A stretch of 64,000 nt of DNA from NCBI GenBank assembly GCA_902762565.1, contig CACWOS010000009.1:1-64000 (forward strand). The letters run 5' to 3'. This stretch comes from an uncultured Prevotellaceae bacterium (GTDB taxonomy: Bacteria > Bacteroidota > Bacteroidia > Bacteroidales > Bacteroidaceae). The notes beneath the pieces are model-generated. The model was not told the DNA's origin and ran no database searches. It was given only the letters and a program-made list of their open reading frames with translations. A program made the position numbers and the translations under genes. Shown here in pieces: positions 1-64,000 of the stretch (position 1 is its first letter; each line of letters begins with the position of its first letter).

Positions 1-363
1 CGCCAGCTCGTCCTTCAGGTCCACACTGGGCGTGAAGATGATGCGACGGCTGCTGATCAGGCCAGCCTTGACCTCGTTCACGTTCTCCACAGCCTTGCTA
101 CGTAGTCCGAAGCGCATGCTTCCCAGTCCGGGCAGAGCCACGCTGTGACCCTCAGTAGCCCACGCCTTGATGACTTCTCCGGCTGCATCCCAGCAGGCCT
201 TCATCACGCCCTGGCTCACGCCGCTGCGCAGAGCTGCCTCGCGGATCACCTTAGCCTGGGTCAGACTCGAGTACATCTCAGGCTTCATCACATAGCGGTA
301 CTTGCCCGCCGATTCCTTGTCAAACTTCAGCAGTCTCTCTACTGCCTTTACCTTAAGTGCCAT
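1..363 (-). CDS. HU-family DNA-binding protein (Bacteroidota histone-like), partial at window edge
   Basis: Reading from an ATG at 363 towards position 1, the frame stays open for 121 codons and leaves the window, so the C-terminus is missing. The protein starts MALKVKAVERLLKF and has the pattern of the Bacteroidota HU/IHF-like family: a helical N-terminal half with REAALRSGVS, then a beta-arm region with LPGLGSMRFGLRSK and the VNEVKAG...RRIIFTPS segment. These proteins bind and bend DNA and often sit beside VirE/primase-type and amidase-like genes; such genes occur here at 15-18 kb. A TACCTTTG box (536-543, minus strand) lies upstream and leaves a leader of about 165 nt. The family call is firm; the specific role is not. 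Confidence 0.85.
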   Translation of the reverse strand, partial: MALKVKAVERLLKFDKESAGKYRYVMKPEMYSSLTQAKVIREAALRSGVSQGVMKACWDAAGEVIKAWATEGHSVALPGLGSMRFGLRSKAVENVNEVKAGLISSRRIIFTPSVDLKDELA

Positions 364-535
364 AATTGCTATAAATTTTAAGGGTGTAAATAATTTTCCT
401 TCTCCTTAAAACCTATTCCTTCGTTCCTCATTTTTGCCGCTACGCCATGCAGAACTTCCTCGTGCACTAGGAAAAATTTTCTCCATAGCTATGCCGCAAA
501 TTTTAGTCGCTGATGTCATTGTTGCAACTATGTTG

Positions 536-543
536 CAAAGGTA
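536..543 (-). promoter_or_regulatory. Bacteroidota -7 box for the HU-like gene
   Basis: On the minus strand this reads TACCTTTG, matching the TAnnTTTG -7 element of Bacteroidota promoters. It faces the HU-like gene starting at 363, implying a 5' leader of about 165 nt in which I see no reading frame. Confidence 0.6.
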
Positions 544-598
544 CAAATTTTTCCTGAATTGTGCAAGAAAAACGGCAATTATTTTTCAAAAAAAATGC

Positions 599-814
599 AG
601 GTTATAAACTTATAACTCCTGACACCTGACATCTTAATTCCGGTGTTTTACTTGAAACAGAAATTTTTATTATTATATATTATATATAATATATAATAAT
701 AAAGTATATAATTACTATTCTCTCTGTCCACACCTCTCTTCATCACCGTCCAAGGCATCCCATAACTTACGAAAATGTAAATGTCAGGAGTTATAAGTTA
801 TAACTTTATAACCT
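599..814. repeat. Long inverted repeat flanking a perfect AT palindrome
   Basis: The arm at 599-624 is repeated in inverted orientation at 782-814. The two match exactly except that the right arm has seven extra bases (GTTATAA). Both arms end in TATAACTCCTGACA when read outward to inward. Between them lies a separate perfect palindrome (666-703). The stretch 364-919 has no convincing gene; it also contains a short ATCACC-TTTT-AGGTGAT hairpin followed by a T run near 868-890. The element may be a miniature mobile element, a replication or recombination site, or a structured transcript; the sequence alone does not decide. Confidence 0.75.
666..703. repeat. 38-bp perfect palindrome made only of A and T
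   Basis: Every base from 666 to 684 pairs with its mirror base from 685 to 703, and the whole element is A/T. It is centred inside the 599-814 inverted repeat. Such a sequence can extrude as a cruciform. It is not followed by a T-run typical of a terminator and lies far from either flanking start codon. Confidence 0.9.
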
Positions 815-919
815 CCCATATTTCGCCATTCCAAGGAACAATCCGTTAAAAAACCTTTCAAATCCATCACCTTTTAGGTGATTTTTCACAAATCCGCATT
901 ATTTCTGTAATTTTTTCCC

Positions 920-1044
920 TATCTTTGCACCCAGTAATGCATCAAGAGTGGCTCATGTAGCCCACCAACCGGCCTAATCGTTGGCAACGGTGGTAAAAAG
1001 ATGCGAGTGAACGAGACAGATCTATTCACTAAACAGTAAACGAT
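920..1044 (+). promoter_or_regulatory. Promoter (TATCTTTG at 920-927) and short structured leader
   Basis: A consensus -7 box at 920-927 predicts transcription from about 934. The leader to 1044 contains CCACC/GGTGG and CAAC/GTTG complementary segments at about 969-1000 and an AGTGAA/TTCACT pair at about 1007-1031, suggesting a folded 5' UTR. It precedes the small frame at 1045. Confidence 0.5.
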
Positions 1045-1299
1045 ATGGAAATCAAGAAGATTGAGAATTGCAATTATGTCATGTTTCCACGCCTCCAGCA
1101 TTGTGGGCTGAAGCCAGAGCATGTAAATCAAGATGCCTTCAAGGCAGAGTTTAGGCACGTAGAGGGTCACGGTGACTACTGGCTCCTGCACTATCTGCCA
1201 AACCATTTCGCAAAAGCCAGGGAATTCCAGGCTTGTTTAACACGGTGCGTCACTCATTCTATTAAAAATACTATCATTCCCATAGTTCATCGTTACTAA
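1045..1299 (+). CDS. Small hypothetical protein, 84 aa, possibly truncated
   Basis: The frame begins MEIKKIENCNYVMF after a good promoter box and a structured leader, which argues that it is translated. The first 65 residues, containing CGLKPEHVNQ and GDYWLLHYLPNHF, look like ordinary protein. The last 20 residues are of different character and overlap the 3' end of the convergent gene at 1274 by 26 bp, so the gene may be a broken remnant whose original C-terminus was lost. I do not recognise the family. A shadow frame exists on the opposite strand, but the promoter favours this one. Confidence 0.4.
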   Translation: MEIKKIENCNYVMFPRLQHCGLKPEHVNQDAFKAEFRHVEGHGDYWLLHYLPNHFAKAREFQACLTRCVTHSIKNTIIPIVHRY

Positions 1300-1912
1300 T
1301 GACCTCTATTTGCTTAACATTGATGGACCAGTCAGAATCAGGGTGTTCGTCGTTCCATTCATCTGCTGCTTCATTCAAAGCTTGCCATGAGGCGTTAACG
1401 GTTTTACCAATGTAGGCAGACAGGTGGTCGCAGGCCTCTTCAATCGTGTCGAAGTATTCTATGTCTGGTTCACAGTCAACGATATAACGACTAGAAAAGT
1501 ACTTGCCTTCCGCATCGTTAGTGAGATAGGCATCCCAATCGTCACCCTCAGCTGAAAAGTAGAATGTCAAAGATGGATAGACTATCTGAATCAGTTTGAG
1601 TAGAGTGAAAGGAGGTCGCCATGCCGTCTCTGTGAAGAAATAAAGATGGTTCTTCTTCAGTTCCAAGTAGCTCCAAGTACCTCTACAATACACGTCATGC
1701 CAGTCGGCACCAAGCCTTGTTACCAGATTGCCCAGCCATCGTGTTGGATAATAGAAGCCATTTTCCACCAATGGTTTCTTCCTTTCTTGCAGTCGCTTCA
1801 TTTTACCATATAGCGACCTCAGTTCCCGCTGCTCACCCTCGAAGCAGACAGACATAAATGCCGGATTACTCATTTTTTCGACAAAGGTCGGAGATCCCGC
1901 TGAGAAATCCAT
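1274..1912 (-). CDS. Api92/YubB ferredoxin-like-domain protein
   Basis: This 212-residue protein has the pattern of the ferredoxin-like domain found in phage Api92 and plasmid YubB proteins: FYYPTRWLGNLVTRLGADW followed by a strand-rich stretch with FFTETAWRPPFTLL, then IVYPSLTFYFSAEGDDW at about residues 52-125. The C-terminal third, with an acidic DEWNDEHPDSDW segment, is less conserved. Members of this family are carried by phages, plasmids and integrated elements; their biochemical role is unknown. It diverges from the defence-like operon across a symmetrical promoter region (2016-2036). The family call rests on the W-x-P-P and Y-P-x-L motifs and is fairly secure. Confidence 0.7.
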   Translation of the reverse strand: MDFSAGSPTFVEKMSNPAFMSVCFEGEQRELRSLYGKMKRLQERKKPLVENGFYYPTRWLGNLVTRLGADWHDVYCRGTWSYLELKKNHLYFFTETAWRPPFTLLKLIQIVYPSLTFYFSAEGDDWDAYLTNDAEGKYFSSRYIVDCEPDIEYFDTIEEACDHLSAYIGKTVNASWQALNEAADEWNDEHPDSDWSINVKQIEVISNDELWE

Positions 1913-2015
1913 AATAATTATAGTTGTTTAGATCGATTTTGGATAGTTTAGATTACCAAGACGCTATTTTTTAGTCAAAAAACTCACTTTTTCTTATTTT
2001 ATAAGGTAAATTATC

Positions 2016-2036
2016 GCAAAGATTTCGTATCTTTGC
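2016..2036. promoter_or_regulatory. Symmetrical divergent promoter/operator
   Basis: GCAAAGAT (2016-2023) and ATCTTTGC (2029-2036) form a perfect 8-bp inverted repeat around TTCGT. The right arm contains the plus-strand -7 box TATCTTTG (2028-2035) for the operon starting at 2329. The left arm gives AATCTTTG on the minus strand, one base off consensus, facing the gene at 1912. A dimeric regulator or two back-to-back polymerases could use this symmetry. Confidence 0.6.
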
Positions 2037-2041
2037 ATCGT

Positions 2042-2328
2042 TCATACCCACGCCTTCGGGCGAATGGGTGGGACGGCGACATATTGGAAAGCGTCATTGA
2101 TGCTTTGTTTTTGGCTATTTGAACGTCGGAAACTCAAATCCTGTACAAAGACAAAAGCGGAACTTACCGGCGTGGGTATTCAGACTCTGTCCGTTCTTTC
2201 AGGAAGGCTTCCGACGGCCGAAATAGCAGAATGGGCAGGTGAGGATACCCCGCTTTTTGTATGCCGTCATTAGTAGCTAAGAACCCTCTGGCCCACGGGT
2301 ATCAGTCAGAACAACACGTTGCTGACAG
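2042..2328 (+). ncRNA. Long structured 5' leader or small RNA ahead of the defence-like operon
   Basis: Transcription from the 2028-2035 box should begin near 2042, leaving about 287 nt before the methylase start. Features suggesting folding are: ATACCCACGCC (2045-2055) is fully complementary to GGCGTGGGTAT (2173-2183); inside the first arm is a CGCC-TTCG-GGCG tetraloop hairpin; AAAGC pairs with GCTTT at about 2088-2107; ATTTGA pairs with TCAAAT at about 2119-2141; CGTCGGA near 2126 is complementary to TCCGACG near 2206. The AAAGC/GCTTT hairpin and the long-range pairs could nest, while the last two compete and may be alternatives. A 69-codon frame at 2064-2273 crosses the structure and is probably incidental. 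Possible roles are a regulatory leader, or an RNA component of the system. No known RNA family was recognised. Confidence 0.55.
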
Positions 2329-3261
2329 ATGCCAGATCATAAGTCAGTTGATTTATTTGGAGGAAGACCTGCAAGAAGGATTCTCGCCAAACCATTCGTG
2401 AAATGGGTTGGCGGAAAGACTAATTTGCTTAAAATATTAGAATCACAGTTACCTGCTGACTTTGATTCCCAAACGGATGTCACTTATATCGAGCCTTTTG
2501 TTGGTGGTGGTGCTATGCTGTTCCACATGCTGACACGACATCAGAATATCCGTCGTGTCGTCATTAATGACATTAATAAGGGACTTATCAGATGCTATCA
2601 ACTCATTAAAGAAGAACCTCAGACGTTGATTGAACTATTACGCCCCTTTGAACAGAGGTATTATGAGTTAAATGATGAAGAGCGAGAGCAGTATTATTAC
2701 GAGATTCGGAAAAAGTATAACGAAGACAATCTTTCAGCGAACGAAAGAGCAGCCTATATGATATTCCTAAACATCACTTGCTTTAGAGGTATGTACAGAG
2801 AGAATGCATCGGGAGGCTATAACGTACCCTTTGGTCACTATTCGAAACCTAAGATCTGTAATGTCGATGTTATCATGGCTGACCATGAAGCGCTTAAAAA
2901 GGTGGACATTTATTGTGGCGATTATAAAAAAGTTATTTCACATTTAGGCAAAGGATACAACTTTGTGTATTTGGATCCCCCCTACAGGGCTTTAGAAGGC
3001 TCTTGCAACTTCAACCAGTATTTCAAAAATGGTTTTAGCGACAAAGAGCAAGTGGAGCTAAAGGTATTCTGTGACCGCCTGACAGCCAAGGGATGCAAAG
3101 TGATGCAGAGCAACTCTGATAGTACCAATAAAGACGGAACGTCTTACTTCGAGACGCTTTACGAAGGATATACTTTCGGCAAGGTACTTGCCTCACGATA
3201 CATCAATGCTTATGCTGAAAAACGTGAGAAACAGTCTGAGGTGCTGATTACGAACTATTAA
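2329..3261 (+). CDS. Dam-type (D12 class) adenine-N6 DNA methyltransferase
   Basis: The 310-residue protein has the class-alpha Dam order: FVKWVGGKTNLL (about 23-34, SAM-binding start), YIEPFVGGGAMLFH (53-66, motif I), NDINKGLI (80-87), NITCFRGMYREN and catalytic DPPY at 216-219, with target-recognition residues between. Its length is normal. It transfers a methyl group from SAM to adenine in a short site; GATC is common in the family, but specificity cannot be read here. It is first in an operon with a helicase, an SMC-like ATPase and a second methylase, so it likely marks self DNA. The start follows the structured leader; a five-base gap separates it from the next gene. Confidence 0.93.
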   Translation: MPDHKSVDLFGGRPARRILAKPFVKWVGGKTNLLKILESQLPADFDSQTDVTYIEPFVGGGAMLFHMLTRHQNIRRVVINDINKGLIRCYQLIKEEPQTLIELLRPFEQRYYELNDEEREQYYYEIRKKYNEDNLSANERAAYMIFLNITCFRGMYRENASGGYNVPFGHYSKPKICNVDVIMADHEALKKVDIYCGDYKKVISHLGKGYNFVYLDPPYRALEGSCNFNQYFKNGFSDKEQVELKVFCDRLTAKGCKVMQSNSDSTNKDGTSYFETLYEGYTFGKVLASRYINAYAEKREKQSEVLITNY

Positions 3262-3266
3262 TTGGG

Positions 3267-5324
3267 ATGCCTATGTTGAATAAGAGAAAATACAAGCCCA
3301 TATACAGGACTCATAAGGATTCCATTGATCAGGATTTTTATGTCCCCTGCTTTTCTGAGAGTATCAGGCTAGATAGAGCAGCCGGATATTTCTCCCTCCA
3401 CTCATTGACATTGTCTATTGATGGCCTTATTCGTTTTATACGCAAAGGTGGACAAATCAATCTAATATGTAGCCCAGACCTATCCCAAGCTGATGCTGAA
3501 CTTATAGATGCATGTGTGAGCCTTGATAAAGAGCATGTTACGAAGTCGCTAATAGAGTCAATAACTGGAGCCCAACTTTCTGATGAGGAACTTGCCCTAC
3601 TTGATGTTGTTTGCAATATGTTGACGGAAGGGGAATTAACTATAAAGATTGCTTATCAACCACTTGGAATCTTCCACGAGAAATTTGGTATATTTGTTGA
3701 TGAGGAAGATAATAAAGTCTACTTTAATGGCTCATTAAACGAGACAAAAAGAGCCTTTAAGTTTAATCAAGAGAGTATTCAGGTCAACTATTCCTGGTTA
3801 AATGAATATACAGCAACATTCATTGAGGGGGAAGAACGTTATTTTAATCAGTTATGGAACAACCAAGATGAATCGGTTGTGGTGATAGACTTCCCCACAG
3901 CTGTTGAAAAGGAGTTGTTAAACTGCTACAAAAGAAGCGACACCCTCGAAACGGCAATTGATAACTACATTTCCAGCCACATAACGAAAGGGAAGAAGAC
4001 ACTTTATTCTTATCAAGAAGATGCAATCAAACAGTTTTGTGAAAACGGCTACCAGCATTTCTATGAGATGGCAACAGGTACCGGAAAAACCTTCACTTCC
4101 GTCAAGACAATTCAGACTTTAGAAAAGAAGTGCGAAGAGAATTTGTTTGTTGTTGTCTGCGTTCCCCAAGTAGATCTACAGACACAATGGGCTAGTGCAT
4201 TACAGGAGGAAGGATATGACAAAGTCTATCTATTTGGTGGAAATGGGAAATCGTTTGACCTGACGATAGGAGAAGCTACTATAGACTATTACTCAGATGA
4301 CAGAAACGTTATCTGTGTCGCAGTTTATGACACGTTCTTTTCAAAGGTATATCCCAAGATTCAACGCATCCCATCATTGTTCTTGATAGTTGATGAGGCT
4401 CATAACTTGACAAAGGGTAACCTATCGGCATTAGTTAAACTTAATCCAAAATACAAGTTAGGACTCAGTGCAACCATTCAGCGCTTCAGCGAAAGCGAAT
4501 CTGAAGCTATTGCCAGGTTCTTTACCCCTGGTGATACTTTTTATTATGGTATTGAAGACGCCATCGACAACGACTTCCTGTCGAAATATGAATACCATCC
4601 CATTTTTGTTCGTTTGAATGAAGATGAGAATGAGAAGTTCCTGTTTAAGAGCAAACTCCTAGCCCAAGAGATGAACAAAAAAGAACCTGATCAAGAGGTA
4701 ATAGACAAATTGCGTCGAGAGAGGAGCTTAATCTTAAAACAAGCCTCAAACAAAATGGTGAAGCTGAGAGAACTAACTGATAGTGGATACAATTTCGTCA
4801 ACTCTGTAGTATATTGTGGTCAGGGTAAAGATGGTGAAGGAGAGTCTATCATCGACTCTGTAACCAGAGTGCTATATGACAAAGGGTTGGTTGTATCCCA
4901 GTTTACCAGTCATACACTCGACAGAAAAAGAGTACTGTATGAATTTGAACATGGATTCTTTGATACACTTGCGGCAATAAAGTGCTTCGACGAAGGTGTA
5001 GATGTGCCAAAACTGGATAAGATATATATCATGGCTAGCGATAGTGCACTCAGGCAAACCGTTCAGCGACGAGGACGTGTTCTTCGAAAATGTAAGGAGA
5101 GTGGAAAGACCATCGCATACATCTACGACATGGTGGTACTTCCTGCAGTGGAAGCAGGAACCTATGGTTGCGAGGGATTGCTTAAGATTGAACTGTCGAG
5201 AGCAAGAGAATATAACAGGCTCGCCTTGAACAAAGACGAAAATGAAGCCAGATTTTGTGAGATAGAAAACGATTACCACATAACAATTGAAAACGTAACA
5301 GATTATGAATCAGAACCCGATTGA
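3267..5324 (+). CDS. PLD-like nuclease domain fused to DEAD/DEAH helicase
   Basis: Residues 1-200 resemble a phospholipase-D-type nuclease domain: RAAGYFSLHSL (37-47), LICSPDLS, and the HxK motif FHEKFGIFVD (H137, K139) with FNGSLNE (N154) completing the active site. Residues 245-625 are a superfamily 2 helicase: SYQEDAI, Walker A ATGTGKT (269-275), VDEAHN (DEAH 376-379), LGLSAT (398-403), a short insertion, FDEGVDVP and motif VI QRRGRVLR. At 685 residues it resembles restriction-type helicases that travel with methylases. One HxK is visible, so an active nuclease might need dimerisation. It probably translocates on and cuts unmodified DNA; this is inferred. The alternative start at 3273 (MLNKRK) is equally possible. 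Confidence 0.88.
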   Translation: MPMLNKRKYKPIYRTHKDSIDQDFYVPCFSESIRLDRAAGYFSLHSLTLSIDGLIRFIRKGGQINLICSPDLSQADAELIDACVSLDKEHVTKSLIESITGAQLSDEELALLDVVCNMLTEGELTIKIAYQPLGIFHEKFGIFVDEEDNKVYFNGSLNETKRAFKFNQESIQVNYSWLNEYTATFIEGEERYFNQLWNNQDESVVVIDFPTAVEKELLNCYKRSDTLETAIDNYISSHITKGKKTLYSYQEDAIKQFCENGYQHFYEMATGTGKTFTSVKTIQTLEKKCEENLFVVVCVPQVDLQTQWASALQEEGYDKVYLFGGNGKSFDLTIGEATIDYYSDDRNVICVAVYDTFFSKVYPKIQRIPSLFLIVDEAHNLTKGNLSALVKLNPKYKLGLSATIQRFSESESEAIARFFTPGDTFYYGIEDAIDNDFLSKYEYHPIFVRLNEDENEKFLFKSKLLAQEMNKKEPDQEVIDKLRRERSLILKQASNKMVKLRELTDSGYNFVNSVVYCGQGKDGEGESIIDSVTRVLYDKGLVVSQFTSHTLDRKRVLYEFEHGFFDTLAAIKCFDEGVDVPKLDKIYIMASDSALRQTVQRRGRVLRKCKESGKTIAYIYDMVVLPAVEAGTYGCEGLLKIELSRAREYNRLALNKDENEARFCEIENDYHITIENVTDYESEPD

Positions 5325-5478
5325 AGATGTCTTAGACGAACTTCTGTTTACTGAGGTTCAGAAAGAAGGATTTTGGAAGTTCCTGAACTATGCAAAGACT
5401 TGTCAGGAAACCGGTAATAATAAGCAGTTGAAATCACAACTCGAAGAAGTCGTGAGAGAGATTGTGTCTAAATCATAG
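5305..5478 (+). CDS. 57-aa small operon protein
   Basis: An ATG at 5305 opens 57 codons ending at 5478, overlapping the helicase end by 20 bp and stopping four bases before the ATPase start. The product, beginning MNQNPIEDVLDELLF, is predicted helical and charged, with an amphipathic second half (QLKSQLEEVVREIVSKS). Its tight spacing between two operon genes argues for translation. I do not recognise the family. Its position suggests an adaptor or subunit joining the helicase and the ATPase, as small proteins do in other multi-gene defence systems; that is inference. Confidence 0.7.
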   Translation: MNQNPIEDVLDELLFTEVQKEGFWKFLNYAKTCQETGNNKQLKSQLEEVVREIVSKS

Positions 5479-5482
5479 CGTC

Positions 5483-7567
5483 ATGAAGATCAATTACATC
5501 AAATATCACAATTATCGTTGCTTCAAAGACGTAACCATACGTTTTGACACAACAGAGCAGAAGAATATTTCGCTAGTATTAGGAGTCAATGGCTCTGGTA
5601 AAACGGAAATGCTGTTTTCTTTCCAGTGGGTACTTTATGGTTTCGATTTTAGCAGTATGCGCGAGAAGGAAGAAACTCCTTACTCACTTAATTCCACCCT
5701 CCATCATCGGCTCGAAGTAAATCGTCATGCCAACTCCGAAGAATGCTGGGTGGAACTATGCTTCACCAACAAATCTATAGAGTATTTTGTGAAGCGTACT
5801 GAAACCTTCATGCGGATCAATGACAAGATAAATTCGAATACCAAAGTGGAATTGAGCTATAACAAGCCCAATGGTGAACGCACTGCTCCAGAGACAAACA
5901 AAGAGCTAATAGAAGAACTCCTGTCAAGGATTATTCCCAAATCAATTTTGGAAGGAATAACATTTGACGGCGAACGCATGAAAAAACTCAATATTGTTGG
6001 AGACCAATCGAAAGAGACCATCAAAAATGTCATATCTCTTGTTACAAACGAGAAACTCTTTGAATTGTGCAGCGAGGAGATAAAGGATATCAAAGGAGAC
6101 ATCCGTAAAGAGAGGATGCGAATAAACAAGAGCTCTGGAAATGTTACGGCGGAGGAACTTGAACAGGAAATTGAGGACCTCGAAGAAACCCTTGAAGATA
6201 AAGATATCGAATTGAACGGCATATTAAAGAATCAAGAGAATGTTGAAGCGAAGCTCGAAGAAATCTCTTTACAACTATCCCAACTTGAAGATGCAGCAAA
6301 ACTGGAACAGAAACGCAAGGGTTTAGAAAGGGATTTGGCAACGGCAAAGAAACACTTCGAGCAAAACACCGATCAGTTTTTTAAGCGACTACTTGATGGA
6401 TATGCATTGGTAACAGATAAACTGGTGGACGATGTAAAATCCTCAATAGAGAATGTAGATGTTCCTGCAGGTCTTACAGTTGAGGCTGTTAAAAGCATCT
6501 TAAAGCGCCCCAAGTGCATCTGTGGCTGCGATATGAATGATGACATCGTGAAGCATTTAACAGAAATGATTGCTGCACTACCTCCAGATAATATTAGCAG
6601 CACGCTACTTTATATGGCCAACCAGTTTGATGGAGAGAAGAAAAGGGCAAAGAAGTTGCTTAAAGAAAGCTATAAGGCCATGAAAGATAGCGAAGATGAG
6701 GTTGCAAACATAAAAATCGAATTGTCAGAAATCTCATCATCGTTAGTTTCAAACGTATCAGACACAATTAAACAGCTTGAAACAGAAAGAAGGGAACAAG
6801 ACGAGTTGATGGGACGTTTGAAAGGTAATGAAGACCGATGTCGTGGAATGATTGACAAATCGAGCAAGAGACTGAAGGAAGCCCAAAAAGAGCTAGAAGA
6901 AGCATCAGGAAGTCAAGAGCAAATAAAGGCTTTGGACGCAGAACAGAATGTTTTGGAACTCTTTATGAATGCCATCATAAAAATTGGTGAGCGGAATAGC
7001 GAACTGTCACTTGAGAGCATCAATAGTTATCTTACTAATGCTTATACCTTGCTTAGTGAGGATACTGGTAGACGTATCTACTTATGTCAGCACGGAAGAA
7101 GAGAAAAGTACAGGCTTGTTACCTACGTAAAAAGCAAGTACGATGAACTACGATCTTCATGGGTCAATAGCGGACATATCAAAACTTTGGAAGATGATGG
7201 GCTTAGCGAAAGTGAGATACACGAAAGAATTGTTCTTGAGGTCGTAGAAGGAAAGTCTACTGGACAGAGCAAGGTGAATTCATTAGCTTTTGCTAAGGCT
7301 GTTTTGGATTATTCGAATGAAGACCGGACAGCCGACAAATTAAAAGTCTCGCATGACTACCCGTTTTTGATAGATTCTCCATTCACCGAACTGAGCGGAA
7401 AGAATCTGGATAACGTGGCTCAATATATTCACACATTTGCCAACCAGATTATTTTAATGGCAGATGACAAGAGCTATGGTGGTGTTCAGCAACTTGTAGC
7501 GCCTTCAGTAAAATCAACTGCAAGACTACTAAAAGATTCAACAGAAGGTTTCACTTATACAAAATAA
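5483..7567 (+). CDS. DndD-like SMC/RecN-family AAA ATPase
   Basis: The start at 5483 (MKINYIKYHNYRCF) is chosen because it follows the 57-aa gene and begins exactly with the conserved SMC N-terminal strand; the upstream ATG at 5462 would overlap that gene. The 694-residue protein has Walker A GVNGSGKT (34-41), FDGERM near 161-166, coiled coils at about 215-295 and 385-485, a cysteine cluster CICGC (345-349) with PKC at 343-345 at the hook, and a C-terminal Walker B-like YPFLIDSPFTELSG (from 626). This order matches DndD of the DNA phosphorothioation system and related repair-like ATPases. No DndA, B, C or E gene is nearby, so it probably serves in DNA sensing or degradation rather than sulfur modification. 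Confidence 0.88.
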   Translation: MKINYIKYHNYRCFKDVTIRFDTTEQKNISLVLGVNGSGKTEMLFSFQWVLYGFDFSSMREKEETPYSLNSTLHHRLEVNRHANSEECWVELCFTNKSIEYFVKRTETFMRINDKINSNTKVELSYNKPNGERTAPETNKELIEELLSRIIPKSILEGITFDGERMKKLNIVGDQSKETIKNVISLVTNEKLFELCSEEIKDIKGDIRKERMRINKSSGNVTAEELEQEIEDLEETLEDKDIELNGILKNQENVEAKLEEISLQLSQLEDAAKLEQKRKGLERDLATAKKHFEQNTDQFFKRLLDGYALVTDKLVDDVKSSIENVDVPAGLTVEAVKSILKRPKCICGCDMNDDIVKHLTEMIAALPPDNISSTLLYMANQFDGEKKRAKKLLKESYKAMKDSEDEVANIKIELSEISSSLVSNVSDTIKQLETERREQDELMGRLKGNEDRCRGMIDKSSKRLKEAQKELEEASGSQEQIKALDAEQNVLELFMNAIIKIGERNSELSLESINSYLTNAYTLLSEDTGRRIYLCQHGRREKYRLVTYVKSKYDELRSSWVNSGHIKTLEDDGLSESEIHERIVLEVVEGKSTGQSKVNSLAFAKAVLDYSNEDRTADKLKVSHDYPFLIDSPFTELSGKNLDNVAQYIHTFANQIILMADDKSYGGVQQLVAPSVKSTARLLKDSTEGFTYTK

Positions 7568-7572
7568 CTACT

Positions 7573-8028
7573 ATGCCAATCAATATAGACAATACATATC
7601 GTATAAATCGTAATCTCGATCAAGATGAGCAGATGCGATATTTGGTGAGAGACCTCAAAGTATTTAATGGCTACCCACAGATCCTTACAATCTCTGCACT
7701 TATTGGCTATGTAAATCAGGCGTATGTTCCTTTTCAGAATAGGGCAGAGCCTGTACAAACAACATTCTTTGAAGATAGAGAAAAGGAGATAATGAACTTC
7801 CTGGCTTATCTGAAAGAAGGCAATCAGTCCATTCTACAGGAAAGGCCCAAAGAAGATCCAGATAGAAATAAGATGTACCAAGCATTCGAGTTTTATGCTA
7901 ATGGTGGATTTCCTATTTTGTGTAAGAAATTAGGGGTAGACTTTGCTGACAAGAGCAAAAATGACAGATATACAATACTGCATAATTACTACAATATGTT
8001 GGTTTCAAACGATTTAATGGACGTGTAA
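7573..8028 (+). CDS. Dnd-system-associated-protein-4-like protein
   Basis: A 151-residue protein, five bases after the ATPase. It matches the remembered pattern of proteins annotated as dnd system-associated protein 4: a helical N-terminus, ILTISALIGYVNQAYVPF (about 37-54), a FFEDREKEIMNFLAYL region and EFYANGGFPILCKKL near 107-121 (the ANGG motif). The function of that family is not known to me; members occur with phosphorothioation and restriction genes. Together with the DndD-like ATPase it points to borrowing of Dnd-linked parts into a methylation-based operon. Assignment rests on motif memory, so it is moderate. Confidence 0.6.
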   Translation: MPINIDNTYRINRNLDQDEQMRYLVRDLKVFNGYPQILTISALIGYVNQAYVPFQNRAEPVQTTFFEDREKEIMNFLAYLKEGNQSILQERPKEDPDRNKMYQAFEFYANGGFPILCKKLGVDFADKSKNDRYTILHNYYNMLVSNDLMDV

Positions 8029-8033
8029 CTGTT

Positions 8034-8483
8034 ATGAAGAAATTACTCCCCCAGGCAAATACGCTTGCTACAGTCATCAGGACATTCAAGTTCATTGCTA
8101 ATACAATGAATTGTTCCTTGAATGACATTGCCGACTTTAACAAATTCGAGGTTCGGCAGGCAGCCTACTATTCTAATGCATGTTATTTTCTTGAACTCAT
8201 AGACGAAAATCTTAAATTGACATCTTTAGGTGAGGATATTATGCAGGATCCTAAGCGAGCCAAAGTCAGGATATATGAGCAAATTATAAAGAATGAACTG
8301 ATTGGGCAGCTTTTCGCTAAGACGGCACTATACCCAAGGAGGACTGCTATAAAAGAAGGAAAGGAACTTGTACGAGGACTCTATCCTGAATATGGAGAGG
8401 CTGTTATAGACCGACGTACCAAATGTTTGATTGGATGGTGTGAGGAGATTATTGACTACATGAAGACTCAGAAGAACAGTTAA
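8034..8483 (+). CDS. Winged-helix protein of restriction-associated type
   Basis: A 149-residue protein starting MKKLLPQANTLATV. It has a winged-helix pattern: NCSLNDIADFNKFEVRQAAYYSNACYFLELI followed by LKLTSLGEDIM, which matches the RQAxYYxxAxxLGL...LTxxG signature found in accessory domains of restriction enzymes and regulators (DUF7226-like). The C-terminal half ends RRTKCLIGWCEEIIDYM, resembling the RRxxTVxxWxxW tail that follows that domain. It is likely a DNA-binding or subunit-binding module of the system. Its stop overlaps the start of the sigma-like gene by one base (TAATG), implying translational coupling. Confidence 0.6.
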   Translation: MKKLLPQANTLATVIRTFKFIANTMNCSLNDIADFNKFEVRQAAYYSNACYFLELIDENLKLTSLGEDIMQDPKRAKVRIYEQIIKNELIGQLFAKTALYPRRTAIKEGKELVRGLYPEYGEAVIDRRTKCLIGWCEEIIDYMKTQKNS

Positions 8484-10216
8484 TGAACGATATTGAGGGA
8501 ATATATTCACTATTGTTGCATAGTAATGGTCTTAAGATACGAGCAATCTCACAAGAACTCGAATTAGACAAATATTATGTGGCAGAGATTATGTTCTCTT
8601 CACAGAATATCCCGTATTGGTATCAGGATGATGATTCTTTGTGGTATGCAAAGGAAGGTGCTCTTCAGATTGAAGAGCCGGAAAAAAAGGATGAACTGGT
8701 AGAAACATCCATTGTTATTCCCAAATACAATCTCAATAGGTTCCAACAGGAGGATATAAGTGAGTCCTTGAGAGCCTATCTTAACAAGATATCAAAATTC
8801 AGAATCTATACTAATGATGAGACATTAGAACTGTTCAAACGATACAGGAAAGGCGATAATAAGGCTTTTGGGCTCATTGTAAAGAGCCAGCAAAGACTCG
8901 TGGCAAACATTGCCCTTCTATATTGTAGAAAAGGAGTTCCTCTTGAAGATATCATACAAGAAGGGAATATAGGACTGATAAAAGCTGTAGAGCGTTTTGA
9001 TGATACCCAATATCGTAGTTTCTCTAATTTTGCTAAGACATGGATTTTACAAGCAATCTCATATTCAATGACAACAATGCCTTTTCTGATAAGACTCCCT
9101 CTGAACCAATTGACGCAGTACCGAAAAGTTCGTAAATTTAAAGATAAATTTGAACAGGAGAATGAATATCCCCCATCTGTTTGTGAAATAGAGATAGGCG
9201 AAGATGTTGAATTAGAAAAATTGGAACTATTAGACTTGCTTCCTAATGATTTAAGGCAACTCGTCGAGATAAATAATAACCTCGATCTCATAGAAAGCAA
9301 AGAAAACCTAATTACCTTCTTTGAAGACAAAGAATACAAACGCCTCCTTATTCGTAAATTTATGAAACGATTAAATGATAGAGAGACACGCATCTTAAGA
9401 CTATATTATGGAATAGATGCTACTGAAGAAACCTTATCTTCGATTGGAGATAAATTGTTCTTAACACGTGAAAGAGTAAGGCAGATTTTGTGGTCTACCA
9501 TTCGTAAACTACAAGATGAGTCGAATGTTAAACGAGAAGAGGCAAAGATCGGAGAAATGATTTGTTTTGATTCGTCAAACAAAGTGGGACGTGTTATAAG
9601 TACGAAGCAAGATAAAAATGGGGCGACTATTCTTGTTGTGAAGATGGGGGCAGGGTTTACGACAGAAATATCTGTATATGACAATCCATATCATATTATT
9701 AAAAAAGAATATAAGAAGTTACCTCAGACAAACCTAAAGAAAACTCAAAACGAAACGATTAAGAATAATACTTCAAGACGGAAAGAAAGCAAGGGTTTGA
9801 GCAAGGAATTACACCGTGAAGTAACTATAATTGATGATTTAAAGTTGGGCGACAAGATATACTATGACAGATCGTATTGTACTATAAAAAAAATAATTAA
9901 AAATGGCAAGTTCTCGAAACTTATAATAGAGTATGCTAATGGTGTTAGAGATGTCGTGCCTTATAACAAATCACGATATGTTAAAATACAACACACTCGT
10001 AAAGAAACTCACAATAAGCCTCTGACTAAAACAAGACATTTTGCAAGCCAAATCAAAAGGGAAGCGATGGTTGGTGACAGAATTATGTATGGTTCAAAAC
10101 CTTGCTTGGTACTTGAGAAAAAGACGATGAGAAATTCGCTCCGTTTAATAGTCAAATACGATGATGGGAGTTTAGACAATGTTCAGAATGATTGGGACAA
10201 ATACCGAGTTTTATAA
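8483..10216 (+). CDS. Sigma-70-family protein with N-terminal winged helix and three C-terminal beta-barrel-like repeats
   Basis: The 577-residue protein is unlike a housekeeping sigma. Residues 1-65 form a winged helix (LKIRAISQELELDKYYVAEI, then WYQDDDSLWYAKEG). Residues 93-206 carry sigma regions 1.2 to 3.0: LRAYLNKIS, region 2.2 PLEDIIQEGNIGLIKAVERF, regions 2.3-2.4 FSNFAKTWILQAI, and FLIRLP. Region 4 is at 297-344 with LNDRETRILRLYYG and the helix-turn-helix TLSSIGDKLFLTRERVRQIL. After it come three related short units at about 355-410, 450-502 and 527-577, each beginning GxxI or GDxI and rich in beta strands with basic linkers, resembling SH3/KOW-like barrels. It could direct RNA polymerase to system or phage promoters, or use sigma folds to sense polymerase. 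It is cotranscribed with nuclease and methylase genes. Confidence 0.85.
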   Translation: MNDIEGIYSLLLHSNGLKIRAISQELELDKYYVAEIMFSSQNIPYWYQDDDSLWYAKEGALQIEEPEKKDELVETSIVIPKYNLNRFQQEDISESLRAYLNKISKFRIYTNDETLELFKRYRKGDNKAFGLIVKSQQRLVANIALLYCRKGVPLEDIIQEGNIGLIKAVERFDDTQYRSFSNFAKTWILQAISYSMTTMPFLIRLPLNQLTQYRKVRKFKDKFEQENEYPPSVCEIEIGEDVELEKLELLDLLPNDLRQLVEINNNLDLIESKENLITFFEDKEYKRLLIRKFMKRLNDRETRILRLYYGIDATEETLSSIGDKLFLTRERVRQILWSTIRKLQDESNVKREEAKIGEMICFDSSNKVGRVISTKQDKNGATILVVKMGAGFTTEISVYDNPYHIIKKEYKKLPQTNLKKTQNETIKNNTSRRKESKGLSKELHREVTIIDDLKLGDKIYYDRSYCTIKKIIKNGKFSKLIIEYANGVRDVVPYNKSRYVKIQHTRKETHNKPLTKTRHFASQIKREAMVGDRIMYGSKPCLVLEKKTMRNSLRLIVKYDDGSLDNVQNDWDKYRVL

Positions 10217-10233
10217 AGAAGTAGAGGTGAAAG

Positions 10234-11478
10234 ATGTCAGAAATTACACCATTCTATAAATCTCCCAACAAAGACTTCACCCTCGTAGAAGGTGATTGTG
10301 TGTCGGTGCTTGAGGCGTTTGATTTCAAGTTCGATATGATTTTTGCTGACCCTCCGTACTTTCTGAGTAATGGCGGCATCAGTGTAAGTAGTGGCAAGGT
10401 GGTTTGCGTGGATAAAGGAGAATGGGACAAGGCGCCTTCAGCTGAATACATTGATGAGTTTAATCGCCGGTGGCTTTCGGCTTGCAAGGATAAGCTGAAA
10501 GATAATGGTACCATTTGGATAAGTGGTACCCATCACAATATATTCTCTGTGGCGGACCAGCTGTCGGAATTAGGATTTAAGATTCTGAATGTTGTTACCT
10601 GGAATAAGACAGACCCGCCGGATAACGTTTCTCATCGGGTATTTAAACACTCGGCTGAGTACATCATCTGGGCCAAGAAATCTAAGCGGGCTCAGCATCG
10701 CTATAATTATGAGTTGATGCGTCAATTGAATGATGGCAAGCAAATGACGGATGTGTGGCGTATGCCGGCAGTGGCGAAGTGGGAGAAATCATGTGGCAAG
10801 CATCCTACGCAGAAGCCATTGAGTCTGTTGTCGCGCATCATCATTGCATCAACACAGGAAGGCGACTGGGTGCTCGACCCATTTAACGGTAGTGGTACTA
10901 CAGGTGTTGCTGCTTCTCTGCTTGGGAGGAAGTATCTGGGTATAGATATGGATTTGGGGTATCTCGAACTTGCCTCTAAACGTCGAGAAGAATTGAAAAA
11001 CGAGGAGATTCGACAGGCATACAAAGAGATGGTTCTGGTGGACTTCAACGGTGCCATTCAAGCCGAAAAGCCCCATCTTGTGCTTGTTGGCAGAATAGGT
11101 TCTGAAGAACAATGGGAATGGTTCGAGAAATCGCATACCTACATACTGCCTATCAGCAAGATTCTATCTATGCCGAAGCTTTTGGGTGCTGAGTATGTGC
11201 TGGCTTTTCTTGGCAAAGACTCGAAAAGGGCACAACTATGCAGAATATCGTCAGTAAAACCACAAGTGAAGACCCGTGAGCAAGTAACGGAGATGGCATC
11301 GCATACGTCTGACTACAAGCCATCACGCGACAAAACCTACTGGCTTATCCATCTGGAAAAGCCTTTGGATGAATTGAAAGGGAAGGTGTTCAATAAGTCG
11401 TTGTTGCTCAATACGCAGGAGCAACGCGGAGCCTATTGGATTAAGAAATACGAAGAGGCTATCAAGGCGTTTGAGTAG
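10234..11478 (+). CDS. DpnA/HinfI-type (class beta) DNA methyltransferase
   Basis: The 414-residue protein has motif IV before motif I, the class-beta order: FADPPYFLSNGG (DPPY 39-42), WISGTHHNIF, KHPTQKPLSLL (189-199) and DPFNGSGTTGVAA (215-227). These are the marks of DpnA/HinfI-like adenine methylases; DpnA pairs with a Dam-type DpnM in the DpnII system, which mirrors the two methylases here. Residues after about 275 form an unrecognised C-terminal domain (HLVLVGRIGSEEQWEW...YWLIHLEKP). An SD-like AGAGGTGA at 10223-10230 precedes the start, unusual for this phylum and suggesting strong translation. It is the last gene in the operon. Confidence 0.92.
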   Translation: MSEITPFYKSPNKDFTLVEGDCVSVLEAFDFKFDMIFADPPYFLSNGGISVSSGKVVCVDKGEWDKAPSAEYIDEFNRRWLSACKDKLKDNGTIWISGTHHNIFSVADQLSELGFKILNVVTWNKTDPPDNVSHRVFKHSAEYIIWAKKSKRAQHRYNYELMRQLNDGKQMTDVWRMPAVAKWEKSCGKHPTQKPLSLLSRIIIASTQEGDWVLDPFNGSGTTGVAASLLGRKYLGIDMDLGYLELASKRREELKNEEIRQAYKEMVLVDFNGAIQAEKPHLVLVGRIGSEEQWEWFEKSHTYILPISKILSMPKLLGAEYVLAFLGKDSKRAQLCRISSVKPQVKTREQVTEMASHTSDYKPSRDKTYWLIHLEKPLDELKGKVFNKSLLLNTQEQRGAYWIKKYEEAIKAFE

Positions 11479-11507
11479 CTATTAGGTGGGTATTTGATAG
11501 AAAAAAC

Positions 11508-11547
11508 GAATAAAACTTGTTTTATTCAAAATAATAACGTATCTTTG
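11508..11547 (+). promoter_or_regulatory. Toxin-antitoxin promoter with overlapping palindrome
   Basis: The -7 box is TATCTTTG at 11540-11547, with TTG at 11517-11519 at -33 spacing. The -33 element sits in the loop of an AT-rich inverted repeat, GAATAAAA (11508-11515) and TTTTATTC (11520-11527). This could be an operator for autoregulation by the antitoxin and may also act as a weak end for the upstream operon. Confidence 0.55.
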
Positions 11548-11574
11548 CAGGCGATTAAGTTAATATAGTGTATT

Positions 11575-11733
11575 ATGTCACACGAAGAAAGAAAGTCAGA
11601 GATGGCAAACAATAGAGCCATTAACTCGAAAAAGACGGCTAGAAGTCGGTTTATGAGATGGGCAAGGGCGCATAAAGGAGCTTTTGTTATAAATGATCCT
11701 GAACTGAAAGCGCAATTGGTTAGCTTCGATTAA
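11575..11733 (+). CDS. Putative antitoxin, 52 aa
   Basis: A 52-codon frame from 11575, starting MSHEERKSEMANNR, 28 bases after a consensus promoter box and ending five bases before the PIN-domain gene. The product is basic in the first two thirds (KKTARSRFMRWARAHKG) and ends with an acidic tail, fitting a small DNA-binding antitoxin. I do not recognise the family. The role is inferred from its position directly upstream of a VapC-like toxin and from the promoter palindrome. Confidence 0.65.
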   Translation: MSHEERKSEMANNRAINSKKTARSRFMRWARAHKGAFVINDPELKAQLVSFD

Positions 11734-11738
11734 AGAGC

Positions 11739-12155
11739 ATGCGATTACTGCTTGACACTTGCGTTATCATTGACTGGCTTACGGATTCTGACCCGTTTGA
11801 CCGAAATGTTTGGGATATCTTGAATGACCCAGACAATCGTCTTTATATCAGTGCAGAAACACAACGAGAATTAATAGTTTCTTTTAATAACAAGAAATTT
11901 CTGACTAAATTTTGGAGAACAGCAGAAGAAATGCTGCTAAGTATTAAGCAAGAAGCAAACATTGACACGCTTCCTATCACTGAGCGAACAATGTTTACGT
12001 ATTCTCGCCTTATTCTTAACGAGGCTCAGGAGCACAATGACCCTAGTGACCATGTAATTATTGCACATGCAATAACCGAGCAACTTACGTTGTTATCCAG
12101 TGATCAGAAATTTCCATTCTATCGTAATCAAGGATTGGATCTTCTTGAATATTAA
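11739..12155 (+). CDS. PIN-domain toxin (VapC-like)
   Basis: The 138-residue protein shows the PIN-domain acidic residues: D6 in LLLDTCVIIDWL, E40/E44 in SAETQRELI, D101/D104 in NDPSDHVIIAHAI and D122 in LLSSDQKF. The motif order and length match VapC-type endoribonucleases that cleave tRNA or rRNA and are neutralised by a partner encoded upstream. The 52-aa gene upstream with a five-base gap is the likely antitoxin. A terminator-like hairpin follows at 12223-12249. Location beside the defence-like operon may mean a stabilising or abortive-infection role. Confidence 0.82.
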   Translation: MRLLLDTCVIIDWLTDSDPFDRNVWDILNDPDNRLYISAETQRELIVSFNNKKFLTKFWRTAEEMLLSIKQEANIDTLPITERTMFTYSRLILNEAQEHNDPSDHVIIAHAITEQLTLLSSDQKFPFYRNQGLDLLEY

Positions 12156-12222
12156 TCCCATTTTACGATAATTATCATCCCTCAATAGTTAAATAAGATC
12201 AAAAATGGATCCTCATAGATCT

Positions 12223-12249
12223 GCCGGTCACGTTGTGATCGGCTTTTTT
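12223..12249 (+). terminator. Intrinsic terminator after the PIN gene
   Basis: GCCGGTCAC (12223-12231), a GTT loop and GTGATCGGC (12235-12243) make a nine-pair stem with one G-T pair, followed by six T. It lies 68 bp after the PIN stop codon. Confidence 0.75.
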
Positions 12250-12251
12250 CG

Positions 12252-12259
12252 TACCTTTG
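12252..12259 (+). promoter_or_regulatory. -7 box TACCTTTG
   Basis: The box ends ten bases before the ATG at 12269, so the transcript is nearly leaderless. It overlaps a possible TTG start at 12257, which argues against that longer frame. Confidence 0.6.
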
Positions 12260-12268
12260 CAAACAAGT

Positions 12269-12793
12269 ATGAAGAAACAAGGTGAACTAACGCATAAGGA
12301 GGCTGTTAAGAAGGCACTGGAGGAACTTGGTGGCAGAGCCAGGTTAAAAGATATTTATCCTCGTGTAATTCCGCTTGTAAAGTATAAACCTGGGAGTGAC
12401 ATTAAAGCCACACTCAGGCGGTTACTACAAACAACTCCTGAATTATTCCGTCCGGTAGAGGGAATGAAAGGTTGGTGGGAACTTGTTTCTTATCGGAAAG
12501 AATTAGCCGATAAAGACAAGAAGATAGCGGAATTGACAAACTCAAATATAACCAAAGACGGAATTATAAATGCCTTTAATGGTTTCGATTCTTTGACGGA
12601 GAGAATATATGCCAAACAGATGATGCAGTTGATGTTTCATGGAAATACAGCTTGGGAAAATGCATATAAAGACATGAAAAGTGCAGGCTATTTCAAAGAC
12701 ATACAACCGCAGATTATTTTAAATCATCCCCAGTTTGGTTCGCTTTATGAGGTTAAAGGAAATAAAGAAGTAAAAATAGGAAAGGATATCTAA
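12269..12793 (+). CDS. HARE-HTH-like domain protein
   Basis: The 174-residue protein starts MKKQGELTHKEAVKKAL. Residues 9-75 resemble the HARE-HTH (restriction endonuclease/HB1-ASXL) fold: ALEELGGRARLKDIYPRV, KPGSDIKATLRRLLQ, and MKGWWELV. A coil (KELADKDKKIAELT) follows and then a helical C-terminus ending with a NHPQFGSLYEV strand. The HARE-HTH fold is known in restriction and chromatin proteins as a nucleic-acid-binding module. It overlaps the next gene by one base (TAATG), so the two are probably translated together. Domain assignment is moderate; function is unknown. Confidence 0.6.
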   Translation: MKKQGELTHKEAVKKALEELGGRARLKDIYPRVIPLVKYKPGSDIKATLRRLLQTTPELFRPVEGMKGWWELVSYRKELADKDKKIAELTNSNITKDGIINAFNGFDSLTERIYAKQMMQLMFHGNTAWENAYKDMKSAGYFKDIQPQIILNHPQFGSLYEVKGNKEVKIGKDI

Positions 12794-13233
12794 TGGCAAA
12801 AGACAATGGTAATACTCCAGACATTACCTTTTCCGGTGACATCACCGTAAATGGTCCGATGTTCGATATACACGACAATGAGCATGTACATATCGGGAGG
12901 TCTGTAGAGGAGGCTGTCAACAAAGAAGGTGACGAAAAAAAGGTAGTTGCAGAGGAAAGGGACGAAGAACAGTTCCATTTCATTCACCCGGAGATTGAGG
13001 ATAAAGAGGCTTGGCGTATTCACAAAGCTATAAAACGATTAGTGGCCTATCAAAAAGTGCCGGAGATTTGTGCCTATCTGAAAGAGAAGAAACAGGAAGG
13101 TAAATTGTATCTGCCACCGAATCCGAGTTTTGTTTATGAAGAGTTAAAGCGTTTGGGTATGCCTACAGGTGACGGATACAGCGATAAGTATTTTGCAGGT
13201 TGCTACAAAAACATAACGATATCGAAAGATTGA
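12793..13233 (+). CDS. Hypothetical protein, partner of the HARE-HTH-like gene
   Basis: A 146-residue protein. Residues 8-36 read DITFSGDITVNGPMFDIHDN and on to EHVHI, a repeated beta-strand pattern. An acidic-basic linker follows, then a helical domain with KAIKRLVAYQKVPEICAYLK and ends GYSDKYFAGCYKNI. I know similar N-termini in Bacteroidota accessory regions but cannot name a family. Coupling to the previous gene (TAATG) and the shared terminator at 13240 show a two-gene operon. Confidence 0.65.
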   Translation: MAKDNGNTPDITFSGDITVNGPMFDIHDNEHVHIGRSVEEAVNKEGDEKKVVAEERDEEQFHFIHPEIEDKEAWRIHKAIKRLVAYQKVPEICAYLKEKKQEGKLYLPPNPSFVYEELKRLGMPTGDGYSDKYFAGCYKNITISKD

Positions 13234-13239
13234 TAGTTA

Positions 13240-13269
13240 AGCATCAGATTTTATTCTGGTGCTTTTTTT
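13240..13269 (+). terminator. Intrinsic terminator
   Basis: AGCATCAGA and TCTGGTGCT form a stem with one G-T pair around a TTTTAT loop, followed by seven T. It begins seven bases after the stop codon of the 12793 gene. Confidence 0.75.
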
Positions 13270-13650
13270 ATGTCTTGTGGTGTGGATATTAGTTGATATT
13301 TCAAGAAATTCCAAGATATCACAAGATATTCCAAGACAGCCACTTTTAAAGCCATTTCCCTTTGAAAAAATATATCGAATTTTGTGCTTGCAAAGCCGAG
13401 GACGCTTGGATTCACTTTGCAAGTGCTCTTTGAAAATTTGACACAAAAAATAATCAAAAGATTGATTCTTCATATACTCATTTGTGCCATTTGGAATGGC
13501 ACAAATGATCATACTAAAGTTGGTCTTTCTCTCTTCGGGAGCTGCTGAGGTAAGTGCCTCGGTAGCTCTCTCACGTACACACGTACATTTATTTTAAGTA
13601 TCACTATAAAGGTCGCCTTAAAGGGGGCGACGTAAAATAAACTGTTATAT
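13270..13650 (+). other. Non-coding stretch with short repeats and hairpins
   Basis: No convincing gene. Near 13285-13337 short words such as CAAGATAT and GATATTCCAAG recur. At 13478-13508 a perfect 14-bp stem (TCATTTGTGCCATT and its complement) closes on TGG. At about 13540-13570 GAGCTGCTGAGGT pairs with GCCTCGGTAGCTC through several G-T pairs, and GTCGCC pairs with GGCGAC at about 13611-13630. The G-T pairs favour an RNA structure, perhaps the leader of the gene at 13651. No promoter box was found. Confidence 0.5.
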
Positions 13651-14310
13651 ATGAACAGAACAGATATTCAGGAATTTAAGAGATTCCTTCACGTTAGAGA
13701 ACTTTTTGGTATGTTCTCACAGTACTACCGTACTAACCACCTGTCATCGAATCCGCCCACTCTGGAGGCTTATCTGGAGAAGGCCAAGGCTGAGAGTGTC
13801 ATTCCACTGGCTTTCGTCTATCCGAAGACGATATATGGCAAAGATTTCTGGCTGGCTATCCACGAGGAATGGAACCAGCACCTGCAGGAAGAGCGGGCTG
13901 AACGTAGCGAGGCTGACCAGCTGAGCAGCTTGGGTTTGGAGGTTATCGACATCCAGACGAGGACTACCTGCACGGGGCTGCCTAAGAACACTTGTTCGCT
14001 GAGTCTGCGAGGGGGTAAGCGTTTCTCGCTGAACCTGGAACACTCGAAGATGGTGGCTAAGAAGCTTTCGACTCACATGTTGCTGACCCGTAGCCGACAG
14101 ACTACCGATGTGGTCCTGATGTTCAACAGACAGAGGGGCATTGAGGTGAAGTTCAAGCCAGGCTCGAGCAGTCTTCAGTTCAACAATGCCGAGTTGGCTA
14201 ATCAGCTGATAAAGCTGTTGGAACTCGACCCCGAAAAGGAGTACTTCCAGATTGGCATCGAGGTGCTGACGGAGTCGAAGGACTATTTATTGTTTATGTT
14301 GAAAAAATAA
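13651..14310 (+). CDS. Hypothetical protein, primase-module gene 1
   Basis: A 219-residue basic-to-neutral protein starting MNRTDIQEFKRFLHVREL, with no signal peptide or membrane segment. The middle holds CTGLPKNTCSLSLRGGKRFSL, and the C-terminal half KMVAKKLSTHML...GIEVKFKPGSSSLQFNN suggests mixed alpha/beta folds. I do not recognise it. It leads a run of genes ending in a primase/ATPase and is likely expressed with them, after a structured leader. Confidence 0.65.
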   Translation: MNRTDIQEFKRFLHVRELFGMFSQYYRTNHLSSNPPTLEAYLEKAKAESVIPLAFVYPKTIYGKDFWLAIHEEWNQHLQEERAERSEADQLSSLGLEVIDIQTRTTCTGLPKNTCSLSLRGGKRFSLNLEHSKMVAKKLSTHMLLTRSRQTTDVVLMFNRQRGIEVKFKPGSSSLQFNNAELANQLIKLLELDPEKEYFQIGIEVLTESKDYLLFMLKK

Positions 14311-14359
14311 GGAAGAAGATTAAGGATAAGGTAAGGAATTCTATTAACTGTTTAAAAGA

Positions 14360-14653
14360 ATGGAAGCAACAGTAAGAATTTTGAATCAGTCGGGTCTGAT
14401 TACACGTCAGTACACCGACAAGAAAACGGGCGAGCAGAAGGTTATCAACTCTGTGATGCTCAAGTTGACGGACGGTACGGATTCTTTCCTCGGAGAAATC
14501 ACGGGCGAGAGAGCTGTGAATTGTCCTAAGTTCGACCCTCAGCACCAGTACAAGGTGCAGTGCTCTATGGTGGTTCGTGAGTGGAACTCGCAGCAGACCG
14601 GCGAGGCTATGCAGGCTACTACGATTTACGTGGATAAGATCGGGATGGTATGA
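14360..14653 (+). CDS. Small hypothetical protein, possibly OB-fold
   Basis: A 97-residue protein beginning MEATVRILNQSGLITRQY. The pattern is nearly all beta strand with charged turns (TDKKTGEQKVINSVMLKL, YKVQCSMVVREWN, TTIYVDKIGMV), which would fit a small OB-fold such as a single-stranded DNA binder. That is inference from strand pattern; no family is recognised. The stop overlaps the next start by four bases. Confidence 0.6.
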   Translation: MEATVRILNQSGLITRQYTDKKTGEQKVINSVMLKLTDGTDSFLGEITGERAVNCPKFDPQHQYKVQCSMVVREWNSQQTGEAMQATTIYVDKIGMV

Positions 14654-15201
14654 CTTTAGAGTATCTTGAGATTATGGAAGAGATTGTAAAGGTTAAGGGT
14701 GAAGGGTTAAAGGTTAATGATGACCCTACGCAGAAGGCTTCTTCAAGAAGGAAGCTACAGAGATCGTTCAAGTCGAACACCCGTATCTATGATGACGGTT
14801 CGATTGAGGTTGACCCACAGGCTCAGGGAGAGCCGTCACAAAAAGACGTGAAGAAGGTGGGTAAGTCGAAGCGGTATATTACATCGGGTAAGAATCCGCT
14901 GACTTGCATTGAGTTGAAGTGTCCCGACAACGTGCCTGACAAGGCGGCCTTCTTCCACAAGGAGTTGGCTAAGTTGACGAAGGACATGGAGATTGAGGAG
15001 CCGCAGATGCCAGAGGGTGAGTTCCTGCTGGATGAACCCTGCGTGAAGGTACGCTTTGCGGCAAAGGAGCACAAGGTGGTAGCCTGGCTCACATTTGAGG
15101 CTAAAGGATTGATAGACGTAAGGAGAGAGCTGTACAATCTAACAAGCAAGATTGACAAATGTTTTGTTATCAACGAAGCTTCAGTTTGCCAACTGAAGTA
15201 G
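14650..15201 (+). CDS. Hypothetical protein, 183 aa
   Basis: The protein starts MTLEYLEIMEEIVKVKGEG, then has a disordered basic stretch (KASSRRKLQRSFKSNTR and GEPSQKDVKKVGKSKRY) and a C-terminal region around KAAFFHKELAKLTKDMEIE. It overlaps the primase/ATPase gene by 43 bp, so it likely belongs to the same transcript. I do not recognise the family. Confidence 0.6.
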   Translation: MTLEYLEIMEEIVKVKGEGLKVNDDPTQKASSRRKLQRSFKSNTRIYDDGSIEVDPQAQGEPSQKDVKKVGKSKRYITSGKNPLTCIELKCPDNVPDKAAFFHKELAKLTKDMEIEEPQMPEGEFLLDEPCVKVRFAAKEHKVVAWLTFEAKGLIDVRRELYNLTSKIDKCFVINEASVCQLK

Positions 15202-17774
15202 TGACGCAACAATTGCTTTACCAGTTGGTAGGCAGCCCACAGACTCGTTGGCTCACCCAGGAACACCGCAGATGGAGGGACGCCATGCCCTCCATCGTTG
15301 CGGATTCTGCCTTGCAGGAGGAGTGGGCCAAGGATGAGGAATTTCAGAAGTTTTGCATCAACGAGCCGGCACGTCTGCGTAAGCAGAAGGACGGCAAGAA
15401 GAAGGCCGAGGCTTTCGAGGCCCTGCCTTTGGTGAAGAAGATGCAGACCTACTGCGACTCGCTGAAGAAGAGTCTGCCGTTTGTGATTTTCATTGCCACA
15501 TACGCCGAGACTCCTTCTACGAAGGGTCAGAAGATGGGGGCTTGGAGGAAACAGGCGGCATGCCAGTTGAATGGACTCTGTGTGATAGACTTTGACCACA
15601 TCGAGGGCGATGTCCGCAAGGTGTGGCAAGAGGCATACGAGAAGCTGTCCGACGAGGATAAGCGTCGTATTCTCTTTGTGTTCGTAACTCCTTCGGGGCA
15701 TGGATTGAAGGTGATTTTCATAGCTGATGTGAAAGGCAACCTGATCGATAATCAAAAGGAGTTTTCCCTGAAACTGGGACTTAACCCCGATGAATCTTGC
15801 AAAGATGCCAGCAGGGGTGCGTTCCTGACTACGAGTGACGATATTTTATTTATTGACAACGAAAGACTGTTTACGTATGAGAATGAAGAATTTGGTAAGA
15901 AGTATAATGAACAATACCATCATGGTAAGTCTCAGCCTACTCTTGACTTTGCTGAGGATAGCCCTGCTGCTGGTAGTGTGGCCACTGTTCAAGGTGCTGG
16001 AGAAGACCAACCTGCTGTATCAGGAGGCGATGGAGAGAACCTGCGGAATGCTGAGTCTATGATGTATAACGGCGTGCCATACGCCAAAATCATCGAAGCT
16101 TGGATGGAGGGCAGGAACCTCACTAATCATCGGCACGATACACTGGTGGAGCTGTCGGACCATTTGAGGTATCTTATTGGGAAGAACCCTACCAAGATTA
16201 CCGAGGTGGTGATGACGTTGCCCTGGGTGCAAGACCTTGCTGCCGAGGGTGAGGATGTGGCTGGCACCGTGAGTTCGATTATGGGCTGGCGGTACAAGCA
16301 GAAGAAGCCCGACGAGATGATGGAGGCTTTGAGGAAAGCAGGGGCGGAAACGCAAGACGCTTCTCTAAACTCTCAACCCTCAACTCTCAACTCTCAGAAT
16401 GACAACGACGTTTACGCTGTTCTGCCTTTGGAGGAATGGGCAAAAGAGCTACAGGAGATGGCGCAATACTATCCCTGTATGAAGGAGCTCTTTCTGAATG
16501 TTCATCCTCATAAGCTGGCGGCGGTGTGGTTCTCCAGTGCAGCATTGTTCGGGACGCTGATGACGAGGGCGTTTTACCATTTTTGGTATGAGCCTGAGTT
16601 GGTACGTAGGTTGAACTACTGCATCTTTATCATTGGTGACCCGGGTGCTGGTAAGAACGTCATCGAGAAGTTCTACAAGAAGATTGCCGACCCAATGATT
16701 CAGGCCGACTCGTGTCTGATTGATGCGGTGAACCGTTACAAGGAGGGCAGAACGGAGCGTACTACATCGACGAAAGCCCAGAAAGGCGAGGCATTGAAAC
16801 GGCCTGTGGTAGGTATCCGTGTTCACCCTGCCCGAACGGCAACGGGTGAGTTTATCCGCCACATGAATGCCGCTATAGAGACGGTAGAGGGACATCCCTT
16901 AAATTTGCACATGTTTTCGTTCGATGCTGAGCTGGACAACGTGACAAAGCAGAATAAGGGCGGTGATTGGAAAGACCGCGAAATCCTTGAGTTGAAGGCT
17001 TTTCACAATGAGGAGGACGGCCAGATGTATGCCAACCAAGAATCGGTTACAGGTATGTTCAACGTGTTCTGGAACTTTATCTACACGGGCACGCCGTATG
17101 CTCTGCATCGTAAGGTGAACCAGCGTAACTTCGGTACGGGTATGAGTACTCGACTGGCTGTCATTCCCCTACCCGACAAGGGCTTGGCAAAGCGACACCA
17201 GCAGGTAAATCCTGATGCCAACGAAACGCTGAAGACGTGGGCCTACAGACTGGATAAGGTCGAAGGAGAAATCCCCATTGAACCATTGAACGACGAGACC
17301 TACGACTGGCAATCAAGTCACTTGGAGATAGCGGAGTTCAACGGCGATAAAGCGGATAGAACTTTGCTGAAAAGAATCCCATATTACGGCATCGGAGTAA
17401 GCCTTCCGTTCATCCTGATGCGCCATTGGGATGAGTGGCAGGAGTCGAAGACGCTGACGATGGATGACAGGGATAAACGCCTGTGTCGTTTGGCTATGGA
17501 GATTCAATACAAGTGCCAGCAGTTCTTCTTTGGCGAAATGGCCTTCAACTACTTTGCCGACCAGAACAAGGAGTTTGTACAGCGTCGCCGCACAGGTCGC
17601 TACGAAGAATGTTTCCGCAAACTGCCCGATGAATTCAAAACCCAGCAGTTCATGGACGGTTTCGGTGTCTCTCAGTCTGCTGCCCAGCGCGCTATCGCAA
17701 GGCTGCAGCAGGATCAGTTGATTGAAAGGGTAAAGTACGGTGTCTATAGGAAGGTTCTGCAGGAACTGCCTTAA
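15159..17774 (+). CDS. BT4734-type primase-like and DUF3987 ATPase fusion (VirE-like)
   Basis: An 871-residue protein. Residues 108-190 match the BT4734-like N-terminal domain: FVIFIATYAETPS, LCVIDFDHIEG (acidic pair in a primase-like site), VFVTPSGHGLKVIF. Residues 425 onward match DUF3987: LEEWAKELQEMAQYYP, HPHKLAAVWFSSAALFG, P-loop GDPGAGKN (493-500), then HRKVNQRNFGTGMSTRLAVI. Between them a low-complexity linker (about 403-413) is encoded by a seven-base repeat at 16368-16396. Such proteins, often labelled virulence protein E, are found on integrated elements and phages and probably prime or unwind DNA for replication. Length is normal. Confidence 0.85.
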   Translation: MFCYQRSFSLPTEVVTQQLLYQLVGSPQTRWLTQEHRRWRDAMPSIVADSALQEEWAKDEEFQKFCINEPARLRKQKDGKKKAEAFEALPLVKKMQTYCDSLKKSLPFVIFIATYAETPSTKGQKMGAWRKQAACQLNGLCVIDFDHIEGDVRKVWQEAYEKLSDEDKRRILFVFVTPSGHGLKVIFIADVKGNLIDNQKEFSLKLGLNPDESCKDASRGAFLTTSDDILFIDNERLFTYENEEFGKKYNEQYHHGKSQPTLDFAEDSPAAGSVATVQGAGEDQPAVSGGDGENLRNAESMMYNGVPYAKIIEAWMEGRNLTNHRHDTLVELSDHLRYLIGKNPTKITEVVMTLPWVQDLAAEGEDVAGTVSSIMGWRYKQKKPDEMMEALRKAGAETQDASLNSQPSTLNSQNDNDVYAVLPLEEWAKELQEMAQYYPCMKELFLNVHPHKLAAVWFSSAALFGTLMTRAFYHFWYEPELVRRLNYCIFIIGDPGAGKNVIEKFYKKIADPMIQADSCLIDAVNRYKEGRTERTTSTKAQKGEALKRPVVGIRVHPARTATGEFIRHMNAAIETVEGHPLNLHMFSFDAELDNVTKQNKGGDWKDREILELKAFHNEEDGQMYANQESVTGMFNVFWNFIYTGTPYALHRKVNQRNFGTGMSTRLAVIPLPDKGLAKRHQQVNPDANETLKTWAYRLDKVEGEIPIEPLNDETYDWQSSHLEIAEFNGDKADRTLLKRIPYYGIGVSLPFILMRHWDEWQESKTLTMDDRDKRLCRLAMEIQYKCQQFFFGEMAFNYFADQNKEFVQRRRTGRYEECFRKLPDEFKTQQFMDGFGVSQSAAQRAIARLQQDQLIERVKYGVYRKVLQELP

Positions 17775-17802
17775 ACTTACCCACTTACCCAGTTACCCAC
17801 TT

Positions 17803-18264
17803 ATGACAGGAATAAATTTGAAAGTTATGACACCACGAGGAATTCGTAATTGTAATCCGCTTAATATCCGTCGCAGCAAGGATCAGTGGAAAGGTCTTGC
17901 AGAGGCACAAAATGACCGTGCCTTCTGCCAGTTCAAATCATTGGAGTACGGCTGGCGTGCAGCGTTCTACCTGCTCACCCGCACGTACTATCACAAGTAC
18001 CGATTGTACACCATCCGTACCATCATCCGCCGCTGGGCACCAGCATCCGAGAACAATACTGAGGCGTACATTCAGAACGTCTCGAAGTTGACCGGCATCC
18101 TGCCCGACGAGCCTCTCGGCATCCCCTCCGAACAGCCTTCGAGGTGGATAGCCCTTGGTGCTGCGATGGCCATCCAAGAAAATGGCACCGGTAGTTTCGA
18201 CTACTTCGCCATGCTTCGAGGCTGGGACATGTGTCGCCAAGACGTGCAAGCAGGTAAATTGTAA
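17803..18264 (+). CDS. Structural protein P5-like (peptidoglycan-associated) protein
   Basis: From the ATG at 17803 the product is 153 residues; 17827 (MTPRGIRNCNPLNIRR) is an equally good start, and the longer version from 17740 overlaps the previous gene. It contains RGIRNCNPLNIRRS, FCQFKSLEYGWRAAFYLL, TYYHKYRLYTIRTIIRRWAP and YIQNVSKLTGI. These match a Bacteroidota family annotated as structural protein P5, related to phage-type wall-active or virion proteins. It sits just after the primase/ATPase, the usual arrangement. The precise function is unproven. Confidence 0.8.
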   Translation: MTGINLKVMTPRGIRNCNPLNIRRSKDQWKGLAEAQNDRAFCQFKSLEYGWRAAFYLLTRTYYHKYRLYTIRTIIRRWAPASENNTEAYIQNVSKLTGILPDEPLGIPSEQPSRWIALGAAMAIQENGTGSFDYFAMLRGWDMCRQDVQAGKL

Positions 18265-18455
18265 ATCTCTCATTGTTATGATGACTATCATCAAGGGCTT
18301 GCAGCCCAAAGCAGCTGCAGGTCCTTTTTTTGTTTTGTCTATGAAGTCATCGACAACTACAATACCAGTACCGAGCCATCGCCTTACCAAAGATAGTTTT
18401 ATTTCTGAAACTTCCAAATTTTTAACCCTGGAGCACCAACTTATTAGAAAAACGA

Positions 18456-18484
18456 AAGCCGCAGGTGCTCGACCAACGGCTTTG
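18456..18484. terminator. Bidirectional hairpin terminator
   Basis: AAAGCCG/CGGCTTT stem with a 15-base loop. On the minus strand it is followed by CGTTTTTC, on the plus strand by GTTTTAATT. Confidence 0.6.
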
Positions 18485-18486
18485 TT

Positions 18487-18540
18487 TTAATTAGAACGGT
18501 TGCGGAGCTTGATGTAATCGCGCCTATATGCAACTCTCAT
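18487..18540 (-). CDS. Very short basic peptide in a compact minus-strand transcript
   Basis: From an ATG at 18540 the frame encodes MRVAYRRDYIKLRNRSN and stops. A TATCTTTG box sits at 18548-18555 on the minus strand and the terminator at 18456-18484 follows, giving a self-contained transcript of about 85-95 nt. It may be a small RNA, a truncated gene start or a real microprotein. No homology is known. Confidence 0.3.
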   Translation of the reverse strand: MRVAYRRDYIKLRNRSN

Positions 18541-18547
18541 TCACACT

Positions 18548-18881
18548 GCAAAGATAGATATTTTTCTCTATTATTCCAAATTTTGGAGCATATTTTTGCA
18601 GATTTTCATTCAAAAACGGGTTACTTTCAATAATTCTTCGTAAATTTTCGCTTTGCGAGAAGATACTCTCGTTCGAAAATACAAAGAAAACGAGTTTTCC
18701 TTTGGTATTTTGCTCACTTATTCGTATCTTTGTGCACGATATGTTCAATGTTGGGCAAGAATAACTAAAAACGATATGGAGATACAACGTGGTTCTATTT
18801 TCCTGATTTCATAATATTTTTTATAACCTATGCCTCAATTATTCACACCTTTTTTGTATCTTTGCAGCAAAATCGTGAGAT
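18548..18881. other. Promoter-rich decayed intergenic region
   Basis: No intact gene. Minus-strand TATCTTTG at 18548-18555; plus-strand TATCTTTG at 18725-18732, followed at 18776-18814 by a 12-codon frame (MEIQRGSIFLIS) that looks like the cut-off start of a lost gene; plus-strand TATCTTTG at 18857-18864 for the WYL remnant. A longer minus-strand frame of low quality crosses the stretch and is not supported. Confidence 0.5.
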
Positions 18882-19131
18882 ATGGCAAAGAACCTAATAA
18901 ATAAGTATGTATGGCTCGTGGAGACCATCTACATTACATCAGTCACAACATGAGATTGAGCGGACAGATGAATATAGCATCTTTACCGTTCGCCTGCGAC
19001 CCACCTTCGATTTCCGGCAGGAGATTTTATCACAGGGCAGCGATATTGAGGTGTTGGAGCCTGAATGGTTTCGTGATGAGGTGGCAGAGATTTCAAAACA
19101 CATGTGGAACAAATACAGGGATGACAAATGA
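18882..19131 (+). pseudogene. WYL-domain transcriptional regulator with large internal deletion and frameshift
   Basis: From 18882 the frame gives MAKNLINKYVWLVETIYI, the typical start of Bacteroidota WYL regulators, and then hits a stop near 18953. In another frame from about 18925 the sequence gives TLHQSQHEIERTDEYSIF, then RLRPTFDFRQEILSQGSDIEVLEPEWF and a tail ending at 19131, the typical C-terminus of the same family. Roughly 200-300 central codons, including most of the WYL domain, are missing. The promoter box at 18857-18864 remains. WYL proteins sense ligands and often control defence genes. The C-terminal piece overlaps the next gene by four bases (ATGA), which is presumably the original arrangement. 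Confidence 0.85.
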
Positions 19132-19619
19132 GAGACTTTGCAGCAATAGATTTTGAGACGGCCAACAACGAGCGCACCAGTGTTTGCTCAGTGGGTGTAG
19201 TGATAGTGCGTGATGGTGAGATAGTGGATACTTTCTACTCTCTGATTCAGCCAGAGCCCAACTACTATAATTATTGGTGTAGCCAGGTACATGGTCTTAC
19301 TCGTAAGGACACAGAAGAAGCCCCCATATTCCCAGAAGTATGGAAACAGATAGAGCCACTTATTGAGGGATTGCCCCTTGTAGCCCATAATAAGTCTTTT
19401 GATGAGAGTTGCCTGAAAGCCGTATTCCGTTGCTATCAGATGGATTATCCGGATTATCAGTTTTACTGTACATGTGTGGCTTCTCGCAAAGCGTTTCCAC
19501 AATTACCCAACCATCAGTTGCATACAGTATCAGAATACTGTGGTTATCATCTGGCTAATCATCATCATGCCCTTGCTGATGCAGAAGCCTGCGCCTGGAT
19601 AGCCAGAGAAATTTTATAA
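19128..19619 (+). CDS. DEDDh 3'-5' exonuclease (DnaQ-like)
   Basis: A 163-residue exonuclease with the ExoI to ExoIII motifs: IDFETAN (D8, E10), HNKSFDESCLK and HHALADAEACAW (H and D). It resembles the proofreading epsilon-type fold without other domains and probably trims DNA or RNA ends. Its start overlaps the WYL remnant, and intact WYL-exonuclease pairs occur in related genomes to my knowledge. It should still be transcribed from the 18857 box. Length and motifs look intact. Confidence 0.85.
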   Translation: MRDFAAIDFETANNERTSVCSVGVVIVRDGEIVDTFYSLIQPEPNYYNYWCSQVHGLTRKDTEEAPIFPEVWKQIEPLIEGLPLVAHNKSFDESCLKAVFRCYQMDYPDYQFYCTCVASRKAFPQLPNHQLHTVSEYCGYHLANHHHALADAEACAWIAREIL

Positions 19620-19633
19620 AACTTCCTTCAAGT

Positions 19634-19753
19634 ATGCTTGGTCGTACTATTCAGGGCCAACCTGTTCTGTCCACTGATGAGACTAACGCTCTCTTTGAGG
19701 TAGTGACAGATTATTCGTATAGCAAAACAAGAAAAAAGAAAAATGAAAATTAA
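19634..19753 (+). CDS. Short hypothetical frame, 39 aa
   Basis: A possible frame MLGRTIQGQPVLSTDETNAL ending in a basic tail (SKTRKKKNEN), 14 bases after the exonuclease. It has no strong sign of translation and may be the remnant of a longer gene or noise. I do not recognise it. Confidence 0.25.
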   Translation: MLGRTIQGQPVLSTDETNALFEVVTDYSYSKTRKKKNEN

Positions 19754-19787
19754 TCTGAATTTATTTTGTAATTTGCTCGCTTATTCG

Positions 19788-19885
19788 TACCTTTGCACCC
19801 GATTTGCGATTTTTATCGCGAACCGGGGCTTCGTCTCAGCATAGTTCAAGCACGCTTGACTCTGCATTCGGCTTGCACCCGATTT
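19788..19885 (+). promoter_or_regulatory. Promoter with an 80-bp duplicated-end insertion in the leader
   Basis: TACCTTTG at 19788-19795 is the -7 box of the 19918 gene. The 13-base sequence TTGCACCCGATTT occurs at 19793-19805 and again at 19873-19885. The 80 bp from one copy to the next contain a GCGATTTTTATCGC hairpin and TCAAGC-AC-GCTTGA (19846-19859) within GCATAGTT...ACTCTGC. This pattern is consistent with an inserted hairpin element that copied the target sequence. Confidence 0.6.
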
Positions 19886-19917
19886 ACAACTAAGTAACAA
19901 AAAAACAACTTAAAATA

Positions 19918-20574
19918 ATGGCAAACAACAATGTAAAAGCAGCTCCCGCACAGGAGCAGCAGGTCACTAAGACCGAGGCTTTCTTCGAGAAGAACAAGAA
20001 GGCCATCATCATCGCCGTGGTTGCAATCATCGTAATCGTTGTAGGCGCTATTCTCTTTAACAACTACTATCTGGAGCCCCGTGCCAACGAGGCCAGCACC
20101 GAACTCGCCAAGAGTCAGGAGCTGTTCGACCAGCAGCAGTACGACAAAGCTCTTGTTGGTTTCCAGAAGGTGGCCAGCGACTACAGTTCTACCGATGCTG
20201 GCAATCTGGCTCAACTGTATATCGGCCTGTGTCAGGCTCAGCAGGGCAAGTGGCAGGAGGCTGTCAACGCACTGGAGTCGTTCAGCAGCAAGGGTGACCA
20301 GATGATCAGCCCAGCCGCTGAGGGTGCACTGGGTAACGCTTACGCCAACCTGAAGCAGTTGGACAAGGCCGTTGAGCACCTGAAGAAGGCTGCTGAGATG
20401 GCTGATAACAACTCGCTGTCACCTACGTTCCTCATCCAGGCTGGTGAGATTCTGGAGAGTCAGGGTAAGAAGGACGAGGCCCTGAAGCTGTATCAGAAGG
20501 TGAAGGAGAAGTACTTCAACTCTATGCAGTACCAGAACATCGACGCATACATTGAGCGTGCATCAGTAAAATAA
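19918..20574 (+). CDS. Membrane-anchored TPR protein
   Basis: A 218-residue protein with a basic N-terminus, one membrane helix (about 27-48, [20 protein letters not shown]) and a soluble region of tetratricopeptide-like repeats: [59 protein letters not shown] and [18 protein letters not shown]. The layout resembles YfgM-type periplasmic scaffolds, but a single family assignment is not certain. It is translationally coupled to ribH (stop/start TAATG at 20574). Confidence 0.75.
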
Positions 20575-21044
20575 TGGCAACCAAGAATCTTTCGGAATAC
20601 AACGTCGAGCAGGTACCTGATGCGTCGAACATGATATTCGGCATCGTGGTGGCTGAGTGGAACCCAGAAATTACTGGGGCACTGCTCGAAGGCTGTACCT
20701 CGACATTGGAGAAGCATGGTGCTCTGCCCGAGAATATCCATGTAAAGACGGTGCCTGGCTCTTTCGAGCTGATATACGGAGCACATCAGATGACCTTGAA
20801 CGACGGCTATGACGCTGTAATCATCCTTGGTTCAGTGATTCGTGGCGAGACACCTCACTTCGACTACATCTGTCAGGGTGTGACGGCTGGTATTGCCCGT
20901 CTGAATGCAACTAGCAACATTCCCGTTGTCTTCGGATTGCTGACTACAGAGAATCTGCAACAAGCACAAGACCGTGCTGGAGGCCGATTGGGCAACAAAG
21001 GCGACGAATGTGCAGTAGTAGCCATAAAAATGGCAAAGTTCTAA
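20574..21044 (+). CDS. ribH: 6,7-dimethyl-8-ribityllumazine synthase
   Basis: The 156-residue protein carries the lumazine synthase marks: [48 protein letters not shown] and [20 protein letters not shown]. It joins a ribitylaminopyrimidine with a four-carbon phosphate to make the direct riboflavin precursor, usually as an icosahedral or pentameric assembly. The ATG overlaps the end of the preceding TPR gene. Length is normal. Confidence 0.97.
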
Positions 21045-21075
21045 GCGATTTTGAGAAAAATGAGATACTGAGGCT

Positions 21076-21825
21076 ATGAAGTTTATTTCATGGAACGTCA
21101 ACGGGCTGCGCGCCTGTGAAGGTAAAGGATTCAGCGACATCTTCAAGGAGATGGACGCTGATTTCTTTTGTCTGCAAGAGACTAAGATGCAGGCTGGTCA
21201 GCTAGACCTGCAGTTTGAGGGTTACGAGAGTTACTGGAACTATGCCGACAAGAAAGGCTATAGTGGAACGGCTATCTTCACGAAGCACAAGCCACTGAAC
21301 GTCACATACGGCATCGGCATTGACCAGCACGACCATGAGGGACGCGTCATCACGCTGGAAATGGCAGACTTCTACCTCGTCACCTGCTACACGCCCAACT
21401 CTCAGGACGGTTTGAAGCGTTTGGACTACCGTATGACGTGGGAGGACGACTTCCGCCAGTATCTGATGTCGTTAGACCAGAAAAAGCCCGTCATTCTATG
21501 TGGCGACCTGAATGTGGCTCACGAGGAGATAGACCTGAAGAACCCCAAGACCAACCGCATGAATGCTGGCTTCACAGATCAGGAACGCGAGAAGTTCACC
21601 ACCCTACTGAACAGTGGCTTCATTGACTCGTTCCGCACGCTCTATCCTGAACAGGTGACGTATTCGTGGTGGTCTTACCGTTTCCAAGCCCGTCAGAAGA
21701 ATGCAGGCTGGCGCATCGACTATTTCGTCACGTCGCAGCGTCTGCTTTCCCAGATTGCCGATGCCAAAATACACACCGAAGTGCTTGGCTCAGACCACTG
21801 TCCTGTGGAACTGCTGTTGAAATAA
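21076..21825 (+). CDS. xth: Exodeoxyribonuclease III (AP endonuclease)
   Basis: The 249-residue protein has the exonuclease III/AP endonuclease residues: [37 protein letters not shown] and [11 protein letters not shown] at the end. It cleaves abasic sites and resects 3' ends in base excision repair. It begins 31 bases after ribH; no terminator separates them, so they may be cotranscribed. The gene looks intact. Confidence 0.95.
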
Positions 21826-21881
21826 AGTTAAAAAAAACACAAAAAACGGGTGGCAAAGGTACAATGAAAGGAGAAAAAGTG

Positions 21882-21889
21882 TATCTTTG
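21882..21889 (+). promoter_or_regulatory. -7 box TATCTTTG
   Basis: Consensus box 50 bases upstream of the lipoprotein start at 21939, with an AAAGGAG-like stretch in between. Confidence 0.6.
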
Positions 21890-21938
21890 CCCCGATTTAC
21901 TAAACATTATTAATTAATAAAAGGAGAAAAAGAAAACT

Positions 21939-22553
21939 ATGAAGAAGATTCTTTTAGCAGTGATGGCTGTTGCTGCCATCGGATTCACATCGTGTGGTAA
22001 CAAGACTCAGCAGGCTGAGGCTGTTGACTCTGTAGCTATTGTCGACTCACTGGCTAGTGCTGCTGCCCAGGCTGACATCGACGCTATTAGTGCTCTGTTG
22101 AATGGTGGTGATGCCACAAAACTGCAGGAGGCTCTGGCTGCCGTCAAGGAGAAGATTGCCACACTGATTAAGGAGAACCCCGAAGTGGCCAAGGAGTATG
22201 TAGCCAAGGTACAGACCTTCCTGAAGGACAATGCCGACAAGGTAAAGGCTGTCGTTGGTGACAACGCTGCTGTTCAGACAGCTGTTAGCGCCATCACGGA
22301 AACTGAGCCCGCTGACATCGTCAACGGATTCCTGACATCAGTAGGCGATGCTGCCACAGAGGTTAAGGACGCTGCAGTAGACGCTGCCAACCAGCAGGTT
22401 GATGCCGCCAAGCAGGCTGTTGAGGACAAGGCCAACGAGGTGAAGGATGCTGCCGACAAGAAGGTTCAGGAGACCAAGGACGCTGCCAAGCAGAAGGCTA
22501 ACGACGCCATCGACAACGCCGCAAAGGACGTCAAGAAGGGTTTAGGACTGTAA
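21939..22553 (+). CDS. Alanine-rich coiled-coil lipoprotein
   Basis: The 204-residue product starts MKKILLAVMAVAAIGFTSCGN, a lipoprotein signal with cysteine 19 as the lipidation site. The mature part is low in complexity, rich in Ala, Lys, Asp and Val, and has repeated 11-residue-like blocks near 137-195 (KDAAVDAANQQVDAAKQAVE and KEVQETKDAAKQKANDAID patterns), similar to LEA or apolipoprotein-like amphipathic helices. Such proteins associate with membranes or the cell surface; the exact role is unknown. A strong terminator follows. Confidence 0.75.
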   Translation: MKKILLAVMAVAAIGFTSCGNKTQQAEAVDSVAIVDSLASAAAQADIDAISALLNGGDATKLQEALAAVKEKIATLIKENPEVAKEYVAKVQTFLKDNADKVKAVVGDNAAVQTAVSAITETEPADIVNGFLTSVGDAATEVKDAAVDAANQQVDAAKQAVEDKANEVKDAADKKVQETKDAAKQKANDAIDNAAKDVKKGLGL

Positions 22554-22578
22554 GCCACTCAGACTTTACTGAAAAAAT

Positions 22579-22618
22579 AAGCCGGTTCGCTGAAAAAATT
22601 TCGCGAACTGGCTTTTCT
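22579..22618 (+). terminator. Intrinsic terminator
   Basis: AAGCCGGTTCGC (22579-22590) pairs with GCGAACTGGCTT (22603-22614) with one G-T pair, followed by a T-rich tail. It follows the stop codon by 26 bases. Confidence 0.8.
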
Positions 22619-22622
22619 TATG

Positions 22623-22630
22623 TATCTTTG
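22623..22630 (+). promoter_or_regulatory. -7 box TATCTTTG
   Basis: It is directly after the previous terminator and 32 bases before the ATG at 22662, which confirms that start over the longer frame from 22620. Confidence 0.6.
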
Positions 22631-22661
22631 CCAACAGAAAACTTACAAAACAAGCAAAGAT

Positions 22662-23039
22662 ATGAAAAAGAAGACGTTTCTGTTCATGCTGATAACAGCA
22701 GTGATGACAATCCTGACGGCTTGTTCGCAGGACAATTTGGAAGACTATTACAACAATTGGACTAATAGCAATGGTGGAGCTAATGCAGGAGGCGGCTCTG
22801 GCAGCGCTACGGCAGGCAGCGGCGAACCGTTGAGCTTTGACTTTACGCTCGACAAGACGACAGCAGAGCCCACGGAGACAGCCGAAGCATACTATCCTGA
22901 CGAAGAGGACATACTGGAGAACAACGAGTTTGCGACGGAAATAGCCATCGACCTATCGAATCCTACCGCAAAGACTGAGAATGGAGTAGAGGTGACGGTC
23001 AACGGAGGGCATATCACAGCCAACCACGGAGGTTGGTAA
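22662..23039 (+). CDS. Short lipoprotein, likely truncated carbohydrate-binding-domain protein
   Basis: From ATG 22662 the 125-residue product starts MKKKTFLFMLITAVMTILTAC, a lipoprotein signal with a Cys-based cleavage site, then a Gly/Ser/Asn-rich linker and a segment with FDFTLDKTTAEPTETAEAYY and EEDILENNEFATEIAIDLSN. That pattern resembles the N-terminal part of Prevotella carbohydrate-binding (DUF4353-like) lipoproteins, whose repeats continue with GVxVTxxGGHVTV. Here it stops right after VNGGHITANHGGW, so most of the binding repeats appear lost. It overlaps the histidine kinase frame by seven bases. Confidence 0.6.
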   Translation: MKKKTFLFMLITAVMTILTACSQDNLEDYYNNWTNSNGGANAGGGSGSATAGSGEPLSFDFTLDKTTAEPTETAEAYYPDEEDILENNEFATEIAIDLSNPTAKTENGVEVTVNGGHITANHGGW

Positions 23040-24310
23040 CTGACCAGCATGGCAGAAAAAATCATGCCAAATGGCAATTAATCGCATTGTTTTACGTTAT
23101 AATAGTAAATGTGATGTACTGGATGAAGAATCAGTCACGACTAGAAAACATGATTTACTTAGCAGTGTGGGGCGTCTTGTTTCTCGCCCCCCTGTTAAGT
23201 TATTATATGCGTACTGTCAATGACTCAACGATTACCTTCGACTGGATGGAAATGATGATAGTGTGGAAGCAGTTTGCCATATTTCTGCTACTCTTTGTCA
23301 TCCACAACTTCCTGCTGGCTCCGCTGTTGATACATCAGCACAAACGTCTGCTCTACTTTAGTATTGTGGGAGTCATCCTCGTAGGATTTACGCTCTATCA
23401 ATGTAATCATCGTCCCAAGCATTTGGGTGAGAAACATCGTATGGAGAAGTTCGACAAGCGTCCTATGAAACCTCACGACGCTCCCCCATTCATGGATGGC
23501 GAACGGCCATTCACGGATGAAGGACAGCCATTTATGGATGAAGGACACCGCCCTCCGGAATTCGACGATGAGCACAGGCCCGACAGACAGATGCACAAAC
23601 ACGTTCCGCCTGCAATCATTGGCGAACACGACATCATAGTCATCGTCTTACTTCTGCTGATGTTCGGCGCCAATCTAGGCTTCAAAGGCTATTTCAAAAG
23701 CCGTGATGACCGCAAACGTCTGCTGGCATTGGAGAAGGAGAATCTGGAACAGCAGTTGGAATATCTGAGGTATCAGATTAATCCACATTTCTTCATGAAC
23801 ACGCTGAACAACATCCACGCACTGGTAGATATCGACCCTGAGAAAGCAAAGGATACAATACTGGAACTGTCGAAGATGATGCGTTTTGTATTGTACGAAG
23901 GTGACAAGAAGGGCGTTCCACTTACCAAAGAGTTCGAATTCATCCGTAACTACATCAAATTAATGAAGTTACGCTATACCAATAAGGTAAAGATACAGGT
24001 CGACCTACCTCAGGATGTACCTGTTCGACAGATACCACCTCTGATGCTTATCACCTTTATTGAGAATGCCTTCAAGCATGGCATCTCATATCAGCACGAG
24101 TCGTTTATCGATATCAAAGTGGAAATCAGCGATAAACTCCTCTTCACATGCCGCAACTCCAAGGCAGAAATGCCTAATCAGGAAAAAGGTGGCGTAGGAC
24201 TGCAAAACGTAACAAAACGATTAAACCTGCTCTATGGCAACAACTATACACTAGATATACAAGACGCTTCTGACGTCTATAATGTTAAACTTGAAATACC
24301 ACTGACATGA
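23033..24310 (+). CDS. LytS-like sensor histidine kinase
   Basis: The protein has several membrane helices (about 15-33, 41-59, 81-100, 105-122, 201-218), an extracytoplasmic loop (about 124-199) rich in His, Asp, Glu and Pro with repeated PFMDEG/PFTDEG units, then the His_kinase core QINPHFFMNTLNNIHAL (H252) and an ATPase end IENAFKHGISY. It would phosphorylate the LytTR regulator encoded next, overlapping by four bases. The start is uncertain: the best in-frame option is TTG at 23033; the first ATG is at 23114 and would shorten the first membrane helix. The loop composition suggests metal or cationic ligand sensing, inferred. Confidence 0.88.
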   Translation: MVTDQHGRKNHAKWQLIALFYVIIVNVMYWMKNQSRLENMIYLAVWGVLFLAPLLSYYMRTVNDSTITFDWMEMMIVWKQFAIFLLLFVIHNFLLAPLLIHQHKRLLYFSIVGVILVGFTLYQCNHRPKHLGEKHRMEKFDKRPMKPHDAPPFMDGERPFTDEGQPFMDEGHRPPEFDDEHRPDRQMHKHVPPAIIGEHDIIVIVLLLLMFGANLGFKGYFKSRDDRKRLLALEKENLEQQLEYLRYQINPHFFMNTLNNIHALVDIDPEKAKDTILELSKMMRFVLYEGDKKGVPLTKEFEFIRNYIKLMKLRYTNKVKIQVDLPQDVPVRQIPPLMLITFIENAFKHGISYQHESFIDIKVEISDKLLFTCRNSKAEMPNQEKGGVGLQNVTKRLNLLYGNNYTLDIQDASDVYNVKLEIPLT

Positions 24311-25062
24311 TTAGAGTATTGGCCATTGACGATGAGCCGTTGGCACTCCAACAGATCGTTGCATATATTAACAAAATTCCATTTCTGGAGTTGGCAGCCC
24401 AATGCCAGAGTGCTTTGGAGGCCAAGGCCTTTTTAGAGCAGGACACGGTGGATGCCATCTTCTGCGACATCAACATGCCCGACCTTAACGGTATGGATTT
24501 CATCAAGTCACTCGCTGTGCCGCCCCTCGTCGTCTTCACCACAGCGTATTCGGAATATGCCGTTGAAGGCTTCCGCGTCAATGCCGTCGACTACCTGCTG
24601 AAGCCCTTTGGTCTGCAGGACTTCCAACGAGCAGCCAATCGCCTGAAGGAGCGCTTGGAAGGTAGCGCCTCAACAGGTGATGCTCTAGCAGGCGCCCCTG
24701 TGGTCGGCAGTCCTATAGCCAGCGGCATTGCTGACGACACGATCTTCCTCAAGACTGAATACCGCATCGTCAAGGTCTCGATTCCTGACATCTGCTACAT
24801 CGAAGCCATGAGTGAGTACCTAAAGGTATGGCTCGAAGGTGAGAAGAAGCCCATCGTCACCCTGCTGTCCATGAAGAAGATAGAGGAACATCTGCCAGAC
24901 TATTTTATGCGCATTCATCGCTCATATATCGTCAACCTTACTAAGATTCAGGAGGTTAATAAGAACCGCATTATCATGGATCAGGACACCTACCTGCCTA
25001 TTGGCGACATGTACAAAGAAACGTTCCAAGCGTATTTAGACACAAAATTCCTTGGCAAATAA
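24307..25062 (+). CDS. LytTR-family response regulator
   Basis: The 251-residue protein has a receiver domain (MIRVLAIDDEPLAL; phosphorylatable Asp in FCDINMPDLNGMDF; FTTAYSEYAV; conserved Lys in DYLLKPF) and a C-terminal LytTR DNA-binding domain (LKTEYRIVKVSIPDICYIEA and HLPDYFMRIHRSYIVN). It overlaps the kinase gene and is the cognate regulator. A Gly/Ala-rich linker at about 118-135 joins the domains. Confidence 0.95.
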   Translation: MIRVLAIDDEPLALQQIVAYINKIPFLELAAQCQSALEAKAFLEQDTVDAIFCDINMPDLNGMDFIKSLAVPPLVVFTTAYSEYAVEGFRVNAVDYLLKPFGLQDFQRAANRLKERLEGSASTGDALAGAPVVGSPIASGIADDTIFLKTEYRIVKVSIPDICYIEAMSEYLKVWLEGEKKPIVTLLSMKKIEEHLPDYFMRIHRSYIVNLTKIQEVNKNRIIMDQDTYLPIGDMYKETFQAYLDTKFLGK

Positions 25063-25074
25063 ACAAATTCTTCT

Positions 25075-25082
25075 TACCTTTG
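25075..25082 (+). promoter_or_regulatory. -7 box TACCTTTG upstream of purD
   Basis: Consensus box 36 bases before the purD ATG at 25119. Confidence 0.6.
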
Positions 25083-25118
25083 CAGTCGCAAAGCGAAACA
25101 AGTAACACATAAGAAGAT

Positions 25119-26405
25119 ATGAAAATACTACTGTTGGGCAGTGGCGGACGTGAGCACGCACTGGCTTGGAAGATTGCTCAGAGTGAGAAATGTGAGAAAC
25201 TGTACATCGCCCCAGGCAATGCGGGTACAGCCAATTGTGGCACGAACATTCCAATGAAAGCCGACGACTTCGAGGTCATTAAGCAATTTGTCGTGGCCGA
25301 AGAGATTGACATGGTTGTGGTAGGTCCTGAAGACCCGTTGGTAAAAGGCATCTACGACGACATGAAAGCAGACGAGCGCACCAAAAATGTGCCAGTTATT
25401 GGTCCTTCGAAGGCTGGTGCCGTACTGGAAGGCTCCAAGGATTTTGCCAAGAGTTTCATGATGCGCCACCATATTCCCACAGCACGCTATCAGACTTTTG
25501 ACGGCGAACATCTTCTAGAAGGTCTAAAATTTCTAGAAACTCTAGAGGCGCCCTATGTCCTCAAAGCCGATGGTCTCTGCGCAGGTAAGGGCGTACTCAT
25601 CCTCCCCACCCTGGACGAAGCCAAGAAAGAGTTGAAAGAAATGCTTGGCGGTATGTTCGGTAACGCTTCTGCACAGGTAGTCATCGAGGAATTCATGAGC
25701 GGCATCGAGTGTTCGGTATTCGTACTCACCGATGGTAAGAACTACAAAATTCTGCCTGAGGCCAAGGACTACAAACGCATCGGCGAGCACGACACAGGTC
25801 TGAACACAGGTGGTATGGGTAGCGTTTCTCCTGTACCTTTTGCCACCAAGGAGTGGATGCAGAAGGTGGAAGATCGTATTATCCGTCCAACAGTAGAGGG
25901 ATTGGCCGCTGATGGCATTGATTACAAAGGCTTCATCTTCTTTGGGCTGATTAACAGGACAAACACACCTAATGGAGAGGCTGAGCCCTACGTCATCGAA
26001 TACAATTGCCGTATGGGTGACCCTGAGACGGAGAGCGTCATGCTGCGTCTGAAGAGTGACATCGTCGACTTGTTTGAGGGTGTGGCCGAGGGCAATCTCA
26101 ACCAGCGAAGCATTGAGTTTGACGAACGTGCTGCAGTTTGCGTCATGCTGGTATCTGGTGGTTATCCCCAAGCATACAAGAAGGGCTACCCCATCACAGG
26201 CATCGAGGATGTTGAGGGCAGCATCGTCTTCCACGCAGGTACAGCTCTGAAGGATGGCGAAGTCGTGACCAATGGTGGTCGTGTCATTGCCGTTTCTTCT
26301 TATGGCAAGGACAAGGCCGAAGCCCTGCAGAAGTCGTTCGAAGAGGCTCAAAAGATACAGTTTACCGATAAGTATTTCCGTCGCGACATCGGAGCAGACT
26401 TATAA
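25119..26405 (+). CDS. purD: Phosphoribosylamine-glycine ligase
   Basis: The 428-residue ATP-grasp enzyme starts [20 protein letters not shown] and contains [55 protein letters not shown] and [13 protein letters not shown] plus a [15 protein letters not shown]-terminal motif. It makes glycinamide ribonucleotide in purine synthesis. Residues about 132-142 are encoded by a stretch with several TCTAGA words (25512-25548). Length is normal. Confidence 0.97.
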
Positions 26406-26421
26406 GAGATAAGAGGTAAAA

Positions 26422-27360
26422 GTGAGAAAACTGATTCAGAATATTGTTGCAGGCAGCAGATTGACATTGCCCATAACCATTGTCTACGCGGTGTGTATAT
26501 GGCTGTCATGCGGTCTGATAACTCAAAATCTGTGGCTACAGTTTGGTTGTTTTGCTGTCACCAGCTATTTGATGATGGTGCTCAACAATCAGAACGCTCT
26601 GATTCGTATTTTCTCGCGTCTGGTGAGTTGCGCCTTCCTCGTATTATCATGCGCGGCATGTTTCCTGATGCCAAGCACTCGCGAAGGCATCATGCAGATG
26701 TTCTTAGTAGGCGCCTATTTGTTGCTGTTCCAAGGTTATCAGAGACGAGACGCAGCAGGCATCATATACTATAGTTTCCTGATGTTTGGATTTGCGAGCC
26801 TTGTCTGTCCGCACATCCTATATTTCATACCATTACTATGGCTTCTGATGGCAACCAATCTGCTAGCCATATCGTGGCGTACATGGACGGCATCGCTATT
26901 AGGACTGCTAACGCCCTACTGGTTTATACTTGCTTGGGTGTTATATCAGCAAGACTTCTCACTCATCACTTCTCATTTTTCGCCACTCTTCGACTTCCAG
27001 TTCCCCATCCGCTATGAGAGACTTGGCATAAACGTCCTGTTGACATGGGGACTGCTGGCGATATGCGCCGTAACAGGCATCGTCCACCTTATACGTAAAA
27101 ACGGCTACGACAGCATCCGCATCCGCTTGCTGTACGGAATCTTTATCTGGATGGATCTATTTGCTTTCGCTCTCATGTTCTTTCAGCCACAACACTACAA
27201 CATGCTGTTGAGAGTGATAATTATCAACACGTCGCCGTTGATAGCCCATTTCTTGGCGCTGACATCTACCAAGATTACTAATGTGGCATTCTATGTCCTC
27301 ACAGGCCTCATACTGATTATCACAGCCTTTAACGTATGGAGTATATTATTTCCCTTCTAA
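26422..27360 (+). CDS. Multi-pass membrane protein
   Basis: A 312-residue protein with about nine hydrophobic segments spread over the sequence; it starts with GTG at 26422 (MRKLIQNIVAGSRLTLPITI). It overlaps the next gene by 25 bp. The family is an uncharacterised Bacteroidota type (DUF6427-like); no catalytic motif is visible. Its place after purD may be conserved, suggesting an envelope or transport role, but this is not determined. Confidence 0.7.
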   Translation: MRKLIQNIVAGSRLTLPITIVYAVCIWLSCGLITQNLWLQFGCFAVTSYLMMVLNNQNALIRIFSRLVSCAFLVLSCAACFLMPSTREGIMQMFLVGAYLLLFQGYQRRDAAGIIYYSFLMFGFASLVCPHILYFIPLLWLLMATNLLAISWRTWTASLLGLLTPYWFILAWVLYQQDFSLITSHFSPLFDFQFPIRYERLGINVLLTWGLLAICAVTGIVHLIRKNGYDSIRIRLLYGIFIWMDLFAFALMFFQPQHYNMLLRVIIINTSPLIAHFLALTSTKITNVAFYVLTGLILIITAFNVWSILFPF

Positions 27361-27791
27361 TAAGCTATGGCTATTGGGGCATGCTGATAACAGCATTCGT
27401 GGCAGGTTCCTTCTTTCCGTTCAGCAGTGAAGCCGTGATGACAGGTCTGCTAGCAGCGGGACTCGACCCATGGGGACTCATCATCTATGGCACCATTGGC
27501 AATGTGGCTGGCGGAATGTTCAACTACTTCGTAGGACGCATGGGCAAATTAGAATGGATTGAGAAGTACTTACACGTCAAACAGAAAGATCTTGACCGTG
27601 CCACACGGTTTATGGCTGGACGTGGAGCGTGGATGGGCTTTTTTGCCTTTGTACCTATCTTAGGTTCAGCAATAACGATAGTGCTGGGACTGATGCGAGC
27701 CAACATTCCCATCTCGCTCACCAGCATTTCAATAGGAAAGTTCCTGCGCTATGTAGTACTTATCTATAGTGCAAACCTCTTTATTGGTTAA
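27336..27791 (+). CDS. YqaA/DedA-like membrane protein
   Basis: The 151-residue protein has about four membrane segments and the motif AFVAGSFFPFSSEAVMTGLL, then IGNVAGGMFNYFVGRMGK and GRGAWMGFFAFVPILGSAITIVLG. This matches the SNARE-associated/DedA fold in the short YqaA family, thought to act in membrane lipid handling. It overlaps the previous gene, implying coupling. Confidence 0.8.
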   Translation: MEYIISLLISYGYWGMLITAFVAGSFFPFSSEAVMTGLLAAGLDPWGLIIYGTIGNVAGGMFNYFVGRMGKLEWIEKYLHVKQKDLDRATRFMAGRGAWMGFFAFVPILGSAITIVLGLMRANIPISLTSISIGKFLRYVVLIYSANLFIG

Positions 27792-27796
27792 AAAAA

Positions 27797-27831
27797 CTCA
27801 ATTCTCAATTCTCAATTCTCAATTCTCAATT
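27797..27831. repeat. Heptamer tandem repeat (CTCAATT x5)
   Basis: Five exact copies of CTCAATT between the YqaA-like gene and the promoter of the next gene. Related TCAACTC and TTAAGAG words recur at 16368 and 63905. Confidence 0.9.
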
Positions 27832-27839
27832 AATAGTAG

Positions 27840-27847
27840 TACCTTTG
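27840..27847 (+). promoter_or_regulatory. -7 box TACCTTTG
   Basis: Consensus box 24 bases upstream of the ATG at 27872. Confidence 0.6.
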
Positions 27848-27871
27848 CAAGATAATTCATAAACAACGACA

Positions 27872-30800
27872 ATGAAACAATTCAGACTTGTAGACAATAT
27901 ATTTGGTTGGTTGGCCTTTGCCATTGCTGCCTTCGTATATTGCTCTACCATCGAACCGACAGCCTCGTTCTGGGACTGTCCTGAGTTTATTTCTACAGGT
28001 TACAAACTCGAGATTGGTCACCCACCTGGTGCACCGTTCTTCATGCTGACAGCCAATCTTTTCTCGCAGTTTGCCAGCGACGCTACACAAGTAGCCCGTA
28101 TGGTGAATACGATGAGTGCGCTCCTTTCTGCCGCCACCATCTTGTTCCTATTCTGGACTATCTCGCATCTGGTACGCCGATTGCTCATCAAGCCCGAAGA
28201 CTTCCGAAAAGCTACCACGCTGGCCGACCTCTCATGGTATAAACTTATTGCTATCGAGGCCTCTGCATTGGTGGGTGCACTCATCTACACCTTCAGCGAC
28301 ACTTTCTGGTTCTCGGCTGTCGAGGGTGAGGTTTACGCCTATTCATCAGCCTTTACGGCAGTGGTATTCTGGCTGATTCTGAAATGGGAAGACCAAGCAG
28401 ACCAGCCTCATGCCGACCGTTGGTTAGTATTAATCATGTATATGACGGGCCTCTCAATTGGCGTTCACCTGTTGAACCTGCTTTGTCTGCCCGCCATCGT
28501 ACTCGTTTACTATTATAAGAAATTCCCTACCGACGACCCAAAACGCGATCTGAGGGGCTCACTCATAGCCCTGTTTATCTCAGTGGTTATACTGGCTGCC
28601 GTACTCTATGGTGTCGTTCCTGGCATCGTACAAGTTGGAGGTTGGTTCGAACTGTTGTTCGTCAACACTCTCGGCTGCCCATTCAATACGGGTGAGATTG
28701 TCTACATTTTCCTGCTCATCGGCATTACCGTTTGGGCTATTCGCGAGACCTATCAGAACACGAACGAGAAGCGCCAGAACATAGCCTTCTTGCTGGCTGT
28801 TGCCATGTTGGGTATTCCTTTCTACGGCCACGGCTGGTTATCAGTTATCATAGGTATCGTGGTACTGGCCATCATGTGGTTTATTCTTCAGTACAAGGTA
28901 ACTGCCAAAGGCCAAAAGCCAAAAGCTTTGGTAACGGCTCGCATCAAGAACACATCGTTGCTCTGCATGTTGATGCTGATGATTGGCTACTCGACATACG
29001 CTCTTATCGTCATCCGTTCGGCTGCCAATCCCCCAATGGACCAGAACTCACCTGAGGATATCTTCACACTGGGCGAATATCTGGGTCGTGAACAGTATGG
29101 ACAGCGTCCCTTGTTCTATGGACAGGCTTACACCTCGCAGGTAGCGTTGGAGAAAGACGGTGAATACTGCAAACCCGTCATGACCAAGGGTGATCCCGTA
29201 TGGCAGCGTAAGGAGAAGGCTTCACCAGACGAAAAGGATGAATACTTCGTGGTTCGCACCAAGGACGAATACAAATACGCCCAAAACATGCTGTTCCCCC
29301 GTATGTACAGCTCTGCCCACCGCAGCAACTATGAAAGCTGGATGGGGGAAATCAGTGGTCATGAGGAAATGTATGACCGCTGTGGCGAGATGGTAAGCGT
29401 AAAGGTACCCTCACAATTCGAAAACCTGCGTTTCTTTATCTCCTATCAGTGTAACTTCATGTACTGGCGTTATTTTATGTGGAACTTTGCCGGACGTCAA
29501 AACGACTTGCAGGGCAATGGCGAACTGGAGAAAGGCAACTGGATTACTGGTTTCGACTGGTTCGACAACTGGCGTTTAGGTGACCAGAACAAGTTACCAG
29601 ACGAGTTGAGAGAGAACAAGGGGCATAACGTTTTCTATTGTCTGCCCCTTATCCTTGGACTCATCGGACTCTTCTGGCAGTCACTAGCCAAACATTTCAA
29701 CAATGCCAAAGACCAGACTGGTATCCGACAGTTCTGGGTAGTGTTCTTCCTCTTCTTCATGACGGGTCTGGCCATCGTCATCTATCTGAACCAGACACCT
29801 TCACAGCCTCGTGAGCGCGACTATGCATACGCAGGTTCGTTCTATGCTTTCGCTATCTGGTGCGGCATTGGTGTAGTGGCTATCATCGAAATGCTGAAAC
29901 AGTATTTGAAAAAGGTCAATCCGACAATTATAGCAACTATAGTAACTATAGCTACTATATTCGTCCCCATTCAGATGGCATCACAGACTTGGGACGACCA
30001 CGATCGTTCTGACCGTTACACCTGTCGTGACTTCGGACAAAACTATCTCATGACATTGCAAGACGAGGGCAACCCCATTATCTTTACCAATGGTGACAAC
30101 GACACCTTCCCCTTGTGGTATAATCAGGATGTAGAAGGCGTGCGTACCGATGCCCGTGTATGCAATCTGAGCTATCTGCAAACTGACTGGTATATTGACC
30201 AGATGCGACGTCCAGCCTACGATTCTCCCTCTGTGCCTATTACATGGGAACGTATAGAATATTGTGCAGGTACTAATGAATATGTACGCGTGGAACCCAA
30301 CATGAAGCAAGCTGTCCTCGATTTATACAAGCAAAATCCACAGCAGGCTCGCGAACAATTCGGCGAAGAGCCCTTCGAGTTGAAGAATGTACTGAAAAAC
30401 TGGGTTCGTTCCAAGAATCCGGAATTGCACATGATTCCAACTGACACGCTTTATATGACTATCGACAAGGAGGCCGTACGCAAGAGTGGCATGATGATGG
30501 CTACCGACTCTATCCCTGACAAGATGGTTATCTCGCTGAAGGATAAGAGCGCGCTCTACAAAGGCGACATCATGATTCTTGAAATGCTGACTCAGTGCAA
30601 CTGGACGCGTCCCATCTATGTGGCTGTCAGCGTAGGCGATGATAACTATATCAACCTTGGCAATAATACTATTACCGAAGGTTTGGCCTATCGTATCACG
30701 CCGTTCACTACCAGCAATGGCGGTCGTCCTATCGAAGGCGCTAAGAATTTCGATACTAAGCGTACTTACGACAATGTCATGCACCGTTTCAAGTTTGGTG

Positions 30801-31276
30801 GTCTTGAGAAACCCAATCTCTATCTCGACGAAACAGTGATGCGCATGTGCTATACACATCGTCGCATTATGGCCAAGTTGGCTGTCGAGCTCATCAACGA
30901 AGGCAAGGACAAGGAGGCTCGTGAGGTATTGGCTTTCACAGCTAAGAAGTTGCCGACCTACAATATTCCTCACAACTATTCTTCTGGTTCTCTAGATATG
31001 GCTCGTGCTTGGGCTGCCCTTGGTGAGAAGAAACAGGCTTTGGAGATAATCAAGTCCTTGTGGAAAAATTCTGCCCAGTATATGTTCTATTACAACTCGC
31101 TCGAAGGCTTCCGTTTTAAGTCGGCAGAGAATGATGCCATCATGCATTTCTACATCCTCCAGCAGTTAGCAAGCTTGTCTCAGAATCTCGATAAGACATG
31201 GACTGAAGCCCGCATGTTAGAACTTAGCGCGTTAGTCAAGCAATTCGAGGACAAGGGTGGCAATCTAGGATATTAA
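27872..31276 (+). CDS. DUF2723 membrane glycosyltransferase-like protein
   Basis: The 1134-residue protein starts with a membrane segment and carries the DUF2723 motifs in its first 230 residues: YCSTIEPTASFWDCPEFI, LEIGHPPGAPFFML, ANLFSQF and VEGEVYAYSSAFTA. This family is related to GT-C membrane glycosyltransferases and is found mainly in Bacteroidota; a role in protein or lipid O-glycosylation is plausible from family knowledge. About ten membrane helices occupy the first two thirds, and a C-terminal helical, TPR-like part follows. It has its own promoter. Confidence 0.85.
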   Translation: MKQFRLVDNIFGWLAFAIAAFVYCSTIEPTASFWDCPEFISTGYKLEIGHPPGAPFFMLTANLFSQFASDATQVARMVNTMSALLSAATILFLFWTISHLVRRLLIKPEDFRKATTLADLSWYKLIAIEASALVGALIYTFSDTFWFSAVEGEVYAYSSAFTAVVFWLILKWEDQADQPHADRWLVLIMYMTGLSIGVHLLNLLCLPAIVLVYYYKKFPTDDPKRDLRGSLIALFISVVILAAVLYGVVPGIVQVGGWFELLFVNTLGCPFNTGEIVYIFLLIGITVWAIRETYQNTNEKRQNIAFLLAVAMLGIPFYGHGWLSVIIGIVVLAIMWFILQYKVTAKGQKPKALVTARIKNTSLLCMLMLMIGYSTYALIVIRSAANPPMDQNSPEDIFTLGEYLGREQYGQRPLFYGQAYTSQVALEKDGEYCKPVMTKGDPVWQRKEKASPDEKDEYFVVRTKDEYKYAQNMLFPRMYSSAHRSNYESWMGEISGHEEMYDRCGEMVSVKVPSQFENLRFFISYQCNFMYWRYFMWNFAGRQNDLQGNGELEKGNWITGFDWFDNWRLGDQNKLPDELRENKGHNVFYCLPLILGLIGLFWQSLAKHFNNAKDQTGIRQFWVVFFLFFMTGLAIVIYLNQTPSQPRERDYAYAGSFYAFAIWCGIGVVAIIEMLKQYLKKVNPTIIATIVTIATIFVPIQMASQTWDDHDRSDRYTCRDFGQNYLMTLQDEGNPIIFTNGDNDTFPLWYNQDVEGVRTDARVCNLSYLQTDWYIDQMRRPAYDSPSVPITWERIEYCAGTNEYVRVEPNMKQAVLDLYKQNPQQAREQFGEEPFELKNVLKNWVRSKNPELHMIPTDTLYMTIDKEAVRKSGMMMATDSIPDKMVISLKDKSALYKGDIMILEMLTQCNWTRPIYVAVSVGDDNYINLGNNTITEGLAYRITPFTTSNGGRPIEGAKNFDTKRTYDNVMHRFKFGGLEKPNLYLDETVMRMCYTHRRIMAKLAVELINEGKDKEAREVLAFTAKKLPTYNIPHNYSSGSLDMARAWAALGEKKQALEIIKSLWKNSAQYMFYYNSLEGFRFKSAENDAIMHFYILQQLASLSQNLDKTWTEARMLELSALVKQFEDKGGNLGY

Positions 31277-31308
31277 AAAGACAGAAGAAATTAGAAAGAG
31301 TTAATATA

Positions 31309-31920
31309 ATGTTTATTGAGCAACCCTCCAAGTGGTTACGCTGGCTCTACCCAAAGGCACTGTGGCGTATGGACCCTAATGACAGGTCGGTATATCTGAC
31401 CTTTGATGATGGTCCTATACCTGAGGCTACGCCATACATCCTCAATGTGTTGGCACAATACGGTGTAAAGGCTACATTCTTCATGGTAGGCGACAATGTT
31501 CGTAAATATCCTGAACTCTACCAGCGCGTAGTCAGTGAGGGACACCGCATTGGCAACCACACGCACAACCATATAGGAGGTTTCCGTCATAGCATCAAGG
31601 AGTACAGCTACAATGTGGAGAAAGCTAACGCCTATCTGCATACTGACCTTGTACGTCCGCCACACGGATGGATGCGCTTGGCTCAATACGCTTGGCTTTC
31701 ACGCAAATTCCGTATCGTGATGTGGGATTTGGTGACACGCGACTATTCTAAATGGATGACTGCCGATGACGTGTTGGAGAACGTGAAGCGTTATGCACGC
31801 AACGGTTCTATCATAACCTTCCACGACTCACTGAAGAGCATCGACAAATTACGAACCGCTCTACCCGCCTCTATCGGCTGGTTACAACAGCAGGGATACA
31901 AGTTCAAGACGTTCGAATAA
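31309..31920 (+). CDS. Polysaccharide deacetylase (NodB-like)
   Basis: The 203-residue protein contains the NodB marks YLTFDDGPIPEATPYIL, KATFFMVGDNVRK, HRIGNHTHNHIG, VRPPHGW and ITFHDSLKS. It would remove acetyl groups from cell-wall or capsule sugars; no signal peptide is obvious, so location is unclear. It follows the DUF2723 gene by 32 bases and is probably cotranscribed. Confidence 0.92.
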   Translation: MFIEQPSKWLRWLYPKALWRMDPNDRSVYLTFDDGPIPEATPYILNVLAQYGVKATFFMVGDNVRKYPELYQRVVSEGHRIGNHTHNHIGGFRHSIKEYSYNVEKANAYLHTDLVRPPHGWMRLAQYAWLSRKFRIVMWDLVTRDYSKWMTADDVLENVKRYARNGSIITFHDSLKSIDKLRTALPASIGWLQQQGYKFKTFE

Positions 31921-31956
31921 AAATGAAATGAGGATGTTAACATCCTCATTTCATTT
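31921..31956. terminator. Perfect 36-bp palindrome, bidirectional terminator
   Basis: The 18 bases from 31921 (beginning AAATGAAATGAGGATG) are exactly complementary to the 18 bases ending at 31956. A- and T-rich flanks allow it to stop both the plus-strand deacetylase transcript and the convergent DUF5107 transcript. Confidence 0.85.
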
Positions 31957-31964
31957 TCCATCAA

Positions 31965-34900
31965 TCAGTAAGCGCAGCTATCATCTAAGTCTATCAGCGA
32001 GCGCAATTGCTGGACGCCTTGATGATTGTTATCAAGAGTTTCAACTTCCGCAAGATATTTCAAGGCCTTTTCCTTATTACCCATACCATAGTAGCCTAGG
32101 GCAAGCATATACTTACAGTGTATGAGGTTCTTCATGTCGAGCGAATCCTCCCAAATGAGCAGGTCAGGCAGCGAAACTGCGAAGTAGTCCATTACCACCT
32201 TATCGTAAATATGTTGCTTACCGTAGTTGATAAGTTTATTGAACAGTCCGCGTGCTTTGTCCTCCTGTCCCAACTTGCGATAGCAGAGACCAGCATAAAA
32301 TATCTTATCGGGCTTGGCATCGTTGTAGTACATGGCGGCAGCGGGTTCGATAGGCCCTGCAGTACCCTCCTCGTAACGTCCAAGGAAATAAAGGAAGTCA
32401 TTGTCCTGCGCACCATAGAGTTTACCTTCACCCAGCGACTGAGGAAACACAAGGCATTCTTCCAAGAGTTTTTGAGCTGTTGGGAACTGGCTTTTGGTCT
32501 TTAGCAATTGCTTCGCCATCTCTACACGACAAATTTGATACTGACCACTTACCTTGCCTTCGCCACCCTCCCACGGATGGAAGATGCGGTTGTCAATGAT
32601 AGCTTTGGATTCCTCATAACGTCCTAGCTGATTAAGTAGTGTTGCTTCCTCTAGTACAAGATCATCGCGTTTGACTATCAGATCAGGATACTTCTGCAAG
32701 AAGTTAAGACGTTCCTGATGCGGACGATGCAGACGCTTATACAGCTGGTCGAGTTCCATCAATGTACGTGCATCACTCTCGTCCAAGTGGAAGGCGCGTT
32801 CCATATATTCAAGAGCCTCTTCCTGACGATTCTGCTTATTGAAGCGAGCCAATGCCAAATTACGCCATACACTGGGGAACCTAGGGTCGAGCTTGGCCGA
32901 TAGCTCCCAATTCTCGATAGCTACATCGTATTGGCGCTTGTCGTAATAGAGACAACCGAGATAGTATGGTGCTTTGGCACCACTGGGGTTAACCTCTTTG
33001 GCCTTCTCCAAGGCAAGGACGGCCTCCAAGCGGTTGGGGAAGCAATAGCTGCTGTCGGCTTGTTCGGCCTCAGCATATCGGCCCATATAATAATAGGTCA
33101 TGGGCGAGATGGCATTCTGCTCAATAGCCACCTGCCAAACGGACATCGCATCTTCGTTAAGACCAGCAGCGCAATACTCAAGGGCGGTTTCGTCATAATT
33201 GTCGGAAGAATTATGCATGAGGCTAATCATTCGTTCCATAGGTTCTTTGTTGCCTGTAAGCAAATATTCCTCCATCATGCAGACATAGTTGAAGTGGTCA
33301 ATATCATAGGAGGCACGAATCCATGCCAATGCCTCGTCCTTGCGGCCTAATTGACGTAACACGGTGGCTTTCAAGGCCCGTGCCTGATGGTTGTGGGTGT
33401 TAGAAATCAGGCAGCGTTCCAACTCGTCGAGTGCATCGTCGTAGCGGCCTTGAGAGACGCTGATGCATGCAGCCTGATAGTAGCCAGCATCAGCCCACGC
33501 CTTGTTCCATGTTGATTTCCAGAACAGTTCATAAGCTTCCTGTGGACGGTATTGGTATTTCATACAAAGGGCGAGATAGAAGATAGCTTCACCGTCGTAG
33601 GGGTTCGGATTGCGTTTCTGCCAAGTCTTCACGGCCTTTCTCAGATACCCTTCAGCTTTATCGAAACGTCCACGCCGAAGATACCACAAGCCTGTCTGGG
33701 TAAGACAGCGCACGTCGTTGGGGTCGCGACGCAGGGCCTCTTCATAGTAGTCGAGAGCCGACCAGGTAGCGTGGCGGTACTGCTCAAGGTGAAGGCCAGT
33801 AAGATACAGTTGATCATTGGTCTTCGTGTCCTGTGGCGACAAAGCAGCCTCAGCAGCATCGGGGATAGGACGGATTTCGTCGGGCTCGGCCTGCCAACGG
33901 AGATTGCCGACAGTGAGGGTGAGGTTCTGCAGCCGGACTGCAGAACACTCAATCGTTTCTATAAGAACAGCCTCAGGCGTCAGCATCACCACTTTATTAT
34001 AATACTGATGACCTTTATCATCTTCGAGCGTTATCCTTACCTCTTTCTTCGATGTCGCCAGCACTTTGAAGCATACGCCATCGTCGGTCTCGTCGATATT
34101 CAAAATAAAGTCCTTTGATGCCTGCTTCACGATACCCACCTCACGATAGGGCATAAAATACTGTACAAACTGTTTCTCCTCGTAAGGCATGAGCCACGTG
34201 AAATCGGGCTGATTCTCAGTATAGACGCCTGCCATCAGTTCAATATAGGGGCGGAAGCCCGGCCGTATGTTGCCGAAGGTTTTGCCTTCGGCCTCTGTGA
34301 CCTCATCAGTCAGGTTCCTGTCCCAAGCACGACCGAAGTTGCCATTACCCCACGTCCACTGCTTCTTGCCTGGCGACAGGTGGTGGCTAGCCACATGTAA
34401 CATACCGCCCTTGGTGTCGTTCTCATAACCACCTTCGAAGTTGTACTTCGAGTTGACGGCCATATACGACGTCGGCACGTAGATGTTCTTATAGTTCGAG
34501 ATATCCACACCTGCCGAGTAGTCCATTTTATAATAGGTACCCGTAGCGATGGGGAATGACGACACGGCACGTTTACCATGATCGAAGACGGCATTGACGT
34601 CGGGCGGGAACACGCTCTGGTAAGCATCGTTCACTTCGACGGCAGGATTGGCCCACCAGAGGAAGGTCTGCGGCAACGGGGTACGGTTCGATACACGACC
34701 TTGTATTTCCAAATAGGCACAGCCTGGACGCAGCGTAAAGCCGGCCATGCCTTTTTGATGGAACATACGCTCCATCTCGTTGACCCAAACCGTCACGCTT
34801 CCATCCTCGTTCTCCACAATGTCGCAGTCAACGGGCAAATAAGTGGAGGGACGGTGGTGCTGCGGCCAGTTGAACTCGATGCCACCCGAAATCCACGGGC

Positions 34901-35216
34901 CTGTCAGTCCCACGAGTGCGGGCTTGATGACGTGGTTGTAGTACACGAAATGGCGCTGCTTAATCTTGTCGTACGCCATCTGTACACGACCGCCCAACTC
35001 GGGTAGTATCATCACCTTGATGTACTCGTTCTCCAACCAGACGGCAAGCCATTGCTTGTCGACTTTCTCGTCAGAGATAGACTCGACGACGGGATAGGGA
35101 TAGACCACGCCGCTCGAACCCTGATAGACGCGTTTCTCCAGGAATATCGGATTCTTCTCGGCCTTTCCGATTTCGTATGTTGGTATCGTCACCAACTCTC
35201 TCCATGCTTTTACCAT
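31965..35216 (-). CDS. DUF5107 and TPR-repeat protein
   Basis: A 1083-residue cytoplasmic-type protein. Residues 1-400 match DUF5107, with PYPVVESISDEKVDKQW, LPELGGRVQMAYDK, GIEFNWPQHHRPSTY and a beta-rich fold like aldose-epimerase-related domains. The rest is TPR-like helices (for example ATWSALDYYEEALRRDPNDV and LKAMKYQ-type repeats). These proteins often sit next to sugar transporters and glycosidases in Bacteroidota; the reaction is unknown. It follows the sugar porter gene on the minus strand after a large palindrome and may be expressed with it. Confidence 0.8.
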   Translation of the reverse strand: MVKAWRELVTIPTYEIGKAEKNPIFLEKRVYQGSSGVVYPYPVVESISDEKVDKQWLAVWLENEYIKVMILPELGGRVQMAYDKIKQRHFVYYNHVIKPALVGLTGPWISGGIEFNWPQHHRPSTYLPVDCDIVENEDGSVTVWVNEMERMFHQKGMAGFTLRPGCAYLEIQGRVSNRTPLPQTFLWWANPAVEVNDAYQSVFPPDVNAVFDHGKRAVSSFPIATGTYYKMDYSAGVDISNYKNIYVPTSYMAVNSKYNFEGGYENDTKGGMLHVASHHLSPGKKQWTWGNGNFGRAWDRNLTDEVTEAEGKTFGNIRPGFRPYIELMAGVYTENQPDFTWLMPYEEKQFVQYFMPYREVGIVKQASKDFILNIDETDDGVCFKVLATSKKEVRITLEDDKGHQYYNKVVMLTPEAVLIETIECSAVRLQNLTLTVGNLRWQAEPDEIRPIPDAAEAALSPQDTKTNDQLYLTGLHLEQYRHATWSALDYYEEALRRDPNDVRCLTQTGLWYLRRGRFDKAEGYLRKAVKTWQKRNPNPYDGEAIFYLALCMKYQYRPQEAYELFWKSTWNKAWADAGYYQAACISVSQGRYDDALDELERCLISNTHNHQARALKATVLRQLGRKDEALAWIRASYDIDHFNYVCMMEEYLLTGNKEPMERMISLMHNSSDNYDETALEYCAAGLNEDAMSVWQVAIEQNAISPMTYYYMGRYAEAEQADSSYCFPNRLEAVLALEKAKEVNPSGAKAPYYLGCLYYDKRQYDVAIENWELSAKLDPRFPSVWRNLALARFNKQNRQEEALEYMERAFHLDESDARTLMELDQLYKRLHRPHQERLNFLQKYPDLIVKRDDLVLEEATLLNQLGRYEESKAIIDNRIFHPWEGGEGKVSGQYQICRVEMAKQLLKTKSQFPTAQKLLEECLVFPQSLGEGKLYGAQDNDFLYFLGRYEEGTAGPIEPAAAMYYNDAKPDKIFYAGLCYRKLGQEDKARGLFNKLINYGKQHIYDKVVMDYFAVSLPDLLIWEDSLDMKNLIHCKYMLALGYYGMGNKEKALKYLAEVETLDNNHQGVQQLRSLIDLDDSCAY

Positions 35217-35305
35217 ATTCGTTGTGTATATTTTTTACTTTCCATTAATTCTGCCACTTTTTTGGCCCAATTATGCCACTTTCGAGTTTCTACTGAAAAA
35301 CTTTT

Positions 35306-35345
35306 GAGTTAGTACTGAAACTCCGCGGAGTTTCAGTACTAACTC
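35306..35345. repeat. 40-bp perfect palindrome
   Basis: GAGTTAGTACTGAAACTCCG followed by its exact complement (centre 35325/35326). Shorter related words, such as CGAGTTTCTACTG at 35283-35295 and GAAACTCG at 35346-35353, surround it. It lies between the sugar porter and the DUF5107 gene, both on the minus strand. No T run follows, so it may be an operator, a hairpin in the transcript or a repeat element rather than a terminator. Confidence 0.85.
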
Positions 35346-35372
35346 GAAACTCGTGTAGTAGGGCCAGATTTC

Positions 35373-36668
35373 TCATCCTACTAACTCTTTCTCCAGTTGT
35401 AATAAACTTTTACCCTTCGTCTCGGGACAGCGGCGCCACAGGAATACAAAGGCGCAACAGCAGATGGCACTGTAAATCCAGAACGAGCCACTGCTGCCCA
35501 GTGCTGCGTTCATCGAGGGGAACGAGAACGTCAGCGTACAGCAGCCCACCCACAGGGCAAACGTACATGTCGCCATGGCTATGCCGCGCACGCGGTTGGG
35601 GAAAATCTCGGCCAGCAGCGTCCACGTGACCGGTGCCAGCGTCATGGCGTACGTCGAGATAGCGGCCACCACCAGCGCCACCATCACGAAACCCTTCACC
35701 TCGAAGAAGTAGCACGTACCCAGAATCAGATAGATAAGCCCCAGTCCACCAGCACCCAGCAGGATAAGCGTCCGGCGGCCCCACTTCTCGATGGTATAGA
35801 GCGCGACAATCGTAAAGACGACATTGGCAATGCCTGTAATGACAATGTTGATGAACATGCCATCGACATCGAAGCCTGCGCCCACGAAGATTTCCTGCGC
35901 ATAGTTGAAAATGACATTCGTGCCGCACCACTGCTGGAACACGGCAATCACCAATCCCAACAACAATACGCGGCTATACTTGCTTTGAAACAGTTCTCGT
36001 AATCCAACCTCCTGCCTCATATGCTGCGATTCTGTTACAACCTTCAGTTTCAAGTACACAGGGCTCTCCGGTATCGCAAAAACCATGACCAAAAACAGTG
36101 CCGCAGGCACAGTTTCGGCCCAGAACATCCAACGCCACCCCCACTCTACGTTCCACGCCTGCTCCGCGGATATGGACGTATCACGTGCCAATAGCATATT
36201 TACTATCTGTGCAGCCAATATTCCCAGTACAATGGTCATCTGGTTAAGGCTTACCATGCGTCCGCGAATCTCCGTAGGACTAACCTCAGCAATATACATC
36301 GGCGCCAAGGCTGACGCTACACCAATGCCTATACCTCCAATAAAGCGCGCAATATTAAATAAGGTGAAGTCCGAAAACAGCCCCGTGCCAATAGCCGACA
36401 CCGTAAACAGCATCGCAGACACCATCAACAACGGCTTACGACCGTATTTATCGGCTGCCCAGCCAGCCACCATCGCGCCCACCAAACAGCCAATCAACGC
36501 GGTAGTCATAGCCACCCCCTGCATCACGGGAGAATCACCTATGCCGAAGTAGAGTTCATAAAACGGCTTAGCACCGCCAATGACCACCCAGTCGTAGCCA
36601 AACAGCAAACCACCCATAGCCGACACGGCACAGATGAAATAGAGAAAACCTTTGCTCATTTCTTGCAT
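35373..36668 (-). CDS. Sugar porter MFS transporter
   Basis: The 431-residue protein has about 12 membrane helices and sugar-porter signatures: GYDWVVIGG, DKYGRKPLL, RFIGGIGIGVASALAPMYIAE, PESPVYLK, EKWGRRTLILLG and PETKGKSL at the C-terminus. It is somewhat short for the family (often about 450-480). It probably imports a hexose, pentose or deoxy sugar by proton symport. A minus-strand TAACTTTG box at 36719-36726 is its promoter. Substrate is not evident. Confidence 0.88.
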   Translation of the reverse strand: MQEMSKGFLYFICAVSAMGGLLFGYDWVVIGGAKPFYELYFGIGDSPVMQGVAMTTALIGCLVGAMVAGWAADKYGRKPLLMVSAMLFTVSAIGTGLFSDFTLFNIARFIGGIGIGVASALAPMYIAEVSPTEIRGRMVSLNQMTIVLGILAAQIVNMLLARDTSISAEQAWNVEWGWRWMFWAETVPAALFLVMVFAIPESPVYLKLKVVTESQHMRQEVGLRELFQSKYSRVLLLGLVIAVFQQWCGTNVIFNYAQEIFVGAGFDVDGMFINIVITGIANVVFTIVALYTIEKWGRRTLILLGAGGLGLIYLILGTCYFFEVKGFVMVALVVAAISTYAMTLAPVTWTLLAEIFPNRVRGIAMATCTFALWVGCCTLTFSFPSMNAALGSSGSFWIYSAICCCAFVFLWRRCPETKGKSLLQLEKELVG

Positions 36669-36718
36669 ATTATTCGTGTTTTAGTTATTCTGTCGATTAA
36701 GTTTATTGCTTTACTTGG

Positions 36719-36726
36719 CAAAGTTA
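36719..36726 (-). promoter_or_regulatory. -7 box TAACTTTG for the sugar porter gene
   Basis: A TAnnTTTG match on the minus strand, about 51 bases upstream of the ATG at 36668. Confidence 0.5.
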
Positions 36727-36736
36727 CAACAAAAAA

Positions 36737-36761
36737 TCGAGCCAACCAAATGTCAGCTCGA
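36737..36761 (-). terminator. Terminator of the rhamnose operon
   Basis: TCGAGC (36737-36742) and GCTCGA (36756-36761) form a stem; read on the minus strand it is followed by a run of six T (36731-36736). It lies downstream of rhaD. Confidence 0.65.
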
Positions 36762-36789
36762 CTTTTCATCATGGTTTTGCTAATACGGC

Positions 36790-37611
36790 TTAGCAGGGAC
36801 GCTTCTTGGGCAGATTAAAGACATCTTGCACTTCCTTCATCTGCTCGTCGGTCATGCCATCGGGTTCGCTGCCCATAGCACGGGCGCACATGTAGATGTT
36901 GGCAGACTTACAGAGCACGTCGGTCTGGTCGAAGGCGTCCATAATGTCTACGCCTACAGCTACAGTGCCGTGCTTCTCCCACATCACCACGTCGTGAGTC
37001 TTAATCTGCTCGAGGGTTGCCTCGGCAAGCGCTACACTGGAAGGCAGAGCGTAAGGAACGATGCCAATGCCCAGAGGGGCAAAGGCCAGCGTTTCAGGAA
37101 TCATTGACCACAGCACACGAGTCATCTCGTCCCCCTTCAGGAAACGCTGAATATGGCTCATTGCCACCAGTTCGATGGGGTGTGTGTGGAGCGTAGCCTT
37201 GTAGCACGAACCGGTCTCGAGCAGATAGTTCTGCAGGGCCAGGTGGGTAGGCAGCTCGCTGGTGGGTACGACATTCTCGTCGGCAATGACTACGTACGAT
37301 GCGCAGTCGTCAAGAATACGAATGATACTTCCGTTCTGCATGGGTTCCTTAGCCAAGTCACGCATACGCTTGCCCGTTCCCTTGCAATAAAAGTACTTAC
37401 CCTTCAACTGAGGCAGAACCATACCAATCTGCTTCACTTCCGAAATGGGCTTCATGGCCTTGCACTCGTCATCCATAAACTCAGTGACGTTCACAGTGAT
37501 GTTACCACCATTACGCTCAGCCCAACCTTTCTGCCAGAGGTAACCAGTGACCTCAGCAATCTGATAAACAACCGCCTTCAACTGTTCGCGGCCTTCTAAA
37601 ATACTTTTCAT
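36790..37611 (-). CDS. rhaD: Rhamnulose-1-phosphate aldolase
   Basis: The 273-residue class II aldolase contains AERNGGNITVNVTEF, KYFYCKGTGKRMRDL, ATLHTHPIELVAMSH (zinc-binding histidines) and DVVMWEKHGTVAVG. It splits rhamnulose 1-phosphate into DHAP and lactaldehyde. It is the last gene of a five-gene operon with the GH28 enzyme, rhamnulokinase, an isomerase and an MFS permease. Length is normal. Confidence 0.95.
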   Translation of the reverse strand: MKSILEGREQLKAVVYQIAEVTGYLWQKGWAERNGGNITVNVTEFMDDECKAMKPISEVKQIGMVLPQLKGKYFYCKGTGKRMRDLAKEPMQNGSIIRILDDCASYVVIADENVVPTSELPTHLALQNYLLETGSCYKATLHTHPIELVAMSHIQRFLKGDEMTRVLWSMIPETLAFAPLGIGIVPYALPSSVALAEATLEQIKTHDVVMWEKHGTVAVGVDIMDAFDQTDVLCKSANIYMCARAMGSEPDGMTDEQMKEVQDVFNLPKKRPC

Positions 37612-37644
37612 ATAACTTCTTTTACTTCTTAACCTCTCTAACTT

Positions 37645-38979
37645 TTAATAATCTTCGCCATAGCGTTCTTTCGTGATGTCATCGAGGGCACGACAACGCG
37701 TGTTGGGAACACCGACAAAGCCCACGATAAGCGAAATGGCCAGCAGGGCAATCATACAGAAAGCGGCAATGGTGAAACCCTCACCGTTCTCACCATAAAT
37801 CATCGTAAAGATGAGTCCCCAAACAGCTGACAGACCACGTACAATGAAGAACATTAAGCCCTGCGCGCCTGCACGGAACTTGGCAGGGAACAGCTCTGAA
37901 CCCCACAAGGCATAGAATATCTGTGGCGATGAACCGCCCTGAACACCCCAAAGGATTGCAAACAGCCAGAGACCAACCATACCATTAACACCAACAGTAA
38001 CGATGACCAGCCAAGCTGCAATAGCCACCAAGAGTCCGAAAGTGTAGATGGCTTTGTGTGATGTCTTGTCGATGAGTTTAGAGACAACGAACGTTACTGC
38101 AACAATGATGAACCATTGGATGCAGTTCATCCAGTTTGCCATCTCGTTGCTCACGCCACCTGCCGTCTCGTAGATGTGCGGCTGGAAGAATCCCATCACA
38201 GAAGCCACGAGGTTCCAGGTAAGATAGATGGTAGCAAGGAAAATAACAGTACGCACGGCGATCTTGTTGGAAAACAGCACCTTGATATTATCAAGCAGAC
38301 CTGTTTTCTCGGCAGAATCCTTCTGAGCAGTAAACTCGGCACTCTCCTGAAGCTGACGCTGCAAGTTCCATGCAATGAAAGCCACGATGAACAGCGTAAA
38401 GAACACAATACGTGACGAGAAAGCATTAACAGCTTCCTGCGACATGTCGGCTCCACCAAACATGTGTGCCACCGACTCTACCCATCCAAACAGGTAGCCA
38501 CCAGGGGCAAAGAGCATACCAAACAAGAGAATGCACATGGGGCCAAAACCCCACGACATCTGCGAGATACAGATATTGCGTCCACGATTGTTGACCTCCG
38601 ATGACTCAGAGATATAAGTCCATGAGGCTGGAACACCCACACCCACAGAGATACCAGTCACAAGGAAACCAGCCAACAGCATGGGGAAATTCATAGAGAA
38701 CATCACCAGCAGCACACCTGTCATGTAGACCAGTAGGTTGTAAGTAAAGATAAACTTACGTCCATACTTGTCAGCCAAGAAGCCACCGATGATAGCACCA
38801 ATGGCGGCACCCAGACAGTTGGCAGAGATGAAGTTGAGCCATCCTAAGTGTACCTCAGACAGTCCGAGATAGTTCTGCCATAAGGTCAAACCAGATGCAC
38901 CAGCTACAATAGCACCAGCATCGAGATAATTGGTAAGAGACACGGCGATGGTGCTCTTCAAAGAACCAGAATTTGCCAT
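37645..38979 (-). CDS. MFS sugar permease of the rhamnose operon
   Basis: The start at 38979 (MANSGSLKSTIAV) is chosen because it lies five bases after the isomerase stop; a longer frame from 39009 would overlap that gene. The 444-residue protein has 12 membrane helices with ADKYGRKFIFTYNLLVYMTG, and GVPASWTYISESSEVNNRGR. Context indicates L-rhamnose uptake, though Bacteroidota rhamnose permeases are often of another family, so this is inference. Confidence 0.85.
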   Translation of the reverse strand: MANSGSLKSTIAVSLTNYLDAGAIVAGASGLTLWQNYLGLSEVHLGWLNFISANCLGAAIGAIIGGFLADKYGRKFIFTYNLLVYMTGVLLVMFSMNFPMLLAGFLVTGISVGVGVPASWTYISESSEVNNRGRNICISQMSWGFGPMCILLFGMLFAPGGYLFGWVESVAHMFGGADMSQEAVNAFSSRIVFFTLFIVAFIAWNLQRQLQESAEFTAQKDSAEKTGLLDNIKVLFSNKIAVRTVIFLATIYLTWNLVASVMGFFQPHIYETAGGVSNEMANWMNCIQWFIIVAVTFVVSKLIDKTSHKAIYTFGLLVAIAAWLVIVTVGVNGMVGLWLFAILWGVQGGSSPQIFYALWGSELFPAKFRAGAQGLMFFIVRGLSAVWGLIFTMIYGENGEGFTIAAFCMIALLAISLIVGFVGVPNTRCRALDDITKERYGEDY

Positions 38980-38983
38980 ATCC

Positions 38984-40414
38984 TTATCTGCAAACAATAT
39001 CACACTCAATGTTAAAGATCTTAGCCACCTTCAAGATGGTGTCTATATGATGACCAACGGCAGCTGCCATGTGGTGGGTTGGACCAGCCTCACTCCACTT
39101 GTTGACAAACTCGCGGCAACTTAAAGAGAACTTGGTGCGCATATTGGTGTCACCAAAGGTAAAGATTTCGCCTTCCTCGTTGACACCCTCAGCAACGACA
39201 AATTTGAAGACGCCGTTCTTGTCCTGCGTAATGGCAAGATAAGTAACAGGACCTACAGGAGGATAGAACTGTGTGAGATAGCCGCCACCTGTCTTTCCGT
39301 GGAATACGGGTACTATCTTCATTGTCGGTTTCTTGGCCTGTGAGATGTCGAAGTCGCCAGAGCCAGAGTGACCTATGATACAGATATCCTTCGGGAAGTC
39401 GATAGAGTACATCTCAGCCAACGTACCTGTGCCTGAGATGGTCTTCAGGATAGACATTGCCATAGCAACCTTCATGTCACCCTCAACGGCACATGCGGTA
39501 TGCTGCTTGATGAGCATTGAGAAAGCAGGAATCAGCATGGAGTCAAGCTTGCCTGCAACGCCTTGTGCGAAGCCTGCATAGTGGGAAGCTATCATGCCCA
39601 GTTTCTCGTCCTTCACCCACTGTTCAAAGGCAACGACATACTTGGCCATGTCCCATACCTTCTCAATGGTACCGCCACCCTCAATATCAAATGTGTCGAG
39701 AATATCTTGGGCCTTAGCTTTGATGGCAGCCTCATCGGTGATATTGTCGGCAATAGCCCACATCTGTTCCCAGTCAAACTGCTTGGTATAGACAAACATA
39801 CGGTGGTATAGGTTGGTCTCATCGATATAGAGGTCCATCATACCCGGATACGGACGCCCAATCTGTGCGATGTTAGTATCACGGAAACGGCGACGCACCT
39901 GAGCAGCACGGCACCAGTCTTCGATTTCAGCCTGAACACCAGGATCGCCACCCTCTACAACGCCGGTAATGACAGCCGAACGCTTACCGGCACGGTTGAG
40001 GTCGGCAACCATCTCACCGATTGCACCACAAGCATAGAGGTCGCCCAACCAAGTGGGGATGTCGGTCTTGGCGTAGTCAGGAGCCAGTTTCTTCTGCAGG
40101 TTCACAATAACGACGGGCACGTCGAGGTCGCGAACGGCAGGTAGCATATTATAAGAGGTACAGTAGGTCAACATTTGGAGGATGACGATATCTACATCAG
40201 CTGCACGGAATTTGTCACCTGCAGCCATCGACTGCTCTTTGGTGGTCACCATACCACCATCGATAATTTCGATAGTGTCTGGCAACGTCTTCTTGAAAGC
40301 CTCATACTGAGCCTCGAAATTAGGAACTAGTTGTGGGAACTGTGGTAGGTATGCCTGGAGGGCAATGCTGAATACACCTACCTTTGCTTTGGTTTCTACT
40401 AATGGTTTTGCCAT
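38984..40414 (-). CDS. L-arabinose/L-fucose isomerase-fold protein in the rhamnose operon
   Basis: The 476-residue protein belongs to the AraA/FucI fold: KAKVGVFSIALQAYLPQFP, LQMLTYCTSYNML, QKKLAPDYAKT, AVEGDMKVAMAMSIL (metal-ligand Glu), HSGSGDFDI (His) and a C-terminal GHHIDTILKVA. The usual rhamnose isomerase RhaA is a TIM-barrel enzyme of another family. As this gene lies between rhamnulokinase and the permease, it most likely converts rhamnose to rhamnulose, replacing RhaA; this is inferred from position. An arabinose or fucose substrate is also possible. Confidence 0.85.
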   Translation of the reverse strand: MAKPLVETKAKVGVFSIALQAYLPQFPQLVPNFEAQYEAFKKTLPDTIEIIDGGMVTTKEQSMAAGDKFRAADVDIVILQMLTYCTSYNMLPAVRDLDVPVVIVNLQKKLAPDYAKTDIPTWLGDLYACGAIGEMVADLNRAGKRSAVITGVVEGGDPGVQAEIEDWCRAAQVRRRFRDTNIAQIGRPYPGMMDLYIDETNLYHRMFVYTKQFDWEQMWAIADNITDEAAIKAKAQDILDTFDIEGGGTIEKVWDMAKYVVAFEQWVKDEKLGMIASHYAGFAQGVAGKLDSMLIPAFSMLIKQHTACAVEGDMKVAMAMSILKTISGTGTLAEMYSIDFPKDICIIGHSGSGDFDISQAKKPTMKIVPVFHGKTGGGYLTQFYPPVGPVTYLAITQDKNGVFKFVVAEGVNEEGEIFTFGDTNMRTKFSLSCREFVNKWSEAGPTHHMAAAVGHHIDTILKVAKIFNIECDIVCR

Positions 40415-40422
40415 AATACTCT

Positions 40423-41907
40423 TTATTTTTGATTTGTTATTGTTAAATACTTCTCATAAGCCGCATCCCATGCGGCCTTGTCGCCAGAGGGATGATAAGG
40501 CACCATCTCCACAGAGTTGGCAATGATAGCACGCATCTGCCAAATATCAGCTACATCGCTTGACGCTTTCGCCTGCAACATGATATTACCAATGGCGGTA
40601 CACTCCTGCGGACCTGCCAACACCTCCACGTCACAGGCATCGGCAGTGAACTGCGTCAGATACTTGTTGAGCGAACCACCCCCAATGACGTGCAGCACAT
40701 TGATGTCGAAGTCAGCAAACTCCTTGAGCCAGCCAAACACCTGACGATAACGCAGAGAGAGCGAATCGAAGATGCAACGGCATATCTCTGCCGGTGTCTC
40801 AGGAACGGGTTGATTTGTTTCACGGCAATATTGCTGAATAGCCCCAATCATTGATGGTGGATTAGCAAAGGCCTTGTCATCAGGATTGATGATGCTTCGG
40901 AATGCCTCAACTCGCATCGCAGAACCCTGTAACTCAGGATGGCTTAGCTGACGAACCTCTTCAGGCCACTCCTTGCGACAACGCTCATAGAGCCACATAC
41001 CGCAGATGTTCTTCAGGAATCTAGTCGTACCCTCGATACCACCTTCATTGGTGAAGTTCAACTCGTATGAACGATTATTGATGATAGCGTCTTTCGTCTC
41101 GATTCCCATCAAGCTCCACGTACCGCTCGACAGGTAGGCAAACTGCTCGTTCTTGGCTGGTACGGCAGCGACGGCAGCACCCGTATCATGGCCAGCTACG
41201 GCAATGACAGGGACTGCACCAAGGCCCGTTATATTCTGAACTTCCTCAGTCAACACACCAATCTGGGTACCAGGCTGTACCATCCGCCCGAACTGACTGC
41301 GCTTCATACCGACACTCTCGATCAATTTCTCTGAGAGGTCACCAGTGCGTGGATCTAACATCTGTGAGGTAGAAGCGATGGTATATTCGCATACGGCCTC
41401 GCCTGTCAGCATCCACGACAGGGCATCAGGGACGAACAAGACCTTTTCGGCCATCTTCATGGCACTATTAGCGTCCTTCCGCATGGCATAGAGTTGGAAC
41501 AGCGAATTAAAGTTCATGAACTGGATACCCGTAATATCGTAGACTTCGCGTTGCGAAACTACCTCCTCCAAATATTCCTCCATCCGTCCAAAAGTATGCG
41601 GATCGCGATAGGCCATAGGATTGCGCAGGATGGCACCGTCATCACCAATGAATACAAAGTCGACACCCCATGTATCAATACCAATACTAGTCAGCGTAAT
41701 ACCACGATGGGCCACTTCCTTCAAACCACGAATCATCTCGAAGTACAAAGCATAAATATCCCAATAGAAGTGTCCGCCCGTTTCAATCAGGTTATTAGGG
41801 AATCGGGTCAGTTCCTCCTGTTCCAGTCGCCCGTCGGCCAACGTACCTAAGATGGTACGTCCACTCGTTGCGCCGAGGTCGACGGCAAAATAGTATTTCT
41901 TACTCAT
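40423..41907 (-). CDS. rhaB: Rhamnulokinase
   Basis: A 494-residue FGGY kinase with FAVDLGATSGRTILGTL, TSIGIDTWGVDFVFIGDDG, PMAYRDPHT, VAVAGHDTGAAVAAVPA and YLSSGTWSLMGIE. These are typical of RhaB, which phosphorylates rhamnulose. It starts within the end of the GH28 gene (overlap 8 bp) and is followed by the isomerase after eight bases. Length is normal. Confidence 0.95.
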   Translation of the reverse strand: MSKKYYFAVDLGATSGRTILGTLADGRLEQEELTRFPNNLIETGGHFYWDIYALYFEMIRGLKEVAHRGITLTSIGIDTWGVDFVFIGDDGAILRNPMAYRDPHTFGRMEEYLEEVVSQREVYDITGIQFMNFNSLFQLYAMRKDANSAMKMAEKVLFVPDALSWMLTGEAVCEYTIASTSQMLDPRTGDLSEKLIESVGMKRSQFGRMVQPGTQIGVLTEEVQNITGLGAVPVIAVAGHDTGAAVAAVPAKNEQFAYLSSGTWSLMGIETKDAIINNRSYELNFTNEGGIEGTTRFLKNICGMWLYERCRKEWPEEVRQLSHPELQGSAMRVEAFRSIINPDDKAFANPPSMIGAIQQYCRETNQPVPETPAEICRCIFDSLSLRYRQVFGWLKEFADFDINVLHVIGGGSLNKYLTQFTADACDVEVLAGPQECTAIGNIMLQAKASSDVADIWQMRAIIANSVEMVPYHPSGDKAAWDAAYEKYLTITNQK

Positions 41908-43255
41908 ATATTGTTTGCATTGGTTGGTTATTACTATTCTTGGGGGCTGGGCCGAAGTCCAGCGGTTTGCCGTCCAAGGTAAAGTCGATAAGCTCGTACT
42001 TGTCCGACGTCTTCACGTCAAGCAACTTGGCCGAGCACTCTAATTGGATGTTGCGCATCGTAATATTATTACAGCGCGATAGGGGCATCTGGCGGTCACC
42101 TGGTTTGAAGAACTGTGTCCACGGATTGACGAACAGGAAACGTCCGCACTTGCCCGTCATATCCTCGACCGTCACATACTCATAGTGCTGGGGTGTATCG
42201 GGACGCATCTTCAGCCATAACACACGTGTGGCGTTACCTACATGACAGCGACGCAGAATGATATTGCGGTCGTGCAACGACTCAGAACCTAAGGTCAGAC
42301 AGCCATGCACCTTGCCGTATGTGCAGTTCTCTATCAGGATACGCTGGCAGTCACCATTGGTCGAGTCTTTATCGGCCCAAGTACCCTTTCCACCCTTTAG
42401 TACGACAGCATCGTCGTTCACATGCATATAACAGCCCTTAACTAGCACATCGGTACACACATCGATATCAATGGCGTCAGAGGACGGTGCGCCACGCTTC
42501 GGGTCGCCCACCCAGATATTCTCCGTGGGAGCAAAGATGTAACAATCCAAATAACGTACATGGTCGCTCTTGTATACGTGATTCGTCCAGAAGGGCGAAT
42601 TCATCAGCCGCACGTCCTGCACCGTCACGTTCTTGCAGTTAGAAATATACGTCAGGCGCGGACGCTGCGCATCCTTATTAGTACACTGCGGATTCCACTT
42701 GCGACGAATCCAGAACTCTTGCCAATACGACAAGCCGTTACCATCAATGGTACCATTACCCGTAATGGTAAAGCCGTCCAGTCCGTTGGCGTTCACTAGC
42801 GCACAGAAGTAAGTACATGTTTCGCCCTCAATGCGAGTTTTCATGTAGGGGAAGTCAATGATGCGGTCAGAACCTTTCAACTTTCCAATAACATGCAGGT
42901 GCGTACCTTTCTTAAAAAACAAAGCGCCTGAAAGGTATGTACCTTCTGGAATCACCACAACGCCCCCACCCTCTTCTGAGCAGCGGTCTATCACAGCCTG
43001 AATCTTCTGAGTCTGCACAATGGTCGAGTCCTTCACTACACCATAGTCCGTCACAACATACTTACGTCCTAGCGTCCCGACGTCTACTTTAGTGACGTTC
43101 ATAAACCAGTCATCCATCGGCGTGCCGTCAGGCCACAACTCCTGTTTTTCCATTTTAGCCTTCTTGGGCTTTTTTTTCGCAGCATAAACGTCCGTGGTAC
43201 CAACCATCATAGTCAGCGCCACAGCCACTAGCATCAGCAACGTTTTTCTCATCAT
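41900..43255 (-). CDS. GH28 polygalacturonase-type pectinase
   Basis: From ATG 43255 the 451-residue protein begins MMRKTLLMLVAVALTMMVGT with a signal peptide (DVYAAKKK end). This start is favoured because the -7 box lies at 43305-43312; the longer frame from 43342 would start upstream of it. GH28 marks: DGFTITGNGTIDGNG, YISNCKNVTVQDVRLMNSP, SDAIDIDVC (catalytic acids), HVNDDAVVLKGG and CLTLGSES. Linkage to rhamnose genes suggests rhamnogalacturonan-type substrates. It cleaves or trims pectin in the periplasm or outside. Confidence 0.9.
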   Translation of the reverse strand: MMRKTLLMLVAVALTMMVGTTDVYAAKKKPKKAKMEKQELWPDGTPMDDWFMNVTKVDVGTLGRKYVVTDYGVVKDSTIVQTQKIQAVIDRCSEEGGGVVVIPEGTYLSGALFFKKGTHLHVIGKLKGSDRIIDFPYMKTRIEGETCTYFCALVNANGLDGFTITGNGTIDGNGLSYWQEFWIRRKWNPQCTNKDAQRPRLTYISNCKNVTVQDVRLMNSPFWTNHVYKSDHVRYLDCYIFAPTENIWVGDPKRGAPSSDAIDIDVCTDVLVKGCYMHVNDDAVVLKGGKGTWADKDSTNGDCQRILIENCTYGKVHGCLTLGSESLHDRNIILRRCHVGNATRVLWLKMRPDTPQHYEYVTVEDMTGKCGRFLFVNPWTQFFKPGDRQMPLSRCNNITMRNIQLECSAKLLDVKTSDKYELIDFTLDGKPLDFGPAPKNSNNQPMQTIYE

Positions 43256-43304
43256 GTTTGTTTTAGCAGCTACTAATTTGTCTTCTCTTATTTGTTTGTG
43301 CATG

Positions 43305-43312
43305 CAAAGATA
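43305..43312 (-). promoter_or_regulatory. -7 box TATCTTTG for the GH28-rha operon
   Basis: A consensus match on the minus strand, about 50 bases upstream of the ATG at 43255. It is the only good promoter found for the five-gene operon ending at 36790. Confidence 0.65.
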
Positions 43313-43469
43313 TAAAATATTTCTTGAAAAGAATCTTCGCACAAGAAAGGATTAAGAACATTTAACGCGTTATTCCTTTTACATAACGTAGCAGAGACAT
43401 TGTACAGACGTCACAGAAGCGTTGTTTAAACGTCATAAAAGGGTCAGAAGTCAGTATATAAAGTTCATC

Positions 43470-43526
43470 CCTCGTCGAGGAACGAGAAATCCTCGACAAG
43501 GAACAAGAATTCCACGTCGAGGATTT
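43470..43526. repeat. 21-bp imperfect tandem repeat
   Basis: Units beginning CCTCGTCGAGGAACGAGAAAT, CCTCGACAAGG and CCACGTCGAGG follow one another, a little less than three copies. Each contains a CCTCG/CGAGG inverted pair, so hairpins are possible. It sits in the gap (43343-43559) between the two sugar operons, where no gene is seen. Confidence 0.75.
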
Positions 43527-43559
43527 AACTTTTCAATACATCTTCTATATACCGATGGA

Positions 43560-45860
43560 TTAGCGCTCTATCTGCTGAACCTTCTGGTCTCCAGGTTTGA
43601 AGAGCAAACCAGTGCATTTCTTGGCCTTAGCCTTATAGGTACGCAGTTCCAACTTATCCCAACGAATCTGGTCAGTACGCTGAGCCAGAGGAGCATGAGG
43701 AATGACGCTACCATCGCGAACAAGGATGATGACTGGAATACTGCCAACCTGAATAGTCTGATAGCCACTAACATAGACCTTACCCGTCTGATAATCAATC
43801 CACTGGCCACGAGGCAGATATACAGTACGGCTGTTACCTGACTCTAGGAGCGGAGCGACGAGCATCTGTGAACCAAACATATACTCATCCTCGACGAGCC
43901 AGGCACCTGGGTCGTCGGGGAATTCTACGAGCAAAGCGCGCACCATAGGCAGACCACGCTCCGAACAGTCCTTGGCTTGGGCATAGACATAAGGCATTAG
44001 CTTGTATTTCATCTCGGCACAGTCGCGGAAAGCCTTGGTAAAAGACTCACTGATGAGCCAAGGCTCAGTAGGCGGCGCACCATGGGCACGTGTATGACTG
44101 CTGAGGAAACCGAAGGGCAGCCAGCGACGATAGATATCCTCGGGCGAGGCAGTGACGAAGCCGCCCATGTCGTGACTCCAGAACGAGAAGCCACTGAGAC
44201 CGAACGACAGTCCACCACGTAGGTCGCCCAACATACCAATATTATTAGTAGCCGCATCGCCACCCCAGTGCAGAGCATAGCGCTGAGAGCCAGCCCAGGC
44301 GGAACGTGCCCAGATAACACCTTCGTCAGGATGTTCGCGCTCGACGACCTCCCATAGCGCTTTATTATAGCGCAGAGGATAGAGGTTGTGCTCGTACAGT
44401 CCGCCACGTCCGCTATGATAAAAGCCGTTATAGGGAGCCGCCTCACCAAAGTCGCACTTGATGGTCGAAACACCCTGACGCAGCAGTCCAGCAATCTTTT
44501 GCTGATACCAAGCGATGGTTTGTGGATTGGAAAAGTCGAGAATAGCATCCTCGACAGGCATACCACCATCGGCATTGCGAACGTGCAGGCCTTGTTGGAT
44601 AATCTCAGAGAAGAAGCGGTTCTTAGGCGTGAAATATGGCAACTGCCACAGACAAGTATGGAAGCCGTCGTTCTTCAACTGCTTCAACATACCCACTGGA
44701 TCGGGGAAACGATCGTGGGCAAACTCATAGTCACACTGCCAATCGGTGCCAAACCAGCCAGTATCGAAATGGATGACATCCGAAGGTATCTTATGGGCAC
44801 GCAACTGGTGGGCAATGTCCAGCCCCTCGGCTTGTGAGAAATAGGTGATGCGACTCATCCACGTGCCGAAGGTCCACAAGGGCAACATAGGACTCTTGCC
44901 CGTAATTTCCGTATATTCATAGAGAATGTCTTTGGGTGAACCGAAGAATACGAAGAAGTCCATCTGTTCGTCAGCCATAAATAGGCGCTGGGCACCGATG
45001 TACGAAGCACCAAAGTCACACGTAACAGGGGCCGAGGTGTGCATGAAGATGCCATAGCCGCGATTGGAGAAATAGAAAGGCACGGGCTTGTACTGGCCGT
45101 CGGTCTCAGGTCCCTGAGGGTCGGTAACAAAGAGGTGTACTTTCTGACCCACCTTGTTCAGCGAAGTAAATGACTCACCACAGCCATAGATGCGTTCGCC
45201 AGGAGCCAGCGAAAAGACGGGGGCGATACTACGCGAATTATCAGAGCCACGTTTGATAAAAGAAAACGGCAATAGTTTCACCTGAGTTGAATCATTATCA
45301 ATAATATGGCGCGTCTGGGTGAGAATCTTGCCTTTGGCGTCTTTGATGACAATTCGAAAGGGATACGGCTGAATCTCAATGCTGCCATAGGGTGACTTGT
45401 TGATAGTAGTTCCCCTGTCACCTTTCTTCGCCTTAAACGCATCACAGAACATGACGTCATTCTGATCATTATCCTTGGGAATAACGGGTGTAGTCAACAT
45501 ACGGATGCGGGCCGTACGTGGTGTTATCCACTCAATGCGAATCTGCAGGTTGGGGTCGTTATCGTACGCGGCATCTGGGAAGTCGAGCATCTGCATACGT
45601 ACAGGCCAGTAGCCATTAAGATTGAATGCCTGACGGGGACTCATACGATAGCGTTTCCATTGCACCAGACCCTCGCCCTTCACGGCATCAAAGCTGACTA
45701 GCGAGTCGGCAAAAAAATAAGTATTGGAAAGGTCGTAGAAGTCGGTCGACATATCCTTTTGCATACACTGCAAGTACTGTATGCCAGCATTGGTCTGAAT
45801 CTGTGCATTTGACATAGAACAGCCACAAATGACGCAGATAGCAAAAAAGACTTTTTTCAT
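43560..45860 (-). CDS. GH31 glycoside hydrolase (alpha-xylosidase/alpha-glucosidase type)
   Basis: From ATG 45860 (MKKVFFAICVICGCSMSNA, signal peptide) the protein is 766 residues. GH31 marks: HFDTGWFGTDWQCDYEF, STIKCDFGEAAPYNG (nucleophile Asp), WARSAWAGSQRYALHWGGDAA (acid/base) and GFSFWSHDMGGF. It trims terminal alpha-linked xylose or glucose. It is the last gene of the LacI-to-GH31 operon. Exact substrate is open. Confidence 0.9.
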   Translation of the reverse strand: MKKVFFAICVICGCSMSNAQIQTNAGIQYLQCMQKDMSTDFYDLSNTYFFADSLVSFDAVKGEGLVQWKRYRMSPRQAFNLNGYWPVRMQMLDFPDAAYDNDPNLQIRIEWITPRTARIRMLTTPVIPKDNDQNDVMFCDAFKAKKGDRGTTINKSPYGSIEIQPYPFRIVIKDAKGKILTQTRHIIDNDSTQVKLLPFSFIKRGSDNSRSIAPVFSLAPGERIYGCGESFTSLNKVGQKVHLFVTDPQGPETDGQYKPVPFYFSNRGYGIFMHTSAPVTCDFGASYIGAQRLFMADEQMDFFVFFGSPKDILYEYTEITGKSPMLPLWTFGTWMSRITYFSQAEGLDIAHQLRAHKIPSDVIHFDTGWFGTDWQCDYEFAHDRFPDPVGMLKQLKNDGFHTCLWQLPYFTPKNRFFSEIIQQGLHVRNADGGMPVEDAILDFSNPQTIAWYQQKIAGLLRQGVSTIKCDFGEAAPYNGFYHSGRGGLYEHNLYPLRYNKALWEVVEREHPDEGVIWARSAWAGSQRYALHWGGDAATNNIGMLGDLRGGLSFGLSGFSFWSHDMGGFVTASPEDIYRRWLPFGFLSSHTRAHGAPPTEPWLISESFTKAFRDCAEMKYKLMPYVYAQAKDCSERGLPMVRALLVEFPDDPGAWLVEDEYMFGSQMLVAPLLESGNSRTVYLPRGQWIDYQTGKVYVSGYQTIQVGSIPVIILVRDGSVIPHAPLAQRTDQIRWDKLELRTYKAKAKKCTGLLFKPGDQKVQQIER

Positions 45861-45872
45861 ATATCTATACAA

Positions 45873-48221
45873 TTACTTTATTTCTATCCATGTAGGTTTC
45901 AACGTCGTCGATTTAGCCGTGATGGAGCCTTTGCCCTTTGCCACGACAAGACACTTGCCGTGAAAGGCCCGACGCCAAGGCGATGTGAAGCGTTCCATCG
46001 AGGTCTGACAACCATTGTCCGTTCCCAAAATACCACCTTCACCCTCATAGATAAAACAAATCTCATCGTCAGCCCACGGACAGAGATTACCATCTTTATC
46101 GACAACTTCGGCGGTGATGAACGTCGTCTCCTTACCCTTATAATCTACAGACATACGAATATGGTCAGGGGCACCAGCGGTCATGATAGTATGCTCACCA
46201 ACCTGCTTACCATCCTTTCGTGCAACGACCTTGACCTCACCAGAATCGAAAGTGACACGCCACATGACGTGATACTGATGGTCATCGGCTTTTCTGCGGA
46301 TGCCCTGACTCTTGCCATTGACGAATAACTCCACTTCGTCGGCATTATTATAGTAGCACCACATATCGACATAGTCGCCAGCAATCCAGTTCCAGTGAGG
46401 GAAGAGATGGAGCACAGGGTTCTCGGTCCACTCGCTCTGATACATGTAGTAGACATCCTTGGGGAAACCTGCGAGGTCGATAATGCCGAAGTATGAACTG
46501 CGAGCAGGGAACCCGTACGGCGTAGGTTCACCGATATAGTCGAAGCCCGTCCAAATATACTGTCCACCAACGTAAGGTGTATGCTTCACTACATCCCATG
46601 TTTCCTCATGGGTACTCGACCACGATGCATGCATATTGTCGTAGGCAGAACACATGAACGAAGGATCAGTATAGGGCAGCCACCATTGCTTCGGCGCAGT
46701 ATAGACAGAGTCGGATGGCATCATGTAGTACCCACGAGTCTGCAATGCACTGACACTCTCTGAAAGAATAAAAGGTTTGTCGGGGAAATTCTTCGGCACG
46801 TCCTTTATCCACTGATGATGATAGTTGAAGCCAATCAGATCGATAGCCCCACTCTTAAAAAGATGGTTATTGGGCGATGGTTCATTACAACCTGCCGTAA
46901 TAGGACGGGTGGTATCATAGCGTTTCACTATCTCTGCCAAATGGCGGGTGAGAAGGGATTGCACAGAAAGTTCGCCTTCCTTAGCCAGCGTCGACGGATC
47001 GTGCCCAGCATTAAGAATAAGGTTGGCCTGTTCGAGCGTTAATGTATCAGCCTCAGCATTAGACCACTGTTCTAATACCTCGTTGCCGATAGACCACATA
47101 AGTATGCAGGGGTGATTGCGGTCGCGAAGCACCAAATCAGAAAGGTCACGCTCGTGCCACTCGTCGAAGAAACGGGCATAGTCGTTCTCTGTCTTTCGAC
47201 GTCGCCACATGTCGAACGATTCATCCATGACAATGATGCCCATCGTGTCGCACATATTCAAGAGTTCTGGGGCAGGAGGATTATGAGACGTTCGAATCGA
47301 ATTGACACCCATAGCCTTGAGCTTTACCAATTTACGATGCAAGGCATCCTCGTTGAGGGCGGCACCTAGACACCCAAGGTCATGATGTTCACAAACACCA
47401 TTCAGTTTCATATTCTTACCATTCAGCCAAAAGCCAGTTTTGGCATCAAAACGGAAATCGCGGAAACCTGTTGGAGTTTCTACTTCATCCACAACTTTCC
47501 CATTAACCAACAATTGCGTTTGCACATTATATATATAAGGATCATCGCACGACCATTTACGAGGTTTCTTGATGTTGGCAACCTTTCCATCAGCATCAAG
47601 CCAAGTATTTTTCACCTTAACCTTCTGACCTGTAGGGTTGTCATAATCCACCTCGACTTTTCCATCGTGCACATATACGCCCCAATGCTTGACATGAATA
47701 GGATGTGTCCTTGTGATCCACACGTGGCGATAGATGCCACAACCACTATACCAACGGCTGTTAGGCTGGTCACTATTATCCACACGCACAGCCACCAAAT
47801 TGGAACCTTCCTTCACGTAAGGTGTGATATCATATTCGAACGAACTATAACCATAAGGACGATGTCCCACCTTCTGTCCATTGACGAAAACAATGGAGTT
47901 CATATAAACACCATCGAATTCTAGAAAGATTCGTTCATCATTCATCTTCCTGACTTCAAAGGTCTTACGATACCAGCCAATGCCGCCAGGTAGAGCACCC
48001 CCACCCGCTCCACTGGGATTGCCTGCATGGAAATCGCCCTCGATGGCCCAGTCGTGGGGCAGGTCGATACGACACCAAAAGCTGTCGTTATAATCCACCT
48101 GCGACATCTGGGCGGTGTCGGCTAAAATAAAAAGCCAGTCAGCGTCGAAATTCTGACGCTGACGGGCTTGTATTGTTGTCAGTCCACAAAGAACACAAAC
48201 GAGACAAAAGATTTTTTTCAT
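45873..48221 (-). CDS. GH2 beta-galactosidase-like enzyme
   Basis: The 782-residue protein begins MKKIFCLVCVLCGLTTIQA (signal peptide) and shows the GH2 layout: sugar-binding domain (IDLPHDWAIEGDF), Ig-like domain, TIM barrel with AMGVNSIRTSHNPPAP, SIGNEV (acid/base Glu), PFILSESVSAL (nucleophile Glu) and a C-terminal DUF4982-like region (MWCYYNNADEVELFVNG). It likely removes beta-linked galactose from side chains of plant polymers. It overlaps the upstream GH31 gene by four bases. Confidence 0.9.
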   Translation of the reverse strand: MKKIFCLVCVLCGLTTIQARQRQNFDADWLFILADTAQMSQVDYNDSFWCRIDLPHDWAIEGDFHAGNPSGAGGGALPGGIGWYRKTFEVRKMNDERIFLEFDGVYMNSIVFVNGQKVGHRPYGYSSFEYDITPYVKEGSNLVAVRVDNSDQPNSRWYSGCGIYRHVWITRTHPIHVKHWGVYVHDGKVEVDYDNPTGQKVKVKNTWLDADGKVANIKKPRKWSCDDPYIYNVQTQLLVNGKVVDEVETPTGFRDFRFDAKTGFWLNGKNMKLNGVCEHHDLGCLGAALNEDALHRKLVKLKAMGVNSIRTSHNPPAPELLNMCDTMGIIVMDESFDMWRRRKTENDYARFFDEWHERDLSDLVLRDRNHPCILMWSIGNEVLEQWSNAEADTLTLEQANLILNAGHDPSTLAKEGELSVQSLLTRHLAEIVKRYDTTRPITAGCNEPSPNNHLFKSGAIDLIGFNYHHQWIKDVPKNFPDKPFILSESVSALQTRGYYMMPSDSVYTAPKQWWLPYTDPSFMCSAYDNMHASWSSTHEETWDVVKHTPYVGGQYIWTGFDYIGEPTPYGFPARSSYFGIIDLAGFPKDVYYMYQSEWTENPVLHLFPHWNWIAGDYVDMWCYYNNADEVELFVNGKSQGIRRKADDHQYHVMWRVTFDSGEVKVVARKDGKQVGEHTIMTAGAPDHIRMSVDYKGKETTFITAEVVDKDGNLCPWADDEICFIYEGEGGILGTDNGCQTSMERFTSPWRRAFHGKCLVVAKGKGSITAKSTTLKPTWIEIK

Positions 48222-51154
48222 AACTTCACGCTAACAGCTTTTCCATTGTAGTCGACCATCTGCCCCTTAGGATTATCGAGATTAAGAGCCTGGGGAGCAT
48301 CCTTCGTAATGAGAACAACATTGAAACGGCGATTCTTTAACATGCCAGGGAACTGGCCCATGCGAGCAGAGAACGTTACCATCTTTGAAGCATCATCATA
48401 GGTTATGTCGATAGTGGAATACTTGCCTTTCTCGTAGTTATAGTTTGTACCCTCGTCTTCATATAGTTGGAACTGTCCGTCCTTGCCTGCATAGATGTAC
48501 AAGTTAATGAGTTCCGCAGGCTTCTCGTCACAATACTGAATCTCGGGACCAAATGGAATAATGCTGCCCTCACGGACATATACGGGAATCTTTTCATAAG
48601 GCGCATCGACTATCATACGCTGACCACCCTGAATATATTCGCCCGTATACAAATCGTACCAACCGACCTGTTTGGGGAAGTAGACACTGCGATTGCGAGC
48701 CTTGTAATAACTTACAGGGCAGGCCATCAAAGCTGGACCAAACATCCACTGATCTTTGACATTGTAGATCTCATTGTCTCCATTGAAGTCCATCACGAGG
48801 CCACGCATCATAGTGTAATCCTTCAAGTGAACCCAGCCCGCCATCGAGTAGAGGTAAGGCATAAGGCGATAACGCAGTTTGTCGTAGTAGACAAACGAAC
48901 GGTAAGCAGGATGATTCTCAGGGGCAATGTTCCAGATTTCGCGCGTAGGCCACTGACCATGTACACGGAACAGAGGAATAAAGGTGCCAAACTGACTCCA
49001 ACGAGCCTGCAGTTCGCGCCACTCCTTCAGATCTTCATTCTCGACCTTTGTACGGTCATACAACTGTTGGGCAGCCACATAGCGGTTCTCCACGCAGAAG
49101 CCTCCCTGATCCATACCCCAGAAGGGCAGTCCGGACATTGAGTAGTTAAGACCTGCAGTCATCTGAGCACGCATATCCTCCCAACGAGTACCAATGTCAC
49201 CACTCCATGTAGCAGTGCTGTAACGCTGCTCACCAGCAAAACCACTACGGGTTAACAGAAACACGCGCTGGTTGGGACGGACCGAACGCTGACCATTGTA
49301 GATGGCATCGGCATTAACAATAGAATAAGCGTTGAAGTACTCCGTCGTCGTACCTAATGCTGTAGGGCCACTCAGAGCCTTGCGATACCACATCGGCGTA
49401 CAGTCACGCACATTGGGTTCTGAGGCATCCATCCACCAGGCGTCTATACCAAATTTATATTTAGAGTAGAGGTTGTCATTCATCTGACGCCAGAACATCT
49501 TGCGGGCGCCAGCATCGTAGGCATCGTAGAAGGAACCCACATAGCCTGGACCTACCCAGTCGTGAATGTCGTCCGTGACAGCCTGGTGATACATCCAGCC
49601 GTTCTTGTCGAGCTCCTTGTAGTTGTCGGTATTGCAATAGAATTTGGGCCAAACGGAAATCATGAAGCGGCCACCCATCTGGTGCACACTGTCGAGCATA
49701 GCCTGCGGATTGGGGAAGCGCGACTTTTCGAACTGGTGAGAGCCCCACTGGTCCTCCACCCAGTAGTTCCAGTCCTGCACAATGTTGTCACAGGGAATCT
49801 GGCGCTTGCGGAACTCACTGAGCGTGCCGACGATTTCGTCGGAGGTCTTGTAACGCTCACGGCTCTGCCAGAAGCCCAGCACCCACTTCGGATAGACGGG
49901 AGCCTTACCCGTCAGCGTGCGGTAGCCGGCAATAATCTCGTCAGCATTCTGACCAACAATGAAGTAGTAGTCCATGTCCTGCGCCATCTCCGTCCAGATG
50001 CTCAGACGTTTCTGAGTACGGGTGCCGGCAGAGGCACGCAAGCCACAATAGCTGACGCCTCCGTCAGGTTTCCACTCCACGCGCAACTGGTAGCGACGGC
50101 CCTTCATCAGCTGCTTCTGGAACTTATAGGTGTTGGGGTTCCATGCCGTACGCCAGCGCTCGGGAACGACATCTTCGCCACCGATATACACCTTGATATA
50201 GCCGGCATAGTAGAGGATGAAGTTAAAGGACGAAGTGATGGAAGGCTCGATGAAACCCTCATAGACCACAGTTGCCCCATTGAGGTTGAAGCCCTTAGGC
50301 AGGTTCTTGATGCCGCCAGCCTCCGTCTGCTGTGCCAACTCTGATTTCTCTGGGGTATCGAACTCATAATAGAGTGAATCCTCCTGGCGCACCAGCGTCT
50401 TGCCATTAGCATCGGTATAGGTACCCGTCAGGTGACCCTCCACACCTTTCTTGTCATACAACTTGAAGATGCGGTTCAGCTGGCTATAGTCTTCAGGATT
50501 ACCAAAGCGGCCATAGGAATAGGTGTCCCACAGCACACCATAGTTATTGCTGGACATGACGAACGGTACGCTGACCTTCGTATTATATTGGAAGAGATCT
50601 TCGTTCTTACCATACATGTTCAACTCCTCGGACTGGTGCTGTCCCAAACCATAGAGATTGCCTGGAGTGCCATCGAACAAGAGATGCCACGACAGTCCGT
50701 TGCGCTGTTCCTCAGGAACCTTGGCAACGTCAACACCTATCTCACGATCAGGAACACGGAAGGGCTTGAAGGTCTTTCCCTTCTCTGCCTCATGGATAAT
50801 CATCTTACCCGCAGCATCATAGAAAAACACTTGTCCTGTCTGCTTGTCAACACGTGCCTCGATATTGGCAACCTTGACACGTACCAGTTGACTATCAGTG
50901 ACCTCAAACTTGGGTTTAGCTGTCTGCTTGACAATAATAAGACTTTGTTTCTCTGGTAAGGCATTGGCTGATGTAGCCTGTACGCGGATAATATTGTCTG
51001 TCACGACTTGCAAACGAACGACCTTGGCACCGTTTGTCTGTGGCTGTTGAACGGGAATAGTTACATACTGTCCACTTATTGTGTAATCGACAGCCAACAT
51101 AGTCAATGATGTCGCAAATACGACACCCGTCATCATCATTTTAAATAGTTTCAT
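48218..51154 (-). CDS. GH31 alpha-xylosidase-like enzyme with PA14 insert
   Basis: The 978-residue protein has a signal peptide (MKLFKMMMTGVVFATSLTMLA), GH31 N-terminal beta domain, a PA14-like insert at about 230-380 (YEGFIEPSITSSFNFILYYA, YIKVYIGGEDVVPERWR), and the catalytic barrel: WVLGFWQSRERYKT, WNYWVEDQWGSHQF, GIDAWWMDASEPNVRD (nucleophile), ATWSGDIGTRWEDM (acid/base) and GLPFWGMDQGGF. The PA14-GH31 layout is characteristic of xyloglucan-active alpha-xylosidases; this specificity is inferred from family. Confidence 0.9.
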   Translation of the reverse strand: MKLFKMMMTGVVFATSLTMLAVDYTISGQYVTIPVQQPQTNGAKVVRLQVVTDNIIRVQATSANALPEKQSLIIVKQTAKPKFEVTDSQLVRVKVANIEARVDKQTGQVFFYDAAGKMIIHEAEKGKTFKPFRVPDREIGVDVAKVPEEQRNGLSWHLLFDGTPGNLYGLGQHQSEELNMYGKNEDLFQYNTKVSVPFVMSSNNYGVLWDTYSYGRFGNPEDYSQLNRIFKLYDKKGVEGHLTGTYTDANGKTLVRQEDSLYYEFDTPEKSELAQQTEAGGIKNLPKGFNLNGATVVYEGFIEPSITSSFNFILYYAGYIKVYIGGEDVVPERWRTAWNPNTYKFQKQLMKGRRYQLRVEWKPDGGVSYCGLRASAGTRTQKRLSIWTEMAQDMDYYFIVGQNADEIIAGYRTLTGKAPVYPKWVLGFWQSRERYKTSDEIVGTLSEFRKRQIPCDNIVQDWNYWVEDQWGSHQFEKSRFPNPQAMLDSVHQMGGRFMISVWPKFYCNTDNYKELDKNGWMYHQAVTDDIHDWVGPGYVGSFYDAYDAGARKMFWRQMNDNLYSKYKFGIDAWWMDASEPNVRDCTPMWYRKALSGPTALGTTTEYFNAYSIVNADAIYNGQRSVRPNQRVFLLTRSGFAGEQRYSTATWSGDIGTRWEDMRAQMTAGLNYSMSGLPFWGMDQGGFCVENRYVAAQQLYDRTKVENEDLKEWRELQARWSQFGTFIPLFRVHGQWPTREIWNIAPENHPAYRSFVYYDKLRYRLMPYLYSMAGWVHLKDYTMMRGLVMDFNGDNEIYNVKDQWMFGPALMACPVSYYKARNRSVYFPKQVGWYDLYTGEYIQGGQRMIVDAPYEKIPVYVREGSIIPFGPEIQYCDEKPAELINLYIYAGKDGQFQLYEDEGTNYNYEKGKYSTIDITYDDASKMVTFSARMGQFPGMLKNRRFNVVLITKDAPQALNLDNPKGQMVDYNGKAVSVKL

Positions 51155-51203
51155 TAGTTGTTTTCTATTAGCTTTTTAGTTCCACTCATTTTTTCTTAAC
51201 AAT

Positions 51204-54200
51204 TCATTCATCATCCATGATGACAGCCTCCTCTATCTCAGGCTGGGCAGGTAATGTAATAAAGAAAATAGTACCACCACCCGGATTATCCTCAATACGG
51301 ATTGCGCCACCATGGGCATCAATGATACTCTTCACATAGTCGAGGCCTATACCTTCACCATTCACCATCGGTTCGAAAGCATGCTCTTTATATTCGTCTT
51401 TAATACCAATACCATTATCAGCCACCTGTATCTGAGCCTTATTATCACTAGTACGAGCAACGCCAACACTGATAAGTGGGGCATATGGTGTAAAGTTGAT
51501 GGAGTTACGGAACAATATCATGAAGACTTCTTTCAGCTTAGCTTCATCAAAATCTGCGGTCAGTTGATTGACAGATGACAAGAAGCTAACCTTAACCTTT
51601 TTACTGGAATCAGGCGATTCATAATGTTCACAAATATGACGTGTAAAGAATACGAGGTCCTCTGTCACAAGATCCAAATGCACCACCTCCAGCTCTGGCT
51701 TAGACGCGCTACGGCTGTTTGCATGATCATTAGCCATTTTCAGACGCATCTCATTCATCCACTGCTGTTTCTCAAGTTCACGTCTCATTGTTTCAACATC
51801 CATACGGTACTCCTGACGTTTCATGTACCACTTACGCCAAATAAAGGCCATACCAACAATAAGCATCATGTACAGCAAAATCATCCAACGCGTTCGCCAA
51901 AAAGACGGACGAATTGTGATTTCAAGTGTAGCTTCCTCTTCGCCAAACGTTCCGTCATCGTTCAGTATCCTGACACGGAGCGTGTAATCGCCAGCACGAA
52001 GCGAATTATAGGTAATATTTGGATTCAATTCTGATGTCTTCACCCAATTTTCATTGAAACCTTCTAACTTATAAACAAAACGCTTGCCATTATGGATAGA
52101 ACCATCCGTACTTGCCAACTGAATTGTAAACTGGTCATCAAACTTCAACGACAACTCACGACAGATCTCTAATGCCTCGTCAAGCACCACACGTCCGTGC
52201 AATTCCTGTCCTACAGACACGTCTTCATCAAATATTTGCAAGCCACTAAAGATTGGGCGTTCTGTCCTATTCTCCGCACTAAGATTGCGTGTATCAATGA
52301 TGTCTAAGCCGTCTTGTCCACCCACTAACAACAGTCCCTTGCGAGTCATACACATAGAACGTTGGTTGAAAGGACCAGGCTGCAGTCCGTCGCGATCATT
52401 GAAACTACGCACAGAGAAGGTCCAATGTCCGTCATCTTCCATTTTGGGTGTCACTTTCGAGATACCATGATCAGTAGCTGCCCAAATTGCACCACCAGGA
52501 TCCTCAATTAGGGCAGACACACTCGACCCGTGGAATCCCGATCGCATGTCCAGCAGATTGAATTGTCCACGTTTGCGATCGTAAACTGACAATCCAGAAG
52601 CCGAAGCCTGCCAAATCAGCCCGTTCTTTCCCCAAAGTGCTTGTACCGATGCTGAAGCAACAGTAAAAGTACTCTCGTCATGTGGCATTGTCAGATTAAT
52701 GACCTTCATATTCTTTGGGTTGATAAGCGAACAATATTCTGAGTTACCCAGAAGGATCCATCCGTTAGAAGCACATTGAACACTGTTTGTCCATACCGTC
52801 TTCAATGACGAATTCTGGTCATTGAAAGCACGTTGCCTACCCGTACGTTTGTCTATACGCATGGCTCCACCACCCAATATACCTAACCAAAGATTCCCCC
52901 AATAGTCCTCTGTGATAGCCCATACATTATTAGTAGTCAACGCACAATTAGGCATACCGACACGCCAGTTAGTCCATTGGCCGTTTCGAAAACGTAGCAA
53001 TCCACCTTCCCAGGTACCGAACCATAGCGTGCCTTCTCTATCCTTATAGCAACACACTATGACATCGCTCGTAGTACCCATCTCTCCTTTTTTATATTCG
53101 GCGACAACTTCATATGTCTGTGGGTTCACCTTCTTAACACCACCGCTATTCATACCCAGCCAATAGTATCCGTCTTTATCCTCCACGACAGCGTTGATAT
53201 CACCTAGAGGCAGACTCGAAAAACTCGTCATGGCATCGGCATTCATAGCGAGGCCATTCTTATAGGTGGCTATCCACATGCGACCCATCTGATCGAGATA
53301 TAAGTGTTTAGCTGTGATATCGGGTAGTGAGGTGTCGTCACCCTTCACATTGGTAAACTGTCGCCACTCCTTGTTTTTGAAATCTATCACAAGTACTCCC
53401 ATATGGTCTGTTGCCACCCATAGGTATCCCTTTGTATCGTATCTCACATCCCATACGACGATGTCCTCGGGAGCGTTAGCTATACCCTTCGCTCTCATCA
53501 ACTCCGTTAACGAGCGGTACCACTGTTTGTTAGAAGTATCGTATATATAGGTTTTAGTTGAATTCGAAATAACCCAACGCATGCCATTAGGATCCCAATA
53601 GGCCGAAAAGTCAGTAAACTGTCCTAGCTCGTTTTTTACAATATGATCAGTCCAAGCTACAACACCTTTTTTCCCGTTAACGCATATCTGGTCTCCCTGA
53701 TTTGAAGTCATTAACATGCCCTCTGGCGTTTCACAGAACGACGTGATACCAAACTCTTTGGGGAATTCGCCCTTACCATATCCAAAGTTCAGCCGTTTCA
53801 GAATTTTGTTCTTCGGATCGAAGAAAATAAAGCCGTTGGAGTATGTCTTTATCCAAAAATTCTTGTCTGAATCAATATGTAACATCTCAACGCCACCCGT
53901 GACACCTTGTTTTGCAAGCCATATGGAAGGCGAACGGTCCACTTTCTCAGTTACTGGATCATATACAGAATAAGTCATTCCATGATCCAACCAAAGTTTG
54001 CCATCGAAAGCTTCCATCACACGGTCTACACGATTATTACGCAATGTCAAGGTGTCACGCTCATAAGAATAAAAATTATGGCACCTGTAACCATCGTAAC
54101 GACATAGTCCAAAAAACGTAGCCACCCATATGTATCCACGCGAATCACGCAACACACAATTTACCTGTGAGTTAGACAACCCGTCTCGTGTATCAAGTCG

Positions 54201-54326
54201 TTTGAACTTCATGTCGGGTATTATCCCACGCTCTGTAAAAGCAGTATAGGGGATGCTGTCAGCGAATGCCAAGGCAGGCAACAGCAGAAAAACCAATAAT
54301 ATGAATAATGTCTTACGAGTGAACAT
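51204..54326 (-). CDS. Reg_prop/Y_Y_Y sensor with ATPase domain but no visible HisKA domain
   Basis: From ATG 54326 (MFTRKTLFILLVFLLLPAL, signal peptide) the product is 1040 residues: two beta-propeller sets of Reg_prop repeats (many NxVWAI-type and GxLWFGT-type units), a Y_Y_Y domain (LRAGDYTLRVRILND), a membrane helix (MILLYMMLIVGMAFIWRKW), then a HATPase domain with N-box FRNSINFTPYAP, DNGIGIKDEYKEHAFEP and GEGIGLDYVKSI. The normal H-box with FFTNISHEFRTPL is not seen, and no receiver or AraC domain follows. It may be a degenerate sensor. It lies just after a LacI gene in the same operon. Confidence 0.85.
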   Translation of the reverse strand: MFTRKTLFILLVFLLLPALAFADSIPYTAFTERGIIPDMKFKRLDTRDGLSNSQVNCVLRDSRGYIWVATFFGLCRYDGYRCHNFYSYERDTLTLRNNRVDRVMEAFDGKLWLDHGMTYSVYDPVTEKVDRSPSIWLAKQGVTGGVEMLHIDSDKNFWIKTYSNGFIFFDPKNKILKRLNFGYGKGEFPKEFGITSFCETPEGMLMTSNQGDQICVNGKKGVVAWTDHIVKNELGQFTDFSAYWDPNGMRWVISNSTKTYIYDTSNKQWYRSLTELMRAKGIANAPEDIVVWDVRYDTKGYLWVATDHMGVLVIDFKNKEWRQFTNVKGDDTSLPDITAKHLYLDQMGRMWIATYKNGLAMNADAMTSFSSLPLGDINAVVEDKDGYYWLGMNSGGVKKVNPQTYEVVAEYKKGEMGTTSDVIVCCYKDREGTLWFGTWEGGLLRFRNGQWTNWRVGMPNCALTTNNVWAITEDYWGNLWLGILGGGAMRIDKRTGRQRAFNDQNSSLKTVWTNSVQCASNGWILLGNSEYCSLINPKNMKVINLTMPHDESTFTVASASVQALWGKNGLIWQASASGLSVYDRKRGQFNLLDMRSGFHGSSVSALIEDPGGAIWAATDHGISKVTPKMEDDGHWTFSVRSFNDRDGLQPGPFNQRSMCMTRKGLLLVGGQDGLDIIDTRNLSAENRTERPIFSGLQIFDEDVSVGQELHGRVVLDEALEICRELSLKFDDQFTIQLASTDGSIHNGKRFVYKLEGFNENWVKTSELNPNITYNSLRAGDYTLRVRILNDDGTFGEEEATLEITIRPSFWRTRWMILLYMMLIVGMAFIWRKWYMKRQEYRMDVETMRRELEKQQWMNEMRLKMANDHANSRSASKPELEVVHLDLVTEDLVFFTRHICEHYESPDSSKKVKVSFLSSVNQLTADFDEAKLKEVFMILFRNSINFTPYAPLISVGVARTSDNKAQIQVADNGIGIKDEYKEHAFEPMVNGEGIGLDYVKSIIDAHGGAIRIEDNPGGGTIFFITLPAQPEIEEAVIMDDE

Positions 54327-54360
54327 GTATAAGATATTAGTTAATTCTGTATTCAACGAA

Positions 54361-55389
54361 TTACTTCTTATTCTTGGCAGAAGTATCCCTTATCACAAGT
54401 TGCTGGGGGACAATCTCCTTATAGACTTTGCTGTCGCCATTGATATTACGCAACAACAACTGGCAGACTTTAACGCCCATCTGATAGGACTGGTCTTGAA
54501 TGACCGACATCCGAGGTGTGACATAAGCAGCATGCACATCATCTGTGAATCCTATCAATGCCACATCTTCTGGTATACGCAATCCGCTTTCCTTGATAGC
54601 TGTGAAAGCTGCAAACGTAATAATATCATTAAATGACAATATAGCATCTGGACGATGATCGCTTTTCAATAAAAGTGTTGTTCGTTCAAGAGCCACCTGA
54701 TAATCTATCTTGTCACAAATCACCAAATCACGATCAATAGATATATGATTTTCGCGCAATGCCTCTAAATAACCATGCTTTCGACGACGTACCATATCAA
54801 GATGATTAGGTCCACCAATAAAAGCAATGCGACGACTACCTGTATCAATCAAATGTTGAGTAGCCTGCTGTGCAGCCTCATCACCGTTAGCCGTCACACT
54901 GGAGAATCGATCCGTCAGACAAGTACGTCCAAAAAACACCAAAGGGATACCCATCTCCGCAATCTCTTCAAAATGATGATAGTCTGTGGTATTTTGCGCC
55001 AAACAAGCAACGATACCCTCTACATGCATCGAAATAAAATTATCAACTGCATGTTCTTCATCTTCGTAACTCTCATGACTATTGGCACTAATAACACTAT
55101 ACCCCGCACGACGAGCCTCGTCTTCAATTCCATCAAGTACTGCAGCATAGTAGTGCGTTACCAAGTTGGGCACCACAACACCTATGATTTTAGGAGCTTC
55201 CCTACGAAGGCTTTGGGCAAACGGATTAGGACGATAATTGAGTTTCTTAGCCAAATCCTTCACACGTTGCTGCATTTCCTTACCAATTTCTGGTGAGTTG
55301 CGCAATGCACGACTCACTGTGGCAATGCTCACCCCTAACTCACGGGCAAGATCCTTCAGCGACGTTCTGTGTTGTTTCTTATTAGTCAT
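54361..55389 (-). CDS. LacI-family transcriptional regulator
   Basis: The 342-residue protein has an N-terminal LacI helix-turn-helix (LKDLARELGVSIATVSRALRNS and KKLNYRPNPFAQSLR) and a periplasmic-binding-protein-like effector domain (IGVVVPNLVTHYYAAVLDGIE, ISANSHESYEDEEHAVDNFI). It heads the operon with the sensor and three glycosidases, and likely responds to a sugar. A palindromic site at 55435-55448 by its own promoter suggests autoregulation. Confidence 0.92.
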   Translation of the reverse strand: MTNKKQHRTSLKDLARELGVSIATVSRALRNSPEIGKEMQQRVKDLAKKLNYRPNPFAQSLRREAPKIIGVVVPNLVTHYYAAVLDGIEDEARRAGYSVISANSHESYEDEEHAVDNFISMHVEGIVACLAQNTTDYHHFEEIAEMGIPLVFFGRTCLTDRFSSVTANGDEAAQQATQHLIDTGSRRIAFIGGPNHLDMVRRRKHGYLEALRENHISIDRDLVICDKIDYQVALERTTLLLKSDHRPDAILSFNDIITFAAFTAIKESGLRIPEDVALIGFTDDVHAAYVTPRMSVIQDQSYQMGVKVCQLLLRNINGDSKVYKEIVPQQLVIRDTSAKNKK

Positions 55390-55408
55390 AATAATTAGTT
55401 ATCGGCTA

Positions 55409-55448
55409 CAAAGATACAAATTATGTTTGAAACCCGCAAACGTTTACG
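55409..55448 (-). promoter_or_regulatory. Promoter (TATCTTTG) and palindromic operator of the LacI operon
   Basis: The minus-strand -7 box is at 55409-55416. About 19 bases upstream, CGCAAACGTTTACG (55435-55448) is palindromic except for one pair, has a central AAACGTTT and a central CG, and so matches the form of LacI-family operators. It overlaps the -33 region. Confidence 0.65.
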
Positions 55449-55506
55449 TGAGTTTTTTATCGTTTTTAGCATCAATATGGCTAAAATGTGCGTATCTTTG
55501 CACCAG

Positions 55507-55590
55507 AAATTCAGAATGAGTAATGAATAGTTGATAATAAGTTAGTTAGAAAACAAAAGATGAAGGCTGTCGTGAGACAGCCTTTTTCTC
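55507..55590 (+). ncRNA. Candidate small RNA of about 84 nt
   Basis: A plus-strand TATCTTTG box at 55493-55500 is followed about 70 bases later by a strong terminator: AAGGCTGTC (55563-55571), GTGA loop, GACAGCCTT (55576-55584) and T-rich tail. No gene on the plus strand lies between or just downstream; frames inside are under 10 codons. It fits a short independent transcript in the gap between divergent and convergent regulators. Confidence 0.5.
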
Positions 55591-55624
55591 TTCTTATAAA
55601 TTCCTTTATGTTCTTCTTGGTTTC

Positions 55625-56278
55625 TCAAATATAGTATTCTGCTGAATCAACCAAGCCTGCACGCAAAGCATATTTGGTTGCTTCATGGACCGTATTGACG
55701 CCTAACTTACGAAAGATGTTCTTACGATGCGTATTGACAGTATGGAAACTAGAAAAACGACGATCAGCTATTTCCTTTGTTGTTAGCCCTAGTGCAATAT
55801 CCTTCAGTATCTCTATCTCAGTCTTGGTTAAACGGACATCCTCCTCTACTCTTTTTGTTTGTGGTGCCAGCAACAGCTCTGTTACTCGCTGGCAAATATA
55901 ACGTTGTCCACGGCTCGCATATTGCAAGCATTCACGAATCTCATGCATGGACGATTCTTTCAACAGAACACTAAAGCAAGGACTAACTGCAACAGCACGC
56001 CGCACAAAATCGAGCGACAATTCAACACTAAACAACACCCATTGAACCCGAGGGAAACGTTCCGCCAGGATTTCCAGTTCATCAATGTCATTGATGTCAA
56101 AGAGCGTATAGTCAAGTACAACAATAGTGTTTGGTCTCTGCTTCAGCAATTCTATTAATTCTGTCTTGTCTTCTGCAGAACGGCACACAAAATCCTGTCC
56201 ACTTATCTGGGAACTGATATACATCACTCCCGCCTTAGTTATGTCTTGTTTGTCTGCTAATATAAGTTGTGTTGTCAT
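55625..56278 (-). CDS. LuxR/NarL-type response regulator
   Basis: The 217-residue protein has a receiver-like domain (LILADKQDITKAG, phosphate-site Asp in TIVVLDYTLFD, LLKESS) and a C-terminal LuxR helix-turn-helix (RLTKTEIEILKDIALGLTTK, RRFSSFHTVNTHRKNIFRKLG, LGVNTVHEATKYALRAGL). Its cognate kinase may be the protein at 58854, separated by one gene. No promoter box was seen immediately upstream. Confidence 0.9.
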   Translation of the reverse strand: MTTQLILADKQDITKAGVMYISSQISGQDFVCRSAEDKTELIELLKQRPNTIVVLDYTLFDINDIDELEILAERFPRVQWVLFSVELSLDFVRRAVAVSPCFSVLLKESSMHEIRECLQYASRGQRYICQRVTELLLAPQTKRVEEDVRLTKTEIEILKDIALGLTTKEIADRRFSSFHTVNTHRKNIFRKLGVNTVHEATKYALRAGLVDSAEYYI

Positions 56279-56306
56279 CGCCTAATTTTATGTTGTTATA
56301 TCATCT

Positions 56307-58841
56307 CTAAAACATCAACGTAAATCCAAATCGTACACTGTTCTTATGAACATGCGGATGATTATTATAGTTCATACGCCTCACATATTCTATTTGGAAG
56401 AAACGGAATATACTCCGAATACCTAATGATATTTCCCAATAAGGAACTTTTGGATCTAATAGATACGAATCTTCTGGGAAATACATCAGCACATTACTTT
56501 GGGCATTGCGCTCCAAAAATGGATTATTCTTGTCAGACAAAGCACCCCATAACATCTTAGCCCCAATATACTCTCGCCAACGCAACTTCTTGATAAGAGG
56601 AATACGATTAAATAGCTTGCCCTGCATGTCCCAGTTCATATCCACGCTGACAAAGCGATCATTCAGAAACTCCATGTTTGTAAGCAAATTGAAAGCCTGC
56701 TTCTGACTAAAATACGACAAGTTTGCTGCTGGCATACACAATAGAGGGAAAGGCACCTGGCTCCACTGAACACCGCCACGGGTGTAGAGGTCGATACGCC
56801 CCCAACTATTGAGCCATATACGTTTAAAGATACTGGCTTCAGTATAATGATAGTCATAGTCACCACCTAAAAAGCCCTTGATGCCCATCGTGTGACTGAG
56901 AATAAATATGGGAGCTTCGCGATTGACTTTCAGACGGCGTTGTTTGGAGTTGGTATATAAAGCACCTGGTGAATATTCTATCTCTGCACGCAATTCTGTC
57001 GTCCTTAGACCAATAGAAGCAAGTGATTCATGGTGAGAGAGAGGTGTAAACCGCATGTTACCCGCTGCATCATTCTTTTCTGTTTTAATACTAAATAATG
57101 TGCGTAATCCATACATTTGTTCATATTCAAAGGTTAACTGCTGACGATTGTAAAACATCATTTTGTCAACCTTAGCCCATTTAAAGGCTGTAAACACATT
57201 ATCCTTATCTGTAGGCAGGAATTTATCGGATGGCGATATAACATCATACGTAGAGAGGAAAGACAAGTTGCGTTTAGGAAACTCGTCAGGCAGGTACTTC
57301 TTTTTATTCAATGCCCACGTCAGTTGCGAACTATAGTAGGTCTTATGGCTTTTCCATCCTCGAGCCACATAGCCTTTCCAAAAAACATGGCGGTTAAGGT
57401 TAGCCGTTGTCTGCAATGATATACGAGTGCGCAACCCATCAATAAAATTAGTACTCAACATCGAATTGACGGGTCCGATATCCACTTTGCTGGGATTACC
57501 GGTCTCAACATAGTTCTCTGCCAACAATTTCAGTCCCCAAAGGATATATTTGAAACCGCCAACGGTTTTCATACCATTGAGAAAATTCTCCATTCCATCC
57601 TCACTTCGGGTCAGTTCCACCTTACGGTGCTTTTGCCAAAATTCATCATCTACCAGTTCCGCATCCGGTTCAATAACGGTTTTAGCTTTTCCTTTAAAAA
57701 GTTTGGCAGGAATTTCAGTAAACTGATAGTCGGAGAGACGCGTTGTCCGGATAGCCACACCTTTTTGTAGGAAGTCAAAGAGTACCAACTCCACTATCAT
57801 GTCATCAACGCTAAGCACCCATTCTCCTGTAGGGAGCTTTGTAAACTCCTGCATGACTTTCAGTCCTTCCACAAAGTTGACATCCGTCTGATTAGGCAAT
57901 ATCAATTCGCAACGTTTCACCTGATGACTAGAATCTTTCAGTACATACAAGTCCCCACGGAATCCAAAGTCTTGCTGGTTATTGGGCAGGAAATGTAAAT
58001 GAATACACGAATCCCTATCAACCAAAAGCGTATCCTCAATATAATAGCGATAGAAAGAGATGGCACCATCACTGATAGGCGATGTAAAAGGGTGTTGCAG
58101 CAATCGTACCTGATCATCATAAATGTTGACATCTGTAAAGACATCCTTCGAAACTGTGTTCAGAATATCACCCGTCTGAAAGAAATCATTAATACCTACC
58201 GATCGCTGTCCTATCACAATATCTTTCTCAGTACGTGGAGAGCGACGGTAAATCTTCTGTGTCACAGTCTCGTCAACACTGGCTGGCAAGATAAGTTTAC
58301 CAGTCTGCTCACACGTTTCCACTTGGTCAGTAATCCACTTATATTTACTGATTTTAGGAGACTCCAGTGTCTCTTTTTTCATGTCGTTGAGTGCCAGTGT
58401 CAACTTCTGATACTTTGTGTACTGATAATAGTCACGTCTCGATAAGTCAGTAGCCTTTTTATTGGCAATAACCTTCCTCATCAAATCTACTGCCGGATTA
58501 TTCTTTCTTTTATAACGACTGCGTTTTGAGTGTACGGTGACCTCTTTCAGTGCACGATTGTCTTCGCGCAACGACACGAACAGCTTCTCCATATCGCCAT
58601 CAACAGTATAAGTACGCGACTTATACCCCACTGCACTGACAGTCAGTTTCCATCCCTTATGACGTTCAATCGTAAAACGTCCATTAAGATCGGTTATTGT
58701 TGCCACATGACGGTCTTTATATTGCACACTGGCAAAACCAATATTCTCGCCTGTAGCCTCATCCACGACATGACCGACAATGGTTTGCGCATGCAATGCC
58801 GAAGACAATATAATAAAAAAGGAAATAAGTATATGACGCAT
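56307..58841 (-). CDS. DUF5686 outer-membrane protein with carboxypeptidase-like N-terminus
   Basis: The 844-residue protein starts MRHILISFFIILSSALHAQ (signal peptide), followed by a carboxypeptidase-regulatory-like domain (IVGHVVDEATGENIGFASVQ and TDLNGRFTIERHKG) at 20-110. The rest matches DUF5686, with long beta-strand-rich stretches ending in an aromatic/Phe C-terminus (FGFTLMF) typical of outer-membrane barrels. Function is unknown. It lies between a response regulator and a kinase on the same strand and may be expressed with them. Confidence 0.85.
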   Translation of the reverse strand: MRHILISFFIILSSALHAQTIVGHVVDEATGENIGFASVQYKDRHVATITDLNGRFTIERHKGWKLTVSAVGYKSRTYTVDGDMEKLFVSLREDNRALKEVTVHSKRSRYKRKNNPAVDLMRKVIANKKATDLSRRDYYQYTKYQKLTLALNDMKKETLESPKISKYKWITDQVETCEQTGKLILPASVDETVTQKIYRRSPRTEKDIVIGQRSVGINDFFQTGDILNTVSKDVFTDVNIYDDQVRLLQHPFTSPISDGAISFYRYYIEDTLLVDRDSCIHLHFLPNNQQDFGFRGDLYVLKDSSHQVKRCELILPNQTDVNFVEGLKVMQEFTKLPTGEWVLSVDDMIVELVLFDFLQKGVAIRTTRLSDYQFTEIPAKLFKGKAKTVIEPDAELVDDEFWQKHRKVELTRSEDGMENFLNGMKTVGGFKYILWGLKLLAENYVETGNPSKVDIGPVNSMLSTNFIDGLRTRISLQTTANLNRHVFWKGYVARGWKSHKTYYSSQLTWALNKKKYLPDEFPKRNLSFLSTYDVISPSDKFLPTDKDNVFTAFKWAKVDKMMFYNRQQLTFEYEQMYGLRTLFSIKTEKNDAAGNMRFTPLSHHESLASIGLRTTELRAEIEYSPGALYTNSKQRRLKVNREAPIFILSHTMGIKGFLGGDYDYHYTEASIFKRIWLNSWGRIDLYTRGGVQWSQVPFPLLCMPAANLSYFSQKQAFNLLTNMEFLNDRFVSVDMNWDMQGKLFNRIPLIKKLRWREYIGAKMLWGALSDKNNPFLERNAQSNVLMYFPEDSYLLDPKVPYWEISLGIRSIFRFFQIEYVRRMNYNNHPHVHKNSVRFGFTLMF

Positions 58842-58853
58842 AGCCTAAAACAA

Positions 58854-60113
58854 TTACACTAAAGGTATTTCTACCCAGAAGAGTGAGCCAACATTCTGTT
58901 TCGACTCTACACCGACCTTACCACCAATACTTATTGCCAAACTGCGACAAATACTAAGTCCCAAGCCTGTACCAGGAACAAACTCATCAATTTTTACAAA
59001 CCGTTCAAAAAGGTGATCGTTACAATGACTAGCAGGAATACCTTTACCAGTATCGCGAACCCAAACGCGCAATAGTCCATTGTTCACATGATAGCCCAAA
59101 GTTATAACACCTTCATTTGTAAACTTCATGGCATTGTCCATATATTGATTTAGTATTTCACCCAAGCGGTGACGGTCGGAGAAAGGTTGTACTGTATTAG
59201 CCAATCCTTCAACTTCAATCTTAATACCTGTTTCTTTACTCTTATCAGCAAATTTATCAGCAACCTCCATCAACAACTGGTTAAGGTCGAAGCGTTCCTT
59301 CTTGACGGCCTCTCCACCTGCCTCCAACTTCGACATGTTAAGCATATCATCGAACAAACGCAATAAACGTACATTATTCTGTTTGATCAGGTTAACCAAT
59401 TCTGTACGCTCATCATCGCTTTGAGCCATTGACAGAACATCACTGAAACCGACAATAGCATTCAGCGGTGTACGGATTTCATGCGACATATTGGCAAGGA
59501 ACGCAGACTTCAGACGATCGCTTTCCTCTGCTTGGTTACGAGCTTCGATAAGGGCACGTTCAATACCCTTTTGATGATCGATAAGCATCAATGTTCCAAC
59601 AATAACTAATGTCCTACCATTCTTATCTCGCTTCTCAATGGTAGCATATGCTTCCTCCCAGTGCACCTGCTCTGAATGAGGTAATCGCACCTCGAACTGC
59701 TCATGCGCCTCATCTATGCGTCCTTCCATCAAATCCTTAATTGCTTGCTGTATCCGACTGCGATACTGAGGCAACATCAAATCATAGAATTCCTCCAAAG
59801 GTGTATTAGGTGAAAAATGAAAACTGCCTACTACATCTCTGAAATCTGATTCAAAAGTAATGGTACGCGACTGCACGTCTATTCGCCAAATAGCCAGTTT
59901 CATAACTTTCATGACCAAGTCGTATTCCACTGAATGGCGTTGCATTTTCGACAACATTGACAATTCTTCCGTCAATTGTCTATTCTGTCGTAGCTGATAA
60001 AACAACCACAATATAGCACAAACCAACAATGGGAGACCCGCCATCCATACCATAATATCGAGTCTCCATAAGTTGTGCAATGCGAAGATAATTACATTGT
60101 ATGCCATGCCCAT
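58854..60113 (-). CDS. PAS-domain sensor histidine kinase
   Basis: The 419-residue protein has a membrane segment at about 20-40 (MVWMAGLPLLVCAILWLFYQ), a PAS-like region at 65-170 (LAIWRIDVQSRTITFESDF), a HisKA domain with FLANMSHEIRTPLNAIVG (phosphoacceptor His) and an ATPase with NQYMDNAMKFTNEG, DTGKGIP and GTGLGLSICRSLA. It lacks a receiver domain, so a separate regulator, perhaps that at 55625, is needed. A TAATTTTG box at 60130-60137 precedes it. Confidence 0.92.
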   Translation of the reverse strand: MGMAYNVIIFALHNLWRLDIMVWMAGLPLLVCAILWLFYQLRQNRQLTEELSMLSKMQRHSVEYDLVMKVMKLAIWRIDVQSRTITFESDFRDVVGSFHFSPNTPLEEFYDLMLPQYRSRIQQAIKDLMEGRIDEAHEQFEVRLPHSEQVHWEEAYATIEKRDKNGRTLVIVGTLMLIDHQKGIERALIEARNQAEESDRLKSAFLANMSHEIRTPLNAIVGFSDVLSMAQSDDERTELVNLIKQNNVRLLRLFDDMLNMSKLEAGGEAVKKERFDLNQLLMEVADKFADKSKETGIKIEVEGLANTVQPFSDRHRLGEILNQYMDNAMKFTNEGVITLGYHVNNGLLRVWVRDTGKGIPASHCNDHLFERFVKIDEFVPGTGLGLSICRSLAISIGGKVGVESKQNVGSLFWVEIPLV

Positions 60114-60129
60114 ATGGAATAAGTTGGCG

Positions 60130-60137
60130 CAAAATTA
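60130..60137 (-). promoter_or_regulatory. -7 box TAATTTTG for the histidine kinase gene
   Basis: A TAnnTTTG match on the minus strand, 17 bases upstream of the ATG at 60113. Confidence 0.45.
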
Positions 60138-60200
60138 CATAAAAGAATTGGAAAATGAAAGAAAAAGTTGATTTTTCTTTGCTTTTCGCCTAATTCTCAT

Positions 60201-60208
60201 TACCTTTG
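60201..60208 (+). promoter_or_regulatory. -7 box TACCTTTG for the rlmL-like gene
   Basis: Consensus box 24 bases upstream of the ATG at 60233. Confidence 0.6.
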
Positions 60209-60232
60209 CAGCATATTTAGTACGTACACATA

Positions 60233-61708
60233 ATGACACAGCAATTTGAAATCATCGCTAAGACCTTTATGGGCCTTGAGCCCGTCTTGGCGAAAGAACT
60301 GACGCAATTGGGCGCAAACGACGTTCAGATAGGTCGTCGCATGGTATCGTTTAAAGGCGATAAAGAACTTCTATATCGTGCCAACTTCCAACTGCATACA
60401 GCCATCCGCATTCTGAAACCGATCAAACACTTTAAGGCACTTTCAGCCGATGATGTCTATGAAGGTGTCAAGGACATCGATTGGAGCGAATACATTGGAA
60501 ACGACAAGACCTTTGCCGTTGATTCTGTGGTATTCTCCGAGGAGTTCCGTCACTCTAAGTTTGTTGCCTATAAGGTCAAGGATGCCATTGTCGACCAGTT
60601 CCGCGAAAAGACAGGACAACGTCCAAACATCAGCATCACCAATCCCGACATCCGTCTGCATATCCATATAGCCGATGACCAGTGCACGCTATGCCTTGAC
60701 TCCAGTGGCGAATCCCTACATCGTCGTGGCTATCGTCAAGAGTCTGTCGAAGCACCTCTCAACGAAGTACTCGCAGCTGGTATGATACTCATGACGGGAT
60801 GGCATGGTGAGACCGATTTCATTGACCCCATGTGCGGTTCCGGCACACTACTCATCGAGGCTGCACTCATTGCCCGCAACATGGCACCAGGCTTGTTCCG
60901 CAAGGAGTTTGCCTTCGAGAAATGGCCTGACTTCGATCGTGACCTCTTTGACGAGATCTACAATGATGATTCTCAAGAGCGTGAGTTCAATCACCATATT
61001 TATGGCTACGACGTTGACATCAAGGCCGTCAACACAGCCCGTCTCAACGTAAAGGCCGCTGGTCTGTCAAGCGACATCACTGTTGAGGAACAGGACTTCA
61101 AGAACTTTACCCAGCCCAAGAACAAAAGCATCATGGTGACCAATCCACCTTATGGTGAACGCATCTCGACACCAGACTTGCTAGGAACCTATAAGATGAT
61201 TGGTGAACGACTGAAGCACCAATTTACAGGTAACGAGGCGTGGATACTCTCCTATCGCGAGGAGTGCTTTGCCCAGATTGGTTTGAAGCCCAGCATCAAG
61301 ATTCCCGTGTTCAATGGTTCTTTGGAATGCGAGTTCCGTAAATACCAGATGTTCGATGGTAAGATGAGTGTCTTCCGTGAAGAGGGTGGCGTCGTCAAGA
61401 CAGAGGAAGAGAAGCGTCAGATGGCTGAAAAGCGTCGCTTCAAGCAAAACCGCGAATTCAAAAAGCGCCTTGACGAAGAACAGGAGAATGCCGATGCCGA
61501 CATTCGCTCGTTTAAGTTCCGTTCGCTAGAGAAAAAAGAGCCCAAGAAAGCCCGTGAGCCAAAGGAATCTAGAGATTCTAGGGATTCTAGATATTCTAGA
61601 GACTCTAGGGATTCTAGACATTCTAGAGATTCCAGGAACTCACGTGATTTCAAAAAGCCCTTTAACAAAAAGAACAACCGACGCTTCCGCGATGATGATG
61701 AAGATTAA
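60233..61708 (+). CDS. rlmL: THUMP-domain 23S rRNA methyltransferase (RlmL-like) with SR-repeat tail
   Basis: The 491-residue protein has a THUMP domain in the first 170 residues and a SAM-dependent methylase domain with FIDPMCGSGTLLIEAALIARNMAPG and MVTNPPYGERIS (NPPY). It resembles the RlmL half of RlmKL, which methylates G2445 of 23S rRNA in other bacteria. A C-terminal basic, low-complexity tail has KKEPKKAREPK and nine SRx repeats encoded by the 61568-61648 repeat, ending RFRDDDED. Such tails may bind RNA; the repeat number could vary. The last 17 bp overlap the next gene's start region. Confidence 0.88.
   Translation: MTQQFEIIAKTFMGLEPVLAKELTQLGANDVQIGRRMVSFKGDKELLYRANFQLHTAIRILKPIKHFKALSADDVYEGVKDIDWSEYIGNDKTFAVDSVVFSEEFRHSKFVAYKVKDAIVDQFREKTGQRPNISITNPDIRLHIHIADDQCTLCLDSSGESLHRRGYRQESVEAPLNEVLAAGMILMTGWHGETDFIDPMCGSGTLLIEAALIARNMAPGLFRKEFAFEKWPDFDRDLFDEIYNDDSQEREFNHHIYGYDVDIKAVNTARLNVKAAGLSSDITVEEQDFKNFTQPKNKSIMVTNPPYGERISTPDLLGTYKMIGERLKHQFTGNEAWILSYREECFAQIGLKPSIKIPVFNGSLECEFRKYQMFDGKMSVFREEGGVVKTEEEKRQMAEKRRFKQNREFKKRLDEEQENADADIRSFKFRSLEKKEPKKAREPKESRDSRDSRYSRDSRDSRHSRDSRNSRDFKKPFNKKNNRRFRDDDED
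61568..61648 (+). repeat. Nine-base tandem repeat coding SR units
   Basis: Nine units of the form TCTAG(A/G)xAT, with the last two diverged, code for Ser-Arg-x with AGA or AGG arginine codons, unlike the CGT-rich rest of the gene. This is a likely length-variable repeat. Confidence 0.9.
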
Positions 61709-63908
61709 GCATTTCATAGCACTCGCTATTCTCTTACCTCTCACCTCATACTTCTCACCACTTGCAATGAGCGCTCAGGAGAAACAACTCTTCACCCTTG
61801 AAGAACTCAACTATGGGGGCAATCGCAATCACATCTTGCAGCCCGAGAACAAGTGGTTTGCCTGGTGGGGAGACCAGTTAGTTCGTAACGATGTTGAAGA
61901 GTGTTATCTCGTTGACAAGAAGACAGGCAAAGAGAAATGTCTTTTTACCCTCGACGAGGTGAATGAATGGCTGAAGAGCGACGACATGTATCATGTCCGT
62001 GCCCTATATAACGCATCATTCCCCTACCCTGACCAGCCTTTGGTGGCCCTTGGCAATAAGAAGTCCTTCCTGCTCTTGAACTTCAAGACGCACCAGATTG
62101 TCTGGCAAGACAGCATCTCTGGTCAGACAGCAAACGACTGGAACAAGGAATCGAAAGCGACGGCATACGTTAAGGACTATCAACTGTATGTCGCTGATGC
62201 AGACCATCATGAACACCAGTTGACCACCGACGGCTCACGTGAGATTGTTTACGGTCAATCCGTACACCGCAATGAGTTCGGCATAGAAAAAGGCACGTTT
62301 TGGAGTCCAGGCGGTCAGCGTCTAGCTTTCTATCGTATGGACCAGAGCATGGTGACCGATTATCCCCAAGTAGACATCTTCCCCCGCGAAGCCACTTACG
62401 AGCCCGATAAGTATCCGATGGCAGGCATGAACGCACACGTAGTGACGGTAGGCGTTTATGACATCGCCACCAACAAAATCGTTTATCTCAAAACACCTAA
62501 CGGCAGTGTGCTCAGCGATTCTGTCACCGACACCCGCCCCATCTACTTTACCAATATCGCGTGGAGTCCTGATGCTAAAACCATCTACATGTTTGAACTG
62601 AACCGCGACCAGAACGACTGCCGTCTCGTCAGCTACGATGCGACGACAGGCGAACGCATTTCAGAACTCTATCGCGAGACCAGCGACAAGTATGTCGAGC
62701 CCATGCATCCCATCCAGTTCCTACCTTGGGACAGCGACAAGTTTATCATGCAGAGTCAGCGCGACGGTTACAACCACCTATATTTATATAATAAGGAGGG
62801 ACAGCTGTTAAGCCAGCTAACCAGTGGGGCATGGGTAGTTCAGGAGGTTATTGGTTTCAACACCAAGCAGAAGAGCATCATCATCGAGGCCAACAAGTAT
62901 CACCCCTTGCACCGTCAGATATATAGCGTTAATGTCACCAATGGCAAAATGACGCAGTTGACCTCTGATGACGGCGTGCATCACGGTGAGCTCTCGACAT
63001 CAGGTTCTTTTCTGATTGACCGTCAGTCACATCCTACCCAACCTCGTAATATCAGTGTGATGGACATTTCTGGCAGTAAAACCAAGAACACACGTCTGCT
63101 CACTGCTACAGACATGTGGGCTTGGAAGGACTACGCACTACCCATCTTCGAGTGTGGCAGCATCAAGGCGGCCGATGGTGTAACTGACCTATACTACCGT
63201 ATGGTAAAGCCTTATAACTTCGACCCACAGAAGAAATATCCTACTGTGGTTTACGTCTATGGCGGTCCTCACGCTCATAACGTCGAAGCTTCATGGCACT
63301 GGGCCAGTAGGCCATGGGAGACTTATATGTCGCAGAAGGGCTATATCGTCTTTATCCTCGACAATCGCGGCTCTGAGTATCGTGGTCGCGACTTCGAACA
63401 GGCAACCTTCCGCCAACTGGGACAGATAGAGATGCAAGACCAGATGAAGGGTGTGGAGTATCTGAAGAGCCTACCCTATGTTGATGCCGACAAGCTCGGT
63501 GTCCACGGCTGGTCGTTTGGCGGATTCATGACCATATCGCTCATGCTCAACTACCCTGATGTGTTCAAGGTTGGTGTCGCAGGTGGTCCAGTCATCGACT
63601 GGAAATGGTACGAGGTGATGTATGGCGAGCGCTATATGGACACGCCCCAGCAGAATCCTGAGGGTTATGCAAAGGCCAGCCTCATCAACAAGGCCAAGAA
63701 CCTGTGGGGTAAGCTCCAGATTATCACGGGCTACAACGACAACACCGTCGTGCCCCAGCATTGCCTGTCGTTCCTCGATGCCTGCATCAAGGCCGGCACG
63801 CAGCCCGACTTTTTCGCTTATCCTGGCGAGGAGCACAACATGCGAGGTCATGCCAGTGTGCATCTGCACGAACGTATTACGCAATATTTCGAAAACTACC
63901 TAAAGTAG
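61698..63908 (+). CDS. S9 prolyl peptidase (DPP-IV-like)
   Basis: From ATG 61698 (MKIKHFIALAILLPLTSYF, signal peptide) the protein is 736 residues; starts at 61692 or 61695 add one or two methionines. Its N-terminal part is a beta-propeller (GGNRNHILQPENKWFAWW, NEFGIEKGTFWSPGG) and its C-terminal part an alpha/beta hydrolase with VYGGPHAHNVEASW, GWSFGGFMT (nucleophile Ser), GYNDNTVVP (Asp) and EEHNMRGHASVH (His). It releases N-terminal dipeptides or tripeptides at proline, as in DPP-IV and prolyl tripeptidyl peptidase of related species. It overlaps the end of the rlmL-like gene, so translation may be coupled. Confidence 0.93.
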   Translation: MKIKHFIALAILLPLTSYFSPLAMSAQEKQLFTLEELNYGGNRNHILQPENKWFAWWGDQLVRNDVEECYLVDKKTGKEKCLFTLDEVNEWLKSDDMYHVRALYNASFPYPDQPLVALGNKKSFLLLNFKTHQIVWQDSISGQTANDWNKESKATAYVKDYQLYVADADHHEHQLTTDGSREIVYGQSVHRNEFGIEKGTFWSPGGQRLAFYRMDQSMVTDYPQVDIFPREATYEPDKYPMAGMNAHVVTVGVYDIATNKIVYLKTPNGSVLSDSVTDTRPIYFTNIAWSPDAKTIYMFELNRDQNDCRLVSYDATTGERISELYRETSDKYVEPMHPIQFLPWDSDKFIMQSQRDGYNHLYLYNKEGQLLSQLTSGAWVVQEVIGFNTKQKSIIIEANKYHPLHRQIYSVNVTNGKMTQLTSDDGVHHGELSTSGSFLIDRQSHPTQPRNISVMDISGSKTKNTRLLTATDMWAWKDYALPIFECGSIKAADGVTDLYYRMVKPYNFDPQKKYPTVVYVYGGPHAHNVEASWHWASRPWETYMSQKGYIVFILDNRGSEYRGRDFEQATFRQLGQIEMQDQMKGVEYLKSLPYVDADKLGVHGWSFGGFMTISLMLNYPDVFKVGVAGGPVIDWKWYEVMYGERYMDTPQQNPEGYAKASLINKAKNLWGKLQIITGYNDNTVVPQHCLSFLDACIKAGTQPDFFAYPGEEHNMRGHASVHLHERITQYFENYLK

Positions 63909-63938
63909 TTAAGAGTTAAGAATTAAGAGATAAGAGTT

Positions 63939-64000
63939 ATGAAAGAGGAACAGATATTAGTCCGCATCACAGGACAAGACCGTCCTGGACTGACAGCAGC
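63939..64000 (+). CDS. serB: Phosphoserine phosphatase-like protein, start only
   Basis: The first 20 residues, MKEEQILVRITGQDRPGLTA, match the N-terminal ACT domain of SerB-type phosphoserine phosphatases of this phylum. The gene leaves the window. A short TTAAGAG-like repeat precedes it (63905-63935). Only the N-terminus is visible, so the call is moderate. Confidence 0.6.
   Translation, partial: MKEEQILVRITGQDRPGLTA

What the first reader, a model, noticed from the sequence alone, without database searches (positions are those of the whole stretch)
2329..11478. Candidate undescribed anti-phage operon: two methylases, PLD-helicase, DndD-like ATPase and a sigma factor
Eight genes sit with overlaps or gaps of 0-17 bases behind one promoter: Dam-type methylase, PLD-DEAD/DEAH helicase, 57-aa protein, DndD-like ATPase, Dnd-associated-4-like protein, winged-helix protein, sigma-70-family protein, DpnA-type methylase. 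The methylases suggest self marking and the helicase, ATPase and PLD domain suggest DNA recognition and cutting. The DpnM/DpnA-like methylase pair recalls DpnII, but no DpnII-type endonuclease is present. Dnd-like parts occur without DndA, B, C or E. A sigma factor inside such an operon is, to my knowledge, not part of any named system (restriction types I-III, BREX, DISARM, Dnd, Ssp). The defence role is inferred.
Basis: partly seen in the sequence, partly recalled or inferred. Interest (0 to 1): 0.93.

Follow-up and report, generated by a model that had tools for sequence, protein, structure and literature searches.

The report
Restriction system with a sigma factor
In Prevotella-type gut and rumen bacteria a conserved operon joins DNA-methylase genes, a PbeABCD-type gene set predicted to attack unmarked invading DNA, and a fast-changing sigma factor that likely serves as the sensor or targeting part of the defence.

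Summary
The eight genes are real and tightly packed. New is the sigma-70 gene. The order dam-pbeA-B-C-D-DUF7226-sigma recurs in 6 of 6 relatives with readable upstream DNA, and a pattern scan of 84,980 species genomes met the sigma's N-terminal domain in six loci, all of this kind (one cut by its contig end). The protein keeps the sequence features of a working sigma factor, yet is the fastest-changing gene: against one relative the PbeA-D/DUF7226 block is 98-99% identical, sigma 64%. Five sister loci keep the leader, Dam, DUF7226 and CcrM but carry another nuclease-like protein plus a helicase and no sigma; so sigma goes with the Pbe effector, not with methylation. Best reading: a methylation-marked Pbe restriction system whose sigma protein is probably a variable sensor or targeting part (role untested). 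The operon is headed by a structured leader RNA absent from Rfam, with a covarying loop-loop pairing; it also precedes many other methylase genes in Prevotella.

The parts
2028..2035 (+). TATCTTTG, a TANNTTTG-type -7 element (Bacteroidota primary-sigma promoter; motif recalled, not from a call)
   Evidence: sequence; TANNTTTG at the head of 24 of 35 leader copies, many in front of other genes (the extract of the window copy began inside the motif, its duplicate L062 counts it)
2037..2328 (+). structured leader RNA (start approximate); this copy lacks an inner hairpin of about 100 nt present in relatives
   Evidence: fold z -3.95 and -5.07 for the L037 copy; RNAalifold 54 pairs, 12 with two-sided change, 30 copies; present in 5 of 6 relatives with upstream DNA, not in L041; no Rfam match
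2124..2131 (+). loop 1 of the predicted loop-loop pairing (CGTCGGAA)
   Evidence: complementary to 2209-2216; 30 of 33 extracted leaders keep 7-9 Watson-Crick pairs in seven sequence classes
2209..2216 (+). loop 2 of the predicted loop-loop pairing (TTCCGACG), inside a GGC..GCC hairpin
2329..3261 (+). Dam/DpnM-family N6-adenine DNA methylase
   Evidence: MethyltransfD12 1e-55; DpnM 2dpm 164.6 bits, EcoDam 96 bits; DPPY motif in 7 of 7 operon copies
3267..5324 (+). PbeA: PLD (HKD-type) nuclease-like domain + SF2 helicase
   Evidence: PADLOC PbeA 7.7e-172; PLDc_2, ResIII, Helicase_C; HxK..GSxN and DEAH in 7 of 7 copies
5305..5478 (+). PbeB-position small protein, 57 aa
   Evidence: no family match; identified by position and size; 81-98% identical in 6 of 6 relatives
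5483..7567 (+). PbeC: CxC-type ABC ATPase (coiled coil with CICGC hook)
   Evidence: PADLOC PbeC 2.5e-58, AAA_23; Walker A in 7 of 7 copies; C-I-C in 7 of 7, L047 reading CICGHD
7573..8028 (+). PbeD-position protein, Dnd-assoc-4-like / DndE cognate
   Evidence: TIGR04062 1.2e-11, under cut-off; no PADLOC or Pfam match; size and position as PbeD (152 aa in PMC6459918)
8034..8483 (+). DUF7226 protein, HTH-containing by prediction
8483..10216 (+). sigma-70-family protein: N-terminal HTH-like domain (aa 1-62), sigma regions 1.2-4 (aa 91-346), variable tail of small beta modules (aa 347-577)
   Evidence: Sigma70_r2 8.3e-15, r4 6.8e-11; AF2/PDB match to E. coli sigma70 7n4e 1.4 A over 107 residues; tail modules B and C related, hhalign probability 96.5
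10234..11478 (+). CcrM/DpnA-type (beta class, DPPY) DNA methylase with 150-aa C-terminal part
   Evidence: N6_N4_Mtase 1.3e-57; CcrM 6pbd 196.7 bits; present in 5 of 8 operon copies

Best explanation
The operon is a PbeABCD-type (CxC ATPase-DndE) gene set fused in one transcription unit with Dam- and CcrM-family methylases and a sigma-70-family protein, and it is predicted to work as a methylation-marked restriction system in which the sigma protein likely is the variable sensor or targeting subunit. Inferred steps: (1) Dam (probably GATC) and, where present, the CcrM-type enzyme mark host DNA with N6-methyladenine. (2) PbeC with PbeD scans DNA; DUF7226 may help read its methylation state. (3) PbeA (helicase plus PLD nuclease-like domain), licensed by PbeB, attacks unmarked DNA. 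(4) The sigma protein, which keeps the residues that bind core RNA polymerase and read promoters, ties this attack to RNA polymerase, either by sensing what a phage does to transcription or by bringing the Pbe complex to promoters on incoming DNA. Shown: gene content, conserved order, family membership, purifying selection, cassette exchange, effector swap in sister loci. Not shown: any activity, methylation, binding to RNA polymerase, or defence.
For: PADLOC PbeA 7.7e-172 and PbeC 2.5e-58. Order dam-A-B-C-D-DUF7226-sigma in 6 of 6 relatives with upstream DNA. Sigma-anchored scan of 84,980 species: six loci, each with DUF7226 directly upstream. In the genus, PbeC is in 4 of 398 genomes and sigma is in all four operons. 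Purifying selection: dN/dS 0.02-0.07 where defined for the other genes, 0.15-0.18 for sigma. Window against L037: PbeA-D and DUF7226 98-99% identical with dS 0.11-0.32 (PbeB dS not computed), but sigma 64% with saturated dS, Dam 77% with dS 2.27, CcrM 95% with dS 1.00: these genes are exchanged as cassettes. Sister loci, 5 of 5: same leader, Dam, DUF7226 and CcrM, another effector, no sigma, so sigma travels with Pbe. PbeB, called rapidly evolving in PMC10853773, is 81-98% conserved here while sigma is 47-76%. Sigma residues for core binding and promoter reading are 91-100% conserved over 123 sequences (the assignment of roles is recalled from sigma70).
Against: No experiment. Pbe loci elsewhere do without a sigma: none of the eight other Bacteroidales genomes with a PbeA match showed one, so Pbe chemistry does not need it. 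PbeB has no family match and PbeD only a sub-threshold one. CcrM is missing from 3 of 8 copies. The window's Dam departs from 11 of 11 relatives at target-recognition positions (N153R, L155M, K172S) and in the KWAGGK motif (A27V), so this copy may be altered or impaired. The operon was found only in Bacteroidales. PMC6459918 reports no cleavage of viral DNA by PbeABCD, against the nuclease step.
Confidence: 0.58

Rival explanations
1. The sigma protein is a plain transcription regulator: it directs host RNA polymerase to the operon or to a few other genes, as C proteins control R-M genes, and takes no part in recognising phage.
For: All sigma functional regions are kept, and RNA polymerase direction is the default role of a sigma factor. 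The core aligns over its length with the host's own primary sigma.
Against: The leader with its TANNTTTG element also heads operons that lack this sigma, including the five sister loci, so that promoter does not need it. The leader is 97% identical next to the dam start between window and L037 although sigma is only 64% identical. Gaps between genes (at most 17 bases) leave no room for an intergenic promoter. Sigma is tied to the Pbe effector, not to the methylases.
Confidence: 0.35
2. The sigma protein is a decoy: it mimics the host primary sigma so that phage anti-sigma or RNA-polymerase-modifying proteins hit it and thereby trigger the Pbe effector.
For: Fast change, tail exchange and cassette replacement are what an arms race would give; the core is derived from a Bacteroidota-type primary sigma.
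Against: Promoter-reading residues are also kept near 100%, which a pure decoy would not need. No phage partner is known.
Confidence: 0.25
3. The sigma protein is the sequence-specificity subunit, swapped together with the Dam methylase like HsdS in type I systems.
For: Dam and sigma are the two most exchanged genes between window and L037.
Against: The Dam target-recognition segment (FNGLYR..FNVP.GRY.KP in DpnM and EcoDam style) is kept in 11 of the 11 other Dam proteins apart from single substitutions in two (L040, L111), whatever their sigma, so the methylated site probably does not change with sigma.
Confidence: 0.1
4. The sigma gene is an unrelated passenger that happened to insert in one ancestral operon.
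For: Found only in Bacteroidales; other Pbe loci lack it.
Against: One-base overlap with DUF7226, retained in 8 of 8 copies whose sigma is down to 47% identical, and under purifying selection.
Confidence: 0.05

Closest known systems
PbeABCD (DndCDEA-PbeABCD), also called the CxC ABC ATPase-DndE system
   Same: PbeA, PbeC and, by position and size, PbeB and PbeD, in the order A-B-C-D; occurrence with methylases instead of phosphorothioation genes is predicted in print (PMC6459918 section 10; PMC10853773 section 16)
   Different: No Dnd genes among the eight; N6-adenine methylases of Dam and CcrM type (PMC10853773 names cytosine methylases); added DUF7226 and sigma-70 genes; conserved rather than fast-evolving PbeB
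DpnII restriction-modification (DpnM, DpnA, DpnB)
   Same: A DpnM-like and a DpnA/CcrM-like methylase flank the operon
   Different: No DpnB-like endonuclease; the effector is Pbe
MZA (MzaABCDE)
   Same: A defence operon containing a sigma-70-family protein (NF041931)
   Different: Only the sigma core is shared (profile positions 475-706 of 726); no other MZA-type gene among the eight
DndH variant with a sigma-factor-related HTH (PMC10853773, passage)
   Same: Sigma-derived element in a Dnd-related defence setting
   Different: There an inserted HTH in a HerA/FtsK protein, here a full sigma factor
Sister loci L110-L114
   Same: Leader, Dam, DUF7226, CcrM
   Different: Effector is a 764-776-aa protein (DndB domain over cut-off, NERD just under it, in the two tested) plus an SF2 helicase; no sigma

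Membership tests
PbeABCD / CxC-DndE system | PbeA: HKD/PLD nuclease-like domain fused to SF2 helicase | tested here: met
   motifs in 7 of 7 copies
PbeABCD / CxC-DndE system | PbeC: ABC ATPase with CxC hook | tested here: met
   C-I-C in 7 of 7 copies
PbeABCD / CxC-DndE system | PbeB small protein between A and C | tested here: inconclusive
   57-aa protein in that place in 7 of 7 copies, but no family match
PbeABCD / CxC-DndE system | PbeD, the DndE cognate | tested here: inconclusive
   TIGR04062 45.0 bits, under the 74.25 cut-off; no PADLOC match
PbeABCD / CxC-DndE system | Coupled phosphorothioation genes dndCDEA (original description) | tested here: not met
   none among the eight genes; the rest of the genome was not searched for them; the later description does not require them
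PbeABCD / CxC-DndE system | Antiviral activity | not testable with these tools
   -
DpnII R-M | DpnM-type methylase | tested here: met
   2dpm 164.6 bits over residues 16-310
DpnII R-M | DpnB endonuclease | tested here: not met
   no such match among the eight proteins
MZA | MzaA sigma factor, full length | tested here: not met
   130.4 bits against cut-off 800, core region only
MZA | MzaB-E genes | tested here: not met
   no such PADLOC or NCBIfam match among the eight proteins
sigma-70 family | Regions 2 and 4 with core-binding and promoter-reading residues | tested here: met
   Pfam over cut-off; residue conservation; structure match (from a model with mean pLDDT 62.9)
MTaX1 domain of methylase-linked CxC systems (PMC10853773) | DUF7226 being that domain | not tested
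   the defining paper (reference 24 of PMC10853773) was not found in the library; DUF7226 does match a C-terminal part of a type II REase profile, as MTaX1 is said to occur in R-M systems

The most novel reading that the evidence does not exclude
Transcription-coupled restriction: the sigma protein forms a holoenzyme with host RNA polymerase and delivers the Pbe nuclease to promoters of incoming, unmethylated DNA, making a sigma factor the targeting subunit of a restriction system, while a loop-loop leader RNA shared with other R-M systems sets its expression.
Probability: 0.2. Interest if true: 0.92.

Novelty: new variant of a known kind. Interest (0 to 1): 0.72.

Why it matters
Restriction systems are thought to read DNA sequence and methylation. 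A sigma factor built constantly into a restriction operon, and changing faster than every other gene there, points to RNA polymerase or promoters as what the system watches or uses. It makes testable the printed but open proposal (PMC6459918) that PbeABCD works with methylation in place of phosphorothioation. The shared leader RNA would be a regulator common to many R-M genes in a major gut genus.

Tried and rejected
Alpha-CTD-like domain in some sigma tails (module D): suggested by eye, rejected. hhalign against alpha-CTDs of six genomes gave probability 1.3%, and PF03118 did not hit the sigma loci.

Sigma as phage-borne: IMG/VR gave 11 loci matching the sigma core only at 26-29% identity, none with the N-terminal domain. 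GenBank phages gave 29 records, none covering 80% of the query. PbeC gave no plasmid match at 1e-20 and one 31% match over residues 1-54 in IMG/VR.

Leader as operon-specific element: rejected. It is in 97 of 299 genomes of the genus at E <= 1e-5, many matches partial, and 45 of 251 of the family at E <= 1e-10.

Leader as coding sequence: rejected by eye because indels break the frame between copies.

Sigma tail presence against CcrM presence: 5 both, 2 neither, 1 tail only among 8 copies. Too few to claim a link.

First extraction of the leader loops missed L040 and L079 through a faulty window; repeated with a better one. Three of 33 leaders (L055, L069, L077) still lack the pairing; L077 runs off its contig and the other two do not align at the 3' end. 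L065 could not be extracted and L062 is the window itself.

The sigma N-terminal protein search could only return proteins of 0.55-1.75 times the query length, so a free-standing copy of that domain would not show. The genome scan used two degenerate patterns, so distant relatives can be missed.
Full report
What is there. Eight co-directional ORFs fill 2329-11478. PADLOC names the second PbeA (7.7e-172) and the fourth PbeC (2.5e-58). The third (57 aa) and fifth (151 aa) sit where PbeB (66 aa) and PbeD (152 aa) sit in the described module (sizes from passages of PMC6459918); only the fifth has a family match, TIGR04062, and that is under its cut-off. PMC10853773 (section 16 read) states that PbeA is an HKD nuclease with an SF2 helicase, PbeB a small fast-evolving protein, PbeC a CxC-type ABC ATPase and PbeD the DndE cognate. 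The window's PbeC carries CICGC, and C-I-C is kept in 7 of 7 operon copies. The two methylases are nearest to DpnM and CcrM. The sixth gene is DUF7226. The seventh has sigma-70 regions 2 and 4 over the Pfam cut-offs.

Is the set conserved? I made an alignment of the sigma N-terminus and scanned one genome for each of 84,980 species. Of 52 stretches that matched a pattern, six encode a relative: L036-L041, named Prevotella or Bacteroidales. In five of these the order is dam, pbeA, pbeB, pbeC, pbeD, DUF7226, sigma; L036 starts at a contig end but has DUF7226, sigma and ccrM. A seventh copy (L047) came from a genome of the same genus. So 6 of 6 relatives with readable upstream DNA have the block. 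ccrM follows in the window, L036, L037, L038 and L040 and was not found in L039, L041 and L047. In the order, 9 of 393 genomes have a PbeA match at 1e-40. The stretches taken around the other eight (6.6-20 kb) show no sigma relative at E 1e-3; five of them show, by eye, a DndC-like GISGGKDSAALA protein nearby. The sigma is therefore constant in this lineage of Pbe operons and absent from the Dnd-linked Pbe loci sampled.

The sigma family. A protein search with its first 130 residues returned 124 clusters, and all 120 listed carry sigma-70 domains. Over 122 of them plus the window, entropy is lowest in the N-terminal domain (0.66 bits) and region 2 (0.80), high in region 3 (1.77), and 1.25-2.80 in the tail modules and their linkers. 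Q159, E160, N162, W187, Q190, R329, E330, R333 and Q334 are 95-100% conserved. By recalled sigma70 numbering these are positions for binding the beta-prime clamp, melting and reading the -10 element and reading the -35 element. The core aligns with the host's own RpoD, and the AF2 model, of modest confidence (mean pLDDT 62.9), matches E. coli sigma70 at 1.4 A over 107 residues. The tail is built of small beta modules; B and C are related (hhalign 96.5%). Tail length after region 4 runs from 19 to 650 residues among the 108 sequences in which the region-4 motif was found.

Cassette exchange. Window and L037 share a nearly identical core: PbeA 99%, PbeB 98%, PbeC 99%, PbeD 99%, DUF7226 99%, with dS 0.11-0.32 for PbeA, PbeC, PbeD and DUF7226. 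Yet sigma is 64% identical with saturated dS, Dam 77% with dS 2.27, and CcrM 95% with dS 1.00. The DNA profile drops sharply within dam and within sigma and recovers between them. dN/dS is 0.02-0.07 where defined for the other genes and 0.15-0.18 for sigma (most distant pairs are saturated and were left undefined). PbeB, which PMC10853773 calls rapidly evolving and a possible viral-trigger interactor, is 81-98% conserved here while sigma is 47-76%. This is the main reason to give sigma the sensing or targeting role. The reason not to make it the methylation-specificity subunit is that the Dam recognition segment is nearly the same in the 11 other Dam proteins compared, whatever their sigma. 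The window's own Dam is the exception (N153R, L155M, K172S, A27V) and may be altered or impaired.

Effector swap. Searching genomes that have the leader next to a Dam gene led to five sister loci. They run leader, Dam, DUF7226 (39-41% identical), a 764-776-aa protein, a helicase and CcrM; in L114 CcrM precedes the helicase. In the two sisters tested, the large protein has a DndB domain over the cut-off and a NERD nuclease domain just under it, and the helicase is ResIII type (PADLOC). No sigma relative was found in the five. Methylases, DUF7226 and leader thus form a chassis on which the Pbe-sigma set and another nuclease-helicase set are alternatives. That supports a restriction role for Pbe-sigma and ties sigma to the effector.

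The leader RNA. Between a TATCTTTG element (2028-2035) and dam lies a leader with fold z -3.95; the fuller L037 copy gives -5.07. RNAalifold on 30 copies gives 54 pairs, 12 with two-sided changes. Two hairpin loops are complementary: 30 of 33 extracted copies keep 7-9 Watson-Crick pairs in seven different sequence classes. Pairing a loop with the partner of another class gives 7 or more pairs in 2 of 692 combinations; the first version of this control, which counted the three non-pairing copies as classes of their own, gave 27 of 878. Rfam has no match in the window or in eight other copies. The element is in 97 of 299 genus genomes at 1e-5 and 45 of 251 family genomes, 13 of 30 genera, at 1e-10. 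Among the 30 best-matching loci fetched, the next gene is a DNA methylase or restriction helicase in 18 (7 Dam including the window, 4 N6_N4, 3 Eco57I, 3 C5, 1 ResIII) and something else, unrecognised or unreadable in 12. In 20 weaker matches that I picked from the list, 14 had a readable gene; 11 of these were tested, and 4 were restriction-type (3 C5 methylases, 1 PLD-helicase) while 7 were not. So the leader is enriched before R-M genes but not exclusive to them. Two paper searches met one paper each, on an unrelated system (listings only).

What is known. PbeABCD is antiviral with DndCDEA in an archaeon, and all four genes are needed, pbeA partly (PMC6459918, passages and section 10). The same paper counts 155 of 320 solitary PbeAC with base-modifying genes within 10 kb and proposes methylation-based Pbe modules. 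PMC10853773 (abstract, section 16, passages) describes CxC-DndE systems with cytosine methylases and proposes cleavage, which PMC6459918 did not see. Its only mention of sigma is a sigma-related HTH inside some DndH proteins. Ten papers in the library hold 'PbeABCD'; I opened three of them. One paper holds antiphage, sigma factor, DndD and methyltransferase together, and its sigma passage is about RpoE and EcoKI. MzaA shows that a sigma factor in a defence operon is not unheard of. I therefore file this as a new variant: a Pbe restriction module with N6-adenine methylases and an integral sigma factor.

Limits. No activity was shown. PbeB and PbeD rest on position. The sigma's role is inferred from conservation, exchange and the effector swap.

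Noticed in passing
window 2037-2328; relatives in L037-L040, L047, L051-L080: Dispersed structured leader RNA with a covarying loop-loop pairing, absent from Rfam, heading DNA methylase and R-M genes (18 of the 30 best loci) and also other genes in Prevotella-type genomes.
   Followed up: yes
L110-L114: Sister systems: leader, Dam, DUF7226, DndB-domain protein with a sub-threshold NERD nuclease match, SF2 helicase, CcrM. They look like another restriction system on the same chassis.
   Followed up: partly
window 934-1046 +: SAM-I/IV riboswitch (RF01725, 56.3 bits, gathering score 41.1) without an obvious + strand gene behind it; the next sizeable ORF, 1274-1912, is on the - strand.
   Followed up: no
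window 2329-3261: Dam of this copy departs from 11 of 11 relatives at recognition-segment positions and in the KWAGGK motif; it may be altered or impaired.
   Followed up: partly
window 12257-17774: Genes behind the operon (12257, 12793, 14650, and the large ORF 15159-17774) recur behind some Pbe-sigma loci (12257-type in L036, L037, L038: 3 of 7) and behind all five sister loci (12257-type, 5 of 5), suggesting a shared element with exchangeable cargo. The large ORF was not run through a family search.
   Followed up: partly
window 11575-12155: A 52-aa ORF followed by a 138-aa PIN-like ORF (by eye), preceded by its own TATCTTTG element at about 11540; looks like a toxin-antitoxin pair.
   Followed up: no
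P0013: A sigma-tail sequence joined to a secreted cadherin-like protein; probably an assembly chimera. It was dropped from the sigma alignments.
   Followed up: no
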